64,000 nucleotides of DNA from Limnanthes douglasii subsp. nivea (Eukaryota; Streptophyta; Magnoliopsida; Brassicales; Limnanthaceae): contig JAUPFV010000002.1 in assembly GCA_036936605.1 (NCBI GenBank), positions 341,312,654 to 341,376,653 on the forward strand, read 5' to 3'. The translations under genes were made by a program, and so were the position numbers. Shown piece after piece: positions 1-64,000 of this stretch; the stretch's first letter is position 1, and the number at the start of each line of letters is the position of its first letter. Under the pieces are notes generated by a model, which worked only from the letters and a program-made list of their open reading frames with translations, did not search any database and had not been told where the DNA came from.

Positions 1-899
1 GCTCGTGGATAAATCATTTAGCCTGGTTTCTTGATGCCTCACCAAATAACATTTATCTTGCTGATTTTCCTTGACTCTAAGGGTTTTGGTGATTCTGAGA
101 CGAATCGTTTTTGAACATAGGATTGATATAGAATCCTTGAGTCTCAGCAGTTTCTAGAAATCCAATTTAGTCTTCAGATCTTTGGGGAATAGGGGGAAAT
201 TGTGATGTAGAACCTATAACTTTCGACTTGTACTCTTGATGGTTGAGATCTCCTTCAACGAGTTGCTATGGGTTTTGTAATCTAATGTTGAATTCACTAA
301 TTCTTCTTCAATTTGGTCTCTTCCGTCTTGTTCTTCAAGATTTTGGTTATGCACTATTTTACTGAGACCTTGGTGTAATATCGATGTTGAGAAGATGGGA
401 GAGCGATAAGAGGTTAATGTTGATATTTTATACATAAAGAGTTTCTTGTATCATCTTTTTTTAATAAAAACATATTAGTTATTTAAATTTTTAATTAAAT
501 CATAATTATTTTTATCTGGTATATCTATATTTCAATTTTCTCTCAACTTTATTATTTTTATTGATGAATATTTTGTTCTTCGTTTGTACATGATTATGTT
601 TTTACGTGAAACTAAAATTATTAGATTTTTTTCCAATAGTATTATTTTATTAGTTTAGATTTTACCAGCGTTTATCTTATATGATATTGATGTTTTACTT
701 TTAATTTTGATGCTTCCTAATAACACATTTTTATATAGAGTGAATCTAATCCAAGAGACAATATAATTATTTTTTGAAATAATCTTGGTGTCAAGAAGTC
801 GTTATTGATGTGGGATCTATGCAATGTTTAACTAAATAACGGAAGATCGAGAAAGGTGGTCACTCACATTTTCAATAATTGTTTAAAATTATTCTAAAT

Positions 900-1860
900 A
901 ACATGATTTGGACCAAGACCAAAGTGATGTCAACATGGAAATTTGTTTGCACACACAGTTACTTTGGGTTTATTGTAGACGTTCCCAAATGTGCTAATAA
1001 TTGATACCACCTACAAGGTAATAAGGTACGAGATGCCATTATTTGAGGTTGTTGGAGCTACTTCTACCACTATGATGTTTAACATGAAACTTGTACTTAT
1101 TTTCGGGTATAACGTTGACACCTATAAGTAGGATTAACATATTAGCAAACGTTGATGGTAACAAACTTCATCGAGGAACCATTCATTGTTTTTACGGATA
1201 AAGCCTTAGCGTTAGTGAAGGTTTTCAAACAAGTGTTCCTTAATGTAACACACATGCTCTATCGATGGTACATTAACATGAACGTCCTTGTAAAATCAAA
1301 GATACTCATGAATAGTAATAAAATCTTCGGTGATTTTTTACGTTTGTGGAATGAGATTATGTTTTCTAATACGAAACTCCTATTCAAAAACATTCGTTTT
1401 GAAATGCTTCATGACTTTAAAAATTATATAAAAGAAATTGAATAAATCAAAAATGTTTGTTTAGTTCATTACAATGATAAGTTTCTCACATCGAAAACTA
1501 ATAAATTCATCCATTTTGGTAACCAAACGACTAATTGCGTGGAGAGTGCTCATTCCACCATAAAGCGTTTCATTAGTATGACCAAATGTAACTTCGAGTC
1601 GTTTTGTGGTGAGGTGCATTACTTTCTCAAAATGAAAAATGGTTCAATTAGAGCATCATTTGAAAATAGTCTACTTGTAGCCCGATATAAAGTTATACAC
1701 AAAGTATACGCTAATATCAAAGGTAATATCTCACACATTGCTTTATATATTTATCAAAGAAAGTTGAAGGTGCCCAAAATATTAAAGTTGTTAATGATAG
1801 CTGAATTATACTATACAAATTGCGCACAGTACATCATGTTCGCACAACATCTATAAATTC
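900..1860 (+). pseudogene. MULE/FAR1-type transposase remnant, copy 1
   Basis: Read across frames, this stretch encodes pieces of a Mutator-like transposase core. Around 985-1060 a reading begins with FPNVLIIDTTYK followed by a segment like YEMPLFEVVG, the usual strand around the first catalytic Asp. From 1152 comes a segment with EPFIVFTDKALALVKVFK and a degenerate RWYINMNVLVK, matching the second-Asp region and the R-(W/F)-H-I-x-(K/N)-N-V stretch of MULE transposases, here with His replaced by Tyr. A third piece from 1539 (ESAHSTIKRFI) matches the later conserved region. Stops and frameshifts separate the pieces, so the gene is dead. MULE transposases and host FAR1/FHY3 proteins share this core, so a FAR1-like origin is possible, but tandem decayed copies in repetitive DNA favour a transposon. 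Confidence 0.75.
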
Positions 1861-2295
1861 TAAAGAAAAAAACATAATGACACCTTTAAACTTTTTCAGC
1901 AGTTATTGGAAAAAGGTTAGATTTAGTTGTTCGTACTAATCTAAGGACGGTAGAGCTATTCAAATATAAATATGGAATCTCGTTCACATTATCATCAAAA
2001 CCGGGGATGAAATAAGCATAGAGCATGTGTACAAGAAATGGTTTTTCATAATCTATCTAGATTTAGGAATTGAGTAAAGTTGAATGTTCCCAGCATATTA
2101 AAGTTGTGAATACTAACTGCAGTTGTACAATACAAATTGTGCATGGTACGTCATGTTTGCACAACATCTATAAATTTGTAAAAAAAATCGCAACACGTTT
2201 AAACTCTTTCAACGGTCATTGGAAGAGGTTAGATATAGTTATACTAATCTAACGACGGTAGGTCTATTCAAATAAAAAATATAAACTCGTTCACA
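1755..2295. repeat. Internal duplication of the MULE 3' portion (about 310-bp period)
   Basis: The stretch at about 1761-1860 (AAAGTTGAAGGTGCCCAAAA and the following 90 bases) recurs with substitutions at about 2073-2172, then again in unit 2 at about 4343-4440. Unit 1 therefore carries this piece twice and unit 2 once, which accounts for most of the length difference between the units. Confidence 0.65.
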
Positions 2296-3483
2296 TTTTT
2301 ATGGACATCATGGATAAAACAAGCATATTAATTAAATTGAGCAAGATTAGATTTACTAAAAGTATTTTTTTCTATGATTGTATATTTGGAAGAGGAGAGA
2401 ATGCGAGACTTATTATGTTATGGAAAATAACACCCTTGCAATCTTCTTCTTTTTTGAATTTGGATTGTAAAGCATTTAGCCTGGTTTCTTAATGCCTCGC
2501 CAAATAATATTTCTCTTGTTGATTTTCCTTGACACTAAGGGGTTCGCTGATTCTGAGACGAATATTTTGCAAACATAGGATTGATATAGATTCCTTGAGT
2601 CTGAGTAACTTCTAGATTTCTAGTTTTTTCATCAGATTTTTGAGGAAGATGGGGTAATTGCGATGCAGAACTTCAACCCTTCGGCTTGTACTCTTCATGA
2701 TTCGATATGAATTGCTATAAGTTTTGAAATCTAATGTCGGATTCGTCATTTCTTATTGGATGTGTTCTCTTATGATTAGTTCTTCAAGATTTTGATTATA
2801 AATCATTTTAGTGATAACTTGGTGACTAAACGGTATCGAGAAAAAGATAAAGGGATAAGATATTAAGATTCAGTTTTCAGTGCAAGACGAGAGAGGGAGA
2901 AGGTCAAAATCAGAGATTTTGACCTTCTTGACATTTTATTCAAATAGTGTATCATCTATATCCTTTTTTAATACAAAATATTAGTTTTTTCTATTTTTAA
3001 TTAAAGTATAATTAGTGTTATTTGTTTTAAGCTAAAAAAATTAAATCCAAATATCACAAAAGCGAACACTACATTTCAATTTATTCTCAACTTCACTATT
3101 TTTATGATGAATATATTGTTCATCTTTTATGCAGGATTGTGTTTTTACGTGAAACTAAAATTATTTAAATAATATATATTATTTATTTATTTATTTATTT
3201 TTATCTTTTAGAATACTATTATTTTATTTTATTTAGATTTTACCAGCGTATTTTTAATATATTATTATTATTTTTCTATATCTCCTAATACCAAGCAATT
3301 TTTAGATAAAGTGAATCTAATCCAAAACACAATATATTTATTTTTACAAAAAATCTTGGTACCAAGAAATTGTTGTTCATGCGCAATCTATACAATGTTC
3401 ATCTAAACAATATAAGATCGACAAAGGCGGTCGCTCACATTTGCAATACTTGTTAGGCGAATTCAAATTTTAAAATTATTCCG

Positions 3484-4450
3484 AATGACATAGATTGGAC
3501 CAAGACCAAAGTGATATCATCATTGATTTTTTTTTGCACAAAGTTAGTTTGGGTTTGTTACAGACGTTTCCAAATGTCCTAATAATAGATAACAACTACA
3601 AGGTAATAAGGTACGAGATTCCATTATTTGAGGTTGTTGGAACCACTTATACGTGTATGAGTTTCTACATCACTTGCATTTATGGTTGGGGATAAAGTTG
3701 ACAACTATAAGTATGATTAAAATATTTGTAATCGTTGATGGTAACTAACTTTATTGAGGAACAATCCCTTATTTTTACAAATAAATCCTAAGTGTTAGTG
3801 AATGATCTCAAACAAGTGTTCTTTAATCTAATACAAATGTTATATTTATGACACATTAACATGAACATCCTTGTGAAATCAAAGATACTCGTGAATGATA
3901 CAAAAAATATCCGGTGATTTTTAAGTTGGTCGAATGTGATGATGTTTTCGGATACAAAACTCTTGTACAATAACATTCGGTTTGAAATACTTCATGACTT
4001 TAAATATTATATAAAATAAATCGAATACATAAAAATGTTTGTTTAGTTCATTCCAATGATAAGTTTCTCACATGGAAAACTAACAAGTTTATCCATTCTG
4101 GTAACCAGACCACTAATTGCGTGGAGAGTGCTCATACCACGAGGAAGCGTTTTATTGGTACGATCAAAGGTAACTTTGAGTCGTTTTAGGGTAAAGTGCA
4201 TTATTTTCTCAAAATGAAACATAGAACAATTGGAGCATCATTTGTAAAGAGTGGACGTGTAGCCCGATATAAATTTATACGCATGGCATAAGCTAATATC
4301 AAAGGTAACATCTCACATGCTTCTTTATATTTTTTTAGAGAAAGTTGAATATGCCCAAAATATTGAAGTTGTGAATATTAACTGAAATTATACTATACAA
4401 ATTGCGCATGGTACGTCATGTTCGCACGACATTTATGAATTCTAAAGAAA
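3484..4450 (+). pseudogene. MULE/FAR1-type transposase remnant, copy 2
   Basis: This is the unit-2 counterpart of the first transposase remnant. The reading from 3495 holds the first-Asp region (LQTFPNVLIIDNNYKVIRYE), with the usual D-x-T-Y-K changed to D-N-N-Y-K. Downstream, around 3740-4330, the second-Asp and third regions can be followed only by hopping frames. Frameshifts and stops are more frequent than in copy 1. The two copies share the same order of pieces and the same flanks, so they arose by duplication of an already moving or already dead transposase and not by two insertions. No function remains. Confidence 0.7.
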
Positions 4451-4650
4451 AACATAGCGATACCTTTAAACTCTTTCAGCGGTTATTGGAGGAGGTTAGA
4501 TATAGTTTTTTGTACTAATCTAATGACGATATGGCTATTCAAATAAAAAGATATAAATTTGTTCCCATTATGAGGGATACGAGAGATGAAATAAGCATAG
4601 ATCATGTATACAAGAAATGGGTTGTCATAGTCCATCTGAATAAATTTTCT

Positions 4651-6640
4651 TTTTTAAGTTTATTTATAAACATAAAAAACATGGTTGTCTAGTTGTGTAA
4701 TATATATTGTATGTTGTAGTATCGTCTATTAAACGAGTTACATCTTATTACGAACACGTACTAGATTTGGAGAAAGTGAATTTATATTCCCTAGGTAAAC
4801 TTTTCAAAAATCTATCATTCATTTTACGGAGAGGAAGTAGAACTTCGCATTCAAATTGTACAGAGAAAAATGAGTTCCAACACAAACAACTGGTCATATA
4901 TATCCTCTCGATATACTGTACTTATAACTCATCTGATGCATTGACTATCAAGTGGAACAACTAATTCTAGCTCAAAGAGTACGGTATTTTCTTAAGTAAT
5001 GTTGCTTGATATCTTCTATAGCCCTCTTATAACTATGGTTAATGACGTCAAATCTATGGGCTTTACAGAATATCGATCAATTTTGTTTTCCTTGAACGAA
5101 TAATAAGTTGGCTTAAAGTTAATTAGGGATGCATTTTAAGATGAGCTTATGGGTTTTGATGATATATACATGCATATATTAGTAGTATGGATAGGTTAAT
5201 AAATATCATAGAAAGTATAAAGGAATGTAATGATACTGTTACGATATAGAATTGGATGGTAAACGAGAGACGAGAATCGTGACCGTATCAAATTTTAACT
5301 ACATGATCCATTTTGTAGGAAATTTGGGTCGATGATGTTAGTTTTACTTTTCCCATTCACATTTTTAAACCTTAGTCTTTTCACGCCGTTTTTCATCCTG
5401 AGCTCATGATTTCTCGTCTTGAGTGGCCTTCATTTTTTTTATTTATCCTGACCTATCATTCTTATTTATTTGATGAAAATAATAAGTTAGTTAAATGATA
5501 GGTAAAACAATGATATCAAAGTTTTAACATATGTATAAATTACGAATGTAAAATAGCATAGTTATAATATCTATCGGTATAGCCTATTTGTACCGCCAAT
5601 GTTGTACCACCAGTACTGAAGAGCATGAATGAATCTAGAATCATAATTATAGATGTAAATTAAAATGATTATAACCTTAGATAAAATCCCTTATACTACA
5701 AATTATTACCATATCGTTCTAAACCTACATTTGATTCATTATCCTTAATTACAATATCCACCTATTTAAATTCTAGCAAACAATATATTGTAAAAATTAA
5801 ATCTACACATTAAATCATTAAAGAGATTTTTTTACTCTTTTTATTTACTTATTTCTGAAGATGATTCCTAAGAAGAAAATAAAATAATATGAATAGTTAT
5901 CAATTAAATCAGTTTATGGATAAAGAAGAATAAGAGTATTCGAGATTGGGAGATTATAATATATTTGTGGGAGAGGTTAGTCTTTAAAAGAGAGGATTTT
6001 AGATTAAAAAATAGGAAAAAATGGTTAATATGTACCAAAGTTAAAAATTGGAGAACTATAAAAAATAGATAAATAGAATTTCCATGGCCATGAATTATTA
6101 GGTAGAAATATAATGATTGTAGTTTAGATCTTATTTATATAAAAGTTTTGAATAAAAACACATTAAAATATTAGTTTATATGTTGGATTTACAACAAATA
6201 ACATATGTTATATAGTTTGAATCAGTGTTCTTATTTCACAACATAATGATAGTTTGTTTGTGTGCTAGTCATTGTTTAATTTTTATGGCCAGAGTTGTAA
6301 GTGAGGAGTTAGCTGAAAACGAAAGAAGAGGTGGTGATTTGAAACGGAGAAAAAATGATGTTTGTAGACAAAGTTATATAAACGTGAGAAAATAGAAAAA
6401 AAAAGTAAATGCTAATTCGAAAGAAAAATAATTCATTCATAATGAAATTGTTGGTTGTATTTATATGTAGTATACTCGACCTCGAGTTTTTATAACAATC
6501 GAGTTGTAATTATATGAGTATTTTTTATATTATAGTTGATCATTCTCGAAATATTCGGAATCGAATCTGATTTAATAACGTTCAAAGAGACTGAAAAGGG
6601 GAAAACTACAGAGAGAAGATAGTGAGAGAAAGTAATATTA
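4651..6640. other. AT-rich stretch without recognisable genes
   Basis: This stretch is dominated by A/T runs and has no reading frame with recognisable protein similarity. The frame at 4707-4964 (85 codons) has no motif I know. I see no LTRs, terminal inverted repeats or RNA genes. Confidence 0.6.
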
Positions 6641-6647
6641 TATTTTG

Positions 6648-6688
6648 TCCCCTCCCAAAATAGGGGGAGGGGAGGGGGGGGGGGGTTT
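6648..6688. repeat. C-tract/G-tract hairpin with G-quadruplex potential
   Basis: A CCCCTCCC tract is followed after about 9 bases by GGGGGAGGGGAGG and then an uninterrupted G run of about 12. The two arms are complementary, so the single strand can fold as a hairpin, and the G side has four or more G-tracts suitable for a quadruplex. No element boundary can be tied to it. Confidence 0.6.
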
Positions 6689-6867
6689 CCTCATATAGTA
6701 ACTGCGGTGGCCCCTGTTTTACTCTAATTATCTCTTAAGTAAATCTTTATCTTTTTACATCTTGGTCCTTTATTTTTCTTCCACTTGCTAATTGAGGTCA
6801 TATTTTCCTTGGATTATTTCTCTTAAATTACAATTGATTACACACAGCTGGGTCATATATTTACCAT

Positions 6868-7200
6868 ATGGCCAATATCGCTGCCCCCTCACAAAATCTT
6901 AAATCCCAATTTATCGTTATGGGAGACTCGATTGCTTTTTCGTTTCCCGATCTAGTTCAACTAACTAAGCCCATTGTAGGCATTCGTACTGGCCCCAATA
7001 GCGCAGCTACTCCCTGAGGGGTTGTTCAGTTTGAAGCAGAGCGTCATAAAAACGAGGAGGTTGCGTCAAAAAGCCTTAAAGAAACTGGATCGGGTCATAA
7101 GCGTGTTGGCAGTAGTTCCAGATTTGTTAATTCTGCGTCTACGAATAAAGAGTTAGTTGCTTCTGCTAAAGCCCTTATAGAGAACAGGGGTCGGAGATAA
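6868..7200 (+). pseudogene. Unrecognised 110-codon frame broken by one TGA
   Basis: Starting at the ATG at 6868 there is a frame of 110 codons to TAA at 7198-7200, interrupted only by an in-frame TGA at 7015-7017. The product begins MANIAAPSQNLKSQF and is polar and Ser/Lys-rich in its second half. Its base composition is less AT-rich than the surroundings, which suggests a former coding sequence, perhaps ORF1 of a decayed retroelement. I do not recognise the family and see no associated reverse transcriptase. Function unknown. Confidence 0.3.
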
Positions 7201-8377
7201 ATTATCCATATTTCTCCCATGTCAAAAACAACTTCTAAGGATGCTACTCTCCCAAAGAAAAATATAATTATGCATTCTACCAATGATACTAAACCCCTAT
7301 CCTTCAAACTATTAAAAAAAATACTAAAATAACCAAAACAAATTTGATTGGGTACCACACAAAAATCGGTGCTCCAATCCTTACAATAGTCAATCCAAAA
7401 TATCCTTAAAATATGGCATGCATTCCATATACTAAAAAATATATGTATCAACGATGATATTGCGTAAGGTGCTTCGCTATGAACATAAAATGTTTTAGAG
7501 AAAGTTTCGCCATTTGTGGGTTATACCTTGATATCTTCAAAGATGGTTATGTGAGTTACTCTCACTTATTTTTTCACTAGATGGGGGGAGGTCAATGAGA
7601 ATTATTGTTATATACTTCGAGTTTGGTAGGAAAAATGCTAGGTTAGCATTTTAGAATTCAAGTATTTGCACCATATGTCTATTATAAAGAATTTAATAAA
7701 TTATTTTTTCCAAATTTTTACTAAAGGTTTTGCTTGCATCTGATCGACCGCATGAAGCCTTTGATAGAGGTTTTATTATATCTAAATCTTATTTGTCAAA
7801 GGGAATTACCTGTAATATCAGCTCAAAATGAACTACCAGGTTGGATAGTGTTGCCAAAGCACTAGTATGTGTCGCATCATTTGTCAAAGCCTTTTACATT
7901 TACTAGGATGGTTGGCTATTAGTATCTTTTCACGAGGCCTCGCTAATATAGTATCTTGTAGCTGTAATGTGTGCTACATTTTTCTCCATGAATCTATTCA
8001 AAAATGAAGGATTGTTTTTTCTGGACCAAAACAACAGAGGAGGTATCTAGTGAGATATTTTTTACATAATTTCATTGCCAGCAATATATCTGTTATCGCA
8101 TGAATGTTACAAAAAATAGGTTTAACCTTTTCATCTAACAATACCTTTTCAACTAAAAATTCTCAGATATTATCGACAGTCTTTACTTATCTTAGTATCC
8201 ATTATTTTGGAAGCTCCATTTTTGCACATAAGGTTCTGTCATATTACACAATTACTGATTTCCTTTGCACGACCTCCCATGGTTGTTACTCGAAACACCT
8301 CAAAAAGACGAGCATGCCAATATTTTATTCTCATCCAACTTTACATGTATGTTCGCGACTTTCTCAAGTTGAGTTTT
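7201..8377. other. Degenerate sequence, nothing recognised
   Basis: There are several short frames (for example 8104-8379 and 8207-8413), but none has motifs I recognise. The stretch is the left flank into which gypsy A inserted; its continuation is at 18811. Confidence 0.5.
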
Positions 8378-8382
8378 AGGGC

Positions 8383-8666
8383 TGATAAGGAAAGATATTC
8401 CATAGGGACATAAGTGCAATTAATAGGGACTAAAGTGATAAGTTCTGTAATTATAGGATTAAATTAGGCTTTAGGAGAAACCGAAGGGTTAAATTGTAAA
8501 TATACTAATATGTAACCGTTTCTCTAACTAACTCACCTTGCCTATTTAAAGAGGCTGAAGGAGTTATTTTGACCTATGATATATTCAGAAGTACTTTTCA
8601 CCACTTTTAATTCTCTTTGTAGACTTTCTGTTCTTAATTCACTCACTAAAACTTTAATTCACACCA
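8383..8666 (+). repeat. Gypsy A 5' LTR
   Basis: The LTR begins TG and ends CA and matches the 3' LTR over its full 284 bp with about four substitutions. A TATTTAAAG motif near 8542 is a plausible core promoter for the genomic RNA. The preceding AGGGC is the left target duplication. Confidence 0.95.
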
Positions 8667-8669
8667 AAT

Positions 8670-8687
8670 TGGCGCTAGAAGGAGGGG
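8670..8687 (+). other. Gypsy A primer-binding site
   Basis: TGGCGCTAGAAGGAGGGG starts three bases after the LTR. It begins with the TGG that pairs with the CCA end of a tRNA. I did not assign the tRNA species. Confidence 0.75.
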
Positions 8688-8794
8688 ATCGAGGATACCT
8701 TGATCAAAAGATCAGAAATCGACGTTCGAGTTTTCGTTTTTCAAAGTTTTTCGTTCGGATATTCATATTTTGTTTGATTTTTCGCTGATTGAAG

Positions 8795-10433
8795 ATGAAT
8801 CCAGAGGAAGGTGACAATTCATCCGTTCGCAAGGCGATGGAAACGCTGAAATCCGATCTGCAAGAGGCAGGTAAATCGTTTCCTGTTCAATCAATCCAAT
8901 TTGATTTTGAAGGAAAAATGAATGAGATGATAAAGAAGGTGGCGGAGCTTGACGAATTGGTAAAAAAGAAAGGAGATAATAACGGTGCTATACTTAGGTC
9001 TAAAATAGCAGGAGGCGATCGTAATGATCAGTCGGATCAGTCGATGGATGATGGCGATGATCACTATGAGCAGCGTAAGGCACGTTCTGAGCAAAAAAAA
9101 AGAATATAGCGGGATAAAGAGGAAAGAAAAGTTACAAAGGCGACTGTATGAAAACTCTAGTGATGAGGAGGATTTTGAAGATTCCGAATCTGATGAAACA
9201 CCGAGGTACGAACGCTCTCGAGGCCGTTCAAGAGGAACAGAGCGTGAGCTCCGGCCAGCTAAGGCGTATAAGGAAGGAAGGAAAAAGAAAGAGAGGCGAG
9301 TATACTCACCTCGGAAATATTCGCCTCGGAGGTGTTCGCCTCGGAAATATGAAGGTGAGTCCAGCTTATACGCAACTGTGGGGATGAGAAATGAGGACCA
9401 GTATGTTCAGGGGGTTGATTGGAGGGACTCACCACTGGTCAGGGAGATCAGATCTGTGCCGCTACCGAGGCGGTTTGATATTTCTAAAGTTGATAAGTTT
9501 GATGGGACTCAAGATCCCGATGACCACATAGAACAATTTAAAAACTACATGACTAATTTCGAAGATGACGATAAATTGGTGTGTAGAGCTTTTTCTCAAA
9601 CGTTTAAGGGAACTGCGCTGAAATGGTTCAATAAGGTTCCTAAGGAGTCAATTGCAAACTTTAGAGGTTTTTACACCGCTTTCCGAAGACAGTTTGTGGG
9701 AAGCAAGGAAATGAGAGCCAATGGAGACACAATAATACAATGCAAACAGGCTGTGGGAGAGAAGTTAAAGGATTATACCAAGAGGTTTGTGTCAACAAAG
9801 GCTGAATTGGATGACTGTGAAGAAAGTATGGCTATGGCGGCGTTCAGGCAAGGGCTGTTGCCTGGGGATTTAGCCGATGAGACTACGAGGCGCAGGGCGT
9901 TAACATTTGGAGCTCTTATGGCTCAGGTTGAGGACCAGATTAAGGTCGAAGAATCGACGAGGGTTCGAGGAGGTGCTAGTACTGTTCAGAAGAGGAGTGG
10001 ACAATCTAACGTCTCGAACAACAATCGCTCGCGTCCGAAGAACAATCAAAACGTTTCTAACCGAGGAACCTCGAACTCGTATCAAGGGGGATATAATCAG
10101 CATAATTCTAACAATCAGCAGCAGTTTAGGTCCAGGTCGAATGTGTGGGTAAGGCCAGATTACTATGCAGATTTAACTGAGAGTGTGGCTTCAATATATG
10201 AAAAAACAAGGGGAACAATCAATTTTAGAAAGCCACCAGCTATCAACAGGCCAAGAGAGGAGCGCAATAATAAATTCTGTAGGTATCATGAAGACATTGG
10301 CCATGATACAAATGATTGCATTGCTCTGAAGAAAGAGATGCAAATTCTCATCGAAAATGGAAAATTGTTGGAATATGTCAGGAAGAATGCCAAGGCAACA
10401 GCTCCAAAAGGTGGTAATCCTAATTCTAAGTAG
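8795..10433 (+). pseudogene. gag: Gypsy A gag (one frameshift at an A9 run)
   Basis: The capsid polyprotein packages element RNA into virus-like particles. I take the ATG at 8795 as the start (MNPEEGDNSS). The N-terminal part is acidic and helical and runs to a homopolymer of nine A at 9093-9101, where the frame is lost to a stop; the rest continues in another frame from about 9090 to TAG at 10431-10433. That part has a Lys/Arg/Ser-rich segment, then a retrotransposon gag core (DDHIEQFKNYM to about LMAQVEDQIKVEE, roughly 9520-9950), a Gln/Asn-rich linker, and a Tat-type Cys/His element CRYHEDIGHDTNDC at about 10279-10320. Losing one A would rejoin the frames, so this may be a recent mutation, a sequencing slip or a slippage site. 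It is otherwise well preserved, in line with the young LTRs. Confidence 0.85.
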
Positions 10434-10445
10434 GAAACTGCGTTA

Positions 10446-11235
10446 ATGATTTTAGATGCTGCAGGTGAAGGGGATGGTTTTGATGTAGCCTCGGAATATG
10501 TCGAACCAGACCCCAGTCGACTTTTGTTAATGTCAATAGATGAGCCGATGCGTCAGGGACGTGTTCGAGATTTGTGTGCCTTTTTCGAATCACTAACAAT
10601 CTTTGGAGGGGATTCGATGACCAACAACACTAATAATTCGAGGAAGAGGCATATAGTAAACTTAACACGACAAATTGAGGGAGGCGCATCGACACACCTA
10701 AGCAGCAGAAAGGATGTGCCCTTTATAATTTTCGACGGGGATGATTTGAGGGGGATTACTGGGCCACATGAAGATGCAGTGGTCATTGGAGCAGAAGTAT
10801 GCGGAGTGGAGATTCGACGAGTGCTAATTGATACAGGAAGCTCTGCTAATGTGCTTTTCAAGTCAACGTATGAGAGATTGACTGCTCCGCCTCGAATAGA
10901 AAGATCAGAAAGGACTATCATAGGGTTTACTGGCGCAACAGCAAATGTGATAGGAGAGTTCGAGGGTGAAGTTTCTTTGGGAAAGGGGCCTTTCAAGAAG
11001 AAAGTACAAGTACTTTTTGTGGTTGGTAGATTGTCCATCAAGTTACAATGCTATTTTTGGGAGGTCGTGGTTGGCAAAGATGTATGCTGTAGTTTCCACA
11101 GTTCATCAGTGTTTGAAGTATGTAATTGAGGACCGGGTCGGTGTAGTTCGAAGTGATCAAAAGGTAGCAAGAGAATGTTATGCTGCTGCATTTAGACTAC
11201 GGGGCACAAGTTCTGATGATCTGATGGAGAATTAG
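10446..11235 (+). pseudogene. Gypsy A protease region
   Basis: This is the aspartic protease that matures the polyprotein. The frame opens at an ATG at 10446, 12 bases after the gag stop. The active-site triad is visible as LIDTGSS at about 10824-10844, followed by the expected hydrophobic flap region with a G-F-T-G-A motif. At about 11010-11020 the frame shifts by one; the C-terminal half (DCPSSYNAIFGRSWL, then the STVHQCLKY stretch typical of Tat proteases) continues in the other frame to TAG at 11233-11235. A G-x-x-x-L pattern in the C-terminal part matches the family. The gag/pro stop separation could be native, but the internal frameshift is damage. Confidence 0.85.
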
Positions 11236-12402
11236 CAGTTTGGGGGGTTGTCTTCTGATGGAACAGATGAGGGAATTGATGATCCGAGGTCAACCCCGAG
11301 TTCTGTGGTGGTCAATGAAGAAATAGAGGAATATATTTTCAATAATGGCAGGGTACTTCGAATTGGCACTCTGTTATCTTTGTCGATGCGAGAAAAGTTG
11401 TTGACTTTTTTGTCTAAAAATTTGGATGTGTTTGCGTGGAGATCCGAAGACGTAGTGGGGGTCCCAAGTAACATCATATGGCATAGCCTAGCGGTGGATC
11501 CGAAGGTCAAACCGATTATCCAAAAAAGAAGGGCTTTTTCGTTGGAGAAATCCGAGGCCATAGTTGCCGAAGTGGATCGGTTATACAAGATGGGGCACAT
11601 TAGGGAGGCCAATTATCCGAGGTGGACGGCTAATCCGGTGGTAGTAAAAAAGAAGAACGGAAAATGGCGGATGTGTGTGGACTTCACAGATTTGAATAGA
11701 GCCTGTCCAAAAGATCCTTTTCCGGTGCCTCGAATAGATCAGTTAGTGGATTCCACTTCGGGAAATAAAATTTTGACTTTCATGGATGCATTTTCGGGGT
11801 ATAATCAAATTCGAATGAATCCAGATGATGAAGAAAGCATGACTTTTATTACTGACAGAGGTTTGCATTGCTATAAAGTAATGCCGTTTGGATTGAAAAA
11901 TGCTGGGTCAACATATCAGAGGCTGATGAATAAGGCGTTTGCTTCACAGATTGGGAGAAATATTGAAGTGTACATCGATGACATGCTTGTTAAAAGCAAA
12001 AGTGATGATGAACATATTGATGATTTAGAAGAGACGTTTTTGAATCTTAGAGCCATTCAATTGAAGTTGAACCCAGAAAAATGCACATTTGGAGTCCGAT
12101 CTGGCAAATTTTTGGGGTATATGATTAGTGAAAGAGGAATCGAGGTGGATCCAGAACAGTTGAAGGCTCTGATATCGATGTCTTCACCTCGGAATATCAG
12201 AGAAGTGCAAATGTTAACGGGCAGGTTAGCAGCTCTGAACAGATTCATTTCTCGTTTTTCAGATAAGTGCTTGCCTTTTTTCCAGGTGCTGCGTAAACCC
12301 AATAATTTCGAGTGGACTTCGGATTGTGAAGAAGCCTTTTTGAAGATAAAAAATCTTTTGTCCTCTCCTGAAATATTATCAAAGCCTCAGAAAGGTGAGT
12401 AG
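11236..12402 (+). pseudogene. Gypsy A reverse transcriptase
   Basis: RNA-dependent DNA polymerase. An uninterrupted frame of over 380 codons runs to TAG at 12400-12402. Palm and finger motifs are intact: VKKKNGKWRMCVDFTDLN at about 11645-11698, the FMDAFSGYNQI aspartate motif, MPFGLKNAGSTYQR, and the catalytic YIDD at 11971-11982, followed by the thumb segment (CTFGVRSGKFLGYMIS). The next codons after the TAG are in the same frame and encode RNase H, so the TAG is most simply a point mutation (CAG to TAG fits the Tat consensus) and not a gene end. Confidence 0.92.
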
Positions 12403-12912
12403 TTATTTTTGTATATAGCAGTGTCAGATTATGCAGTGAGCGCAGTTTTGATCAGTGAGGACACAAAAATTTCGAAGCCTGTTTACTATGTCAGCAAAAG
12501 TTTGGTTGATGCTGAGAAACGCTACTTGAAGCTCGAAAAATTGGCACTGTGTATAGTAGTGGCAGCAAGAAAAATGCGCCCTTACTTCCAGGCACATACG
12601 ATTGTAGTTCGAACTTCATATCCATTAAAAAATGTTTTGCAAAAACCAGACATTTCAGGAAGAATGACCAAGTGGTCTGTGGAATTGGAAGATTTCGATG
12701 TGCTATTTTCTCCTCGAACAGCTATCAAAGCTCAAGCTTTAGCAGATTTTCTGGTGGAGTTTCACTCAAGCAGATCCGAAGAGAAAGATGCTGAAAAGGT
12801 GAATGAGAACCCGACGTGGACAATACGAACTGATGGGGGATCCAGTAGTAAAGGTCAAGTGCAGGAGTTGAGTTGGTGGCACCAACAGGGGAATTTATGT
12901 TTCAAGATATAA
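12403..12912 (+). pseudogene. Gypsy A first RNase H (gypsy type) and linker
   Basis: This follows reverse transcriptase in the same frame. It holds the conventional gypsy RNase H: YIAVSDYAVSAVLI (first acidic residue), the KPVYYVSKSL and AEKRYLKLEKLAL segments, and an inactive-looking connection domain ending LADFLVEF at about 12765. A second RNase H domain starts at about 12820 (TIRTDGGSS). A one-base loss at about 12860-12868 pushes the frame to a stop at 12910-12912, while the true continuation is in another frame from about 12862. Confidence 0.85.
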
Positions 12913-14540
12913 AATTTGGCTTTCATGCTTCAAATAACGAAGCTGAATATGAGGCTGTGCTAGCAGGGTTGCGGTTGGCGAAGATTTGTGGAGCAATGTT
13001 TGTACGCTTGGAAACAGATTCACAGTTGGTAGTTAACCACGTTAAAGGAGTGTCAGAAGCTAAAAAGGAGCGTTTGGTTTTGTACCTACAAGAACTTCGG
13101 GGGATGATGTCGCAGTTTGAAAATGTCGAAGTGGAGCATATTCGAAGAGGAAACAACACTATGGCTGATTCTTTGGCAACAATGGCTTACTCAGAAGAAT
13201 ACCCATGGATTGTAACACAACCATCGCCTTCGATCATATCGAATTCTGAGCAATGTGAAGTTGTTGATGAGGTGGTAAATAATCCGACGTGCGCTCGAGG
13301 AGATTGGAGGTTTGACTTGTTAAACTTTATTTCAAATGGAATATTACCTATGGATAAACACTTGCTCAAGAAAATAAAGTACAAATCCCTTGGCTATGTG
13401 GTACTGGATGGAGTATTGTACAAAAGGTCTGCTTCGAAACCTTTACTACGATGTTTAAGCAAGCATGAGTCTCAGAACGTTCTGTCCGAACTGCATGATG
13501 GGGATGGGTCAGCTCATTGTGGGTTTAGAGCTTTAACGCGTAGGGTATTGTTGGCAGGATATTATTGGCCTACCATTTTGCAAGATGCCAAGTCGTTAGT
13601 TCGAAGTTGTGAGACTTGCAAAAGGTATGCAAATTTAATACACAAACCAGTTGTACCCCTAATGACGATTTCAGAGGCGGTTCCTTTCGATAGGTGGGGA
13701 ATTGATTTAGTGGGACCATTACCTATGGCTTCTGGTGGAAGACAAATGATTATTGTTGCGGTTGATTATTTTTCGAAGTGGGCAGAAGCAGAACCCTTAG
13801 CTAGGACAAAAGCTAAGGATGTAATCAAGTTTATTCAAAGTAACATTTGCGACCGTTTTGGAGTACCTCGGAAAATAACAACTGATAATGGTCCTCAATT
13901 TAATAACAAGGAAATGGACTCTTTTTGCTCTTCGAAAGGAATACAGCAATGTTTTTCCACTCCTTTTCACCCCCAGGCAAATGGACAGGTAGAAGTTACA
14001 AATAGATCTATTTTGGATGGCTTGAAGAAAAATTTGGCAGGAGCAGCAGGGAAATGGCCAAATTTTCTTCAAGAAGTATTATGGGCATATAGAACAACCC
14101 CTAGAGAGGCTACAAAAGAGACCCCTTTTTCATTAGTATATGGGATGGACGCTGTGTGCCCTGCTGAATCTACATTGCCCTCCTATAGACTACTACAATA
14201 TTCCGATGCAGATAACGATGAGGCTAGAAGGGTGGAACTTGATTTGTTGGAAGAAAAAAGGGTCAAGGCACATTTGAATGTGATCCATTATCAAACATTA
14301 ATGAGAAGCAGGTACGATGCTAAAGTTAAGAGAAGGGAATTCAAAATTGGCGATCTAGTGTTACGAAAAGTATTTCTTCACACCAAGGATAAACACCTCG
14401 GAAAATTGGCCCCGAATTGGGAAGGTCCTTACGAAGTTAAAATGAGGGTCAAACCAGGTTCCTACAGGTTATCAGATCGAGAAGGGAGGATGCTCAAGCA
14501 CCCTTGGAACATAGAGCACTTGAAATTGTACTGTGAGTAA
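12865..14540 (+). pseudogene. Gypsy A second (archaeal-type) RNase H and integrase
   Basis: A long open frame of about 555 codons. The first 110 codons complete the second RNase H, with the catalytic Glu in NNEAEYEAVLAGL, Asp in LETDSQLV and a final Asp in NTMADSLA. This extra RNase H is the hallmark of the Tat lineage. Integrase follows: a zinc-binding HHCC region (ELHDGDGSAHCGF to CETCKRY, about 13485-13626), then the catalytic core with D at 13704 (GIDLVGP), D at 13884 (TDNGPQF) and E at 13992 (NGQVEVTNR), and a C-terminal domain with GDLVLRKVF and APNWEGPYEV. It ends at TAA 14538-14540 with the HPWNIEHLKLYCE terminus usual for Tat elements. The integrase itself looks undamaged. I see no chromodomain. 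Confidence 0.92.
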
Positions 14541-14772
14541 AACTGAACTTCGAATTTTTTAAAACAGACATACTCTTTCCTTATCTGTTGGCCCAGAAAG
14601 GTTTTAACGAGGTGTCTGATTAATATTGAATTTTTTAATAAAATTTCTTTTGGCCATTGGTTGTTTGTTATGATGTGTGATTTATTATTTTGGTAATTTG
14701 GCAAAGACTGATCATCTTTGAAAGTTGACCAAGAATAATTTTCCGAAGCGATAGCTTTGAAGAAACAACCAA

Positions 14773-14976
14773 ATTTTCGAGGTGCCACGTCTTATGAGTG
14801 CATCTATTTTTCGAGGTGCCACGTCTTATGAGTGCATCTATTTTTCGAGGTGCCACGTCTTATGAGTGCATCTATTTTTCGAGGTGCCACGTCTTATGAG
14901 TGCATCTATTTTTCGAGGTGCCACGTCTTATGAGTGCATCTATTTTTCGAGGTGCCATGACTTATGAGTGCATTTA
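14773..14976 (+). repeat. 34-bp tandem repeat between pol and the antisense gene
   Basis: About six copies of a 34-bp unit starting TTTTTCGAGGTGCCACGTCT stand head to tail. The first five are nearly identical and the sixth is diverged. The array lies in the noncoding stretch between integrase and the antisense ORF, where Tat elements are known to carry variable tandem repeats that can seed satellites. Confidence 0.93.
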
Positions 14977-15132
14977 TGTTTAGGAATAACCAGTTCAAAC
15001 AAGTATACCAGAAATTTAAGATATAAAAAAAAAGATAAGTGGTTTCCTCGTGGAATAAAATACGAAGTTTACAAAAAAAAAGGGGAGTACTTAATCACAT
15101 ACACAAAAAACAAAAACAAATTGCCTAGCCTA

Positions 15133-17931
15133 TTAGGTATCATTTTCTTCTCCTTCTGATGATTCCTCTTCGGAACTATTTCCTTCTTCTGAGGAGGAGC
15201 TTGGTGGCGCTTCGAAAGCTTCCTTGGGGCGTTGTTCTTCTGGAACTCGTTTCCAAAGGTCTGATAAGTCTAGTCTTGGACAAGCAGCATGAACTTCTCG
15301 AAGAAGCTGAATAGATGTATCAATTTGAGTTTTCTTCATGCCTTCGAGCATCACAGAACTAACTTTGGTTTCAGCCTTTTTTACTGCAGCTTTCTTTTCT
15401 TCTTCAAATCCTGTTCGAAGTGTAGTAATCTCACTCTGGCTTTTTTCCAGTTTCTCTTTCGTTTCCTTAACAAGTGCCGTAGCATCGGAAATAGCAGTAG
15501 AATGTTCAGCCTTTAGATCTTCAAGAGCCTGCAGATGAGTAGTTTTAAGAGCTTCGACTTCTTCCTTGTGTTCTTTAAGAAGCTGTTCTTTCTCAGCTTC
15601 GAATTTCTGGAGTGCTTCGTTTTTCGAAGTCTTTTCAGAGGCTGTTTCTTTTCTAGCTCTTAGCTAACTCTTGGGCGAGGCGCTCCAATTGGCTTTGAGA
15701 TTTGCTCACCTCTTCGTATAACTTTGTGACTGCAGCAATTAAATTTGGAAAAGGTTGGAGAATTGAAGTTACCTCATCGGATTTTTCTGAGTGAGGAAAG
15801 ACTAATGGCTGATGAACAGGAGCGATGGTGTTAGATGTCGAAGCTGTTCCAGCCCCAGTAAAAATTGGTGGAACAACATTGGTAGTCTGAGAGCCAGAAA
15901 ACACAAAATCTCCACTTGAGTTAAAGTCTTCGAAGTTCAGATAATCATCTATCTGTTTATCTCCAAGTGTTATTTCTCCTTCAGGGTTTTCCTCAACAAA
16001 AGTTTTACCCTGCGCCTCGGAAGCTAGCACAGCCTCTAGCATATCAGCTTCGTTCTTTTCATTTGGCTTGCTAGACTTATTCTTTTTCTTTTTTGGAGAA
16101 GTGTCTTTTTTCTTTTTTAGGGCGGGTTGATCTTCTTCAGATATAGTGGGAAGTGAAGGTGCAGATGTTTTTCTTTTCCCTGCACTCTTCGAAGTCTTGG
16201 AAGGCTTAGCCCTGCTTGTGCTGGCTTTCTTCTGGGTCAATTTTCTTTTCTTCTTCAAAGGAAGATGGCTGTCACTTCGATTCCGAAGCGGAAGATAGCA
16301 TTTCCCATCTGGTGCAAGTATCCTCTCAACTGCTAGAAGGGGATCTGGTGGCGTCATCGGATCCTGAGGGAAGTCGGCCCCTAAAGATATACGCCAGAGA
16401 TGGCTATTAACAAAGTTAATGGGCTCGAATGCTGAATGAAAGCCATTTATCCAAGATTTTTCAGCCCACTCAGCCATCTTTTGGAAGATAAGCTTGGCTT
16501 CTTTTCGACGACCCTTAAACCGCCTCGGAATTTCTAAAGAGAGATAAATAGTTAGCTAAATAAATTGATTCAAAAACAACTAGATAAATAAGGGAAGATA
16601 TCACTTACTACTGTCTCTCCAAGTAAGGGTGAGTCTGGAAGGATTGGCATCGGAAATTTCTTTGCCATTTTCCCAGGCACCTGACAGAAAGACGAACCTT
16701 TGTTTCCAGAACTTATCGGCTTCGAGGAGGTCGTCGATAATTTTCAAATCATCTTCAAGGGTTAAGTAATAAAACGGCAGAACAGGGCCATTTGAGACTT
16801 TGGTTACTGAGATGAAGTCCTCGATTTCGAGGGGAATGCCTCCAAGCCTCGATACCATAATTGCTGAGAACAAAGTGAAGAGCAAGTTGGGGTGACTTGT
16901 GTTGGGCATAGTCTGTGGATTTCGAAGAACTTTACTATCATCGGATCAAGGGGAAACCGAAGTCCCCAGTTGAAGAGCTCAGGGTACACTACTAGCTCAT
17001 CTTTTTGACAGTTCAAGGGTGTCTCTCCTTCAACTGGTAATCGAAGAGTCATATTGTCAGTTAACCCCCATAGCCTTCTGAGGTGCTCTTTCTCTGATTC
17101 GAGGTAGTAGCTGTAAGATACATTCTTTAAGGCAAGAATGTACCAAGCAGAAAGAGGCTTGAGATTTTCTTGAACTAAGAAGGCAACGTTCTCAGGCAGT
17201 GTAATAAGAGCTTTTTTCCCTCGAGTCTTCTTTGGAGGAGCTACACCATCAGCCTCGGATTCCTCCTCGGCATCAGACTCAGTAGCTTCTGAATCGTCTT
17301 TTTTGTGACCTTCATCGGAGTGACTTCGAATTTGAGTCTCCTGTTGAGTCACAGGAATTGGCTGACTACACTCTGGTGTAGTGTCATCCACTTCTTGTGG
17401 GGGAGGAGGAGAGTGTTGAGGAGGAGAAGAGTTTTTTGCTTCTTCACCCATTACTAAGAAAGGTGATTTTTTGGCACGTTTAGCTCTGATAGCCTCGAAT
17501 TGAGGAGGGAGTGTGTTGGATTGAAGGTTTTTTGTCTCTTCGACTTGAAGGACAGGTGATTTGGGTTGTGATTTGTTATCAGTTGGTGGCTTGTCTAAAG
17601 TAACTACTTTAGATTTCCGATGAGGTCTTAGCAATGAAGATTTGGATGGATTGTGGAGAGGAGAGGCTGTTGAACTATTTTCTGGGCTAGAAACTAAAGG
17701 TGAAGACGAAGTGGCAAGGTTAGGATTGAAGTTGCCGTATTTAAAAGTGGTGCAGGAAGAGTGAGGACCGTTGTAGATCAACCCAGCAGCTTTGTATTCT
17801 TTGGCTCTTCGACAAATGCAAAGATAATCGTAGGCCCCGAATACTTGGTTACTGGAACCAGGAAAAAGATTTTTCTTTGATCTTACTGGTCTTCTGGGTT
17901 TAAATCTATTGTATCTAGGGTATATTCTCAT
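15133..17931 (-). pseudogene. Gypsy A antisense extra ORF (two exons, two frameshifts)
   Basis: This gene lies antisense to gag-pol, as in other Tat elements. I place the start at 17931 (MRIYPRYNRF) because a related copy at 59030 starts there; upstream codons are a low-complexity repeat. The first part is basic, with KKNLFPGSSNQVFGAYDYLC, then a long Pro/Ser-rich linker, an acidic stretch (about 17230-17340), and a conserved domain around LKPLSAWYI to DPSRLTLTWRDS (17170-16610). A one-base loss in a run of four G at 16889-16892 shifts the frame inside this domain. A 75-bp intron (16608-16534) follows. Exon 2 has a Lys-rich segment, a Ser/Thr-rich linker and a long coiled coil (about 15725-15355), interrupted by a frameshift near 15660, and ends in an acidic Ser/Glu tail at 15133. 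The function of such ORFs is unknown. Some resemble plant mobile-domain proteins, which I cannot confirm here. Confidence 0.8.
16534..16608 (-). other. 75-bp spliceosomal intron in the gypsy A antisense ORF
   Basis: On the minus strand the donor is GTAAGT directly after AGACAGTA and the acceptor is TATCTCTCTTTAG before AAATTCCGAGG. Splicing after the first base of a codon (phase 1) joins two frames that would otherwise be out of register, and the unspliced frame hits TGA two codons into the intron. Confidence 0.85.
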
Positions 17932-18110
17932 ACAATGGGTTTTGGTATGAGAGATTGCTTGGGTAGACAAGAAAAGATGAAGAGGTTGAAGATGAAGAAC
18001 AACTTGAAGATGAAGAACAGGTTGAAGATGAAGAGGTTGAAGATGAAGAACAGATTGAAGATGGTTCAAAAGGCGGATTCTCTAAAAAGTTCTTAATGAA
18101 TGAATAGCTG

Positions 18111-18180
18111 GGTATTTATAGGGTAAAAGAATGACGTCGAGAATGTGAAAGTGTGGAACAAGTAAGTTGTTTTCATTGGG
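18111..18180 (-). promoter_or_regulatory. Promoter of the gypsy A antisense ORF
   Basis: On the minus strand, a CCAAT box (18179-18175), a TGACGTC-type element (18138-18132) and a TATA box CTATAAATACC (18121-18111) stand in order, about 180 bases before the start codon. The same three motifs in the same order precede the related antisense gene at 58799-58868. Confidence 0.75.
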
Positions 18181-18510
18181 TGGAATATGAAACGAAAAGG
18201 AAACTAGTGATGTCACAGGTCTACCACTAGAGGTCTAATCAATCCATCAGGTAGGGTTCAGAGATTTCGAAGTGTTATTAAACTATGTTTGAAGTAATAA
18301 TATTCGAAGAAAAGGCAAAGCCATACCACAAGAAGTCAAATTCGAAGAGGAGTTAAATTCGAGGCAATTGAGAAATCCGTTTGCACTTACTCACAAATTC
18401 GAAGAAAGTCCTAGACCATTGAGTTTAATCATAATAAAGATGTAAAATGATGCTGATCCGAGGAAGAATTCGAAGAGCTAATAGTTCTTATACATTAATG
18501 TATAAGAACT

Positions 18511-18519
18511 AGGGGGGCT
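18511..18519 (+). other. Gypsy A polypurine tract
   Basis: AGGGGGGC lies immediately upstream of the 3' LTR start at 18522 and would prime plus-strand synthesis. Confidence 0.8.
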
Positions 18520-18521
18520 AC

Positions 18522-18805
18522 TGATAAGGAAAGATATTCCTTAGGGACATAAGTGCAATTAATAGGGACTAAAGTGATAAGTTCTGTAATTATAGGATTA
18601 AATTAGGCTTTAGGAGAAACCAAAGGGTTAAATTGTAAATATACCAATATGTAACCGTTTCTCTAACTAACTCACCTTGCCTATTTAAAGAGGCTGAAGG
18701 AGTTATTTTGACCTATGATATATTCAGAAGTACTTTTCACCACTTTTAATTCTCTTTGTAGACTTTCTGTTCTTAATTCACTCACTACAACTTTAATTCA
18801 CACCA
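18522..18805 (+). repeat. Gypsy A 3' LTR
   Basis: 284 bp, TG...CA, followed by the right target duplication AGGGC at 18806-18810. It differs from the 5' LTR at about four positions (for example CATAG versus CTTAG near the start). Confidence 0.95.
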
Positions 18806-18916
18806 AGGGCGATAGAGTTATTTTAAATATTTATTAAGATATTATTTTTACTTTTACTTGGCTTAATATGTGATTGATTGCGAGTTGTGAGGTTATTAAA
18901 ACCTTCACCCATTACG

Positions 18917-19417
18917 TGTTAGATATTTTAGTGTAGTTGGATCGACTAGTCGACCAATTTAATCATGATAAATTATCAAACAATTCATAGAGTGCGGAGT
19001 GCACGCTTGTTAGATTATATCATGATTAACAGGGTGAAGGGGTGTAGCCCGTTGTGGGGTTTAAATGGAAGAGCCCCTTGCAAAGTTACTTTTATTTTGA
19101 TTAAATCGGCTGTTGTTGGAATTAAACAACATTTCGAAATTGGAAATTTGACCGTTTTATTCAAATTTCAAATTTGAAGCCGTTTCATTACAAATCCCGT
19201 TTAAAGACCTTAACTACCCTAACTGCCAAATTGGTTGAATTGATAAAAGATGGTTTATATTGAAAAAGGATAGACACATCAATTCATACTATCTGTTCAA
19301 ATAGAATATCTCTTATTTTATCGAATTGAAATTTTTGGACAACCCCAAAACTATTTCAATAAGAAATTGTTTACAAGACTTCAGAGATTATCCGGAATCA
19401 AAACACTATTTTCTACA
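18917..19417 (+). repeat. Copia B 5' LTR
   Basis: Matches 24024-24519 along its length, including the GACTAGTCGACCAATTTAAT stretch near the start and the ACTTCAGAGATTATCCGGAA stretch near the end. Confidence 0.88.
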
Positions 19418-19439
19418 AATTATCGGAATATTATGGTCT

Positions 19440-20400
19440 TGTTGATGAAGATAGAGATGACGAACGGAGGAGAATTAGCGAAGGAGATGACAAGAAAATT
19501 CGCTAAACTTGACAAGTTTGAAGGACATGATTTCAGACGCTGGCAGGAAAAATGCATTTTATGTTGACTACCCTCAAGGTTGTGTATGTCGTGCGTGCCC
19601 CCTGTCCCGAGATCATAAAAAATGAAACATTGGAACAAACAAGGAGGCGCAATAAGTGGGAGAATGATGACCACATTTGTCGTGGCCACATATTAAATGG
19701 TATGTTTGATACTTTGTTTGATGTATACCAAAATTTCGAATCTGCAAAAGAGTAATAGGATTCCATTGAATCGAAATACATGGCAGAAGATGCTTCTAGT
19801 AGGAAGTTCCTAGTTAGTAATTTCAGAAATTACAAAATGGTTGACTCTAGACATATAATGGAACAGTATAATTAACTACTAAGAATTCTGGGTCAATTTG
19901 TTCAACACAATATGAAAATAGACGAATGTATTTTGGTGTCTTCTGTTATTAACAAATTGCCTCCTTCATGGAAGGATTTTAAACACACACTGAAACACAC
20001 CAAAGAATAAATGACTTTAGTCGAACTTGGTAGTCATTTTGAGATTGAAGAGTCTCTAAGGGCTCGAGATGAAATAAGTAATACTAAGTGTAAAAACCAA
20101 GTGGGAAACTTATATGTAAATATGGCTGAAAGTAGCGGATTCTTTAAGAATAGAAATACAGATAAGGGGAATAAACAAAAGTTTAAAGGAAACAATAAAA
20201 ACAAAATGTTTCTAGCAAAAAGCCTAAAATTGCATGTTGGAAATGTGGCAAACCTGGTCACTTTAGGAGGGATTGTCGATTTGGAAAAGGAAAAAATAAT
20301 TTTGCTCCAAGTGGGAAAAATGTTGGTTCAAGTGGATTTAAGGATCCTGAAAAGCAACAAGGTCAGAATTATATATCTCTAATATCTGAGGCATTTTATG
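19440..20400 (+). pseudogene. Copia B gag remnant
   Basis: Pieces of a copia gag are visible in several frames: an N-terminal segment with FAKLDKFEGHDFRRWQEK at about 19500-19550, a central segment (TLEQTRRRNKWENDDHICRG) in another frame, and a later Lys/Asn-rich stretch before a CCHC knuckle (C-W-K-C-G-K-P-G-H-F-R-x-D-C read around 20230-20280). Stops at about 19565, 19753 and 19874 and several shifts show that the gene is dead. Confidence 0.8.
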
Positions 20401-23400
20401 TGCAGGATGACGATGTTGCGTGTTGGATTGATTCGGGAGCAATAAGTCATGTACGTAAGGATCTTCGATGGTTCAATAACTTTCAACCAATTGAAGATGG
20501 ATTTTCACTTAAGATGGAAAATGTTGCAACCGAACCAATTAAAGGACTAGGAAATGTTAAATTACTATTTACTTCTGGAAAATACATATTATTAAATAAT
20601 ATATTATATGTTCTTGGGATTCGAAAGAATCTTTTGTCTGGTGTTGTTTTAAACAATTGTGGTTTCAAACAAGTGTACAAAAGTGGCAAATATATATTGT
20701 CAAAACATGGTGTTTTTATAGGATCCGGATATTTGTGTAATGGTATGTTTATGTTAAATATTAATGTTTTGTTCCAAAATGATTTTGTTTGTATGACTTC
20801 TACTAGTATGTGTAGAAATTTGAATAAATCAGAATTATGGCATGCTAGATTAGGACATGTTCATTATAGAAGAATAAAAGACATGTCGAAATTGAGCCTT
20901 ATTCCTCGTGTTGATGCAAACAATAAAAAATGTAAAACTTGCATGTTAACTAAGATAACTAGAAAACCTTTCAATAATGTTAACCGAGTTTCCAAAATAT
21001 TGGAACTAGTACACAGTGACTTATGTGATTTCCATGCTACACCTTCGTTAGGAAATAAAAAGTATGTTATTACTTTTATTGATGATGCATCTAGATATTG
21101 CTACATTTATTTGTTGCATGCTAAAAATGAAGTTCTTGATAAGTTTAAAATACATAAGGAAGAAGTAGAGCTACATAAGAATGATTTGATTAAAAATCTA
21201 TGTACGGATAGAGGAGATGAATATTATGATCCTATATATATTCAGTCTACGGGTATAATTCATTAAACCACGGCACCTTATACACCACAACAAAATGGTA
21301 TTGCTGAGAGGAAGAATAGGACTTTGAAAGAAATAGTCAATTCCATGTTGTCTTATTCGGGTTTCAATGAAGAATTCTGGGGTGAGGCTATGTTAACAGC
21401 CTGTTATATATTGAACCGTATTCCTACTAAAAGGAATAAGATGACCCCGTATGAGTTTTGGTTTAAGAAGCCTCCAACACTAAATTATCTGAGAGTTTGG
21501 GGTTGTAGAGCAGTTGTAAGACTCACTAAACCTAAAAGGAAAAATTTGGGTTAAAAATGTATAGATTGTATCTTCATTGGTTATGCTTAGCATTCCATTG
21601 CATATAGGCTCTACGTGTTAGAATCCAATGACTATGTGTCGATGAACACAGTTATCGAGTCAAGAGATGCAATATTTGATGAAGAGAGATTTACTTCTAT
21701 ACCAAGATCTAGCGATTTAATTCAAAACTCTTTGAATAAGAACTCAAGTGAAATTGAAAATATATCAAGTGGTACCTATTGTGTACCTGCACCTTCTGAA
21801 CCAAGGAGAAGTACTAGAGCCAGAAAAGTTAAGTCATTCGGATCTGATTTTCAACTTTATTTAGTTGAAGGGTCAAAATATAAGATTGACTATCAATATC
21901 AATATTGTTTTGTTATGGAAGATGATCCAAAGACTTTTAGTGATGATATGGCATCAAGGGATGTTGCATTTTGGAAAGAAGCTATCTAAGATAAGATAGA
22001 GTCCATCATGCATAACAATACATGAGAATTTGCTGATTTACCTCATGGGTGCAAATCATTGGGAAATAGATGGATCTTTAAACGAAAAATAAAAGTAGAT
22101 GGTACTATTGAAAGGTATAAAGCTAGATTGGTTATACAGGGATTTAGACAAAGAGAATGAATTGACTTCTTTGATACGTATGCTCTGGTTGCTAGCATTT
22201 CCACCATTAGATCGTTGATTGCACTTGCATCTGTATACAATCTTGTAATTCATCAAATGGATGTTAAAACTGCATTCTTGAATGGTGATTTGGATGAGGA
22301 GATTTATATGAAACAACCGGAAGGGTTTGTCATGTCTGGTTGTGAAAACAAGGTATGCAAGTTGAATTTTTTTTTTGTATGGTTTGAAACATGCACTAAA
22401 AGATTGGCATAAAAAATTTGAAAATGTGATATTTTCTAATGGATTTATTCTTAATCAAGCACACAAGTGCGTATATAGTAAATTTGATAATTCTGGTAAA
22501 CGAGTTTCGATTTGTCTATATGTGGATGATATGTTGATTTTTGGTACTAACCAAAATCAGGTTGATGAAACAAAGATATTCTTATCATCTAATTATTAGT
22601 TGAAGGATTTAGGAGAAGCTGAAATGTTTCTTTGTATAAGAATCAAGCGAAAGAACAATAGTATATCAATTTCTCAATCTCACTATATTGAGAAAATATT
22701 AAATAAATTTAATTTTAAAGATTGTTTTCTGGTAAGCACACCTATAGATCCTAGTCTTAAGCTTCTACCTAATAAAGGTATTGCTATATCTCAACTTGAA
22801 TACTCGAGAGCCATCTGGTGTCTTATGTATGCCATGACTAGCACTAGGCCGGATATTGCCTTAAATCGAGTATTCAAGTATTTGAAAGGAACCATGAATT
22901 ATGGTTTAACTTATACCGTATTTCTTTCTGTACTTGAAGCATATTCAGAAGCGAGTTATATTTCAAATATGGAAGATCATTCTTCCACAAGTGGATGGGT
23001 ATTTCTACTTGGGGGAGGTGTTATCTCTTGGGCATCGAATAAACAAACTTGTATTACTGAGTCAACAATGGAATCAGAGTTTGTGGCATTAGCAGGAGCG
23101 AGTAAAGAAGCTGAGTGGCTAAGAAATTTAATATATGAAATTCTGTTGTGTCCCAACCGATATCACCTATATATATCAGATGTGATAGTGAGGCTGCCTT
23201 GGCTAATGTCTATAGACAATTTTACAAAGGCAGGTCTAAACACTTAGGTGTTCGACACAGTATGATTCGTGAGCGCATCACGCATGATGTTATTTCAGTA
23301 GAGTTTGTGAGAACTCAATATAATTTAGCCGATCATTTAACCAAAGGGTTAAGTAGAGATCTTGTGCACAAATCGGCTATAGGAATGGGATTAAAGTCCA

Positions 23401-23405
23401 TCTAA
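20400..23405 (+). pseudogene. Copia B pol remnant (protease, integrase, RT, RNase H)
   Basis: The order is protease, integrase, reverse transcriptase, RNase H, as expected for Ty1/copia. Protease: CWIDSGAISHV at about 20421. GAG-pre-integrase: LWHARLGHVHYRRI near 20838, with the CKTC zinc ligand. Integrase core: LVHSDLCDFH and FIDDASRYCYIYLLHAKNE, with the second-Asp region reduced to a CTDRGDEY near 21200. Reverse transcriptase: [24 protein letters not shown] (about 22257-22330) and the catalytic YVDD at 22519-22530. RNase H: ESTMESEFVALAGASKEAEWL near 23060 and the C-terminal HLTKGLSRDL. More than six stops or frameshifts break it. The sequence is of the common Tnt1/Tork-like kind, but I would not fix the lineage without a tree. 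Confidence 0.9.
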
Positions 23406-23540
23406 AATATCTCATGTTGAGATACCCAATTCTCATCTAATATGACATTAGGTGTTGAATTCAATGTGGAAAGCTTAACATCTAGAAACTGGAACACATT
23501 TTTATATTATCCCAAGGTATGTGTTCAGACCTGCAAGTTA

Positions 23541-23720
23541 TGAAGGTTGAAGATTATATTTTAATAGTTCTTTTGGAAAATTGTATATGCAGGTGCATGA
23601 AGAAAAGAACTACCTATTTGAGCATGGAGTATGAAGGTTGAAGATTATCTTTTAATAGTTATTTTGGAAAATTGCATATGCAGGTGCATGAAGAAAAGAA
23701 CTACCTATTTAAGCATGAAG
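23541..23720 (+). repeat. 90-bp tandem duplication in the copia B 3' region
   Basis: A unit starting TGAAGGTTGAAGATTATATT (23541-23631) is repeated with a few changes at 23632-23720, between the end of RNase H and the polypurine tract. Confidence 0.85.
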
Positions 23721-24023
23721 TTTAGCCGCTTCAAGAAGCTAGGACTTGGCTTTGATATGCTTAAGAAGGATAAGGACACAAGGCTAGTAAAAATAGTGTC
23801 AAGTAAGAACAAGTGAGTATGTAAATTTATGCGTATATTATTTTCATGTATTCATTATGAATAGTAAAGGTTGAATCCTTAGTGATATTTTGATATTCGA
23901 ATATTTGGAATGTGTAATATACTAATGTGAAATTCAATCGTTACGATATTTCATTTATGCATAAATTTGTTAATTGTTGTGATTGTGTTTGTAGATCATG
24001 AATTACACTAAAATGGGGGAGAT

Positions 24024-24519
24024 TGTTAGATATTTTAGTGTAATTGGATCGACTAGTCGACCAATTTAATCATGATAAATTATCAAACAAGTCGTAGAGT
24101 GCGGAGTGCACACTTGTTAGATTATATCATGATTAACAGGGTGAAGGGGCGTAGCCCCTTGTGGGGTTTAAATGGTAGAGCCCTTTGCATGGTTACTTTT
24201 ATTTTGGTTAAATCGGCTGTTGTTGGAAGTAAACAAAATTTCGAAATTGAAAATTTGACCGTTTTATTCAAATTTCAAATTTGAAGCCGTTTTATTACAA
24301 ATCTCGTTTAAAGACCTTAACTACCCTAACTGTCAAATTGGTTTATAAAAAATGGGTTATGTTGAAAAAGGATAGACACATCAATTCATACTCTCTGTTC
24401 AAATTGAATATCTCAATTTTTATCCAATTGAAATTTTTGGAGAACTCCAAAAATATTTCAATAAGAAATTGTTTACAAGACTTCAGAGATTATCCGGAAT
24501 CAAAACACTGTTTTATACA
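24024..24519 (+). repeat. Copia B 3' LTR
   Basis: Second LTR copy, immediately downstream of the polypurine tract. It differs from the 5' copy by scattered substitutions and small deletions. Confidence 0.88.
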
Positions 24520-26620
24520 TTTGGCTTTGCAAATGTGAACGACTTTCAGACCCACTATAGCTACTTCATTTTTGTTCTTTTTATTGGAAGCGGTGAAGTC
24601 AAGCTTGATGACTTAGTTTAGAGTGCCCTTCGAAAGGGTTAAATTTACTTCCACACCTAATCCAAAATTCTTGGATCTTTTATCTCTCTAAAACAACCAT
24701 ATTGGTTTGGGATGATCTACTAAAGGAAAATATGTTTTTTTCTCAAAATTCATTAAGAAGTATCTCGGTTCCTGGGCATTGATGATAGTGTGCCATTCAA
24801 ACTTGATATGAAAGTCTCTTAGTTATACTGACCAATTCGCCAGTCTAATAGATATGTATAGTTTATGCGCTATTGTTTTTAGGAGAATTGATATCTATGT
24901 ATTCTCTGTATGTGCCTGAAAAAATGACCTTATCTTACTTGTTGTTATAACTAAAACGGGAGCTATTTTTTCCAAATTGTAGGTAACACCATTTCATTAT
25001 TAATAACATATTTACTCATATAATATATTGCTTTGAGGATTTATTTTTCTGTAACTATCGGTGTGCTAAAGACATAATCATATACATTTAGATATTATGT
25101 TGGGAGCCCTTTTATTTTTATAAATGTTGCATCTCATTTTGAAGTTTAGTTGAACCAGTTAACTTTAGGAAATTGTATCCAATGATCATGAAATTAACAT
25201 GTTAAGTTCGATGAGCCTTTACACCAATATTTGGACATTTCTTATGTAGGTAAGTTGTTATTCGGTTCTTGAAACTAAATGGTATGACTTTGTAGTAGTG
25301 GAATTGGTTACCTCGTACACATCTTATTGAGATAAGTAAAGTCCACGCTCATTGATCTTTTATTATTTTTTGTACCATCTGGACTTGTTGTACATATTTT
25401 GTATAAGACTTCTCATTTATGACCTAATTTCCATAGCTGATCCATCTCGACTAAAATAATTTTGACATCTTGGACAATGATCTTCAATTGTATTTAATAA
25501 ACCTGAATTATTGTTTATTGATTATTATTCGCACACTATTTTGGGTAGCACTAAACTGAGGTCTTGTGCAAACCATGTGAAAACATCTAAATTTCTAGAT
25601 AAAAGTATTACATGATTGGTTTGTTAATTTGTAGGTATCTTCTAATGTGGATGACCTTTTATGTTCTCTGAGTTAAAAATATTTATTTTCCTACTGTGAC
25701 CAAGTGGGAGGCCTCAAGTTACTATCCTAGATCCATAAAAAATGTTGGACAATCGTGTTTCGGGTTGAATTGACCCATTTATTGATTGGCTTAATGATTT
25801 TGGAAGTTTGGCTCCTAGTGTTTAGTTCGATGAATTTTGATATTATATCAACCTTTTTTTTATATCCATACGATGGTGAAAGGAAGTTGTTCGGCTTCTT
25901 TTTGCATATTAAGAACAACGCCTCATTAATATACTAGCTAACTCGGGGTTGTGATACTTTACAGACTCTCTTCCTATTAAACTTAAATATGAGAATGATA
26001 TAATGTATAATTATATTCTGTTGGACTTTTTGTGTACACATAAATAATTGAGAAAGTGTCATGAATGACTTTTTAATTTGATTAAATTTTATAGCATAGG
26101 TCTAATTAACTAAAATTAATTTGTTTTTAAATTATATTCTAAAAATTGTATTTTAAAATTATAAATATTTATCTTTTGATATTTTAATTATATTTTAATA
26201 CATGGATTTAAATATCATTCTTTAAATATTTAAACTTATATTTTATTTACGGTTTATTTTTTAAAATTAAAATTTGAATTTTAAAAATTGAGTTTTAAAA
26301 TTTTAAAATTTCGCACAGGTGTATTATATTTAATATTTTATATAGTTTTTCAAAATAATAAAACTGAAATTTAACTTAAATGTTGTAAAACTGAAATAAA
26401 AGTTTAACTTATACCATTTTGAAATATTTTTTTTATAACTATAAATTATTTTAATGTGTATATATTAATTTTTATATTATTTAATTATATATATAAGGTA
26501 AATAATATATAGTAAAGAAGGATAATTATCTCTCGTTTTATATTAGTATATATTTTTTAAGCAACCTTGAGAATTCCGCCTAATATTGTATTCCTGTAAT
26601 ATAGTTTCTCTGGTTAAGAT
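24520..26620. other. AT-rich stretch without recognisable genes
   Basis: About 2.1 kb with no supported coding sequence; 25980-26560 is extremely AT-rich. Frames of 60-63 codons near 25727-25937 overlap on opposite strands and have no motif. No repeat boundary seen. Confidence 0.55.
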
Positions 26621-26997
26621 TGATGAGTCCGGAAATATTCACCACTCACGGTAGAAACCGGACAGGGGAAATTCGGATAAAAGTCACCCACTGAACCATC
26701 AAAACAGGACAAAAGTACTAAATAATTATTCACCTTTTGACTAAGCTAATTGCTAATCTGCTTAATAAACTAATGGGTTTTTGAACTCGACCCGATTTCA
26801 TAACTTTGACCTAAAAGCCCATATGGCCCATAATTAAGGGTATAAATACCCAACCACTTTCATTAATGAGGGTAATAAACGTTTAATACAACCAGACAGC
26901 TTAAATCTCTCACTAAAAAACACTTGAACATTTAATACCCTTGAAACACCACAAAATATCTGGCAAAATTACCCTCAGTCGAAAATAATCCATACCA
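26621..26997 (+). repeat. Gypsy C 5' LTR
   Basis: I place the LTR from TGATGAGTCCGGAAATATTC to CCATACCA, directly before the primer site. The start is inferred from the TGAT opening shared with gypsy A, because no second LTR exists for comparison. A TATAAATACCC motif at about 26850 is a likely TATA box for the element. Confidence 0.65.
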
Positions 26998-27000
26998 AAT

Positions 27001-27020
27001 TGGCGACCAAAGTGGGAGAA
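27001..27020 (+). other. Gypsy C primer-binding site
   Basis: TGGCGACCAAAGTGGGAGAA follows the LTR end after three bases, at the same spacing as in gypsy A. tRNA not assigned. Confidence 0.65.
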
Positions 27021-27024
27021 GAAG

Positions 27025-28580
27025 GTGCCTGAATCTAGCATTCAAAACCAGCAAGAAAAACCAGTTCGGATGAATCCGGACAAGCAGGCAGTGCCACCAA
27101 CTTTGGCAGAAGTTGTGGGAGAAAACGATGAATATACGATCGAATTGCGAGACAGGTTGAAAGCTGAGATAGAAGCCTTGAGGGCTGCTAAAAGGGTAGG
27201 GATGGGCTTGAAAGAAAAATCAAAAGTGTCAGCCGTTCACCACACTGACAATCTAAAGGAGCATGACCCATCAACAAAGACCCATGTGAGTACTAAACCG
27301 GTGGAGAGCTCCTCGAACGAAGATGGAGTTGAGGAATCCCTGTCATCCAGCAGTGATGAAGGCAGGTCTAAAAAGAAGAAAACGTTGGTAAAAAAGTATT
27401 CAAGAAAGAGGGACATGGATGGAAGATTGAAAAAAGCATCTAGGTAAAGGGTCATCTCATAGCCACAACCATAGCCGGAGACATATAGACCAGCTGTTAA
27501 TGGATCATTTAGTTTTTGATGATGAACCAGGTATCTTTGCAACTCCCAATGAAGATACTGTGTTTAGTCGTGGCCGGAATTGGAGACAATCTCTATTGTC
27601 TTCCAAGATACTGTCCGGAAACCTTCCAAAGAGGTTTGACAGTACTAAGATGGAAAAATATGATGGGAGTAAAGATCCAGATAATCATCTGGAGCAGTTT
27701 AAAAACTTTATGATGAATTTTGACGATGATGATAAGTTGCTCTGTAGAGAATTCTCAATCTTTTACGGGGAGTGCTCTAAAGTGGTATAATAGCCTGCCA
27801 CAGGGCTGCATCAGAAATTTTGATACCTTTTAGGTGGCCTTCAGGAGGTAGTTCGTTGGAAGCGAGGAGGTGAAAGGCAATGGAGACATTATTATCCATT
27901 GTACCCAAGAACCGAATGAATCATTGAAATAATATATAAGTCACTTTGTGAACACCAAGAATGGATTAGCTGATTTCTTCGAACAAGTAGCAATAGCTTC
28001 TCTAAGACACGGTTTGAACCCTGACAATTTAGCCAATTTGGTAACCAGGAAGAAGGCCATGACGTGGGGCGGTTTACTGAATCAGGTGGGAAAGCAAATC
28101 AATGTGGATGAAACGAAGAAGAATGGGGTGCATAGGCAAAAGAGATCGGCCCCAGCTGCACCAAACCAGAACCAGAATCAGTCCGAGTACAAAGCTAAGG
28201 AAGTCGGACAGGGTCCCAGCAGGGCCAAGGCTCAATCTCACCAAGCACCAGCTCAGAGCCAGCAATCCAGAAATAAGCGAGGGCCTTAGGTTCAACCGGA
28301 GTGGTTTGCTGAATTGAAAGAAAATATGGCAACCATTTATGACAAAACAAAAGACGAAGTACATTTTAGGAAGCCGGTTGCGCTGCAATCTCCCAGGGAA
28401 AGTCGTAATAATTGTTTCTGCTAATATCATCATGATATTGGTAATAACGCAGAAGATTGCATCGCTTTGAAACAAGAGGTGCAAAATTTGATTGAAAGAG
28501 GAAAATTGGGTTCTTATGTTAAAAGAAGAAGTGGGAGTAGGCCCGATAATGCTCATCGGACCGGCCCAACAAACAATGCA
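27025..28580 (+). pseudogene. gag: Gypsy C gag remnant
   Basis: The N-terminal part (27025-27447) is charged and ends in a Lys/Arg/Ser-rich stretch. The gag core follows in other frames: LPKRFDSTKMEKYDGSKDPD at about 27625 and an EQFKNFMMNFDDDDKL stretch that parallels gypsy A gag, then DFFEQVAIASLRHGLNPDNL near 27965. The terminal Cys/His element (CxYHHDIGNNAEDC) near 28420-28460 contains a stop codon in place of one residue, and the following ALKQEVQNLIERGKLGSYVK matches the gypsy A segment. At least four breaks are present. Confidence 0.85.
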
Positions 28581-29374
28581 AGGACGTCGGCTCCGGACGG
28601 GGCCATGGTAATTATTGAAATATTGGATATGGAGTCAAAATATTTGGATCATGATCCAGCCAAGAATAAAGTGGGTGTTATCATAGAACACACCAAGACC
28701 GTGTCCAGACTCATAAGCTTTTTTGAGTCACTTACCATATTTGGGGGGGGGGGGGACACCATGACTGCACCAACTAATTCTTCAAGGAAAAGGCATGTTC
28801 ACACCCTGGCTACTCAATTGGAAGGCGGCATGACTTCCTATCAATCGCAAATTTATTTTCCCTTCATTGTGTTTGATGAAGATGATTTGAGGGACATAGC
28901 TGGTCCCCATTAAGATGTTGTGGTGATAGGAGCATCCATTGAGGGCAATGACATTAGATGAATTCTGGTAGACACTAGCAGCTCAGCCAACATTCTGTTT
29001 CTAACTTCCTACAAACAAATGAAGAATCCAGCAGTCATTTAACGTTCCAACAGGTCTATTCTGGGTTTCACTGGAAGCTCTGCGGACGTAGTTGGGGAAT
29101 TCGAGGAGGAGGATTTGTTGGACAAAGACCCTTTTGAGAAGAAGGTGAGAGTACTTTTGTGGTGGTGGATTGTCCCACATGCTATAATGCCATTTTAGGA
29201 AGGTCATGGCTCTCCAGAATGCATGTTGTGGCTTCAACAGTTCACCAATATTTAAAAAACGATGTGCAAGGACAAATGGGAGTTGTTCGGAGTAGTCAGA
29301 AGATAGCAAGAGAATGTTATGAAACAGCATTGGCCTCTAGAACTTTGGGGGCAGTTCGGATCAGTGAAGATTAG
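28580..29374 (+). pseudogene. Gypsy C protease remnant
   Basis: The region is parallel to the gypsy A protease. The active site reads VDTSSSAN near 28970, with Gly of DTGSS replaced by Ser. The C-terminal half (DCPTCYNAILGRSWL, then STVHQYLK) is in another frame from about 29159. A run of about 13 G at 28743-28755 replaces the short G tract seen in gypsy A and breaks or pads the local reading. Confidence 0.82.
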
Positions 29375-29436
29375 TAGTTGGAGGGGCCCTCTGGGGAGAG
29401 GGTGAAATTGATGACCCCAGAGAGACCTTTGGTGTT

Positions 29437-31300
29437 TTGATACCAATTAAAGAGGTTGAAACTCACTCTCTGGCTGAAGGAAGAAGTGTCAATATCAGAT
29501 CTAAGATGACATCAGAACTAAAGAGCAAAGTGTTATCTTTTTTAACAGACCATCATCATGGTTTTGCTTGGTGCGATGTTGATGTAACCGGAGTGCCAGT
29601 AGATGTTATATCACACCAGCTATCCATCCGAAGAGATGTAGCACTTGTTGTAGAAAATTGAAGAGCTTTTTCTAAAGAGAAATCTGATGTTATAGTTCAA
29701 GAGGTTGACCGGCTTACTAAGATGGGGCACATAAAGGAATCTCAATACCCTTTATGAACAGCCAATCCGGTATTAATAAAAAAGAAAAAACGGGAAGTGA
29801 CGTATGTGCATCGACTTTACTGACCTTAATAGGGCTTGCCCAAAAGATCTATATCTGGTTCCCTGGATCGATCAGTAAGTGGACTCCACATCTGGGAACA
29901 GGTTGTTGTCCTTCATGGATGCTTTTTCCGGGTATAATCAGATTCAAGTGGATCGAAGGATCAAGAACACACTACTTTTGTTACTAATATGGGACATCAT
30001 TGTTACAAGGTGATGCCTTTTGGGTTAAAGAATTCTGGGGCTACTTATCAGAGGTTCGTGAACAAAGCATTCGCTGATCAGATTGGAAGAAATTTTAAAG
30101 TCTACATTGATGACATGATGGTAAAGAGTGTGGAAGAAGAGTTACACTTGGCCGATCTGCAATATACTTTTGCCAACTTAGTAAAAGTTAATTTAAAGTT
30201 GAATCCAGAAATATATGTTTTTGAAGTGCAGTCCGGGAAGTTTTTGGGGTATGTGATAAGTGAGAAAGGGATCAGCCTGATCCAGACCAACTTAATGCTT
30301 TACCAGCAGATGGATCCTCCTCGGAATGTTAAAGAAGTACAAATATTGACAGGGAGGTTAGTTTCTCTAAACCGTTTTATCTCAAGGTCTTCAGATAGGT
30401 GTGCCCCGTTTTTTCCAAACTTTAAAGGGTGTTAAAGTCTTCACATTGCGATCATGCCTTTGATGAAATAAAAAAGCATTAATCCTCCCCCAAAACTTTG
30501 TTTAAACCTGTTGATGGAGAAAAGTTGTATATATATTTAGCAGTCTCTGAATGTGCCATAAGTGCGGTGCTAGTAAGAGAGGTGGATATATCAGTAAAAT
30601 TCTGATGGATGCTAGAAAAAGGTATTTAAAACTTGAAAAGCTAACACTGACATTAGTAATTGCTGCTAGAAAGATGAGGCCCTACTCTCAGTCTCATTCC
30701 ATTTTCGTCCGAACATCTTTTCCTTTGAAAAATGTTCTTCAAAAGGCAGACATATCAAGCAGAATGACCAAATGGTCAATAGAATTGGGAGACTATGATA
30801 TTGATTTTGCCCCCCAAACTGCAATCAAGGCTCAGTCTGTAGCTGATTTCCTAGTTGAGTTCCATTCGGACATGAGTACTAAACGAACTACTGGTGAAAA
30901 GACTAAGAAGCTATGGGTTGTTCGGACTGATGGTGGATCAAGTACCATGGGTTGTGGTGATGGGATATGTTTAACCTCTCCGTACGACAATAAGCTATTT
31001 CAGGCTATATGTGGAGCCAAAAGTGTCAGGTTAATGAGTGATTCTTAGCTTCTTATCCATCATGCCCAGGGTCAATCTGAGGCCAAGAAAGAGCAGTTAA
31101 TTAAATATTTACTTATTCTTAAAGAGGTGGCAGTTAACTTCAAAGAAATCAGATATGAGCACATGCCCAGAACATACAATACACTAGCAGACTCCTTGGA
31201 AACCATAGCCTACTTTGAGTCATACCCATGGATTCATTTGTAGGAGTGCCCTTCCATTCAACTCAATCAGAGCAAAGAAGACGAGGAAAGTTCAAATATA
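29437..31300 (+). pseudogene. Gypsy C reverse transcriptase and RNase H domains
   Basis: The finger region is scattered over frames between 29640 and 29985. The palm is clear from 29989 (HHCYKVMPFGLKNSGATYQR) and includes the catalytic YIDD at 30103-30114. The first RNase H runs from about 30520 to 30860 (RKRYLKLEKLTLTLVIAARK, ending VADFLVEFHS). The second RNase H starts VRTDGGSS at about 30920, but the middle with the catalytic Glu (NNEAEYE in gypsy A) is missing: the sequence goes from YDNKLFQA straight to CGAKSVRLMSDS. The final ADSL stretch is present near 31190. Confidence 0.85.
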
Positions 31301-32557
31301 CAAGTGGGTCAACCTAAAGACTGGAGGTATCCTCTTCTTCAATACCTTTCAGATGGCATTTTGCCTACGGAAAAAGCAGTAGGAAGAAAAATGAAGTATA
31401 GGGCTCGTGGATTTTTTTATCATAAGAGACATCCTTTACAAGAAGTCTTTTAGTAGACCTCTCTTGCGATGTTTGGGGATTGAAGAGTCCCAAATAGTGA
31501 TGTCTAAACTGCATGATGGTGAAGGGTCAGCACATTGTGGTTATAGATCTTTGACTCGAAGAGTTTTGTTGGACGGATACTACTGGCCTCCATAATGGAA
31601 GATGCCAAGGAATTGGTGAAGAAGTGTGATCCATGCCAAAGATATGGTAATGAAATTCATATCTCAGCTGTCCCTTTGGAATCGATTTCTGAGCCAATAC
31701 CTTTTCCTCGTTGGGGGCTAGATCTGGTGGGACCTCTACCTATGGCATCGGGAGGGTGCAGAACTATCATTGTAGCCATTTATTATTTTTCAAAGTGGAT
31801 AGAAGCTACCCCCTTGGCAGGAACCACTTCAAAAGATGTTATAAAATTCATTTTATCTAATATTTGCTGCAGATTTGGGGTTCCACAGAAGATAACCACA
31901 GACAATGGACCACAATTCGATAACAAAGATATGAAGAATTTTTGTGCCTCTAGAGGCGTTTAACATTGCATTTCTTCTCCTTTCCACCCACGGGCGAATG
32001 GTCAGGTTGAAGTGGCAAACAGAACCATTATGTCCGGTCTTAAAAAGAATTTAGAAGGGGCTGCTAGAAAGTGGCCAAGCTATCTACAAGAAGTGTTATG
32101 GGTCTACTGGACTACTCGTGGAGCTATTACACATGAATCCCCGTTTGCCTTAGTATATGATATGGATGTAATTGCTCCTATAGAGGAAACTCTTCCATCA
32201 TACAGAGTCCACAACGTTTTCGAAGAGGCTAATGAAGTGGCAATCAGAAGTCAACTCGACTTGATAGAAGAGAAAAGAGTTAAGGCTCACCTTAGAGCCA
32301 CCCATTATCAGGAATTGATGAGAAGTAGGTTTGCTTCTAAAGTCAGAAGAAGGGATTTTCAACCAAAGGATAAAGTGTTGAGAAATGTCTTCCTACATAC
32401 TAAGGAGAAGCAGTTCAGCAAGCTAGCTCCAAATTGGGAAGGACCCTATGTGGTCATCGGAAAGCTTAAACCTGGGACATACAGGCTTCAAGATAAAGAT
32501 GGAAGGATCTTAAATCACCCCTGGAACCTTGAACACCTCCGATTGTATCTAGAATGA
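31300..32557 (+). pseudogene. Gypsy C integrase remnant
   Basis: Zinc-binding region near 31507-31640 (KLHDGEGSAHCGYRSLTRRV to CDPCQRYG). The core has D in GLDLVGPLPMASGG, D in TTDNGPQFDN and E in NGQVEVANR, with one stop between the second D and E (about 31961). The C-terminal domain (KVLRNVFLHTKEKQFSKLAP) ends with HPWNLEHLRLYLE at TGA 32555-32557, like gypsy A. Conserved-codon losses are few compared with gag, so this domain decayed little. Confidence 0.88.
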
Positions 32558-33059
32558 AAGTTATTTAAATATTTACTTGTTTAAAGTCCATGTAAATATT
32601 AGAGGGCATACTCTTTCCTACCCTAGTGGCGCAGGGAGGTTTTAATGAGGTGTGCGGGTTTTTAATAAAATTTGATGCCTTCTTAAAAAATTCTGAGTGG
32701 TTTGATCGTAGTTTCTTTAAAATCCTCTAAGTATTATTGACGGATCGGATTGATCTGGTGGAATGATGACCATTTAAACATTTGTCATCAGAGAATTTAA
32801 ACACTCTCACCTTAAACATCAGCCATCAAGATTGGGCAAACATAAAACAAGGAAAGAATTATGTAAAATAAAACTGCTCGGCTAGCATCCGGGAATGATA
32901 TTATAACATGTAAGAATTCTTTGGCCATCCAAGGACTTTGAAGTTTAAAAAGAAAAGGCTTATCCGGGCAGGAGCCAGACACGATTACAAAAATGCCTTG
33001 GCCATCCAAGGACTTTAGTCTGACATGAGGATAAAATAAAAACAGAAGATAGTTAACAT

Positions 33060-35212
33060 TTTAGGGCTAGACTCCCTTAGAAGTTCCTGCTTCGTCTTGT
33101 TTCTTCTTTTGGTCTTTGGGTTCATCATTAGGGCTCTCTCCAGTCCCTTCTTCTTCATGAGGGGTATCATCATAACCACTGGATTAGTTGTGCCTATCAC
33201 CATCTACCATAGTATGGAATGGGAGGTCTTCGTATTCCATATACTGCCACAGAGAACCAAGCGTCCTCTTCGGGAATATTTGATGAAAAATCATGACCAT
33301 GACAGATTTGACTTCGGCATACCTCTCTTCTTGGGAATCTATCACCTTATTGGTGTATACATCGATCTTGGCCTGGATTTTCTTCTCCTGCTCCTTTATC
33401 AAATCATTTTTCTCCTTGGTGACTTTAGACACATCATCTTTGAGAGAAGTTTTGTCACCGGTTAGGGTTTGGATGACACTGTCCCTGGCCTTCACATCCT
33501 CCTTCGAAGCAGAGAGATCCTTCTCCAAGCCAGAACATTTAGTTTGGAGTTCAGTTTTAACCATCTCCGAAGTGGCCAGCTTAGTGGCCAAGTCCTCTTT
33601 CCCCTTCTTAAACTCATCGATCTCTCTCCCTAATGCCGCAACACTCTGATTGGCGTTAAGGAGGTTGTTAGATAAACTCTCTTTGTCTGTGTTGAGTGTG
33701 TTGATGAGATTAGATTGGTTTCACATTTGCCTCTCCATGTTGATCACCGGTTGAATGTTGCTCAGCAAGGAGTGAGTCACCATGTCATTCTCCCCTGAAA
33801 TAGAAAAAGACTTACCATTGAAGGTAACCATGTTTGAGGAGCTTGGAGGAAGACAGGGGCCAGCAAAGTCATCTTTTTCAAGGTCTCCAAAGTAAAGGCC
33901 AATATTTTGGAGGCCACTGATGTCGACTCCATCAATATTGATATCCCCTCCGGTACCCTCTCCGGTGTGATAATCACTGGGGATTTGCTCTGCCAATGTG
34001 AGGTCTGTTGGGTCGGCCGGTGGAAGAGAATCTGAAGGCTGGAGAGCGACTTCATCCCTCGAGGAGATTTTCTTCTTCTTGGCTTCCTTATCTCCACCAT
34101 CTGCTCCTCGTTTTCGATCCTTCTTGGGAGCCTTTAAAGGATTTGGAGGTCCATCTGCCTCTTTGATTCTCTCATCTTCAACCATTTGAAGTATAGTAGC
34201 ATCGATTCCCCCTTGGCCCTGCACTTCCTCATTTGCTGGGACGATCTCTTCAACACCACCTTGAGTAACCTCAGTTGCATCTTGTTTCTTCTTGCCTTTC
34301 TTGCTCTTCATCTTACTTGGGGCTTTTTCTCTGGCAGGCAAGGACAGCTTCCCATCCTTCTCCTCTGTCCTCTGCAGGATGTCACCCAGAGGAGGTAGAG
34401 TGGTCAATTCCTCCCAAGTAAGGTCTCTCCGGCCAGTTGTGTTCTAGAGATGGGACCTCGCTAAATTTCGGGCAGTAAAGAAATTGTGGAAACGATTTCC
34501 CCATTTGTAAGTAGCCCAAGCATTCAGTTTGGCACAAGTTGTCTACCCCTCTTCCACATAGTCGGAGAACTCCTTCGGCAGCACTACAAAAAAAACGAAG
34601 AGCGGTTTAGAAATAGATTTTTAATAAGAAAAGAAAGACAAGCGTGATTGAATATTTACCTGAGCTTTTCCATCTACTGGTGACCATGCTAGGGTTGACA
34701 CCAGCCTTGATTTTTCTCCCGTTCTCCCAAACCCCACTAATATAAAAGAATTGGGTATTCCAGTTCTTCTCCGATTCAAGCAAATCATCCACCACTTTAA
34801 AGTTATCTCCCATGTTGTTGTGGTAGAAAGGGATGACCTGGTTATTGCAGAGGTTGGGCACAGTAGTGAATTGCTCCATTGGAAGCGGTATTCCGGAGAA
34901 CCTAGAGGCCATAATGCAGGCTATGAAGATGTACCAAGCATTGGGACTCAGCTGGCTTGGATAGAGCTTTATCAGCTCCGTATAGATGACTATCTTGCTC
35001 AGCTTCCAGTCCATTGGCGTCTCCGAGGTGACCGGTATCCTCACCTTGACAGACTCAGGGATCGCCCACTTCATCCGGATCTGAGCTAACTCAGCAGTGT
35101 GAGTGTAGACATAGTTGATGTTCTGCATGGCTAGCGGATACTTCACGCCCACCTTGTGGAAGCAGGGTCCCACTTTGCCTTCCAGGGACTCCGACAATTC
35201 CAGGTATTTCAA
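33060..35212 (-). pseudogene. Gypsy C antisense extra ORF (5' truncated, intron retained)
   Basis: Antisense to pol, in the same place as in gypsy A. The upstream end with the start codon is cut off at about 35230. The first exon has the conserved domain (LSPNAWYIFIACIMASRFSG, WNTQFFYISGVWENGRKIKA) in line with the gypsy A domain. An intron of 76 bp (34659-34584) follows. Exon 2 has a stop early on (the frame restarts by about 34407), a Lys-rich segment, an acidic linker, a coiled coil (33591-33290) and a Glu/Asp/Lys tail near 33060-33180. Domain order and intron position match gypsy A, although the proteins share little beyond the core. Function unknown. Confidence 0.78.
34584..34659 (-). 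other. 76-bp intron in the gypsy C antisense ORF
   Basis: Minus-strand donor AGCTCAG/GTAAATATTC and acceptor CTTCGTTTTTTTTGTAG/TGCTGCC. It lies after the first base of a codon, at the same place in the alignment (after W-x-x-S) as the gypsy A intron, with almost the same length. Confidence 0.8.
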
Positions 35213-35570
35213 ACAAAGTTTCTCTTTACCCTTTCCCTAGAGAAGTTATAAGGGAACATATAAGTGTTTTGCCTGCAGTTTCTCCAACTGTGGTTATGAA
35301 TTCGTCAGTCCACTCAGAAGGAAACCCACCAACTTTAAACGACAAAATTCATACTATTTCTGTAGGAGCATTTGAAGTATATAACACACTCCCTATTTTA
35401 CATTTGGTTTTTCTTTCTCAGATGGAGACCAACATTAGTTTCGCGTCCCCTACTTTGTCAATGGTTTTAGGAGTACCTATTAGACTCATGTTTGGAAAAA
35501 TTATGATAAAAATTACGAATGGAGTTCGAAAATCTCTAAAGATATTTTGACAAATATCTTTCACTTGTAC

Positions 35571-35571
<1 letters not shown>

Positions 35572-35610
<39 letters not shown>
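35572..35610. repeat. TA microsatellite
   Basis: About 19 TA repeats. At the homologous place, copy 2 (46476-46490) and copy 3 (54753-54761) have only about 4-7 repeats, so it expanded in copy 1. Confidence 0.95.
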
Positions 35611-35613
<3 letters not shown>

Positions 35614-35734
35614 CAGTGTGCTCAGATTCCCAAATTAATCGATGGTCCTATATGTGTCTTTTTTCGAAAAGGTGACGATACAAGATCAACATTTCCAGCT
35701 CTGATTATTACGATTTCTGGATTTTGTAAACATG

Positions 35735-37440
35735 GTTCTATCACATTCATCTTGGATGAAAAAGGTAAAGAAGGCAAAGATAATTACATAGGTCAAATCC
35801 TTGAATTTTTCAAGACAACAAAATAAGATTATTTTAGAGTTCAACGGTTCTTCAAAGCGAAAGATACTGCAATCCAATTTCAAGAAAACCGTCAGCATGA
35901 GAAGCGTATATTTTACTATGATGCGATGAATGACAATGTATTAGATTCCATTGTCTTAAAACTCAAGATTATACAGCGAGAGCCTAATGATAATCTCAAG
36001 TTAAGACATTACGACTATTATTCTGATATGAAGTGTTTGGTGGACTATTCTACTTTCCACACACTTGGAAATTCTATTCGTGTTTCATCCTTATCTGTTG
36101 AGATGAAGAAAAATAGTACGGATATGAATACGCCACTAAAAGATCCAAACGATTCCTACAAACAAGAGCTAGCTCTATTGGATTTATATTGCGGTTGTGG
36201 TGGAATGTCAACTGGTTTGTACCTTAGTGCCAAAACCTTGGGCATTGACTTGAAAAAAAATTGGGTTGTGGAGATCAACAATACGTCTAAGAACTTGAAG
36301 TTGAATCTGTTGGGAAAAAGTCCCTAATATAAAACAGGAACAACAGATAGCCTTAACAGACAGACTAGTATATATATAGAGATAAACAAGAAGTGCCGAA
36401 ATGGTAACTTCATTTCAAATATCAATACAAGGGTCTGTTTTCTTATATAGAAAATACAGATAAATTGTTCGGTCTTATCTAAATAACTACCCTAATAACT
36501 GATATTAGACACTTCATAAACTAGACAATACGTATTCAAACTAACTAGTTTAGATTACTTCCAACATTCTCCCCTGTAATCTAAACTGCAACCAACTTCA
36601 CGGTGGTCTTCTCTGTCTTCTGCCATCAGATATGCAGGTTCCTCATCTTTTACTACCATGTCTTCTACCATCATAAGTGCAGCTTACTCATCTCTGCCAT
36701 CAGAAGTGCAGGTTCCTCATCTTGTACTGTCATGTCTTGTGCCATCAGAACTGCAGGTTCCTCATCTCTGCCATCAGAAGTGCAGGTTCCTCCTCGATTT
36801 GTACTTTTCATCCACTCCTCTCTAGTGAATAAAAGCTTCCCCTCTTAGTCTTCTCGTTTACTCCATTCGTCCTCCGTTGTTATTGCCTAGGCTCTGATAC
36901 CAATGTTGGGAAAAAAGTCCCTACGATAAAACAGGAACAACAGATAGCCTTAACAGACAGACTAGTATATTTATAGAGATAAACAAGAAGTGCGGAAATG
37001 GTAACTTCATTTCAAATATCAATACAAGGGTCTGTTTTCTTATATAGAAAATACAGATAAACTGTCCGATCTTATCTAAATAACTACTCTAATAACTTAT
37101 ATGAGACACGTTATAAACTAGACAATACATATTCAAACCAACTAGTTTAGATTACTTCCACCAGAATCATCTAGAAACACAACTTAGAAATGAAGCTACT
37201 AAAGATTTCTTTGACCTATTAACGGAGTGGGGCAAGCTATATAAAAATACATAGTAAAATATACCACGGGAAATGTGAAATTAAGTACACGTATCCCTGA
37301 AACATGCAGAAATTTGCGTTCAAATAGTGAAGGCAGAAATTCATATAAAGAATTCGACGTTGCGAGCCTTGTCGACATATGCTGTAGTGGTCATAATAAT
37401 ATTCGCAAGCGTAGATTTAATTTTAAGGTTGATCTAACTA
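35735..37440 (+). pseudogene. Captured chromomethylase fragment in E copy 1
   Basis: The reading resembles plant chromomethylases (CMT3 class). A BAH-domain segment (GQILEFFKTTK, FFKAKDT, then DNVLDSIVLKLKIIQ) runs from about 35740 to 36050, with a stop at 35824. Next come YYSDMKCLVDYSTFHTLGNS and motif I of cytosine-5 methyltransferases, LDLYCGCGGMSTG (about 36178-36216). After the TRIM insertion the reading resumes with residues before and into the chromodomain (about 37169-37440: FDVASLVDIC, RRRFNFKVDL). In chromomethylases the chromodomain lies between motif I and the catalytic Pro-Cys motif, so the order is right. The catalytic PCQ motif is absent, so no methyltransferase can be made. 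No introns interrupt it, though plant CMT genes are intron-rich. Confidence 0.8.
36308..37163 (-). mobile_element. TRIM-1: short LTR element inside the captured chromomethylase
   Basis: 856 bp with LTRs 36308-36566 and 36904-37163, starting TGTTGGGAAAAA, and a perfect target duplication GAATC (36303-36307 and 37164-37168). On the minus strand the primer site TTGGTATCAGAGCC is next to the right LTR and a purine tract ACAGGGGAGAA next to the left one, so the element reads leftward. The 337-bp interior holds repeats of a CATCAGAAGTGCAGGTTCCT type. On the minus strand it encodes a gag scrap (REEWMKSTN, DEEPA) like the gag of copia G, so TRIM-1 is a deletion derivative of a related copia. Copies 2 and 3 of E lack it. 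Confidence 0.92.
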
Positions 37441-37524
37441 GTTAGATTTTAATGGATGATATTTTTGCTCCATATGACTACAGTGGGTGAATTCGAGGGC
37501 GAATTCTTTCCAACCGGGAGAGGA

Positions 37525-37812
37525 TGATGTAGCTCACTATTTGAATTCAATTATTTAAATATTTTAGTTTTAGATTTATTTTATTTTAAGGATTTATTTA
37601 AGATAACAAATTAAATCTAATTATATTCTGATTTAATAGGATATTATTTTACTATGTTTATTTTTGTTTCCTTGTTTTGTATTAAGGATTTGGGCGATTC
37701 CTATTTAAGGCGCCTCAAACCCTACTTTTATTTTGAGACTTTTTTAATAGAATTTTGATAATGAAAATTAGGGTTCCCCCTATATTGACTTCTCTGCGTT
37801 TACTTTGTATCA
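37525..37812 (+). repeat. E copy 1, 3' LTR
   Basis: Starts TGATGTAGCTCAC and ends TTTGTATCA. Matches the 5' LTR of copy 2 (43232-43538), which is longer by a 19-bp internal duplication. Preceded by a purine tract and followed by AGATG. Confidence 0.93.
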
Positions 37813-39634
37813 AGATGTGATCTTCAATGAAATAATGATGTACAAGGACAGACATAAAACCGAAGCAAATGACTCAAAGCGTATGAATCAATATTTGCAG
37901 ACATTGATGGAGTCCCAGATAATCAAGAAATAGAGCCGACCTAGGCAGTTCCTGTTTTGCGAAGATCTTCCCGACCTCATGTTCCCAACAGAAGATATTT
38001 GAACAATCTGTTACTTACCGATGGAGGGAAACCTGAATGCTATGATCAAGCTTTCCAGACCAGTGATGTTAACAAGTGGGAGCTTGCTATGAAAAATAAG
38101 ACGAAGTCTTTAATCTCATATGATACATGATAACTAGTTGAGTTACTAATGGGTAAGAAGGCACTTCATAACAAATGGGTGTATCGGGTGAAAGATGAGC
38201 ATGATGGCTCTAAGAGATACAAAGTTTGACTAGTTGTTAAAGTGTTCCAACAAAAGGAAGGAATTGATTACACTGATATTTTGCTCTAGTTGTGAAGCTC
38301 AATACTATTAGATCAGTGTTGAGTATTTTTCCCATTGAGACCTTTATCTTGAACAGTTAGATGTGAAGACTGCATTTCTTCACGGGGACTTGGATGAGGA
38401 AATATACATGTATCAACCAGAAGGTTTCTTAAAAGAAGGGAAAGAAAACATGGTATGGAGACTCAAGAAAAGTTTGTATGGTCTAAAACAAGCTCCAAAC
38501 AGTGGTACAAGAAATTTGACGGCTTTATGTAAGAAAATGTAATGCAGACCACTTTTATTATTTTAATATATGTAAGTCTTGTTATATCATTTTGTTACTC
38601 TATGTTGATGATATGTTAGTAGCAGGTTCATATATGGATGATATTAGAAAATTGAAGCAAAAATTGTCAAAAAAATTTGATATGAAGGGCTTGGGTCCGG
38701 CGAAGAAGATTCTTGGAATGCAAATCACAAGAGATAAGCATATATAAGTTTTGCAGTTATCTCAGTCAGAGTACATCGATCGCATTTTGAAGAGATTAAA
38801 CATGTGTGATGCCAAACCAGTTAGTATACCATTTGCAGGTCACTTTCGTTTATCCAAGGATCAATCCCCTAAGATGGATGAAGAAAAAAACTCCATGGAA
38901 TAGGTTCATTACGCCTCAGCTATTGGAAGTTTGATGTATGCAATGGTCTGTACAAGACCAGACATTAGTCATGCAGTGGGAGTTGTGAGTAGGTTTATGT
39001 CAAATCCAGGGAAAATTCATTGGGAAGCTGTGAAATGGATTTTGAGGTGCCTACTAGGTACCACAGAAAAGTGTTTGTACTTTGATAAGGGTGAGTTAAA
39101 GGTACAAGGCTACATAGATGCAGATTATAGAGGTGAAGTTGATCACCGGAAAAGCACTATCGGTTAAATATTTATTTTTGGAACTGCAGTTGTTAGTTGG
39201 ATGTCAAAGTTACAGAAAATTATCACTCTATCAACTATAGAGGCTGAGTATGTAGCAGTGACCGAAGCCAGTAAAGAGATGGTATGGCTTCAAGGTTTGT
39301 TAACCCAGTTTGGATTCAAACATAAGAACAACGTTCTGCATAGTGATAGTCAAAGTGTAATTCCATTGGCGAAGAATTCAACATTTCATTCAAGAACCAA
39401 GCACATCAGTATTCGTTATCATTTCATTAGATCTTTATTGGAAGATGAGGTGCTAATACTGGAAAAGATCCAAGGAAGCAAGAATCCAGCTGATATGTTG
39501 ACAAAGACAGTAGCCATTGAAAAACTGAAGTTGTGTTCAGCTTCACTTGGTCTGCAAGAGTAATAAGACCAGGAAGATCTGCAGCATAGATGAAGGTGCA
39601 AAGACATGTGGAAACCAGTCTTCAAGTGGGAGAT
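37813..39634 (+). pseudogene. Copia F, second half (linker, RT, RNase H)
   Basis: The sequence begins in mid-gene at the codons for DVIFNE, which normally follow the integrase-RT linker, because E inserted there. Reverse transcriptase is broken: [21 protein letters not shown] (about 38355-38416), SLYGLKQAP, and the catalytic YVDD at 38601-38612. RNase H is well preserved from 38931: YAMVCTRPDISHAVGVVSRF, ADYRGEVDHRKSTIG, then after a stop TIEAEYVAVTEASKEMVWLQ and HSDSQSVIPLAKNS. It ends at TAA 39561-39563. A purine tract AAGTGGGAGAT abuts the LTR at 39635. The family is Tnt1-like copia. The matching first half is at 41107-43231, to the right, not to the left as expected. Confidence 0.9.
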
Positions 39635-40113
39635 TGTTATTTTGACATAATAGTCCATCCTTATTCAATATACATTTCAATGGATAGAAGAGATGCTAGA
39701 TGAAAAGACAGTGAAGATGAGGCAAGTTCTAAACATATTAAAGAGAGCTATGGTGAATTAAAAAAGACAGTGTAATTTTAGTGGGTCATAAATTACACAT
39801 TAAGGACTGTAAATGTTTTCCCCTTTTAAGTGTGACAGTCTCTACAAAACTAAGTGCTAGGTTTTTTGTGTATGCATCAAAAACGACAGAATCACTGTGT
39901 CTTTATAATAAAATCGATCTGCAGCAGGTCCGGAGATGTAGGCATAATTTGCTGAAATCCGTTAACAATTGTGTGTTTGCTTTCACTTTTGTTTTGTGTT
40001 TCTTTTCTTATTGATTTGATTGCATGAAAATTGTGTATTTTCCCAAAACCCATCTTTACCTCAAGAAAATTTAGAAGTGATTTGGTAGGAAATTAGTGTA
40101 TTTCCCTTACGAC
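39635..40113 (+). repeat. Copia F LTR-1
   Basis: Starts TGTTATTTTGACATAATAG directly after a polypurine tract and ends at ...CCCTTACGAC before a primer site TGGTATCAGA. About 97% like LTR-2. It is both the 3' LTR of the unit to its left and the 5' LTR of the deleted unit to its right. Confidence 0.9.
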
Positions 40114-40628
40114 TGGTATCAGATCTAGGCTGGTAGCGATCCAAAGGAGGTCACATTTGAGTGGGAGCAATGCCTATAGACGAAGGAAAGATGAGACTCG
40201 AAAAAATCAATGGTGTAGATTTTGGGTTCCGGAAGAGGCTGAGTATGTAGCAGTGACCGAAGCCAGTAAAAAGATGATATGGCTTCAAGGTTTGTTAACC
40301 GAGTTTGGATTCAAACATAAGAACAACGTTCTGCATAGTGATAGTCAAAGTGTAATTCAATTGGCGAAGAATTCAATATTTCATTCAAGAACCAAGCACA
40401 TCAGTCTTCGTTATCATTTCATTAGATCTTTATTGGAAGATGAGGTGCTAATACTGGAAAAGACCAAGGAAGCAAGACTTCAGCTGATATGTTGACAAAG
40501 ACAGTAGCCATTGAAAAACTGAAGTTGTGTTCAGCTTCACTTGGTCTGCAAGAGTAATAAGACCAGAAAGATCTGCAATATAGATCAAGGTGCAAAGACA
40601 TGTGGAAACCAGTCTTCAAGTGGGAGAT
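40114..40628 (+). mobile_element. Copia F deletion unit: gag start fused to RNase H end
   Basis: Between the two F LTRs lies an internal region of only about 515 bp: primer site, leader, the first 20 or so gag codons, then at about 40222 a direct switch to the C-terminal RNase H (AEYVAVTEASKKMIWLQGLL) and the 3' untranslated region with the polypurine tract. Everything in between, about 4 kb plus any E insertion, is deleted. The join is at a short GAAGAGGCTGAG-like overlap. Confidence 0.9.
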
Positions 40629-41106
40629 TGTTATTTTGGCATAATAGTCCAGCCTTATTCAATATACATTTCAATGAATATAAGAGATCCTAGATGAAAA
40701 GACAGTGACGATGAGGCAAGTTCTAAACATATTAAAGAGAGCTGGAGTGAATTAAAAAAGACAGTGTAATTTTAGTGGGTCATAAATTACACATTAAGGA
40801 TTGTAAATGTTTTCTCTTTTTAAGTGTGACAGTCTCTACAAAACTAAGTGCTAGGGTTTTTGTGTATGCATCAAAAACGGCAGAATCGTTGTGTCTTTAT
40901 AATAAAATCGATCTGCAGCAGGTCCGGAGATGTAGGCATAATTTGTTGAACTCCGTTAACAATTGTGTGTTTGATTTCACTTTTTTTTTTGTTTCTTTTC
41001 TTTTTTATTTGATTGCATGAAAAATGTGTATTTTCCCAAAACCCCTCTTTACCTCAAGAAAATTTAGAAGTGATTTGCTAGGAAATTAGTGTATTTCCCT
41101 TACGAC
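40629..41106 (+). repeat. Copia F LTR-2
   Basis: Second LTR of the array, 478 bp, followed by primer site TGGTATCAGAGC at 41107. It serves as the 5' LTR of the first-half unit to the right. Confidence 0.9.
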
Positions 41107-43231
41107 TGGTATCAGAGCTAGGCTGGTAGCGATCCAAAGGAGGTCACATTTGAGTGGGAGCAATGGCTATAGACGAAAGAAAGATGAGACTCGAAAAAAC
41201 CGATGGTGTAGATTTTAGGTTTTGGAAGATGCAGATTGAAGATTATCTATACCAGAAAAAGCTTTATCAAACCCTTTCAGAAAAGAAACCAGAGAGTATG
41301 AAAGATGAAGAATGGGCCCTTCTTGACAGACAAGCTCTTGTAGTCATCCGATTGACGCTAATCCACAATGTTACTTTTAACATCGTAAGGGAAACAAACA
41401 CGACGGGTCTTAAGAAGGCTCTCTCCCGTATGTATGAGAAGCCATCAACGTTTAACAAAGTTTACTTGATAAGGCATTTATTCAATTTGCGAATGACAGA
41501 AGGCGCGTCAGTAGCTCAATAACTCAATGAACTCAATACAATCACAACCCAGTTCAGTTCAGTTGAAATATGTTTTGATGAAGAAATACGAGCACTGATA
41601 CTATTGTCTTCACTACTAAATAGTTGGAATGCTACTGTCACAGCGGTGAGTAGCTCGTCAAGAAGCAATAAATTGAAATTTAATGATGTTCGTGACCTAG
41701 TTCTCAGTGAAGAGTTTTGAAGGAGAGAATCAGGTGAGTCATCAATCGCCTCAGTCTTACATACAGAGTCGAGAGGAAGAAATTCAACCAGAGGATATGG
41801 ACGCGGTAAATCGAACTACCGAGGAAAATCAAGAGACTGGAGATCTAAGTCTAGGAATCCTAAATATTCCCAAGGGTTGAGAAACATCTAGTGTTGGAAT
41901 TGTGGGAAGATGAGGCACTATGCAAGAGAGAACCAAAGGACCAGGAGAAGAAAATAGAGGAAAATATCACTTCAGAAGGAGATGATGCGTTAATATGCTC
42001 CTTAGAAAGCCGAGAAAATTCTTGGGTATTAGATTTTAGAGCATCGTTTCACGCGACTTCGAAGAAAGAATTCTTCGAGAGGTATGTCCCTGGTAACCTT
42101 GGAAAATTATATTTTGGTGATTATCAACCTTGTGATATAATTGGTAAAGGTACTGTGAAGATTAAGTTGAATGGGTCTGTATGAGAACTGAAAGATGTCA
42201 CACATATCCCCGATCTAAGAAAGAACTTAATCTCACTAGGGTAGTTGGCTAGCAAAGGCTACAATACGATCTTCCATGGTAAAAATTGGAAGATTTCAAA
42301 GGGAGCAATGACGGGTTCTCGCGAGAAGAAGAGTGGAACTCTTTACAAGACAACAGATATGAGCTATTCAATTGGAATAGCAGCAGGAAACGAAAATCCA
42401 AATGTTTGGAACCAGAGGCTTGGTCACATGAGTGTGAAAATTATGTACTCGAAGGGGAAGCTTCCAAGTCATAATTCAGTCGATATAGACATGTGCGAAT
42501 ATTGCATACTTGGAAAACAGAAAAGGGTCAGTTTTCAGACGAGTGACAGAACTCCAAAGAAACAAAGGCTGGAGCTCGTTCACTCTGACGTTTGGGGGCC
42601 AACAATTGTTTCATCTATAGGAGGGAAACAATATTTCATGACCTTTATCGACGATCATTCTCGAAAGGTATGGGTTTATTTTCTAAAGCATAAATCTGAA
42701 GTGTTTGATTTTTTTAGGAGATGGAAATATATGGTTGAGAATGAGACAGGTTTGAAGATTAAAAAGCTGAGAACCGATAATGGTGGTGAACATGAGGACA
42801 CCAAATTCAAGAAGTTTTGCTATGAGCATGGGATCAGGATGGAGAGAACCGTGCAGGGTACGCCTCAACACAATAGTATTTCCAAACGTATGAACAGAAC
42901 ATTGACAGAAAGAGCTAGAAGCATTCGTTTATAGTCTGGTTTACCGCAGCAGTTCTGGGCAGAAGCGATCAACACATTGGCTTACCTGGTTAACCGAGGC
43001 CCATCGGTTCCCTTAGAACATAGAATACTCGAGGAGGTATAGAGTGGTAAGGATAAAAAATTATCACATCTAAGAGTTTTTGGTTGTATTGTATATGTTC
43101 ATATAAGTGATCAAGGCAGGAACAAGCTTGATCCGAAATCGAAGAAATGTTTCCTGATCGGCTATGGCGAAGATGAGTTTAGTTATCGTGTTTGGGATGA
43201 CGAAAACAGAAGATGATACGAAGCAGAGATG
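41107..43231 (+). pseudogene. Copia F, first half (primer site, gag, protease, integrase)
   Basis: The tRNA-Met primer site at 41107 is followed by the gag ATG at 41163 (MAIDERKMRLEK), with FWKMQIEDYLYQKKLYQTLS and NKVYLIRHLFNLRMTEGASV; the frame stops at 41521 and continues. A knuckle (CWNCGKMRHYARE, changed from the consensus) is near 41895. The protease active site near 42030 reads WVLDFRASFHAT, so the catalytic D-S/T-G is damaged. Integrase: LELVHSDVWGP, FIDDHSRKVWVYFLKHKSEVF, RTDNGGEHEDTKFKKFC, and the E region (PQHNSISKRMNRTL) with changes. It ends at 43231 with the target duplication AGATG, where E is inserted. Confidence 0.9.
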
Positions 43232-43538
43232 TGATGTAGCTCACTATTTAAATTCAATTATTTAAATATTTTACTTTTAGATTTATTTTATTTTAAGGAT
43301 TTATTTTATTTTAAGGATTTATTTAAGATAACAAATTAAATCTGATTATATTCGGATTTAATGGGATATTATTTTATTATGTTTTTTTTTGTTTCCTTAT
43401 TTTGTATTAAGGATTTGGGCGATTTTTATTTAAGGCGCCTCAAACCCTACTTTTATTTTTAGACTTTTTTTAATAGAATTTTGATAAAGAAAATTAGGGT
43501 TCCCCCTATATTGGCTTCTCTACGTTTACTCTGTATCA
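43232..43538 (+). repeat. E copy 2, 5' LTR
   Basis: 307 bp from TGATGTAGCTCAC to CTCTGTATCA. Compared with the copy 1 LTR it has a 19-bp tandem duplication (GGATTTATTTTATTTTAA). The left target duplication AGATG is at 43227-43231. Confidence 0.93.
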
Positions 43539-43541
43539 TAT

Positions 43542-43558
43542 TGGTATCAGACAGAGGC
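43542..43558 (+). other. E primer-binding site
   Basis: TGGTATCAGACAGAGGC, three bases after the LTR. The first ten bases match the initiator tRNA-Met primer site used by many plant LTR elements. Confidence 0.8.
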
Positions 43559-43569
43559 AGTCTTGCGAG

Positions 43570-44193
43570 ATGGTGCGAGGAAGACCCAAAGGTCGCAGCA
43601 GCGTTGCTGTGGAAGGAGATGCGAGTGATTTTGGAGATTGCGAGAATGCTGACCTGCGCCGTCAGGTCGAGTATCTTGGTCGTAAGATGGCTGAACTTAC
43701 TGACAGGAAACCCGATGTGGAGGCTGAAGGTCCCGATAACCCTTTTGGAGAAAGGCCAGAACGTAAAACTTATCCGGACTGCCGCTGGGAGCTTGGATTT
43801 AAGGTCAACATTCCTGACTTTGATAGTGGCCTTCGGGCGGAGGAGTTTGTTGATTGGTTATCCCAGGTTGAGGAGGTGCTGAAAGGTGAAATTTCTGATG
43901 CAACTTGGCCGAAATTGGGAGATCCGATTTATGATGTATACGGTGATGAGGATGAAGACGATCCAATTTATGATACATACGGCGCTGAGGATGAAGATGA
44001 TTGGGTAACACCGACAATAGTTTCTCATTATTTCACTAAGTTAAATAATGATAATCCTTCGTCTGTATCAATAAAATCTAATGGAAATTTGGATGATGGT
44101 TTTAATAATGCCGAGATTTGTGCTAAACTTTTAGTGGATAAAAGAAAAAAAATAAAAAGGGAAAAAACAATAAAATTGCTTCTAATGAAATAG
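43570..44193 (+). CDS. E truncated gag-like ORF with internal deletion
   Basis: A 207-codon frame begins MVRGRPKGRSS. Its first about 107 residues match the N terminus of gypsy gag of the chromovirus kind: a basic start, a coiled segment, then FGERPERKTY, RWELGFKVNIPDF and EFVDWLSQVEEVL. Where the capsid core should continue, the sequence jumps to a stretch with a tandemly repeated acidic unit (DPIYDVYGDEDED and DPIYDTYGAEDED, about 43920-44003). That stretch resembles the linker that precedes reverse transcriptase in such elements, so gag core, knuckle and protease seem deleted. The last 60 residues (Asn/Lys-rich) are unassigned. Whether this frame is translated is unknown. It is the only intact E-derived frame. 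Confidence 0.7.
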   Translation: MVRGRPKGRSSVAVEGDASDFGDCENADLRRQVEYLGRKMAELTDRKPDVEAEGPDNPFGERPERKTYPDCRWELGFKVNIPDFDSGLRAEEFVDWLSQVEEVLKGEISDATWPKLGDPIYDVYGDEDEDDPIYDTYGAEDEDDWVTPTIVSHYFTKLNNDNPSSVSIKSNGNLDDGFNNAEICAKLLVDKRKKIKREKTIKLLLMK

Positions 44194-44199
44194 TCAAAT

Positions 44200-44425
44200 T
44201 TGGGGTCTTCTCCTATCCATTAGCGGCATTCAAAATACGATTACCATGCGATGGAAGCGACAGAGCCCTAGACACCGTCACAGTCGATTGGAGATGTGAT
44301 TTTGCTGCTCTCTGTCAATGGACGATTCATAATTTCCCTAAGATTAAAGGTAGAGCAGTATGGAACAAGTATCGATGTCGGAGGTGACAATGGTCGTCTC
44401 CCTGTTTACCCTAAGGAATACTCAC
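44200..44425 (+). pseudogene. Captured MATH/TRAF-like domain fragment
   Basis: Read in one frame the stretch gives DTVTVDWRCDFAALCQWTIH followed by NFPKIKGRAVWNKY, then shifts by one base to a reading with VGGDNGRLPVYPKEYSQAL. This resembles the plant TRAF-like/MATH proteins whose domain opens with a C-x-W-x-V-x-N-F-x-x-x-K-x-R-A-x-W-S-K-Y-F-E-V-G-G pattern. It is a partial first half of the domain with one frameshift. In its host gene it would mediate protein interaction. It is on the plus strand, in line with gag. Confidence 0.7.
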
Positions 44426-44655
44426 AAGCTTTGTCTGACGCACAGATGGTGTTCGGTGAAAATTCTGAGAGAAATGTCTGGAAAGTGGGATATGCAAAAA
44501 AGGTGTTCGAAAAAATTCCTTAGAGAGAAACGGGGTTATGGTACGATGGTGTCTGGGTTTGTTAGGAATAATCTATTCGAGGATGCTATTAGGGTTTTTG
44601 GTGAGTTGATTCAGAGCGGTGATGTTGATCGCCTTGATGTAATTAAAGGTACAAC
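44426..44655 (+). pseudogene. Captured pentatricopeptide-repeat fragment
   Basis: One PPR and its borders can be read: YAKKVFEKIP, a stop, then YGTMVSGFVRNNLFEDAIRV and FGELIQSGDVDRLD. The A-x-x-V-F-x-x-[IM]-P ... W-N-T-M-[IV]-S-G pattern is that of PLS-type organellar RNA-editing PPR proteins. The downstream half is in the same frame as the next captured fragment, forming a fused reading from 44360 to 44914. Confidence 0.75.
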
Positions 44656-44832
44656 ACAGTCTGTAGGGGCTGGAGAAATTCTGGTGAATCTTTGGAACAT
44701 CACAAAAGTTGTTTCTTTGATTGGACAGGCTCTGGAGATGTCACCCAAAGAAAGAGAAAAATGCCATAAGCATAACTTTTCTCAAGTCACAACCTATATT
44801 GATGAAGAATGGGCTGAATTGTTTGTAAGTGA
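44656..44832 (+). pseudogene. Captured trehalose-6-phosphate synthase fragment
   Basis: The reading GEILVNLWNITKVVSLIGQA, LEMSPKEREK, CHKHNFSQVTTY and EEWAELFVSE matches the end of the glucosyltransferase domain of class I plant trehalose-6-phosphate synthases (consensus ILVNPWNITEVA, ALNMPxEEREKRHxHNFxHV, AQEWAExFVSEL). The invariant Pro of VNPWN is replaced by Leu. Only about 58 codons were taken. It is in frame with the PPR piece before it. Confidence 0.8.
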
Positions 44833-45404
44833 AGGTCATATAGAGTACATGAGAGTGTTGACTGATGTCCTATGCAAACTTGAAGAGATGCAAAAAATTG
44901 ATGACGAAAGATAACAGTTAGTCGTGGAGATAGTGGGCATGTCTTCTGAAGATTTAAAGGATGGGCGTTAATCACAGAGAAAACAACCAAAGAGGAGCCT
45001 GTTGAGCCAGATAAGATACAGATGACAGGTAAACTGTGCTCGCGATAAAACGAACGCAAAGTCTGTGTGATCGATGATATCTATCCAGTGCAGGAACACC
45101 GTTATCGGCTAATGCATAATGGATGCGGTCATAACTGGTTTGCATCAAGAGACGTAGTCGACCTATCTGGACATGATAAGCCCACTACTGCTACAACTGC
45201 GCAAACACAATCACCAGTCATTGGTATATCTGACTCTCGCCGGAAGAAGGATATTAAAGTTACAGATTTGGAAGGAAGCTCACTAGATGAAGTTAAAGTT
45301 GAACTCTAGAAACACAGATTCAACAACTGTGGGACAGAGCCTTAAAACAATCAACCTGGAGATATAATTTTGTCAGCAGATTCTAAACCTGAGTCAGTTG
45401 CTGA
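44833..45404 (+). pseudogene. Unidentified captured sequence between TPS and LRR fragments
   Basis: Two readings look like former coding sequence. 44833-44970 gives HIEYMRVLTDVLCKLEEMQK followed by a short Glu/Asp-rich stretch to a stop. 45040-45310 gives VIDDIYPVQEHRYRLMHNGC and a later KKDIKVTDLEGSSLDEVKVE. I do not recognise either. Codon-like composition and sense orientation suggest additional captured exons. Stops at 44912, 44970 and 45307 break them. Confidence 0.45.
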
Positions 45405-45409
45405 CTTAC

Positions 45410-45770
45410 TGTAGTTATAGAACGTATGAACAAGAAACTGTATGAACAAGAAACTGTATGAACAAGAAACTTGGAATAAAAAGAAAATGTTACTACTTGA
45501 TATTGAACTGAAATAACAAAGTACAAACAACTTAAATACTTTCTAAGAGAAAGAAGCATAACCCACTCCTATTTTAGTGCCACTCTCTTACTCCACTAAC
45601 ACACTCCTACAAAATCAACAACTCCCCACTACTAAGTCTTACTCCACTAACACACTCCTAAAATATCACCAACTCCCCACTACTAAGTCTTATAATAGAT
45701 GGAAACAATTAAATAAAACAAATAAAACAATTAAAACTTTGTTTTAGAATATGTTTAGATTAACCCAATA
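45410..45770 (-). repeat. Solo LTR of copia G in E copy 2
   Basis: 361 bp, TGTAGTTATAG to CCAATA on the plus strand (TG...CA in related copies), flanked by a perfect target duplication CTTAC (45405-45409 and 45771-45775). It matches the 5' LTR of copia G at 53707-54048, which is followed by the same CTTAC and the same E sequence. An insertion shared by copies 2 and 3 has thus been reduced here to one LTR. Confidence 0.92.
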
Positions 45771-45775
45771 CTTAC

Positions 45776-46095
45776 AAAGGGTTGGAAGGGATGACCACAC
45801 TGTTGTAAAGCGTAGGATGACCGTGATCCATGAGTTTAATAATTCAGAATATGTCTTATTTTTACGAAACAACATTATTTCTGACTCAATTCCATCAGAT
45901 GTTCGAGAATACCAGCTTTTGAAACAACTAAACTTAAGCTGCAACACTTTCAATGGACCAGTTCCAAACTCGTTACTTAATTTACGTGGACTAACTCACT
46001 TGTTTCTTAGAAGTAATAAATTGAGTGCAGCTTCAAGCATTAGTATTTTACCGTCTGGACTGGACTGCCTTCGAAGGAATTTTCCTTGCAATCGA
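45776..46095 (+). pseudogene. Captured LRR receptor-kinase fragment (E copy 2)
   Basis: After an unassigned lead-in (RDDHTVVKRRMTVIHEF), the reading gives LRNNIISDSIPSDVREYQLL, KQLNLSCNTFNGPVPNSLL and NLRGLTHLFLRSNKLS, i.e. three plant-type leucine-rich repeats (L-x-x-L-x-L-S-x-N-x-x-x-G-x-[IV]-P). Then comes LPSGLDCLRRNFPCNRG, the Cys-containing border after the repeats in LRR VIII-2 (malectin-type) receptor kinases. The usual last repeats between these two blocks are missing. Such genes have many introns and none is seen here. Confidence 0.78.
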
Positions 46096-46613
46096 GGCGA
46101 TACATGCTTTCTCAGACTACATGCAGATTTTTTCTTCCCTAGAGAAGTTATAAGGAAACATATAAGTGTTTTGCATGCCGTTTCTCCAACTGTGGTTATG
46201 AATTCATCAGTCCACTCAGAAGGAAACCCACCAAGTTTAAACGATAAAATTCAGACTATTTCTGCAGGAGCAGTTGAAGTATATAACACACTCCCTATTT
46301 TACATTTGGTTTTTCTTTCTCAGATGGAAACTAGCATTAGTTTCTCGTCCCCTACTTTGTCAATGGTTTCAGGAGTACCTATTACACTCATGTTCGCAAA
46401 AATTATGATAAAAATTACGAATGGAGTTTGAAAAGCTCTAAAGCTATTTCGAAAAATATCTTTCACTTGTACGTATGTATATATATATATGATGATCAGC
46501 GTGCTCAGATTCACAAATTACTCGATGGTCCTATATGTGTCTTTTTGCGAAAAGGTGACGATACAAGATCAATATTTCGAGCTCTGATTATTACAGTTTC
46601 CGGATTTTGTAAG
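46096..46613 (+). pseudogene. Unidentified captured sequence (E copy 2)
   Basis: A continuous reading with PREVIRKHISVLHAVSPTVV, SEGNPPSLNDKIQTISAG, VEVYNTLPILHLVFLSQM and PTLSMVSGVPITLMFAKIMI. The composition is that of a helical, mildly hydrophobic protein. It is present in all three E copies (35240-35560, 46137-46430, 54414-54740), followed by a shorter reading with HKLLDGPICVF and a DDTRS motif. I do not recognise the source, and it may be two genes. Copy 2 has a TGA at 46429. Confidence 0.5.
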
Positions 46614-48145
46614 TGTTTGAGATATAAGGCATAAGCCCATTAGCTCATATAGTTTATCTATAAATAATAGATTTAGACTCTATGTAATACACTTTCTAAA
46701 TAATACAAAACCCTAGACGTTCTCTTTACTTTCTTTTGTTCACTATTTAACATGGTATCAGAGCCAGGTTGATCCGATCGGAGAACCGTCGCGATCCTCC
46801 TATTTTGTAGATATACCAGGTATTCAATTTCGTAGTAGTATTGGATTTCGGTTTTGAATTGGATTTATTTGGAAATCTTGGATCTGTTCGAAAATTTTGG
46901 ATTATGTATTGATATTATTTTGGATCTGCTTTTGCATGATTTCCATTTTTTATCTTATTTTACGATTGGATTTGTGTTGGAAATTTCGATCTGCTTTTCG
47001 TCATAATAGATATAGTTTTCAGTTTTCGGATCTGCTGTGTGCAGCTCCAATAAAACGGTCTGATCGAAAGGCAAACGATGTCCGTTTTTACTGAATTTTA
47101 GAGAGCATGTTCGGGACATCCAACCTTTCACTATGACCGGTCAGATTATGATTCAGTGCTACGGTTTGGGAGAAATCACAACTGGAACAGTGCAGCAGTC
47201 TTGTTGGTAAAACCGTGAATTCAAATTGATTTTGATTTTGATTTTAGAAATTTAAAATTGGCAATTAGAAATTTAAAATTGAATTTGGTTTGGTTTTTGG
47301 ATATTAGTTTGGTATTTGGATTTGAGATTGGATTTGTTTGGGTATTTGGCATTGAGATTCCGTTTGGATTTCGTTTTGGTGTTTAGATGTCGTTCTTCGT
47401 TTATAGATTTCGTTTATCTTCGTTTGAAGTTGTTTGGATTCGTTTTGGCTTTGTTTGGATTCGTTTGGTTTGGTTTGGCTTGGTTTGGATTCGTTTGGAT
47501 TTGTTTAGCTTTGTTTTGGATTTGTTTGGCTTTGTTTGGATTCGTTTGGTTTCGTTTGGTTTCGTTTGGATTAGTTTGGCTTCGTTTGGATTTGTTTTGA
47601 CTTCGTTTGGACTTGTTTGGATTTTTTTTTGGATTCTTTTGGATTTTTTTGGCTTTGTTCTGGCTTTGTTCTCGCTTTGTTTGGCTTGGTTCGGCTTCGT
47701 TTGGATTAGTTTGGCTTCGTTTGGACTTGTTTGGTTTTGTTTTGGATTTGTTTGGCTTGGCTTGACTTCGTTTAGATTCGTTTGGTGTTTGGATTAGTTT
47801 TGATTTTTGGAGTTTGGAGATTGGAGATTGACGATTGGAGTTTGAAGATTGGAGCTTGAAGATTGGAGTTTGATTTTTTGGTTTTTGACGTTTCGATTTT
47901 GGTTTTGATGTTTTGTTTTGATTTGTTGATGTTTCAATTTTATTTCTTTTATTTTGTGTAACAAACTCCCAATGCAAGAATAAGCATTGCGAGTTTGAAA
48001 GAGGGTGTTAGAGATATAGGCCTAAGCCCATTAGCCCATATAGTTTATCTATAAATAATAGATTTAGACTCTATGTAATATACACTATCTAAATAATACA
48101 AAACCCTAGCCGCTCTCTTTTCTCTCTTTTGTTCACTATTTAACA
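46614..48145 (+). mobile_element. TRIM-2: short LTR element with a minisatellite interior
   Basis: LTRs 46614-46752 (139 bp) and 48006-48145 (140 bp) begin TGTT(T/A)GAGATATA and end TTTAACA. The primer site TGGTATCAGAGCCAGG starts at 46753, right after the left LTR. A purine tract GAAAGAGGG precedes the right LTR. The target duplication is GTAAG (46609-46613) versus GTAGG (48146-48150), one mismatch; copies 1 and 3 of E are uninterrupted here. The 1.25-kb interior has no retroelement protein and contains a G/T-rich minisatellite (47310-47830). Confidence 0.9.
47310..47830 (+). repeat. TTTGGATTCGTTTGGCTTCG-type minisatellite in TRIM-2
   Basis: Dozens of imperfect copies of a 10-11 base unit (TTTGGATTCG, TTTGGCTTCG and similar). 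Because the repeat lacks stops it opens frames on both strands (Phe/Trp/Leu-rich on plus, Lys/Asn/Gln-rich on minus, 187 codons), which I regard as non-coding. Confidence 0.9.
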
Positions 48146-48995
48146 GTAGGCATGGTTCTATCACATTCATCTTAGATAAAAAAGGTAAAGAAGGCAAAGA
48201 TAATTACATAGGTCAAATCCTTGAATTTTTCAAGACAGCAAAATAAGATTCTTTTAGAGTCCAACGATTCTTCAAAGCGAGAGATACTGTAATCCAATTT
48301 CAAGAAAAACCTCAGGATGAGAAGCGTATATTTTATTGTGATGCGATGAATGACAATGTATTAGATTCCATTGTATCAAAACTTAAGACTATACAACGCG
48401 AGCCTAATGTTAACCTCAAGTTAAGACATTACGACTATTATTCTGATATGAAGTGTTCGGTAGACTATTCTACTTTCCACACACTTGGAAATTCTATTCG
48501 TGTTTCATCCTTATCTGTTGAGATGAAGAAAAATAGTACGGATATGAATACGCCACTAAAATATCCAAACGATTCCTACAAACAAGAGCTAGCTCTATTG
48601 CATTTATATTGCGGTTGTGGTGGAATGTTAACTGGTTTGTGCCTTACTGCCAAAACCTTGAGCATTGACTTGATAACAAATTGGGTTGTGGAGATCAACA
48701 ATACGTCTAAGAACTTGAAGTTGAATCATCCAGAATCACAACTTAGAAATGAAGCTACTGAAGATTTCTTTGACCTATTAACGGAGTGTGACAAGCTATA
48801 TAAAAAATACATAGTAAGAGATACCAAAAGAAATGTGAAATTGAGTACACGTATCCCTGAAACATGCAGAGATTTGCGTTCAAATAGTGAAGGCAGCAAT
48901 TCATATAAAGAATTCGGCGTTGCGAGCCTTGTCGACATATGTTATAGTGGTCATAATAAAATTGGTAAGCGTAGATTTAATTTTAAGGTTGATCT
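48146..48995 (+). pseudogene. Captured chromomethylase fragment in E copy 2
   Basis: This is the least interrupted of the three. BAH-domain residues (GQILEFFKTAK, a stop at 48244, then FFKARDT) lead into an open frame from 48346 (MNDNVLDSIVSKLKTIQ), YYSDMKCSVDYSTFHTLGNS, methyltransferase motif I LYCGCGGMLTGLC (about 48604-48642; Ser of the usual GGMSTG changed to Leu), NWVVEINNTSKNLKLNHPES, RNEATEDFFDLLTECDKLYK, and the chromodomain start VASLVDICYSG, GKRRFNFKV at about 48985. In CMT proteins the same blocks occur in the same order. The PCQ catalytic motif and the target-recognition part were not captured. No introns. Confidence 0.82.
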
Positions 48996-49084
48996 AACTT
49001 GTCAGGTTTTAATGGACGATATTTTTGCTCCCTATGACGACAATGGGCGAATTCGAGTGCGAATTATTTCCAACCTGGAGAGGA
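48996..49084 (+). other. E 3' end: remnant of gypsy pol terminus and polypurine tract
   Basis: The reading ends DDNGRIRVRIISNLERMM with TGA inside the first LTR bases. In plant gypsy elements of the chromovirus type the pol C terminus often ends with a R-(G/V)-R-I-x-S-N-x-E-R-M-x pattern directly before the polypurine tract. Here GGAGAGGA (49077-49084) is that tract. This shows that E is built on a gypsy backbone at both ends. Confidence 0.7.
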
Positions 49085-49214
49085 TGATGTAGCTCACTAT
49101 TTAATTTCAATTATTTAAATATTTTAGTTTTAGATTTGTTTTATTTTAAGGATTTATTTAAGATAACAAATTAAATCTGATTATATTCTGATTTAATATG
49201 ATATTATTTTATAG
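49085..49214 (+). repeat. E copy 2, 3' LTR (truncated)
   Basis: Matches the first about 130 bp of the other E LTRs up to GATATTATTTTA, then switches to the inverted RNase H of copia G with a few bases of overlap. Confidence 0.88.
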
Positions 49215-50487
49215 TCTAGTGTTCCCTTTATATAGCAAAAAACACGCTTCACAGCACCTAAGTGAAGCAGAGTAGGACGTTCCATGAAACGGATTACCAT
49301 ACCAACTGGATATGCTATATGTGGTCTTGTGTGAACCAGATAGCGTAATCCACCCACTATGCTTCTGTACTTGGAGGATTCAACTGCCTTACCCATCTCG
49401 TCCTTATGTAATTGAATCTTTGGCTCCATAGGACATTTACTCGAATTGCAATCAGTCATACCTGCAACCTTTAGTAATTTCCTTGCATATGAAGACTGTT
49501 TTAACTCGACAGACTCCCTTTTCTAATCAACCTCTATGCCCAAGTAGTACGATAACTTTCCTATGTTGCTTATATCAAACTCTCTACTCATCTCTTCCTT
49601 AAATTTCAAAATATTTTCAGTGTTTGAACCTGTGACCAATATATCATCCACGTACACACCAATTATCAATGACTCATTCCCTTCACGTCTATTATAAACT
49701 GCATGTTCATATGGGCATTTCTGAAAATCCAATTGTTCTAAAGAACTCCTCAACCGTGCATACCAATCGTGTGGAGCTTACCTAAGTCCGTACAATGCCT
49801 TCAGCAATCGGTAAACTTTTCCCTCATGTCCCTTTACTTCATAACCAACTGCTGCACTACATACACTTCTTCATCGATCTCACCATTAAGGAAAGCTGAT
49901 TTTACATCTAAATGATATATTTCCCAGTTGTTCGTTGCTGCAAGAGCAATTAGCAGACGAACTGTCTCCAACCTAGTAACCGGGGCAAATACTTCATCAA
50001 AGTCTATTCCATGATTTTTAGCGTAACCCTTAGCCACAAGTCTCACCTTGTACTTCACAATAGTTCCATTTGAATCCTTCTTGATTTTAAACACCCATTT
50101 TAACCCAATCGCCTTGTGACCTTTTGGTAAATCTGTCAACTTCCACGTATTGTTTTTCTCTATTGATTTGAGTTCTGTCTCCATCGCCTGCCTCCATTCT
50201 TTTTCTTGAACCGCTGTTTCAAATGTGCTTGGTTCTTCAACGCTTAGCAATAACAAATCATCATCCAACTCTATCTCAGATGTCTCATCATATATATCAC
50301 TCAGTAGCCTAAACTTTCTAGGTTCACTACTCATTGTGACCGACCCTGACCAATGTTCTCCTGTTGAAGAAGAGTTGTTTGGATCAGTCGTTTCACCTCT
50401 ATGACTGAGCACCAGAGTCGATGGCTCACTTGATTCATTTGTTTCACTTTCCGTTTCTGCATTTCTTGTATCACCCATTCCTTCGCC

Positions 50488-51298
50488 TAGGGGGTGAGCA
50501 AAAACCGAAAAAACCGAACCGACCGACCAAACCAAACCGAAATTTGTCGGTTCGGTCGGTCTAAAAATAATAATATTCGGTTTCGTTTTTAAAATTTCAA
50601 ACCGAAATAAATTCGGTTGGTTTTCGATTTTTCAGAAAGAGGAACCGAATAAAACCGAAACCGACCGAAGTTATATATAGTTTTATACCACTTATATACC
50701 TATTAAGCCTTTATCCTAGTGGTCCTATATAAATATTTAAATTACTTGTGGCATGAGGAACACGGGTTCGAACCCCAGTACCCCACAAATGTCTTTTTGG
50801 GTCCTTATACTTTTCATTTTTTCTGCTATTAATTCCTTATACTTTTTATTTCTTATACTTTTGTCTACTGTTTAATTTTTTTTTTATTTCTTTATACCAT
50901 ATATTTTTTATTTGTTACACTTACATAAAAATATTATTATAGTATTTATTGTATTAAAATTATAACTATAAATTTATTATTATAAATATAAAAAATTAAT
51001 AATTAATTTACATTATAATTTTTTTTTTGCAATTTTTTTTAAAATTCTTCAACTAAATAAATAATTCGAAAAAAAGCGGATCGAACCGCACCGAACCGAA
51101 TCAAACCGACCGAACCGCACTGAATCGCACCGACCGAACATACCGAACCGCACCTCTGTTAAAACCGAAACCGACTGAAACCGAAAAAAACCGATTTTTT
51201 TATTACTAAATCGGTTTAATAATATACAAACCGAATCATTTCGGTTCGGTTTAAAAATTTCGAAAAAAACTGACCGAACCAACCGAATCTCAACCCTA
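50488..51298. mobile_element. hAT-1: 811-bp non-autonomous hAT element inside copia G
   Basis: Terminal inverted repeats TAGGGGGTGAG (left) and TAGGGTTGAG (right, inverted) with a perfect 8-bp target duplication CCTTCGCC (50480-50487 and 51299-51306), the hAT signature. Subterminal regions are packed with CGGTTCGGT-type motifs in both orientations, as is common for hAT transposase binding. The interior encodes no transposase. Element plus duplication is 819 bp (273 codons), so precise loss would keep the copia frame open. It carries a tRNA-like promoter module at about 50711-50785. Confidence 0.92.
50711..50785 (+). promoter_or_regulatory. tRNA-like A/B-box module inside hAT-1
   Basis: CCTAGTGGT resembles a tRNA A box, and 48 or so bases later GGTTCGAACCCC is a perfect B box (GGTTCGANNCC). 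There is no acceptor stem or anticodon arm, so it is not a tRNA gene. Whether RNA polymerase III uses it is unknown. Confidence 0.45.
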
Positions 51299-51654
51299 CC
51301 TTCGCCTATGTGCTCAACTTCACTATGCAACTCGATTCCAGAAAACGTAGCCTCACTATCGGTATGTTGCTCCCACTGCCAAACCTTATTTTCTAGGAAT
51401 ACTACATCACGACTTACACAAATGACTCCCTCCTTGGGATCATATAGACGATTGGCTTTGGTCTCTCGTTCCTTTCCCAGATAGATAACTGGTTTGCTAC
51501 GATCGTCTAGCTTACTTGTGTGCACCGGTGGAACCTTCATGTATGTCATACACCCAAAAATCCTCATATGTTGCAAATCCAGATTACACCCCGTCCATGC
51601 CTCATATGGAGTTTTTTCCCCGTAATGTTCGTGTTGGCAGCTGGTTAAGCACAT

Positions 51655-53649
51655 AAACTGAGTGTCTCACCGCTTCTCCCCACATAAATGATGGCAATCT
51701 TGCACCCTTCAAAAAACTTCGAGTCATGGCAGCCACCGTTCGATTTCTACGTTCCACCACCCCATTTTGTTGTGGGGTGTAAGGTGTTGTATAATGCCTC
51801 TGTATACCAGCCTCTTCACAGAACTCACTGAATTCATTTGAGAAAAATTCTCCACCCCTATCGGTCCTGAATATTTTGATTTTCTGACCCACTTTATTCT
51901 CAACAAGCTGTTTGAAGTTTGCAAATACACTAAATGCCTCACTTTTCAATTTTAGCATATAAACCCACATTTTTCTACTATAATCATCAACTAATAGAAG
52001 GAAATAACGATTACTAGTTGGTGTTGGAGGCGAGATTGGCCCACAAATATCTCCATGTACGAGTTCCAACATTGTCTTAGCATGAAAGTTCGCCTGAGAT
52101 GGGAATGGTTGCCTTGTTTGTTTTGACATCAAGCACCCCTCACACTTCTTTGTTGGATGTTTCATTTGAGGCAAGCCATATACCATATGTTCCTTTGTCA
52201 TCTGTTCCATTGCTCCAAAATTAACATGACCAAGACGTGAGTGCCGAAGCCATGCTTCTTCTTCGACCTTGCTTAGAAGACATTTAGATGTGCTCTCCTC
52301 GAGACTGATTTTGTAGAGTCTATTCCCTGATTTTTTTTTCACCTTCATAAGCAGCCTTTCTTGATCATCATACACCCACAAATAATCACCACTCAATATT
52401 ACTCGATGATGCTCCTCTGATAGTTGGCCGAGACTATAATATTGTTGCATAAAGTGGGAATGTACTACACATCTCTAACCATCTTCTCTTCACCATTTTT
52501 ACACCTAAACGATATGACCCCTTTACCTTTGATACTTACTGTGGAGATGTCCCCGAACTTCACTTCTCCTGTGACTCGTTCATCTAATTGGCTGAATTGT
52601 CCTCGTACACCAGTCATATGGTTGCTAGCGCCATTGTCCATGTACCACACTTGTGACTCTCTTTGACCCTCAGTCTCTAATCGCAGCTGTGGAACTATAA
52701 TTTCCTTTTTCAGCAACATAGTCTGTGTTGTCATCTCTCCAACTTTTTCAGCAATCAACAGTGCTGGCTCATCCTCTTGAATTTTGGAGAGGTTTACCGC
52801 CTTCTGTGTATCTCTGTCCCTTCGAGGTTTACGACATTCTGCAGCATAATGCCCGTACGCCAAGCAGTTGAAACATCTCACCTGGCTCCTGTCTCGTGGT
52901 CCACGTATTCCAAATTTTCTACGAGATTCTCCACCACCTCGAGCTCCCTCTTTGTTGGTTCTCTTTAACCACTCTTCTCGGGTCAACAACAATTGTCTGT
53001 CATTTCCCTCCTTCTTTCTCCACTCTTCTTCTGTCAATAGAAGTTTCCCTTGGCTTGTTTTGGTTTGTCCACGTACTCTTTCTTCATGTGCCTTCAATGA
53101 GCCAATAACCTTTTCCATCAACATCTCCTCAATGTTTTCAAATTGCTCAATTGCAGAGGCAATTTGCAGAAACTTCGAGGGAACCGCTCTAAGTAGTTTT
53201 TTCACCACGTATGCTTCTTCCAATGTCTCTTAAAGAGCTCTGATATTAGTGACCAAACCATTCAGCTTCATATAAAAATCGTCCAGTGGTTCCGTTTCTC
53301 CCATATTCAATGCCTCGAATTCACCTTTCAGAGTTTGAGCCCTTGCTTTCTTTACTTTTTCCGCACCCAGGCTCATTGTCTTAACAGCTTCCCATGCTTC
53401 TCTCGAAGTCTTCTTCTCCGCAATGAATAGCAAAATATCCTCAGGGATTCCTTGGTAAATGACACCTAAAGCACGTTTATCGACCTTGTCTTCAATTACA
53501 GCCTTGGGGTCTTTGGATTCTACAGCTTCCTAGACACCAAGCGCTTGCATGTATACCTGCATTCTAATTTCCCATATCGTGTAGTTTTTTCTTGTAAGTA
53601 TTGGATAACTCAGATTAAACGAGCTTTCCTTGGGCTTGGCTGTCTCCAT
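51655..53649 (-). pseudogene. Copia G gag, protease and integrase
   Basis: Starts at ATG 53649 (METAKPKESSF). An early stop (about 53531) and another break at 53231 interrupt gag. Later gag has REEWLKRTNKEGARGG, the zinc knuckle CFNCLAYGHYAAEC (CX2CX4HX4C intact, about 52880-52840) and an EDEPALLIAEKVG segment. The protease active site is MDNGASNHMTG (about 52640), after which the frame stops at 52465. The integrase block from 52450 has LRHSRLGHVNF, CEGCLMSKQTR, LVHGDICGP, LLVDDYSRKMWVYMLK, FRTDRGGEFFSNEF and YTPQQNGVVERRNRTV, with all three catalytic acidic residues. A frameshift near 51625 precedes the next block. Confidence 0.9.
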
Positions 53650-53706
53650 GTCGTCTCAGTTGTGTATGAAGGGTTGCTATTTGAATGATCGGGCTCTGAT
53701 ACCACG

Positions 53707-54048
53707 TGTAGTTATAGAACATATGAACAAGAAACTTTATGAACAAGAAACTTGGAATAAAAATCAAATGTTACTACTTGATATTAAACTGAAATAACAA
53801 AGTACAAACAACTTAAATACTTTCTAAGAGATGGAAGCATAACCCACTCCCATTTTAGTGCCACTCTCTTACTCCACTAACACACTCCTACAATATCACC
53901 AACTCCCCACTACTAAGTCTTACTCCACTAACACACTCCTAAAATATCACCAAATCCCCATTACTAAGTCTTATAACAGATGGAAACAATAAAAAAACAA
54001 AAAAACAATTAAAACTTTGTTTTAGAACATGTTTAGATTAACCCAACA
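53707..54048 (-). repeat. Copia G 5' LTR
   Basis: On the minus strand it starts TGTTGGGTTAATC and ends CTATAACTACA, two bases before the primer site. 342 bp. Contains duplicated CTTACTCCACTAACACACTC units. The adjacent CTTAC at 54049 is the right target duplication. Confidence 0.9.
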
Positions 54049-54053
54049 CTTAC

Positions 54054-54880
54054 AAAGGGTTGGAAAGGATGACCACATTGTTGTAAAGCGTAGGATGACC
54101 GTGATCCATGAGTTTAATAATTCAGAATATGTCTTATTTTTATGAAACAACATTATTTCTGACTCAATTCCATCAGATATTGGAGAATACCAGGTTTTGA
54201 AACAACTAAACTTGAGCTGCAACACTTTCACTGGACCTGTTCCAAACTCGTTACTTAATTTACGTGGACTAACTCACTTGTTTCTTGGAATTGATAAATT
54301 GAGTGCAGCTTCAAGCATTAGTAGTTTACCGTCTGGACTCGATTGCCTTCGAAGGAATTTTCCTTGCAATCAAGGCGATACATGCTTTCTCAGACTACAT
54401 GCAGATTTTTTCTTCCCTAGAGAAGTTATAAGGGAACATATAAGTCTTTTGCCTGCAGTTTCTCCAACTGCGGTTATGAATTCATCAGTCCACTCAGAAG
54501 GAAACCCACCACGTTTAAATGATAAAATTCAGACTATTTCTGCAGGAGCAGTTGAAGTATATAACACACTCCCTATTTTACATTTGGTTTTTCTTTCTCA
54601 GATGGAGACCAGCATTAGTTTCGCGTCCCCTACTTTGTCAATGGTTTCAGGAGTACCTATTACACTCATGTTCGCAAAAATTACGATAAAAATTACGAAT
54701 GGAGTTCGAAAAGCTCTAAAGCTATTTCGACAAATATCTTTCACTTGTACGTATATATATGATGATCAGCGTGCTCAGATTCACAAATTACTCGATGGTC
54801 CTATATGTGTCTTTTATCGAAAAGGTGACGATACACGATCAACATTTCCAGCTCTGATTATTACAATTTCCGGATTTTAT
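54054..54880 (+). pseudogene. Captured LRR and unidentified fragments fused in one frame (E copy 3)
   Basis: After a TGA at 54144, one frame stays open from 54147 to 55030. It runs through the LRR piece (NLSCNTFTGPVPNSLLNL, LPSGLDCLRRNFPCNQG), the unidentified piece (VSPTAVMNSSVHSEGNPP, VEVYNTLPILHLVFLSQM, SGVPITLMFAKITI), a stretch with HKLLDGPICVF, and into the BAH part of the chromomethylase. The fragments thus join in phase. There is no ATG before the unidentified piece. It is not known to be translated. Confidence 0.65.
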
Positions 54881-55740
54881 AAGCATGGTTCTATCACATT
54901 CATCTTGGATGAAAAAGGTAAAGAAGGAAAAGATAATTACATAGGTCAAATCCTTGAATTTTTCAAGACAACAAAAGAAGATTATTTTAGAGTTCAACGG
55001 TTCTTCAAAGCAAAAGATACTGTAATCTAATTTCAAACAAACCGTCAGGATGAGAAGCGTATATTTTACTGTGATGCGATGAATGACAATGTATTAGATT
55101 CCATTGTCTTAAAACTCAAGATTATACAGCACGAGCCTAATGTTAACCTCAAGTTAAGACATTACGACTATTATTCTGATATGAAGTGTTCGGTGGACTA
55201 TTCTACTTTCCACACACTTGGAAATTATATTCGTGTTTCATCCTTATCAGTTGAGATGAAGAAAAATAGTACGGATATGAATACCCCACTAAAAGATCCA
55301 AACGATTCCTACAAACAAGAGCTAGCTCTATTGGATTTATATTGCGGTTGTGGTGGAATGTCAACTGGTTTGTGCAACCTTGGGCATTGACTTGATAAAA
55401 AATTGGGTTGTGGAGATCAACAATACGTCTAAGAATTTGAAGTTGAATCATCCAGAAACACAACTTAAAAATGAAGCTACTGAAAATTTCTTTGACCTAT
55501 AAACGAAGTGGGACAAGCTATGCAAAAATACATAGTAAGAGATACCACAGGAAATGTGAAATTGAGTACACGTATCCCTCAAACATGCAGAGATTTGCGT
55601 TCAAATAGTGAAGGCAGAAATTCATATAAAGAATTCAACGTTGCGAGCCTTGTCGACATATGCTATAGTGGTCGTAATAAAATTGGCAAGAGTAGATTTA
55701 ATTTTAAGATTTAATTTTAAGGTTGATCTAACTTGTCAGG
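54880..55740 (+). pseudogene. Captured chromomethylase fragment in E copy 3
   Basis: The BAH part (HGSITFILDEKGKEGKDNY, GQILEFFKTTKEDYFRVQ, FFKAKDTVI) ends at TAA 55028-55030. The frame reopens at 55079 (MNDNVLDSIVLKLKIIQH) through motif I LDLYCGCGGMSTG (about 55328-55366), but a deletion of about 12-13 bases after it (GTGCAACCTTGG instead of GTNCCTTAGTGCCAAAACCTTGG) shifts the frame. Downstream pieces up to the chromodomain start (VASLVDICYSG, about 55650) are readable in another frame. This copy has the best-preserved BAH reading of the three. Confidence 0.8.
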
Positions 55741-55910
55741 TTTTAATGGACGATATTTTTGCTCCATATAACGACAGTGGATGAATTTGAGGGCGAATTC
55801 TTTCCTACTCGGAGAAGATGATGTAGCTCACTAATTAGAAAATTTGACGGCGAATTCTTTCCTACTCGGAGAGGATGATGTAGCTCACTAATTAGAAAAT
55901 TTGACGTTGA

Positions 55911-57086
55911 TTAAAATGAATTGCAAACTAAACTCTTGCAATTTTAACAAATCGTTTTTTTTCGTACAAAAAGTTAAACAAGTAATAAACTAAAACTAAA
56001 AAAGATTTTTATTTTTGAACTTTTTATATAAAAATCTTATATCTAACAATAGTTTAGGAACAAACTTAAAATAATCCCGATAAATGTAGTCAAAATTGTG
56101 GGTCGAAGCATTCGGTTGGCAAATTTATTAAAATGTGTGATCCGGATGTTCGACAACCATTCTCCCGAATTTAGTTTTTCCGACCGTATTTTATCAAATT
56201 TTATACCATCACAGGAATGAAATCAAACTTCGTATTTTTAGGGTAGAAGTAGAAAGCAAAATTGAAATTGAAATCATAAATAAAAGAGATGAATCAGACT
56301 CGGTTATTTTATCGGTATTCATACGTCGGCTTAAAAGGAGAAAGCAAAATTCAAATTGATATCACGAGACTTTGTAGTCTTATAATTATATGTGCCATTT
56401 CGAATTTCAAGACCAACCGAGATACCTTTGGCTGCCGCGTAACAATTTACGTGTATTTATTATTGCCAGCTTAGGAGTACTGCCTTAAATGTTCTGACAG
56501 ACCGACTGGTCCAAGGTCACTAATTTAAATATATGAAAAATACAGTGATAAAAAAGAAGTGTGCAAAAGCATTTAAATCTGTGACGTGAAAATATATATT
56601 TATATTTAATAAACAGGAGATAATATTGTTTTTTCAATTTCCAATGCATGTTGAAAACATATATAAAAAAGATTTATTTTAAGAGAGCTTTTGTTTAGTA
56701 AAAACTAATGTTTAAAATTTATATAATTGCCGTAAACTAATCATGAATCAGGTATGGATAATCTTAAGATGTATAATACTAGTATACTACTAACAATATT
56801 TGTATATAATTTTGTTAAAATATTGGTAAAACCAAATTAAGCTTGTGAAATAGTTTAATAAAAAAAATAGATTACGTGTTAAATAGAAAAAATAAGTTAG
56901 AAAAAATAAGTTAAAAAATATTGATACATGCCTATAGTTATTAAATTTAACTAATATTAATTTATATGAATGGTTGGAAGTACAATATATTTTATAGTTT
57001 TTTGCGTGTAATAAAGCATTAAATTAATTAAAAGAGGATTCATACAAGAATAGCGAGGGCATATTGAGAAAATACAATCACATCGA
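55911..57086. other. AT-rich stretch without genes
   Basis: No supported coding sequence. Its right part contains one member of the 56771/59372 direct-repeat pair. Confidence 0.55.
56771..56999. repeat. Direct repeat, left member
   Basis: Starts GTATAATACTAGTATACTAC and matches 59372-59583 (starting GTATAATACTACTAACAATA) over about 220 bp with substitutions and small indels. The pair brackets the hAT-2 element and the gypsy A relative. Confidence 0.8.
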
Positions 57087-57094
57087 GTTACGGG

Positions 57095-58076
57095 CAGTGG
57101 CGTAGCCAGGATTTGATCCTTATGGGGTCCTGGTTATTGTCCAAAAATAAAATAGCAGAAAATATAAAAAAAAAATCGGCTTTTATGTACCATGTATGAT
57201 TTTTTTGGTTGTTTGGTTAACCAGTGTTTTTTTGTATTCATGAATCCATTATGTATTGGTTATTTTCTTTAGTATTTTACCAATTTATAATCATGAGCAC
57301 ACCAAAGTTATCGGATTTGACGATGCTGCCTCATATTTAGGTCTTTTCATCTTAGTCTTTTTTACTTATCTTCATATATTGTGTGTATCTCAACACATCT
57401 TTGATTGTGTTGAGATCTGTAGGAGTCGAGAGACGACAAATCTATGATATAGTCAATGTTAAAATTAGGTTCTTGTTAAAGGCAAAAAAAGAAAGGGTTT
57501 AAAGCCATCCCTGCAATTTTCAAAGGGAGATATACAATCATATTAATTATTTTTTTCTTTCTTCGCCTGAAATTTTAACATTTTGTGGTTTTGTAATTTA
57601 AATTATCTTTGAAATTTGAAATTTAAAGACTATGATTTAAAATATCTTCACTAGTATATAGGATTTTGAAATTTAAAGATCACACAGAAGTATTGGTACG
57701 GTTTTATAAATGTTTAATGAAATAGTTATGATCCGAATCCGTAGTCAATTATATATTTGACAGAATCCATAATTCGACACATCGATTATCGTTAAAAAAA
57801 TCTTGTGTTTTAAGAATTGAATAAGAAATTTGTTTGTAATTTTGATGCACTAGTATATAGGAGGAGTAGGAGGAGAGTGCTGAGATAGTTAAATATATAA
57901 ACATTTGTTAAAATATGAGAACGCTGAGGTTCAAACCCACAACCTCTCTGGGTTCCTACCTCAGCGTTCACCACTAGGATAGGGTAACTTCTGGTATTTT
58001 ATTAGCTTATTAGAAATGTATAGAAAAATCTGTGGGTTCCTAGGAACCCACGGACCCCACCGTGGCTCCGCCTGTG
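57095..58076. mobile_element. hAT-2: 982-bp non-autonomous hAT element
   Basis: Imperfect terminal inverted repeats CAGTGGCGTAGCCAGG (left) and CACAGGCGGAGCCACG (right, inverted), with a perfect 8-bp target duplication GTTACGGG (57087-57094 and 58077-58084). The CAGTGGCGGAGCCAGG-like end is common among plant hAT elements with a TTF-type zinc-finger transposase. No transposase is encoded. A tRNA-like module on the minus strand (about 57990-57918) resembles that in hAT-1. Confidence 0.9.
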
Positions 58077-58184
58077 GTTACGGGGACGAAATAAAATAAG
58101 AGAAGATCAAACCAATATAGCAAACATAAGATCCAGTCTAGCAAAGAAGAAATGTACTCGTCCTACAAAATGGTCTTCCGCGCC

Positions 58185-59371
58185 TGGTATGAACAGAAAG
58201 TAACTTCTTAGAATCAACAGAGAGATTATTTAGAAGTGAATATTGTGTTTCTCCTCTAAATATTTCATAGGCGTAATCAACCTCCCCAGCCTCTTTAAAT
58301 AGGCCTAGCAAGTTAGTTACAAGAGCGGTTACATAAAGGGATATTTACAGTTCAGTCCCTATATTTCTTATAAGGCTTAATTAAACTCTATATTAATAGG
58401 ACTTATCAATTAAGTCCTTATTAATTACATTTAGGTCCCTAAAGAATATATTTCCTTATCAGTAGCCCCCCTAGTTCTTATACAGACAATTTATAAGAAC
58501 TATTCGCTCTTCGAACATTACTCCAAGCGAATAAAACTTCCTTCATCCAGTCCCTTCATTATGATTAAACCCAATGACTTGCAATCTCACTTCGAAACTA
58601 AGAATGAGCGCAAATAAACTCCCTACTTACTTCGAATTTGCCAACTCGAAATACAACCTTGCCTCCACTTCGAATATTCTGACAGGAGAGATAACTTTAC
58701 TTATGCTTCGAATTTTCTGACCCCTACTCGAAAGACTGATTAGACCCTTCTTGATAGGTCTATGACACAACACGTTTTCCTCCACGTTTCACATTCCACC
58801 CAATGAGAACAATTCACTGGTTTTGCCTCTTCAAATTCTCAACGTCACTTTCTTTCAACTATAAATACTTAGCTCGACCTTCACTGAGAACTTTTTAAAT
58901 AAACCACTTCTTTCTTAAGCCATCTTCATCCTGCTCTTCATCAACCTTCATCTTCATCTCCAGCTACCTTCTTCAGAAACACCATTTTGTTCAGTCACAG
59001 AAACAACTTCCCAGATCAGCAACTATTGTATGAGAAGATATCCCAAATACAAAAGATCTAAACCCAGAAAACCAAGAAAACCAAAGAAATCTCTCTTCCC
59101 AGGTTCTAGTAATCAAGTATTTGGTGCCTACGATTATCTTTGTATTGGAGAGAGAGCTGAAGAATACAGAGCTGCTGGGTTGATCTACAACGGTCCTCAC
59201 TTTTCTTCTACCACCTTCAAATACAGTAACTTCGATCCCAACCTTGCTACTTCATCTTCACCCTTAGCTTCAATCCCAGAATCTAGCCAACAACCTTCTC
59301 CCCCTCGAAATCAACCCACTTCTCCATCATTAAGACCACATCGAAAATCTAAGGTTGTAACTTCTCAAGAC
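58185..59371 (-). mobile_element. Inverted fragment of a gypsy A relative (3' LTR and antisense gene start)
   Basis: 58185-58461 is the reverse complement of a diverged gypsy A-type LTR (ends with CCTTATCA, the inverse of TGATAAGG). Next to it is the inverted polypurine tract GTAGCCCCCCTAG, then the antisense gene promoter and start, here reading plus. The fragment stops abruptly at about 59371 inside the antisense gene. Similarity to gypsy A is lower than between gypsy A's own LTRs, so this is an older relative. Confidence 0.88.
58799..58868 (+). promoter_or_regulatory. Promoter of the antisense ORF in the gypsy A relative
   Basis: CCAAT (58799-58803), ACGTCA (about 58842-58847) and CTATAAATAC (58859-58868) stand in the same order as at 18179-18111. 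The start codon is about 160 bases downstream. Confidence 0.75.
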
Positions 59372-59377
59372 GTATAA
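59030..59377 (+). pseudogene. 5' part of the antisense extra ORF (gypsy A relative)
   Basis: Starts MRRYPKYKRSKPRK and continues with SLFPGSSNQVFGAYDYLCIG, GLIYNGPHFSSTTFKYSNFD and a Pro/Ser-rich stretch with LRPHRKSKVV. It is about 75% identical by eye to the start of the gypsy A antisense protein. The last three codons before TAA (59375-59377) come from the joined repeat sequence, so the gene is cut about 115 codons in. It fixes the start codon of the family. Confidence 0.85.
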
Positions 59378-59583
59378 TACTACTAACAATATTTGTATAT
59401 AATTTTGTAAAAATATTGGTAAACCAGATTAATAGATGGTGAAATAGTTTAATAGAAAAAATAATATAAATTACGTGTTGAATAGAAAAAATAAATTAAA
59501 AAATATTGATATATGCATACAACTATTAGATTTAATTAATAATAATTTATAGGAGTGGTTGGAAGTAAAATATATTTTATAAT
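59372..59583. repeat. Direct repeat, right member
   Basis: Second copy of the 56771-56999 repeat; its left edge coincides with the break in the antisense gene. Confidence 0.8.
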
Positions 59584-62500
59584 TTCTACCATACCTATTC
59601 TAAATTTTGATATATATACATATTTATAAATACAAAAAATAATTTTTTAAATATTTGAATTTTTTTGTCACATTTTAAGTTATTTTGGAAAATTGATGTA
59701 TCCTTATCATTGTAGGATTTTTTTAAAAAAAATTCGGGTTGAACTTTGATATTTTGTTGTTTGTTGGGTGATCAGCAATTTAATATCGAGGGCCTTCTAA
59801 TTGGAGCAACGATAGTGGTATATTAGTCGTATTCGTTTGGTTTGATGCTGGCAGGATCAATCGATGTTTGGTACATTTTAGATGGACTATCACTTAAGAG
59901 AGGTAACATATTCATTGGTCATAAAGTGGAGTAAAATAAATTCTCGATCTTCAAAAAAGTTATAAAACTTCTTGTTTAGTTCCTGTCCACCTACTTTTTC
60001 CACTTAGTGCAATCTCATCGCATTGAAAATGTTAACTAAAGGATAAATGTCTGAACTCTACAATAACAAAAAAAAATAAGGCTCAAACGAATAGTCGTAG
60101 ACAATCAAACTCGTCTAGCTAAGTAGCAAGACAATTCTACGCATCAGCGTTCTAGTTATGAATATCCCAATTATTGCAGATTACACATGGACATAGACTT
60201 TGGAGACTCAGTTGTAGGTTTCAACTCTTATGGGACCTCTACGCATCTAGTAAACATGTCGACCGTGGTAACAACTTGTAAACTGTCTTTTCCCTCTCAT
60301 CTTCCTTGTAAAGTAGGCAGGTTATGAGTTTGTTCTAAATATTTTTCACCTTTTCGACAGCTTCCTTCACTACATTTTGGATATCATATCTTTCCTCTTT
60401 GACGTTTGACCCAATGAAGTCTGTAAACTCATACAAGTATTTTTATTTTTCCCATATTAATGAAATTAAGTAGAAAAAAAAGATGTTATCTTGAATGATT
60501 GGGAGTTCAGATGATGAATATTAGATAGAGTAATAGATTTTTGACAATGCTCGGACAAGCTCAAAGTGTTTGAAAGAAGAATTGAATTGTTGAAAACAAC
60601 TTCTGTTTTAGTATTTATAAGGTGATGTCTTTTTTATATTTTTAGCTTCTTACTAAGTACTGTTGAAGGATATAGGAAGACCAAGAGGGACAACCTAACG
60701 GTTTGCACGTGTGATATTCCAAAACGTAGTAAACGTAGTTATTAATGAGATATGACCATCATAAAACAAAGATTAAACATGTTGTGTGTAATGTTGTTTT
60801 AGAAAATATATAATTAGGATCGCTCAAGACTTTTAATATTTGTAAGGAAGATTGGGAGCAAATACCTTTTATAAGCGCGAGGCTCAACCAACAGAGAACC
60901 CCACCCCCCGCCAAACACATGGTATGATCAACCATCATAGACACCTTATATGTACTAGGATGAACCATCAGAAACCTCCTTATATGGCAGACTCGTCTAA
61001 CAAAAATCTCAAATATATTTTGTATCGTCTAACAAAGATCGCATATGTGTGTTAGGCTCGGCTAACCGAGAACCCCTATGGAAATTAACCTTCACTAGTG
61101 AGACTTATTTTACCTCTAATATGTTATTATTATGTCGTGGCTATTTGTACATCACTCAAGCAAGGACATATTCACACTAGTGGTTCGCATCTAAGTTGAT
61201 ATCTCAACTTCTATGCCTATTTCATACACTACATGGTTATATTTGTTTCCTCGGCAAAATAAAGTACTTTTTCTCAATAGAGGTTTTAATCGGTGAGGGT
61301 TTAACGAGACAAGTTGGGGATGGTATATAGAGATAGAAACTTACAGGTAACTTGACATCACACAATATAGGCTATATCAAGAATTTAGTCAATGGGGGAT
61401 TATCATAGTCAGGTATGACCCGAGTTTTGACTAGTATTTAGCTATAAGTAACAAATTGTATAAATAAGACATGGTGGAAATCACATATTTCAAGACCCAT
61501 TTATATGATATAAAAACCATTATAAATATCTTATGAAGCTATCGAATAAGAGATTATTTTATTAACTACAGATTTACAACTACTTTATTTATATAGAATT
61601 ATTTTACCTATTAGTAAAAAATTATCTGCTATTATGGGCCTCCTCATATATAAGTTCAAACTATTGACCATAAGAAATGTTACTCAACAAATATTTGTTA
61701 TATCTTGAAAAATAAAATTATATTAGACCATAAAAAAATGTAGTGATGCAAATAAATTTTATAATATTGATGAAAAAAAATATTAAAATTTATTAAGTAA
61801 AATATTTATGATCATTTTTTTACAATAGTTCAGTATATGCTTGAAAATTTAATTAGACTAATTTGAATTATATTCTAAATACATTATCATTTATTATTAA
61901 ATATATGCATTAATCAATGATTAGTGAGTACATCTAATATTTTATATTTGAAAATATTTTAGACCATCAACTTCAAAGCATGAATTTAAAATTATAAGAT
62001 ATTATAACCTTAAATTATTACCATAATCTAAATCTTAAATGCACTTCAACACATCAAGTTTATTTTTTTTTTGTCAAGTTTAAATTCATTCTTATTTTTA
62101 GGTTTCTTAATAAGTTGTACCCATTTATTTAGCGTTTCTTTTGGCTGGCTATGAGATTAAGACTTTTAGAGTTACGGTAGTTTGATCCACTGTCACCTTA
62201 CTTGTATTTGAGGGAGTCTTTGAGATTCTAGACTTCAAAATTTTGAATCAGATGGTTGTCCTCAAATATATAGGGTCCATTATTAGTAGTAACAAAATTC
62301 TATCTAGTGCGGTTAGATTAAAACATAAACGACTAAAAAAAGAACTTTAAATCTTGGATCATCTCCCTCCCAGATTTGGAATAAAATTTTACATATTAGA
62401 CCTCTAGCTTGCAAAATATACAGGGTGACGATTAGTAATAACGGGTCTTAACTTATTTTGGTATGTTACATGGTTTCTTCCCATCTATTTGATAACCCAC

Positions 62501-62820
62501 TATAAACTTCAAAATTTATTCGTGATTCTACGATTGACAACAACCTCGAGGTTTCTGACTTCATTTTGCATGACCATTTGAACTATTCCGCCCAAATTAG
62601 GTCTAAAAGTGGTGCAAACTACCACAACCATTAAGATATCAACAAACTCATTTTATCGCTCCCATCTATGAGTATTAATTATAATATGGCTAATGTGGTG
62701 CATTCAAGACTCGGAATGTTAACTTGACTATTAATAAAACTTACCATGTCATCCTGACTTTCACTCCATATGTCGGGTGGATTGAGTTGGTATGATAAAA
62801 ATAGAATACATCTTGTGACT
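59584..62820. other. AT-rich stretch without recognisable genes
   Basis: No motif-bearing frame. Around 60870-61070 a GGCTC(A/G)(A/G)C(C/T)AAC phrase with GAGAACCCC recurs twice about 165 bases apart, a small local repeat. The stretch 61400-62080 is very AT-rich. Confidence 0.5.
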
Positions 62821-62845
62821 AATTCCGCCTCTGTAAATCAGTAAG

Positions 62846-63590
62846 AACAACACGATCTCAACACTAGTATGATATTGTCTCTTTTGGCGTCTGAATGCCC
62901 GCACGACTTTGCTTTTGGTCCACTTCCAAAAGGCCTCATACTAGTTGAGATATGTTCTCACTTATATACCATTGATCATTCCCATGTTTAACCGATGTGG
63001 GATGTGTGACTTTGGTCGTCACCTTAGTAAATTCTCCTCTCGAACAAAGTACCACTTCAACCTCCTCTGAATTTGGCTTCCATTAGTCCACTCTAATTAG
63101 GCTGGGGCTACCTAAACCACAAAGGCGCTATGGATGTTACTGCTCACCTCCTATTAGACCAACACTTGTCTTGTTCCTTAGCGGCACTACTCTAATCAAG
63201 TCACACTGCTTGATAAGCTACGGGCACTCCGAAATGGGATCTCTAGAGCATATCGCCTTGAGCGTGCCTACTGGTTCATTGTGTTCCACTTCCGAGAATT
63301 TCACCACCATCATGTTCTGTCTAGGTCTGACTTTGATACCGTTATTTTGGAATATGGGGGCTCGGCCCGCATATTCCGTCTCCGTATATAAGTACGGACA
63401 ACACGATCTCAACACTAGTATGATATTATCCTCTATGGCGCTCGAAGGCCCGCACGACTTTGCTTTTGGTCCACTTCCAAAAGACCTCATACTAGTTGAG
63501 ATATCTTCTCACTTATATACCATTGATCCTTCCCATATTTAACTGATGTAGGATGTGTGACTTTGGTCGCCACCTTAATAATTTTCTTTT
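62846..63590 (-). mobile_element. Probable TRIM-like element (two direct repeats and a primer-like site)
   Basis: A roughly 190-bp sequence (ACAACACGATCTCAACACTA through GATGTGGGATGTGTGACTTT) occurs at about 62846-63036 and again at about 63398-63582. Between them, on the minus strand, GGTATCAAAGTCAGACC (near 63343-63327) resembles a tRNA-Met primer site. This is the layout of a short LTR element reading leftward. I could not fix the LTR ends or a target duplication. Confidence 0.55.
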
Positions 63591-64000
63591 CTTTTTTTTA
63601 CTTCCACGACAAGTTGTCTACTCGAGATAAACTTTTTAGTTGTAGAGTATATTACCCTTATTACCGTGCTTTATGTAACTTTTGTGATAAACTCATCACT
63701 CATATCACATATGATTGCGTATTCACTTGTAGAATTTGAATGGCCAGTTCGAAGCTCGAGTTTACGCTTAATTATCACGAATCGTCTTGATGTATAAATA
63801 AGGCTAGCCTTCCTCTCAAACCCATCATTTAATACATGTGTTTAGTCACGGTAAATTGTTAAGTTTGGTGGTAATTGAACTCAAGATTGGTTGGTTCCCA
63901 ACCCTTTTGCCTTTATGGTTTCACACCGTATGTTTTAATATCTACTGTTAAAAAGTTTTGGTACCAAAATTGTATGGCCAATGTTACTCTTTACGTTGTT
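63591..64000. other. Unremarkable AT-rich end of the window
   Basis: No supported gene or repeat. Confidence 0.5.

Follow-up and report, generated by a model that had tools for sequence, protein, structure and literature searches.

The maize element Bs1 reportedly gained a hybrid open reading frame via multiple transductions, as the title of a 2001 paper has it. In the accessible parts of later accounts, Bs1 is an LTR retroelement holding pieces of three host genes (PMC13317346), which consist of exons only (PMC4717578). The latter source, in the part consulted, also describes GmaRetroS15, a small non-autonomous soybean TRIM with 5-bp target site duplications (TSDs) and exon-only fragments of three host genes, within a range of 1,172-1,449 bp for gene-carrying TRIMs (PMC4717578). 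A survey of maize LTR elements counted 425 elements with host gene fragments, from at least 189 captures, and its available text states that, under its conditions, no single LTR element combined pieces of two or more standard nuclear genes (PMC2774510). Other sets of 672 and 1,343 genes within LTR elements are defined, in the excerpts at hand, as annotated genes inside elements. Helitrons and Pack-MULEs also accumulate many host gene fragments, captured there at the DNA level. Pack-MULEs, in the account that describes GmaRetroS15, carry exons plus introns (PMC4717578).

Element E, described here from a 64,000-nt window of the Limnanthes douglasii subsp. nivea genome (contig JAUPFV010000002.1; coordinates are positions in this window), is of the Bs1-like kind already known, with an unusual cargo number and frame-keeping. 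As far as the published descriptions could be consulted, Bs1 and E are both LTR elements with exon-only pieces of several host genes, but E holds at least eight, against three in Bs1 and three in GmaRetroS15, for which the text describes neither a cargo lineage nor frame-keeping. The elements of the maize survey share host gene capture with E but, in the part of that report available, never with more than one standard nuclear gene each (PMC2774510), and the excerpts on the two LTR-located gene sets, unlike the case of E, make no mention of multi-gene fusion or phase. Set against the available account of Bs1, the E family offers more than one set of cargo genes within a single genome, a breakpoint that could be mapped, and reading frames scored over seven junctions.

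Ends, origin and dispersed copies of element E

35233..37812, plus strand: copy C1, ligase-CMT part with a complete 3' LTR (37525-37812)
37813..37817, plus strand: right AGATG, matching 43227-43231
43227..43231, plus strand: left TSD AGATG, within a copia element (integrase by eye)
43232..43538, plus strand: 5' LTR of E (TG...CA), K2P 0.054 to the 3' LTR of C1
43542..43551, plus strand: primer binding site (PBS-like TGGTATCAGA)
43570..43884, plus strand: gypsy gag leader, similar to the start of L049
45410..45770, minus strand: solo LTR, copia-like, TSD CTTAC
46614..48145, plus strand: nested TRIM-like LTR element, LTRs ~140 bp, flanks GTAAG/GTAGG
48990..49084, plus strand: tail (no gene assigned) with a short gypsy pol end recognised by eye, and the polypurine tract
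49085..49212, plus strand: 3' LTR of E, homologous to the LTR start, cut after 128 bp
54060..55837, plus strand: copy C3 (start approximate), LRR-ligase-CMT part, 3' end truncated

The 5' LTR, the PBS, presumably of tRNA-Met type, and the polypurine tract (PPT-like GGAGAGGA at 49077-49084), all named in the initial annotation, are confirmed; TGGTATCAGAGC occupies the PBS position in copies L024, L025, L030 and L031. The annotated LTR pair and TSD required amendment. The 3' LTR begins as the 5' LTR does but is incomplete, stopping at 49212 against a minus-strand element (copia by eye), and the AGATG duplication is real but its right copy is absent to the right of 49212 and sits instead behind the 3' LTR of C1. 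Joined at 43231/37818, the flanks read KMIRSRDVIFNE, with a single frame across the join (copia integrase by eye): E and C1 are the two ends of one insertion. The boundaries previously given for the two nested inserts proved exact; the solo LTR is missing from dispersed copies spanning its site, and the TRIM-like insert from C1, C3 and dispersed copies spanning its own. C1 carries an insert of its own (about 36308-37163), and an LTR of the same kind as the solo LTR of E precedes C3.

The gag and pol of E are gone, with no reverse transcriptase, integrase or protease domain in a Pfam scan to an E-value of 1 that covered the plus-strand cargo outside the nested inserts (43570-44190 in one frame only). 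The gypsy gag start proposed earlier is corroborated, since 43476-43881 and the beginning of L049, an element in which Pfam recognises Retrotrans_gag and, weakly, an aspartyl protease, share 89% identity; the proposed gypsy pol codons at the other end amount to a short stretch recognised by eye. A gypsy-type 3' end (SH3_Tf2-1) nearby has the LTR start TGATGTAG found in E. Given this leader identity and shared LTR start, E, itself without reverse transcriptase, is a derivative of a Ty3/gypsy element, assigned through its leader and the nearby 3' end. TRIMs are defined by very short LTRs and small size; E, with an LTR of 307 bp and ~4.1 kb without its nested inserts, falls outside them.

A search for other copies with the same fragment order, as the initial annotation had suggested, was positive both within the window (C1, C3) and on contigs C112, C223, C334 and C441. 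The fetched copies keep the piece order and orientation of E save for internal deletions, and have their own LTRs and TSDs, the 5-bp duplications lying at four unrelated sites: AGATG (E/C1), AGATT (L024/L025), GATAC (L032) and CTTTG/CTTTC (L030/L031, 4/5 bases). L026 has two LTRs, with no matching TSD seen. Two LTRs, PBS, PPT and a 5-bp TSD, the hallmarks of a non-autonomous LTR retrotransposon, are found together in L024/L025, L030/L031 (TSD 4/5), L032 and E with C1. E belongs, as a single copy, to a non-autonomous LTR family of gypsy type that is dispersed in the genome.

Host gene pieces and their spliced state

43885..44477, plus strand: block A, the lineage's shared 5' block, with PPR-like end and MATH-like middle by eye alone
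44478..44623, plus strand: mosaic fragment of a PPR gene, element-type in its 5' half and of host-chimera type in its 3' half (Pfam PPR)
44624..44833, plus strand: trehalose-6-phosphate synthase (TPS) fragment (PF00982; L036, L041)
44823..44930, plus strand: KIP1-like gene fragment, 91% to L037
44927..45251, plus strand: TFIIS_M-domain gene fragment, four exons fused (L038, L039; PF07500 below cut-off)
45252..45404, resuming at 45776 past the solo LTR, plus strand: DUF6469 gene fragment (PF20073 2.5e-5, just below cut-off)
45860..46098, plus strand: fragment of an LRR receptor kinase with five fused exons (L059; Pfam LRR 2.7e-4, below cut-off in E)
46164..46613, plus strand: fragment of an ATP-dependent DNA ligase with five fused exons (L058, PF01068 4.9e-11)
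48184..48989, plus strand: chromomethylase (CMT) fragment, BAH to methyltransferase start, six exons fused (L035)

Sequence similarity traces the cargo to eight or more host genes (PPR, trehalose-6-phosphate synthase, KIP1/NET1, TFIIS_M, DUF6469, LRR receptor kinase, DNA ligase and chromomethylase), raising the earlier count of at least five. The PPR, TPS and CMT assignments held. The PPR piece scores 5.7e-5 in E, below the Pfam cut-off, but exceeds it in copy L045; TPS, which we take to be class I, is above cut-off (PF00982, 3.6e-9) and has an in-phase internal deletion at ~44648; a PDB search with PPR-TPS gave no match. The BAH domain of the CMT piece is below cut-off (2.1e-4), while the piece aligns with residues 66-350 of the plant DNA cytosine methyltransferase 4fsx in PDB (1e-37), presumably the chromomethylase ZMET2; a protein database search with the same piece passed 0/240 candidates. 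The receptor kinase, presumably of subfamily VIII-2, stands up to near 46098, one of its five exons being a weak 17-bp match (E 0.16), but 46164-46613, formerly included in it, belongs to the DNA ligase, whose final ~25 nt reappear at 48151 past the TRIM-like insert. What had been left as two or more unnamed genes can be named as KIP1/NET1, TFIIS_M, DUF6469 and DNA ligase: L037 carries PF07765 KIP1 (6.8e-16), which we take to be NET1, and the DUF6469 piece, assumed to be SEN1-like, matches L040, itself a fragment, at 86% over 50 bp, no intact parent having been found in DNA searches. The MATH/TRAF piece, a visual likeness within block A, was dropped; Pfam supported neither MATH nor PPR there, and a PDB search was also negative.

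Four of the host genes have parents or paralogues whose loci, located in the genome, carry introns, and all 16 of the introns spanned are missing from E (CMT 5, TFIIS_M 3 (L039), LRR 4, ligase 4), the exon junctions being fused in each of the four. All named fragments are sense, and antisense Pfam scans of the cargo of E (43890-45404, 45776-46613, 48145-49089) and of L046 and L053 returned no match. The intron-free, single-orientation state reported initially is thereby upheld, with no parental introns in E and no mixed orientation in the copies fetched. The absence of introns, the sense orientation and the order kept in copies with their own LTRs and TSDs support capture at the RNA level by an LTR element, as for exon-only sense fragments in Bs1-like elements. 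Capture of genomic DNA by a Helitron or Pack-MULE, with LTRs coming to flank it later, would suit the number of genes, maize Helitrons holding up to nine fragments in the available part of one account (PMC6431247); such elements take up introns, which E lacks, and the single orientation, the LTRs, PBS and PPT and the 5-bp TSDs at four sites speak against it, so that its probability is negligible. No Helitron or Pack-MULE ends were noticed by eye at E.

Junction phase, the mosaic PPR piece and sibling cargo

Host frames were scored across the junctions between host genes that lie 3' of block A. The count leaves aside C112:168.63 Mb and L029, which offers the CMT part alone and matches the LTR weakly, together with HSPs that score below 19 bits or reach less than 45% identity and pairs spaced outside -40..170 nt. 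Phase is kept at PPR|TPS (10/10 copies), the TPS internal deletion (10/10), TPS|NET1 (12/12), NET1|TFIIS (10/12, not L026, L032), TFIIS|DUF6469 (10/11, not L033), DUF6469|LRR (8/10, not E, L032) and ligase|CMT (8/12, not L024, L026, L030, L031). LRR|ligase is in phase in just 4/10 copies (E, C3, L030, L031); because the spacing agrees between two lineages, we infer an ancestral phase there. Phase thus holds at seven gene-gene junctions, six of them on the majority of copies and the seventh on this inference, and the pieces were apparently first joined as one reading frame. PPR, TPS and, weakly (0.014), TFIIS_M match a single frame of L045.

The internal deletions that came later break phase at LRR/ligase in L024/L025 and ligase/CMT in L030/L031, and likewise in L032, outside the scored set; because such copies still spread, an open frame was not needed in every round. 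That the fused frame was kept as a useful chimeric protein, or that the cargo regulates its parents via small RNAs, would accord with frames held across most junctions at assembly, but copy-specific changes in the CMT block of five copies fall evenly over codon positions 1, 2 and 3 (29, 28, 25), and L024 and L045, the two copies read in translation starting at the leader, contain stops or shifts, which makes this reading quite improbable. The cargo has decayed since amplification, with no sign of protein-level constraint.

The PPR piece is a mosaic. Diagnostic sites, read in 8 TPS-carrying copies with a few single-copy exceptions, agree 5' of a 5-nt interval with TPS-less elements (9/9) and past it with the host chimera L043 (8/9, one site matching neither). 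L043, in the 6.5 kb read, is an intronless PPR-TPS chimera that matches E in those two pieces alone and has upstream PPR-like sequence absent from the element. This sharp breakpoint between element type and host chimera is strong evidence for a template switch.

As PPR and TPS are joined in L043 too, outside the element, some junctions need not have arisen inside it. The cargo could on that ground have been pre-assembled elsewhere as chimeric retrogenes and taken up in a single step or a handful of steps, L043 sharing its junction with E's lineage; we consider this unlikely, since PPR-TPS is the sole outside pair that came up incidentally, the remaining parents or paralogues are scattered over different loci, and siblings with block A differ in cargo, so that addition continued within the lineage. 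Those siblings, from a block A search in which 40 of 821 first-look candidates were scored, share the 5' block and carry GRDP-MCM-CHASE-PL4, MYB or EXS/creatinase. L050 has MCM, CHASE and PL4 in one frame and GRDP-MCM out of frame; L046 has GRDP and MCM in one frame, CHASE and PPR-GRDP out of frame; L053 carries EXS and creatinase_N, while the matches of L054, to amine oxidase and to pectinesterase, stay below cut-off. Pfam named nothing in the cargo of L042, L044 and L056 or at the end of L045.

Probable gene accretion by template switching

Spliced sense fragments, their order in dispersed copies with TSDs, the PPR breakpoint and the frames kept at most junctions make it very probable that a gypsy lineage mobilised in trans repeatedly captured genes by RNA-level template switching, through an open-frame filter later relaxed, with decay following amplification. 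The non-autonomous lineage would be mobilised by relatives encoding gag and pol, the reverse transcriptase repeatedly leaving the element's RNA for spliced host mRNAs packaged alongside it. Switch points would be short microhomologies, as may be seen at the two junctions examined (TTGTAAGTGAA at TPS|NET1; AACTC at NET1|TFIIS in L030), or longer homology once a host piece is aboard, and a switch back before the 3' end would retain LTRs, PBS and PPT while pol is swapped for host exons. Message stability, or a need for a gag fusion, may have favoured captures that left one open frame running on from gag across all the cargo, before this filter relaxed.

Processed pseudogenes inserted serially into an old LTR element would equally yield intronless fragments. 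We hold this to be very improbable: neither poly(A) tracts nor target duplications were noticed by eye at gene-gene junctions, both junctions examined have microhomology, orientation is uniform, frames are kept, and the mosaic PPR needs recombination. Introns, orientation, TSDs and the mosaic were the grounds for rejecting both this scenario and the Helitron/Pack-MULE one.

Under repeated template switching, we tentatively suggest, at somewhat less than even probability, that accretion reinforces itself: pieces aboard would provide homology for copy choice, as at PPR-TPS, survivors would mainly be those extending the gag frame, and one chassis (leader and block A) could give rise to many multi-gene chimeras.

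In the surveys compared, as far as their texts were available, plant LTR capture involves one to at most three genes per element. Here, siblings within one genome show the steps: a common 5' block, alternative cargo, a mapped switch point and frames kept. The lineage makes RNA-level exon shuffling, and translation as its possible filter, directly testable, and such elements can accumulate and reshuffle host exons.

Cargo genes and intron content of E

Element E, a non-autonomous gypsy-type LTR retrotransposon copy, carries pieces of eight genes (PPR, TPS, KIP1/NET1, TFIIS_M, DUF6469 (SEN1-like), LRR receptor kinase, DNA ligase and chromomethylase, CMT), exceeding the "at least five" of the initial annotation, with support that is uneven among them. 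The TPS piece scores above its Pfam cut-off, and PPR, DUF6469, LRR and BAH each score under theirs; the KIP1 and ligase identities were taken from matching genomic loci, where both exceed the cut-off, while TFIIS_M at its locus is under it (4.6e-4). NET1, SEN1-like, class I (TPS), VIII-2 (LRR receptor kinase), and chromomethylase and ZMET2 (methyltransferase piece and its match) are names that we presume to apply. Block A (43885-44477), common to the lineage, has no named source gene.

Best genomic loci for the cargo pieces, which may be parents or close paralogues (identity)
CMT: L035, 77-86% per exon
KIP1: L037, 91%
TFIIS: L038/L039, 76-92%
LRR: L059, 83-95%
Ligase: L058, 81-86%
TPS: L036, 86%
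DUF6469: L040, 50-bp match, in a fragment

The CMT, TFIIS, LRR and ligase pieces proved intron-free, as initially proposed: all 16 introns spanned by aligned exons are missing from E (five against L035, three against L039, four each against L059 and L058), two of them hanging on one LRR exon with a 17-bp match only (E 0.16). Splice sites were read for the CMT introns, where the spliced frame is open, and by eye from the flanks elsewhere. Changes between copies in the CMT block are about even over codon positions, copy-specific ones numbering 29, 28 and 25 at positions 1, 2 and 3 (five copies), and protein-level constraint leaves no sign there since amplification.

Ends of E and neighbouring copies

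The window (C112:341312654-341376653, in a 1.78 Gb genome) also holds two partial copies of the family, C1 and C3.

43232-43538, 5' LTR of E
45410-45770, solo LTR nested in E, confirmed
46614-48145, TRIM-like element nested in E, confirmed
49085-49212, start of E's 3' LTR, truncated at 49212
37525-37812, complete 3' LTR of C1
37813-37817, second AGATG, belonging to C1
39239-41229, ~995-bp tandem repeat between right and left parts of a copia element

E reads 5' LTR, PBS-like site, gypsy gag leader, cargo, PPT and 3' LTR start, and the two stretches set aside in the initial annotation are its nested inserts. The AGATG pair attributed to E stands, but the right AGATG and the complete 3' LTR sit at C1, not at E's own end. 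Across the flank join 43231/37818 a single frame reads KMIRSRDVIFNE, recognised by eye as copia integrase, so the left end of E and the right end of C1 are the ends of a single insertion in copia that was duplicated or permuted afterwards. Between C1 and E (37818-43231) lie the copia right part, the tandem repeat and the copia left part, a circularly permuted order that resembles a tandem array or an integrated circle. Since C3 starts beside an LTR of the element present in E as solo LTR, E and C3 look like DNA-level duplicates. A further 5'-truncated copy (L034:7147-9699), 47.7 kb upstream of C1, is probably a segmental duplicate, as both begin at E coordinate 46135. The leader (43540-43885) is of the type of sibling L046 in E and different in the other TPS-carrying copies (L024, L030, L032), which suggests further 5' recombination.

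Dispersed copies, siblings and the PPR mosaic

The search for further copies was productive: a CMT query gave 23 match places, six being L035 exons and the other 17 forming 14 loci including E (own count). A block A-to-DUF6469 query gave 61, from 40 scored of 821 candidates. Two LTRs (K2P 0.05-0.10) occur in L024, L025, L026, L030, L031 and L032; L024/L025 and L030/L031 have common flanks, each pair being counted once. TSDs are AGATT (L024/L025), CTTTG/CTTTC (L030/L031), GATAC (L032) and AGATG (E/C1); none was seen at the two-LTR ends of L026.

Sibling elements with block A and their cargo
L046, L050: GRDP-MCM-CHASE-PL4
L049, L051, L055: forms related to these
L047: MYB; the part that L048 shares is a near copy
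L053, L052: EXS with or without creatinase_N; L056 shares part
L054: amine oxidase and pectinesterase, both under cut-off
L057: cargo not named

A 319-bp direct repeat (94%) lies on either side of the element in L046 (L046:689-1007 and 4441-4759, element orientation). L055:1-1623 (element orientation, 5' LTR partly covered) is a minimal element of leader, block A, PPR and 3' end, its deletion point lying at most a few bases from the PPR/TPS junction.

L043:2836-4130 is an intronless PPR-TPS chimera followed by sequence LINE-like by eye, matching E only in these two pieces. In the PPR piece, 17 informative sites distinguish L043 from the TPS-less elements (majority of L046, L049, L050, L055), and at one more the TPS copies match neither. 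These copies are element-type at 9/9 upstream sites and L043-type at 8/9 following ones, the breakpoint falling in a 5-nt interval, a pattern read as copy-choice (Fisher, 9:0 vs 0:8, 4e-5, own arithmetic, with the caveat that adjacent sites do not count as independent events). L043 carries upstream PPR-like sequence (by eye) missing from the element, and is thus not simply a fragment of E.

Reading frames across junctions

In 16 copies, host phases were compared on the two sides of every junction that could be measured.

Copies in phase
PPR/TPS: 10/10
TPS internal deletion: 10/10
TPS/NET1: 12/12
NET1/TFIIS: 10/12
TFIIS/DUF6469: 10/11
DUF6469/LRR: 8/10
LRR/ligase: 4/10
Ligase/CMT: 8/12

The copies being related, junctions were taken as units, and at six gene-gene junctions most copies are in phase. 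We infer that LRR/ligase was ancestrally in phase, because E/C3 and L030/L031 retain the same spacing. Chance would give (1/3)^6 = 0.0014 for six junctions or (1/3)^7 = 0.0005 for seven (own arithmetic). Later deletions, all out of phase, account for the LRR/ligase rows of L024/L025 and the ligase/CMT rows of L030/L031. The sequence used as DUF6469 query was in part approximate; the TFIIS-side frame was fixed independently by the Pfam match in E. Siblings agree in part with frame-keeping: PPR/GRDP is in phase in L049 and L050 and out in L046, GRDP/MCM is in phase in L046 and out in L050, and MCM, CHASE and PL4 share one frame in L050, CHASE being off-frame in L046.

Transduced sequences are usually in gag-pol sense (PMC7264820), genes located in LTR elements have been counted in rice and sorghum (PMC3726574), and a maize survey has, under its conditions, no LTR element with more than one gene (PMC2774510). 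In the part of the literature covered, which took in few subscription journals or preprints, the host genes reported for a single LTR element numbered three at most. Bs1 (PMC13317346) and a soybean TRIM (PMC4717578) are each described with three host genes, whereas E carries eight.
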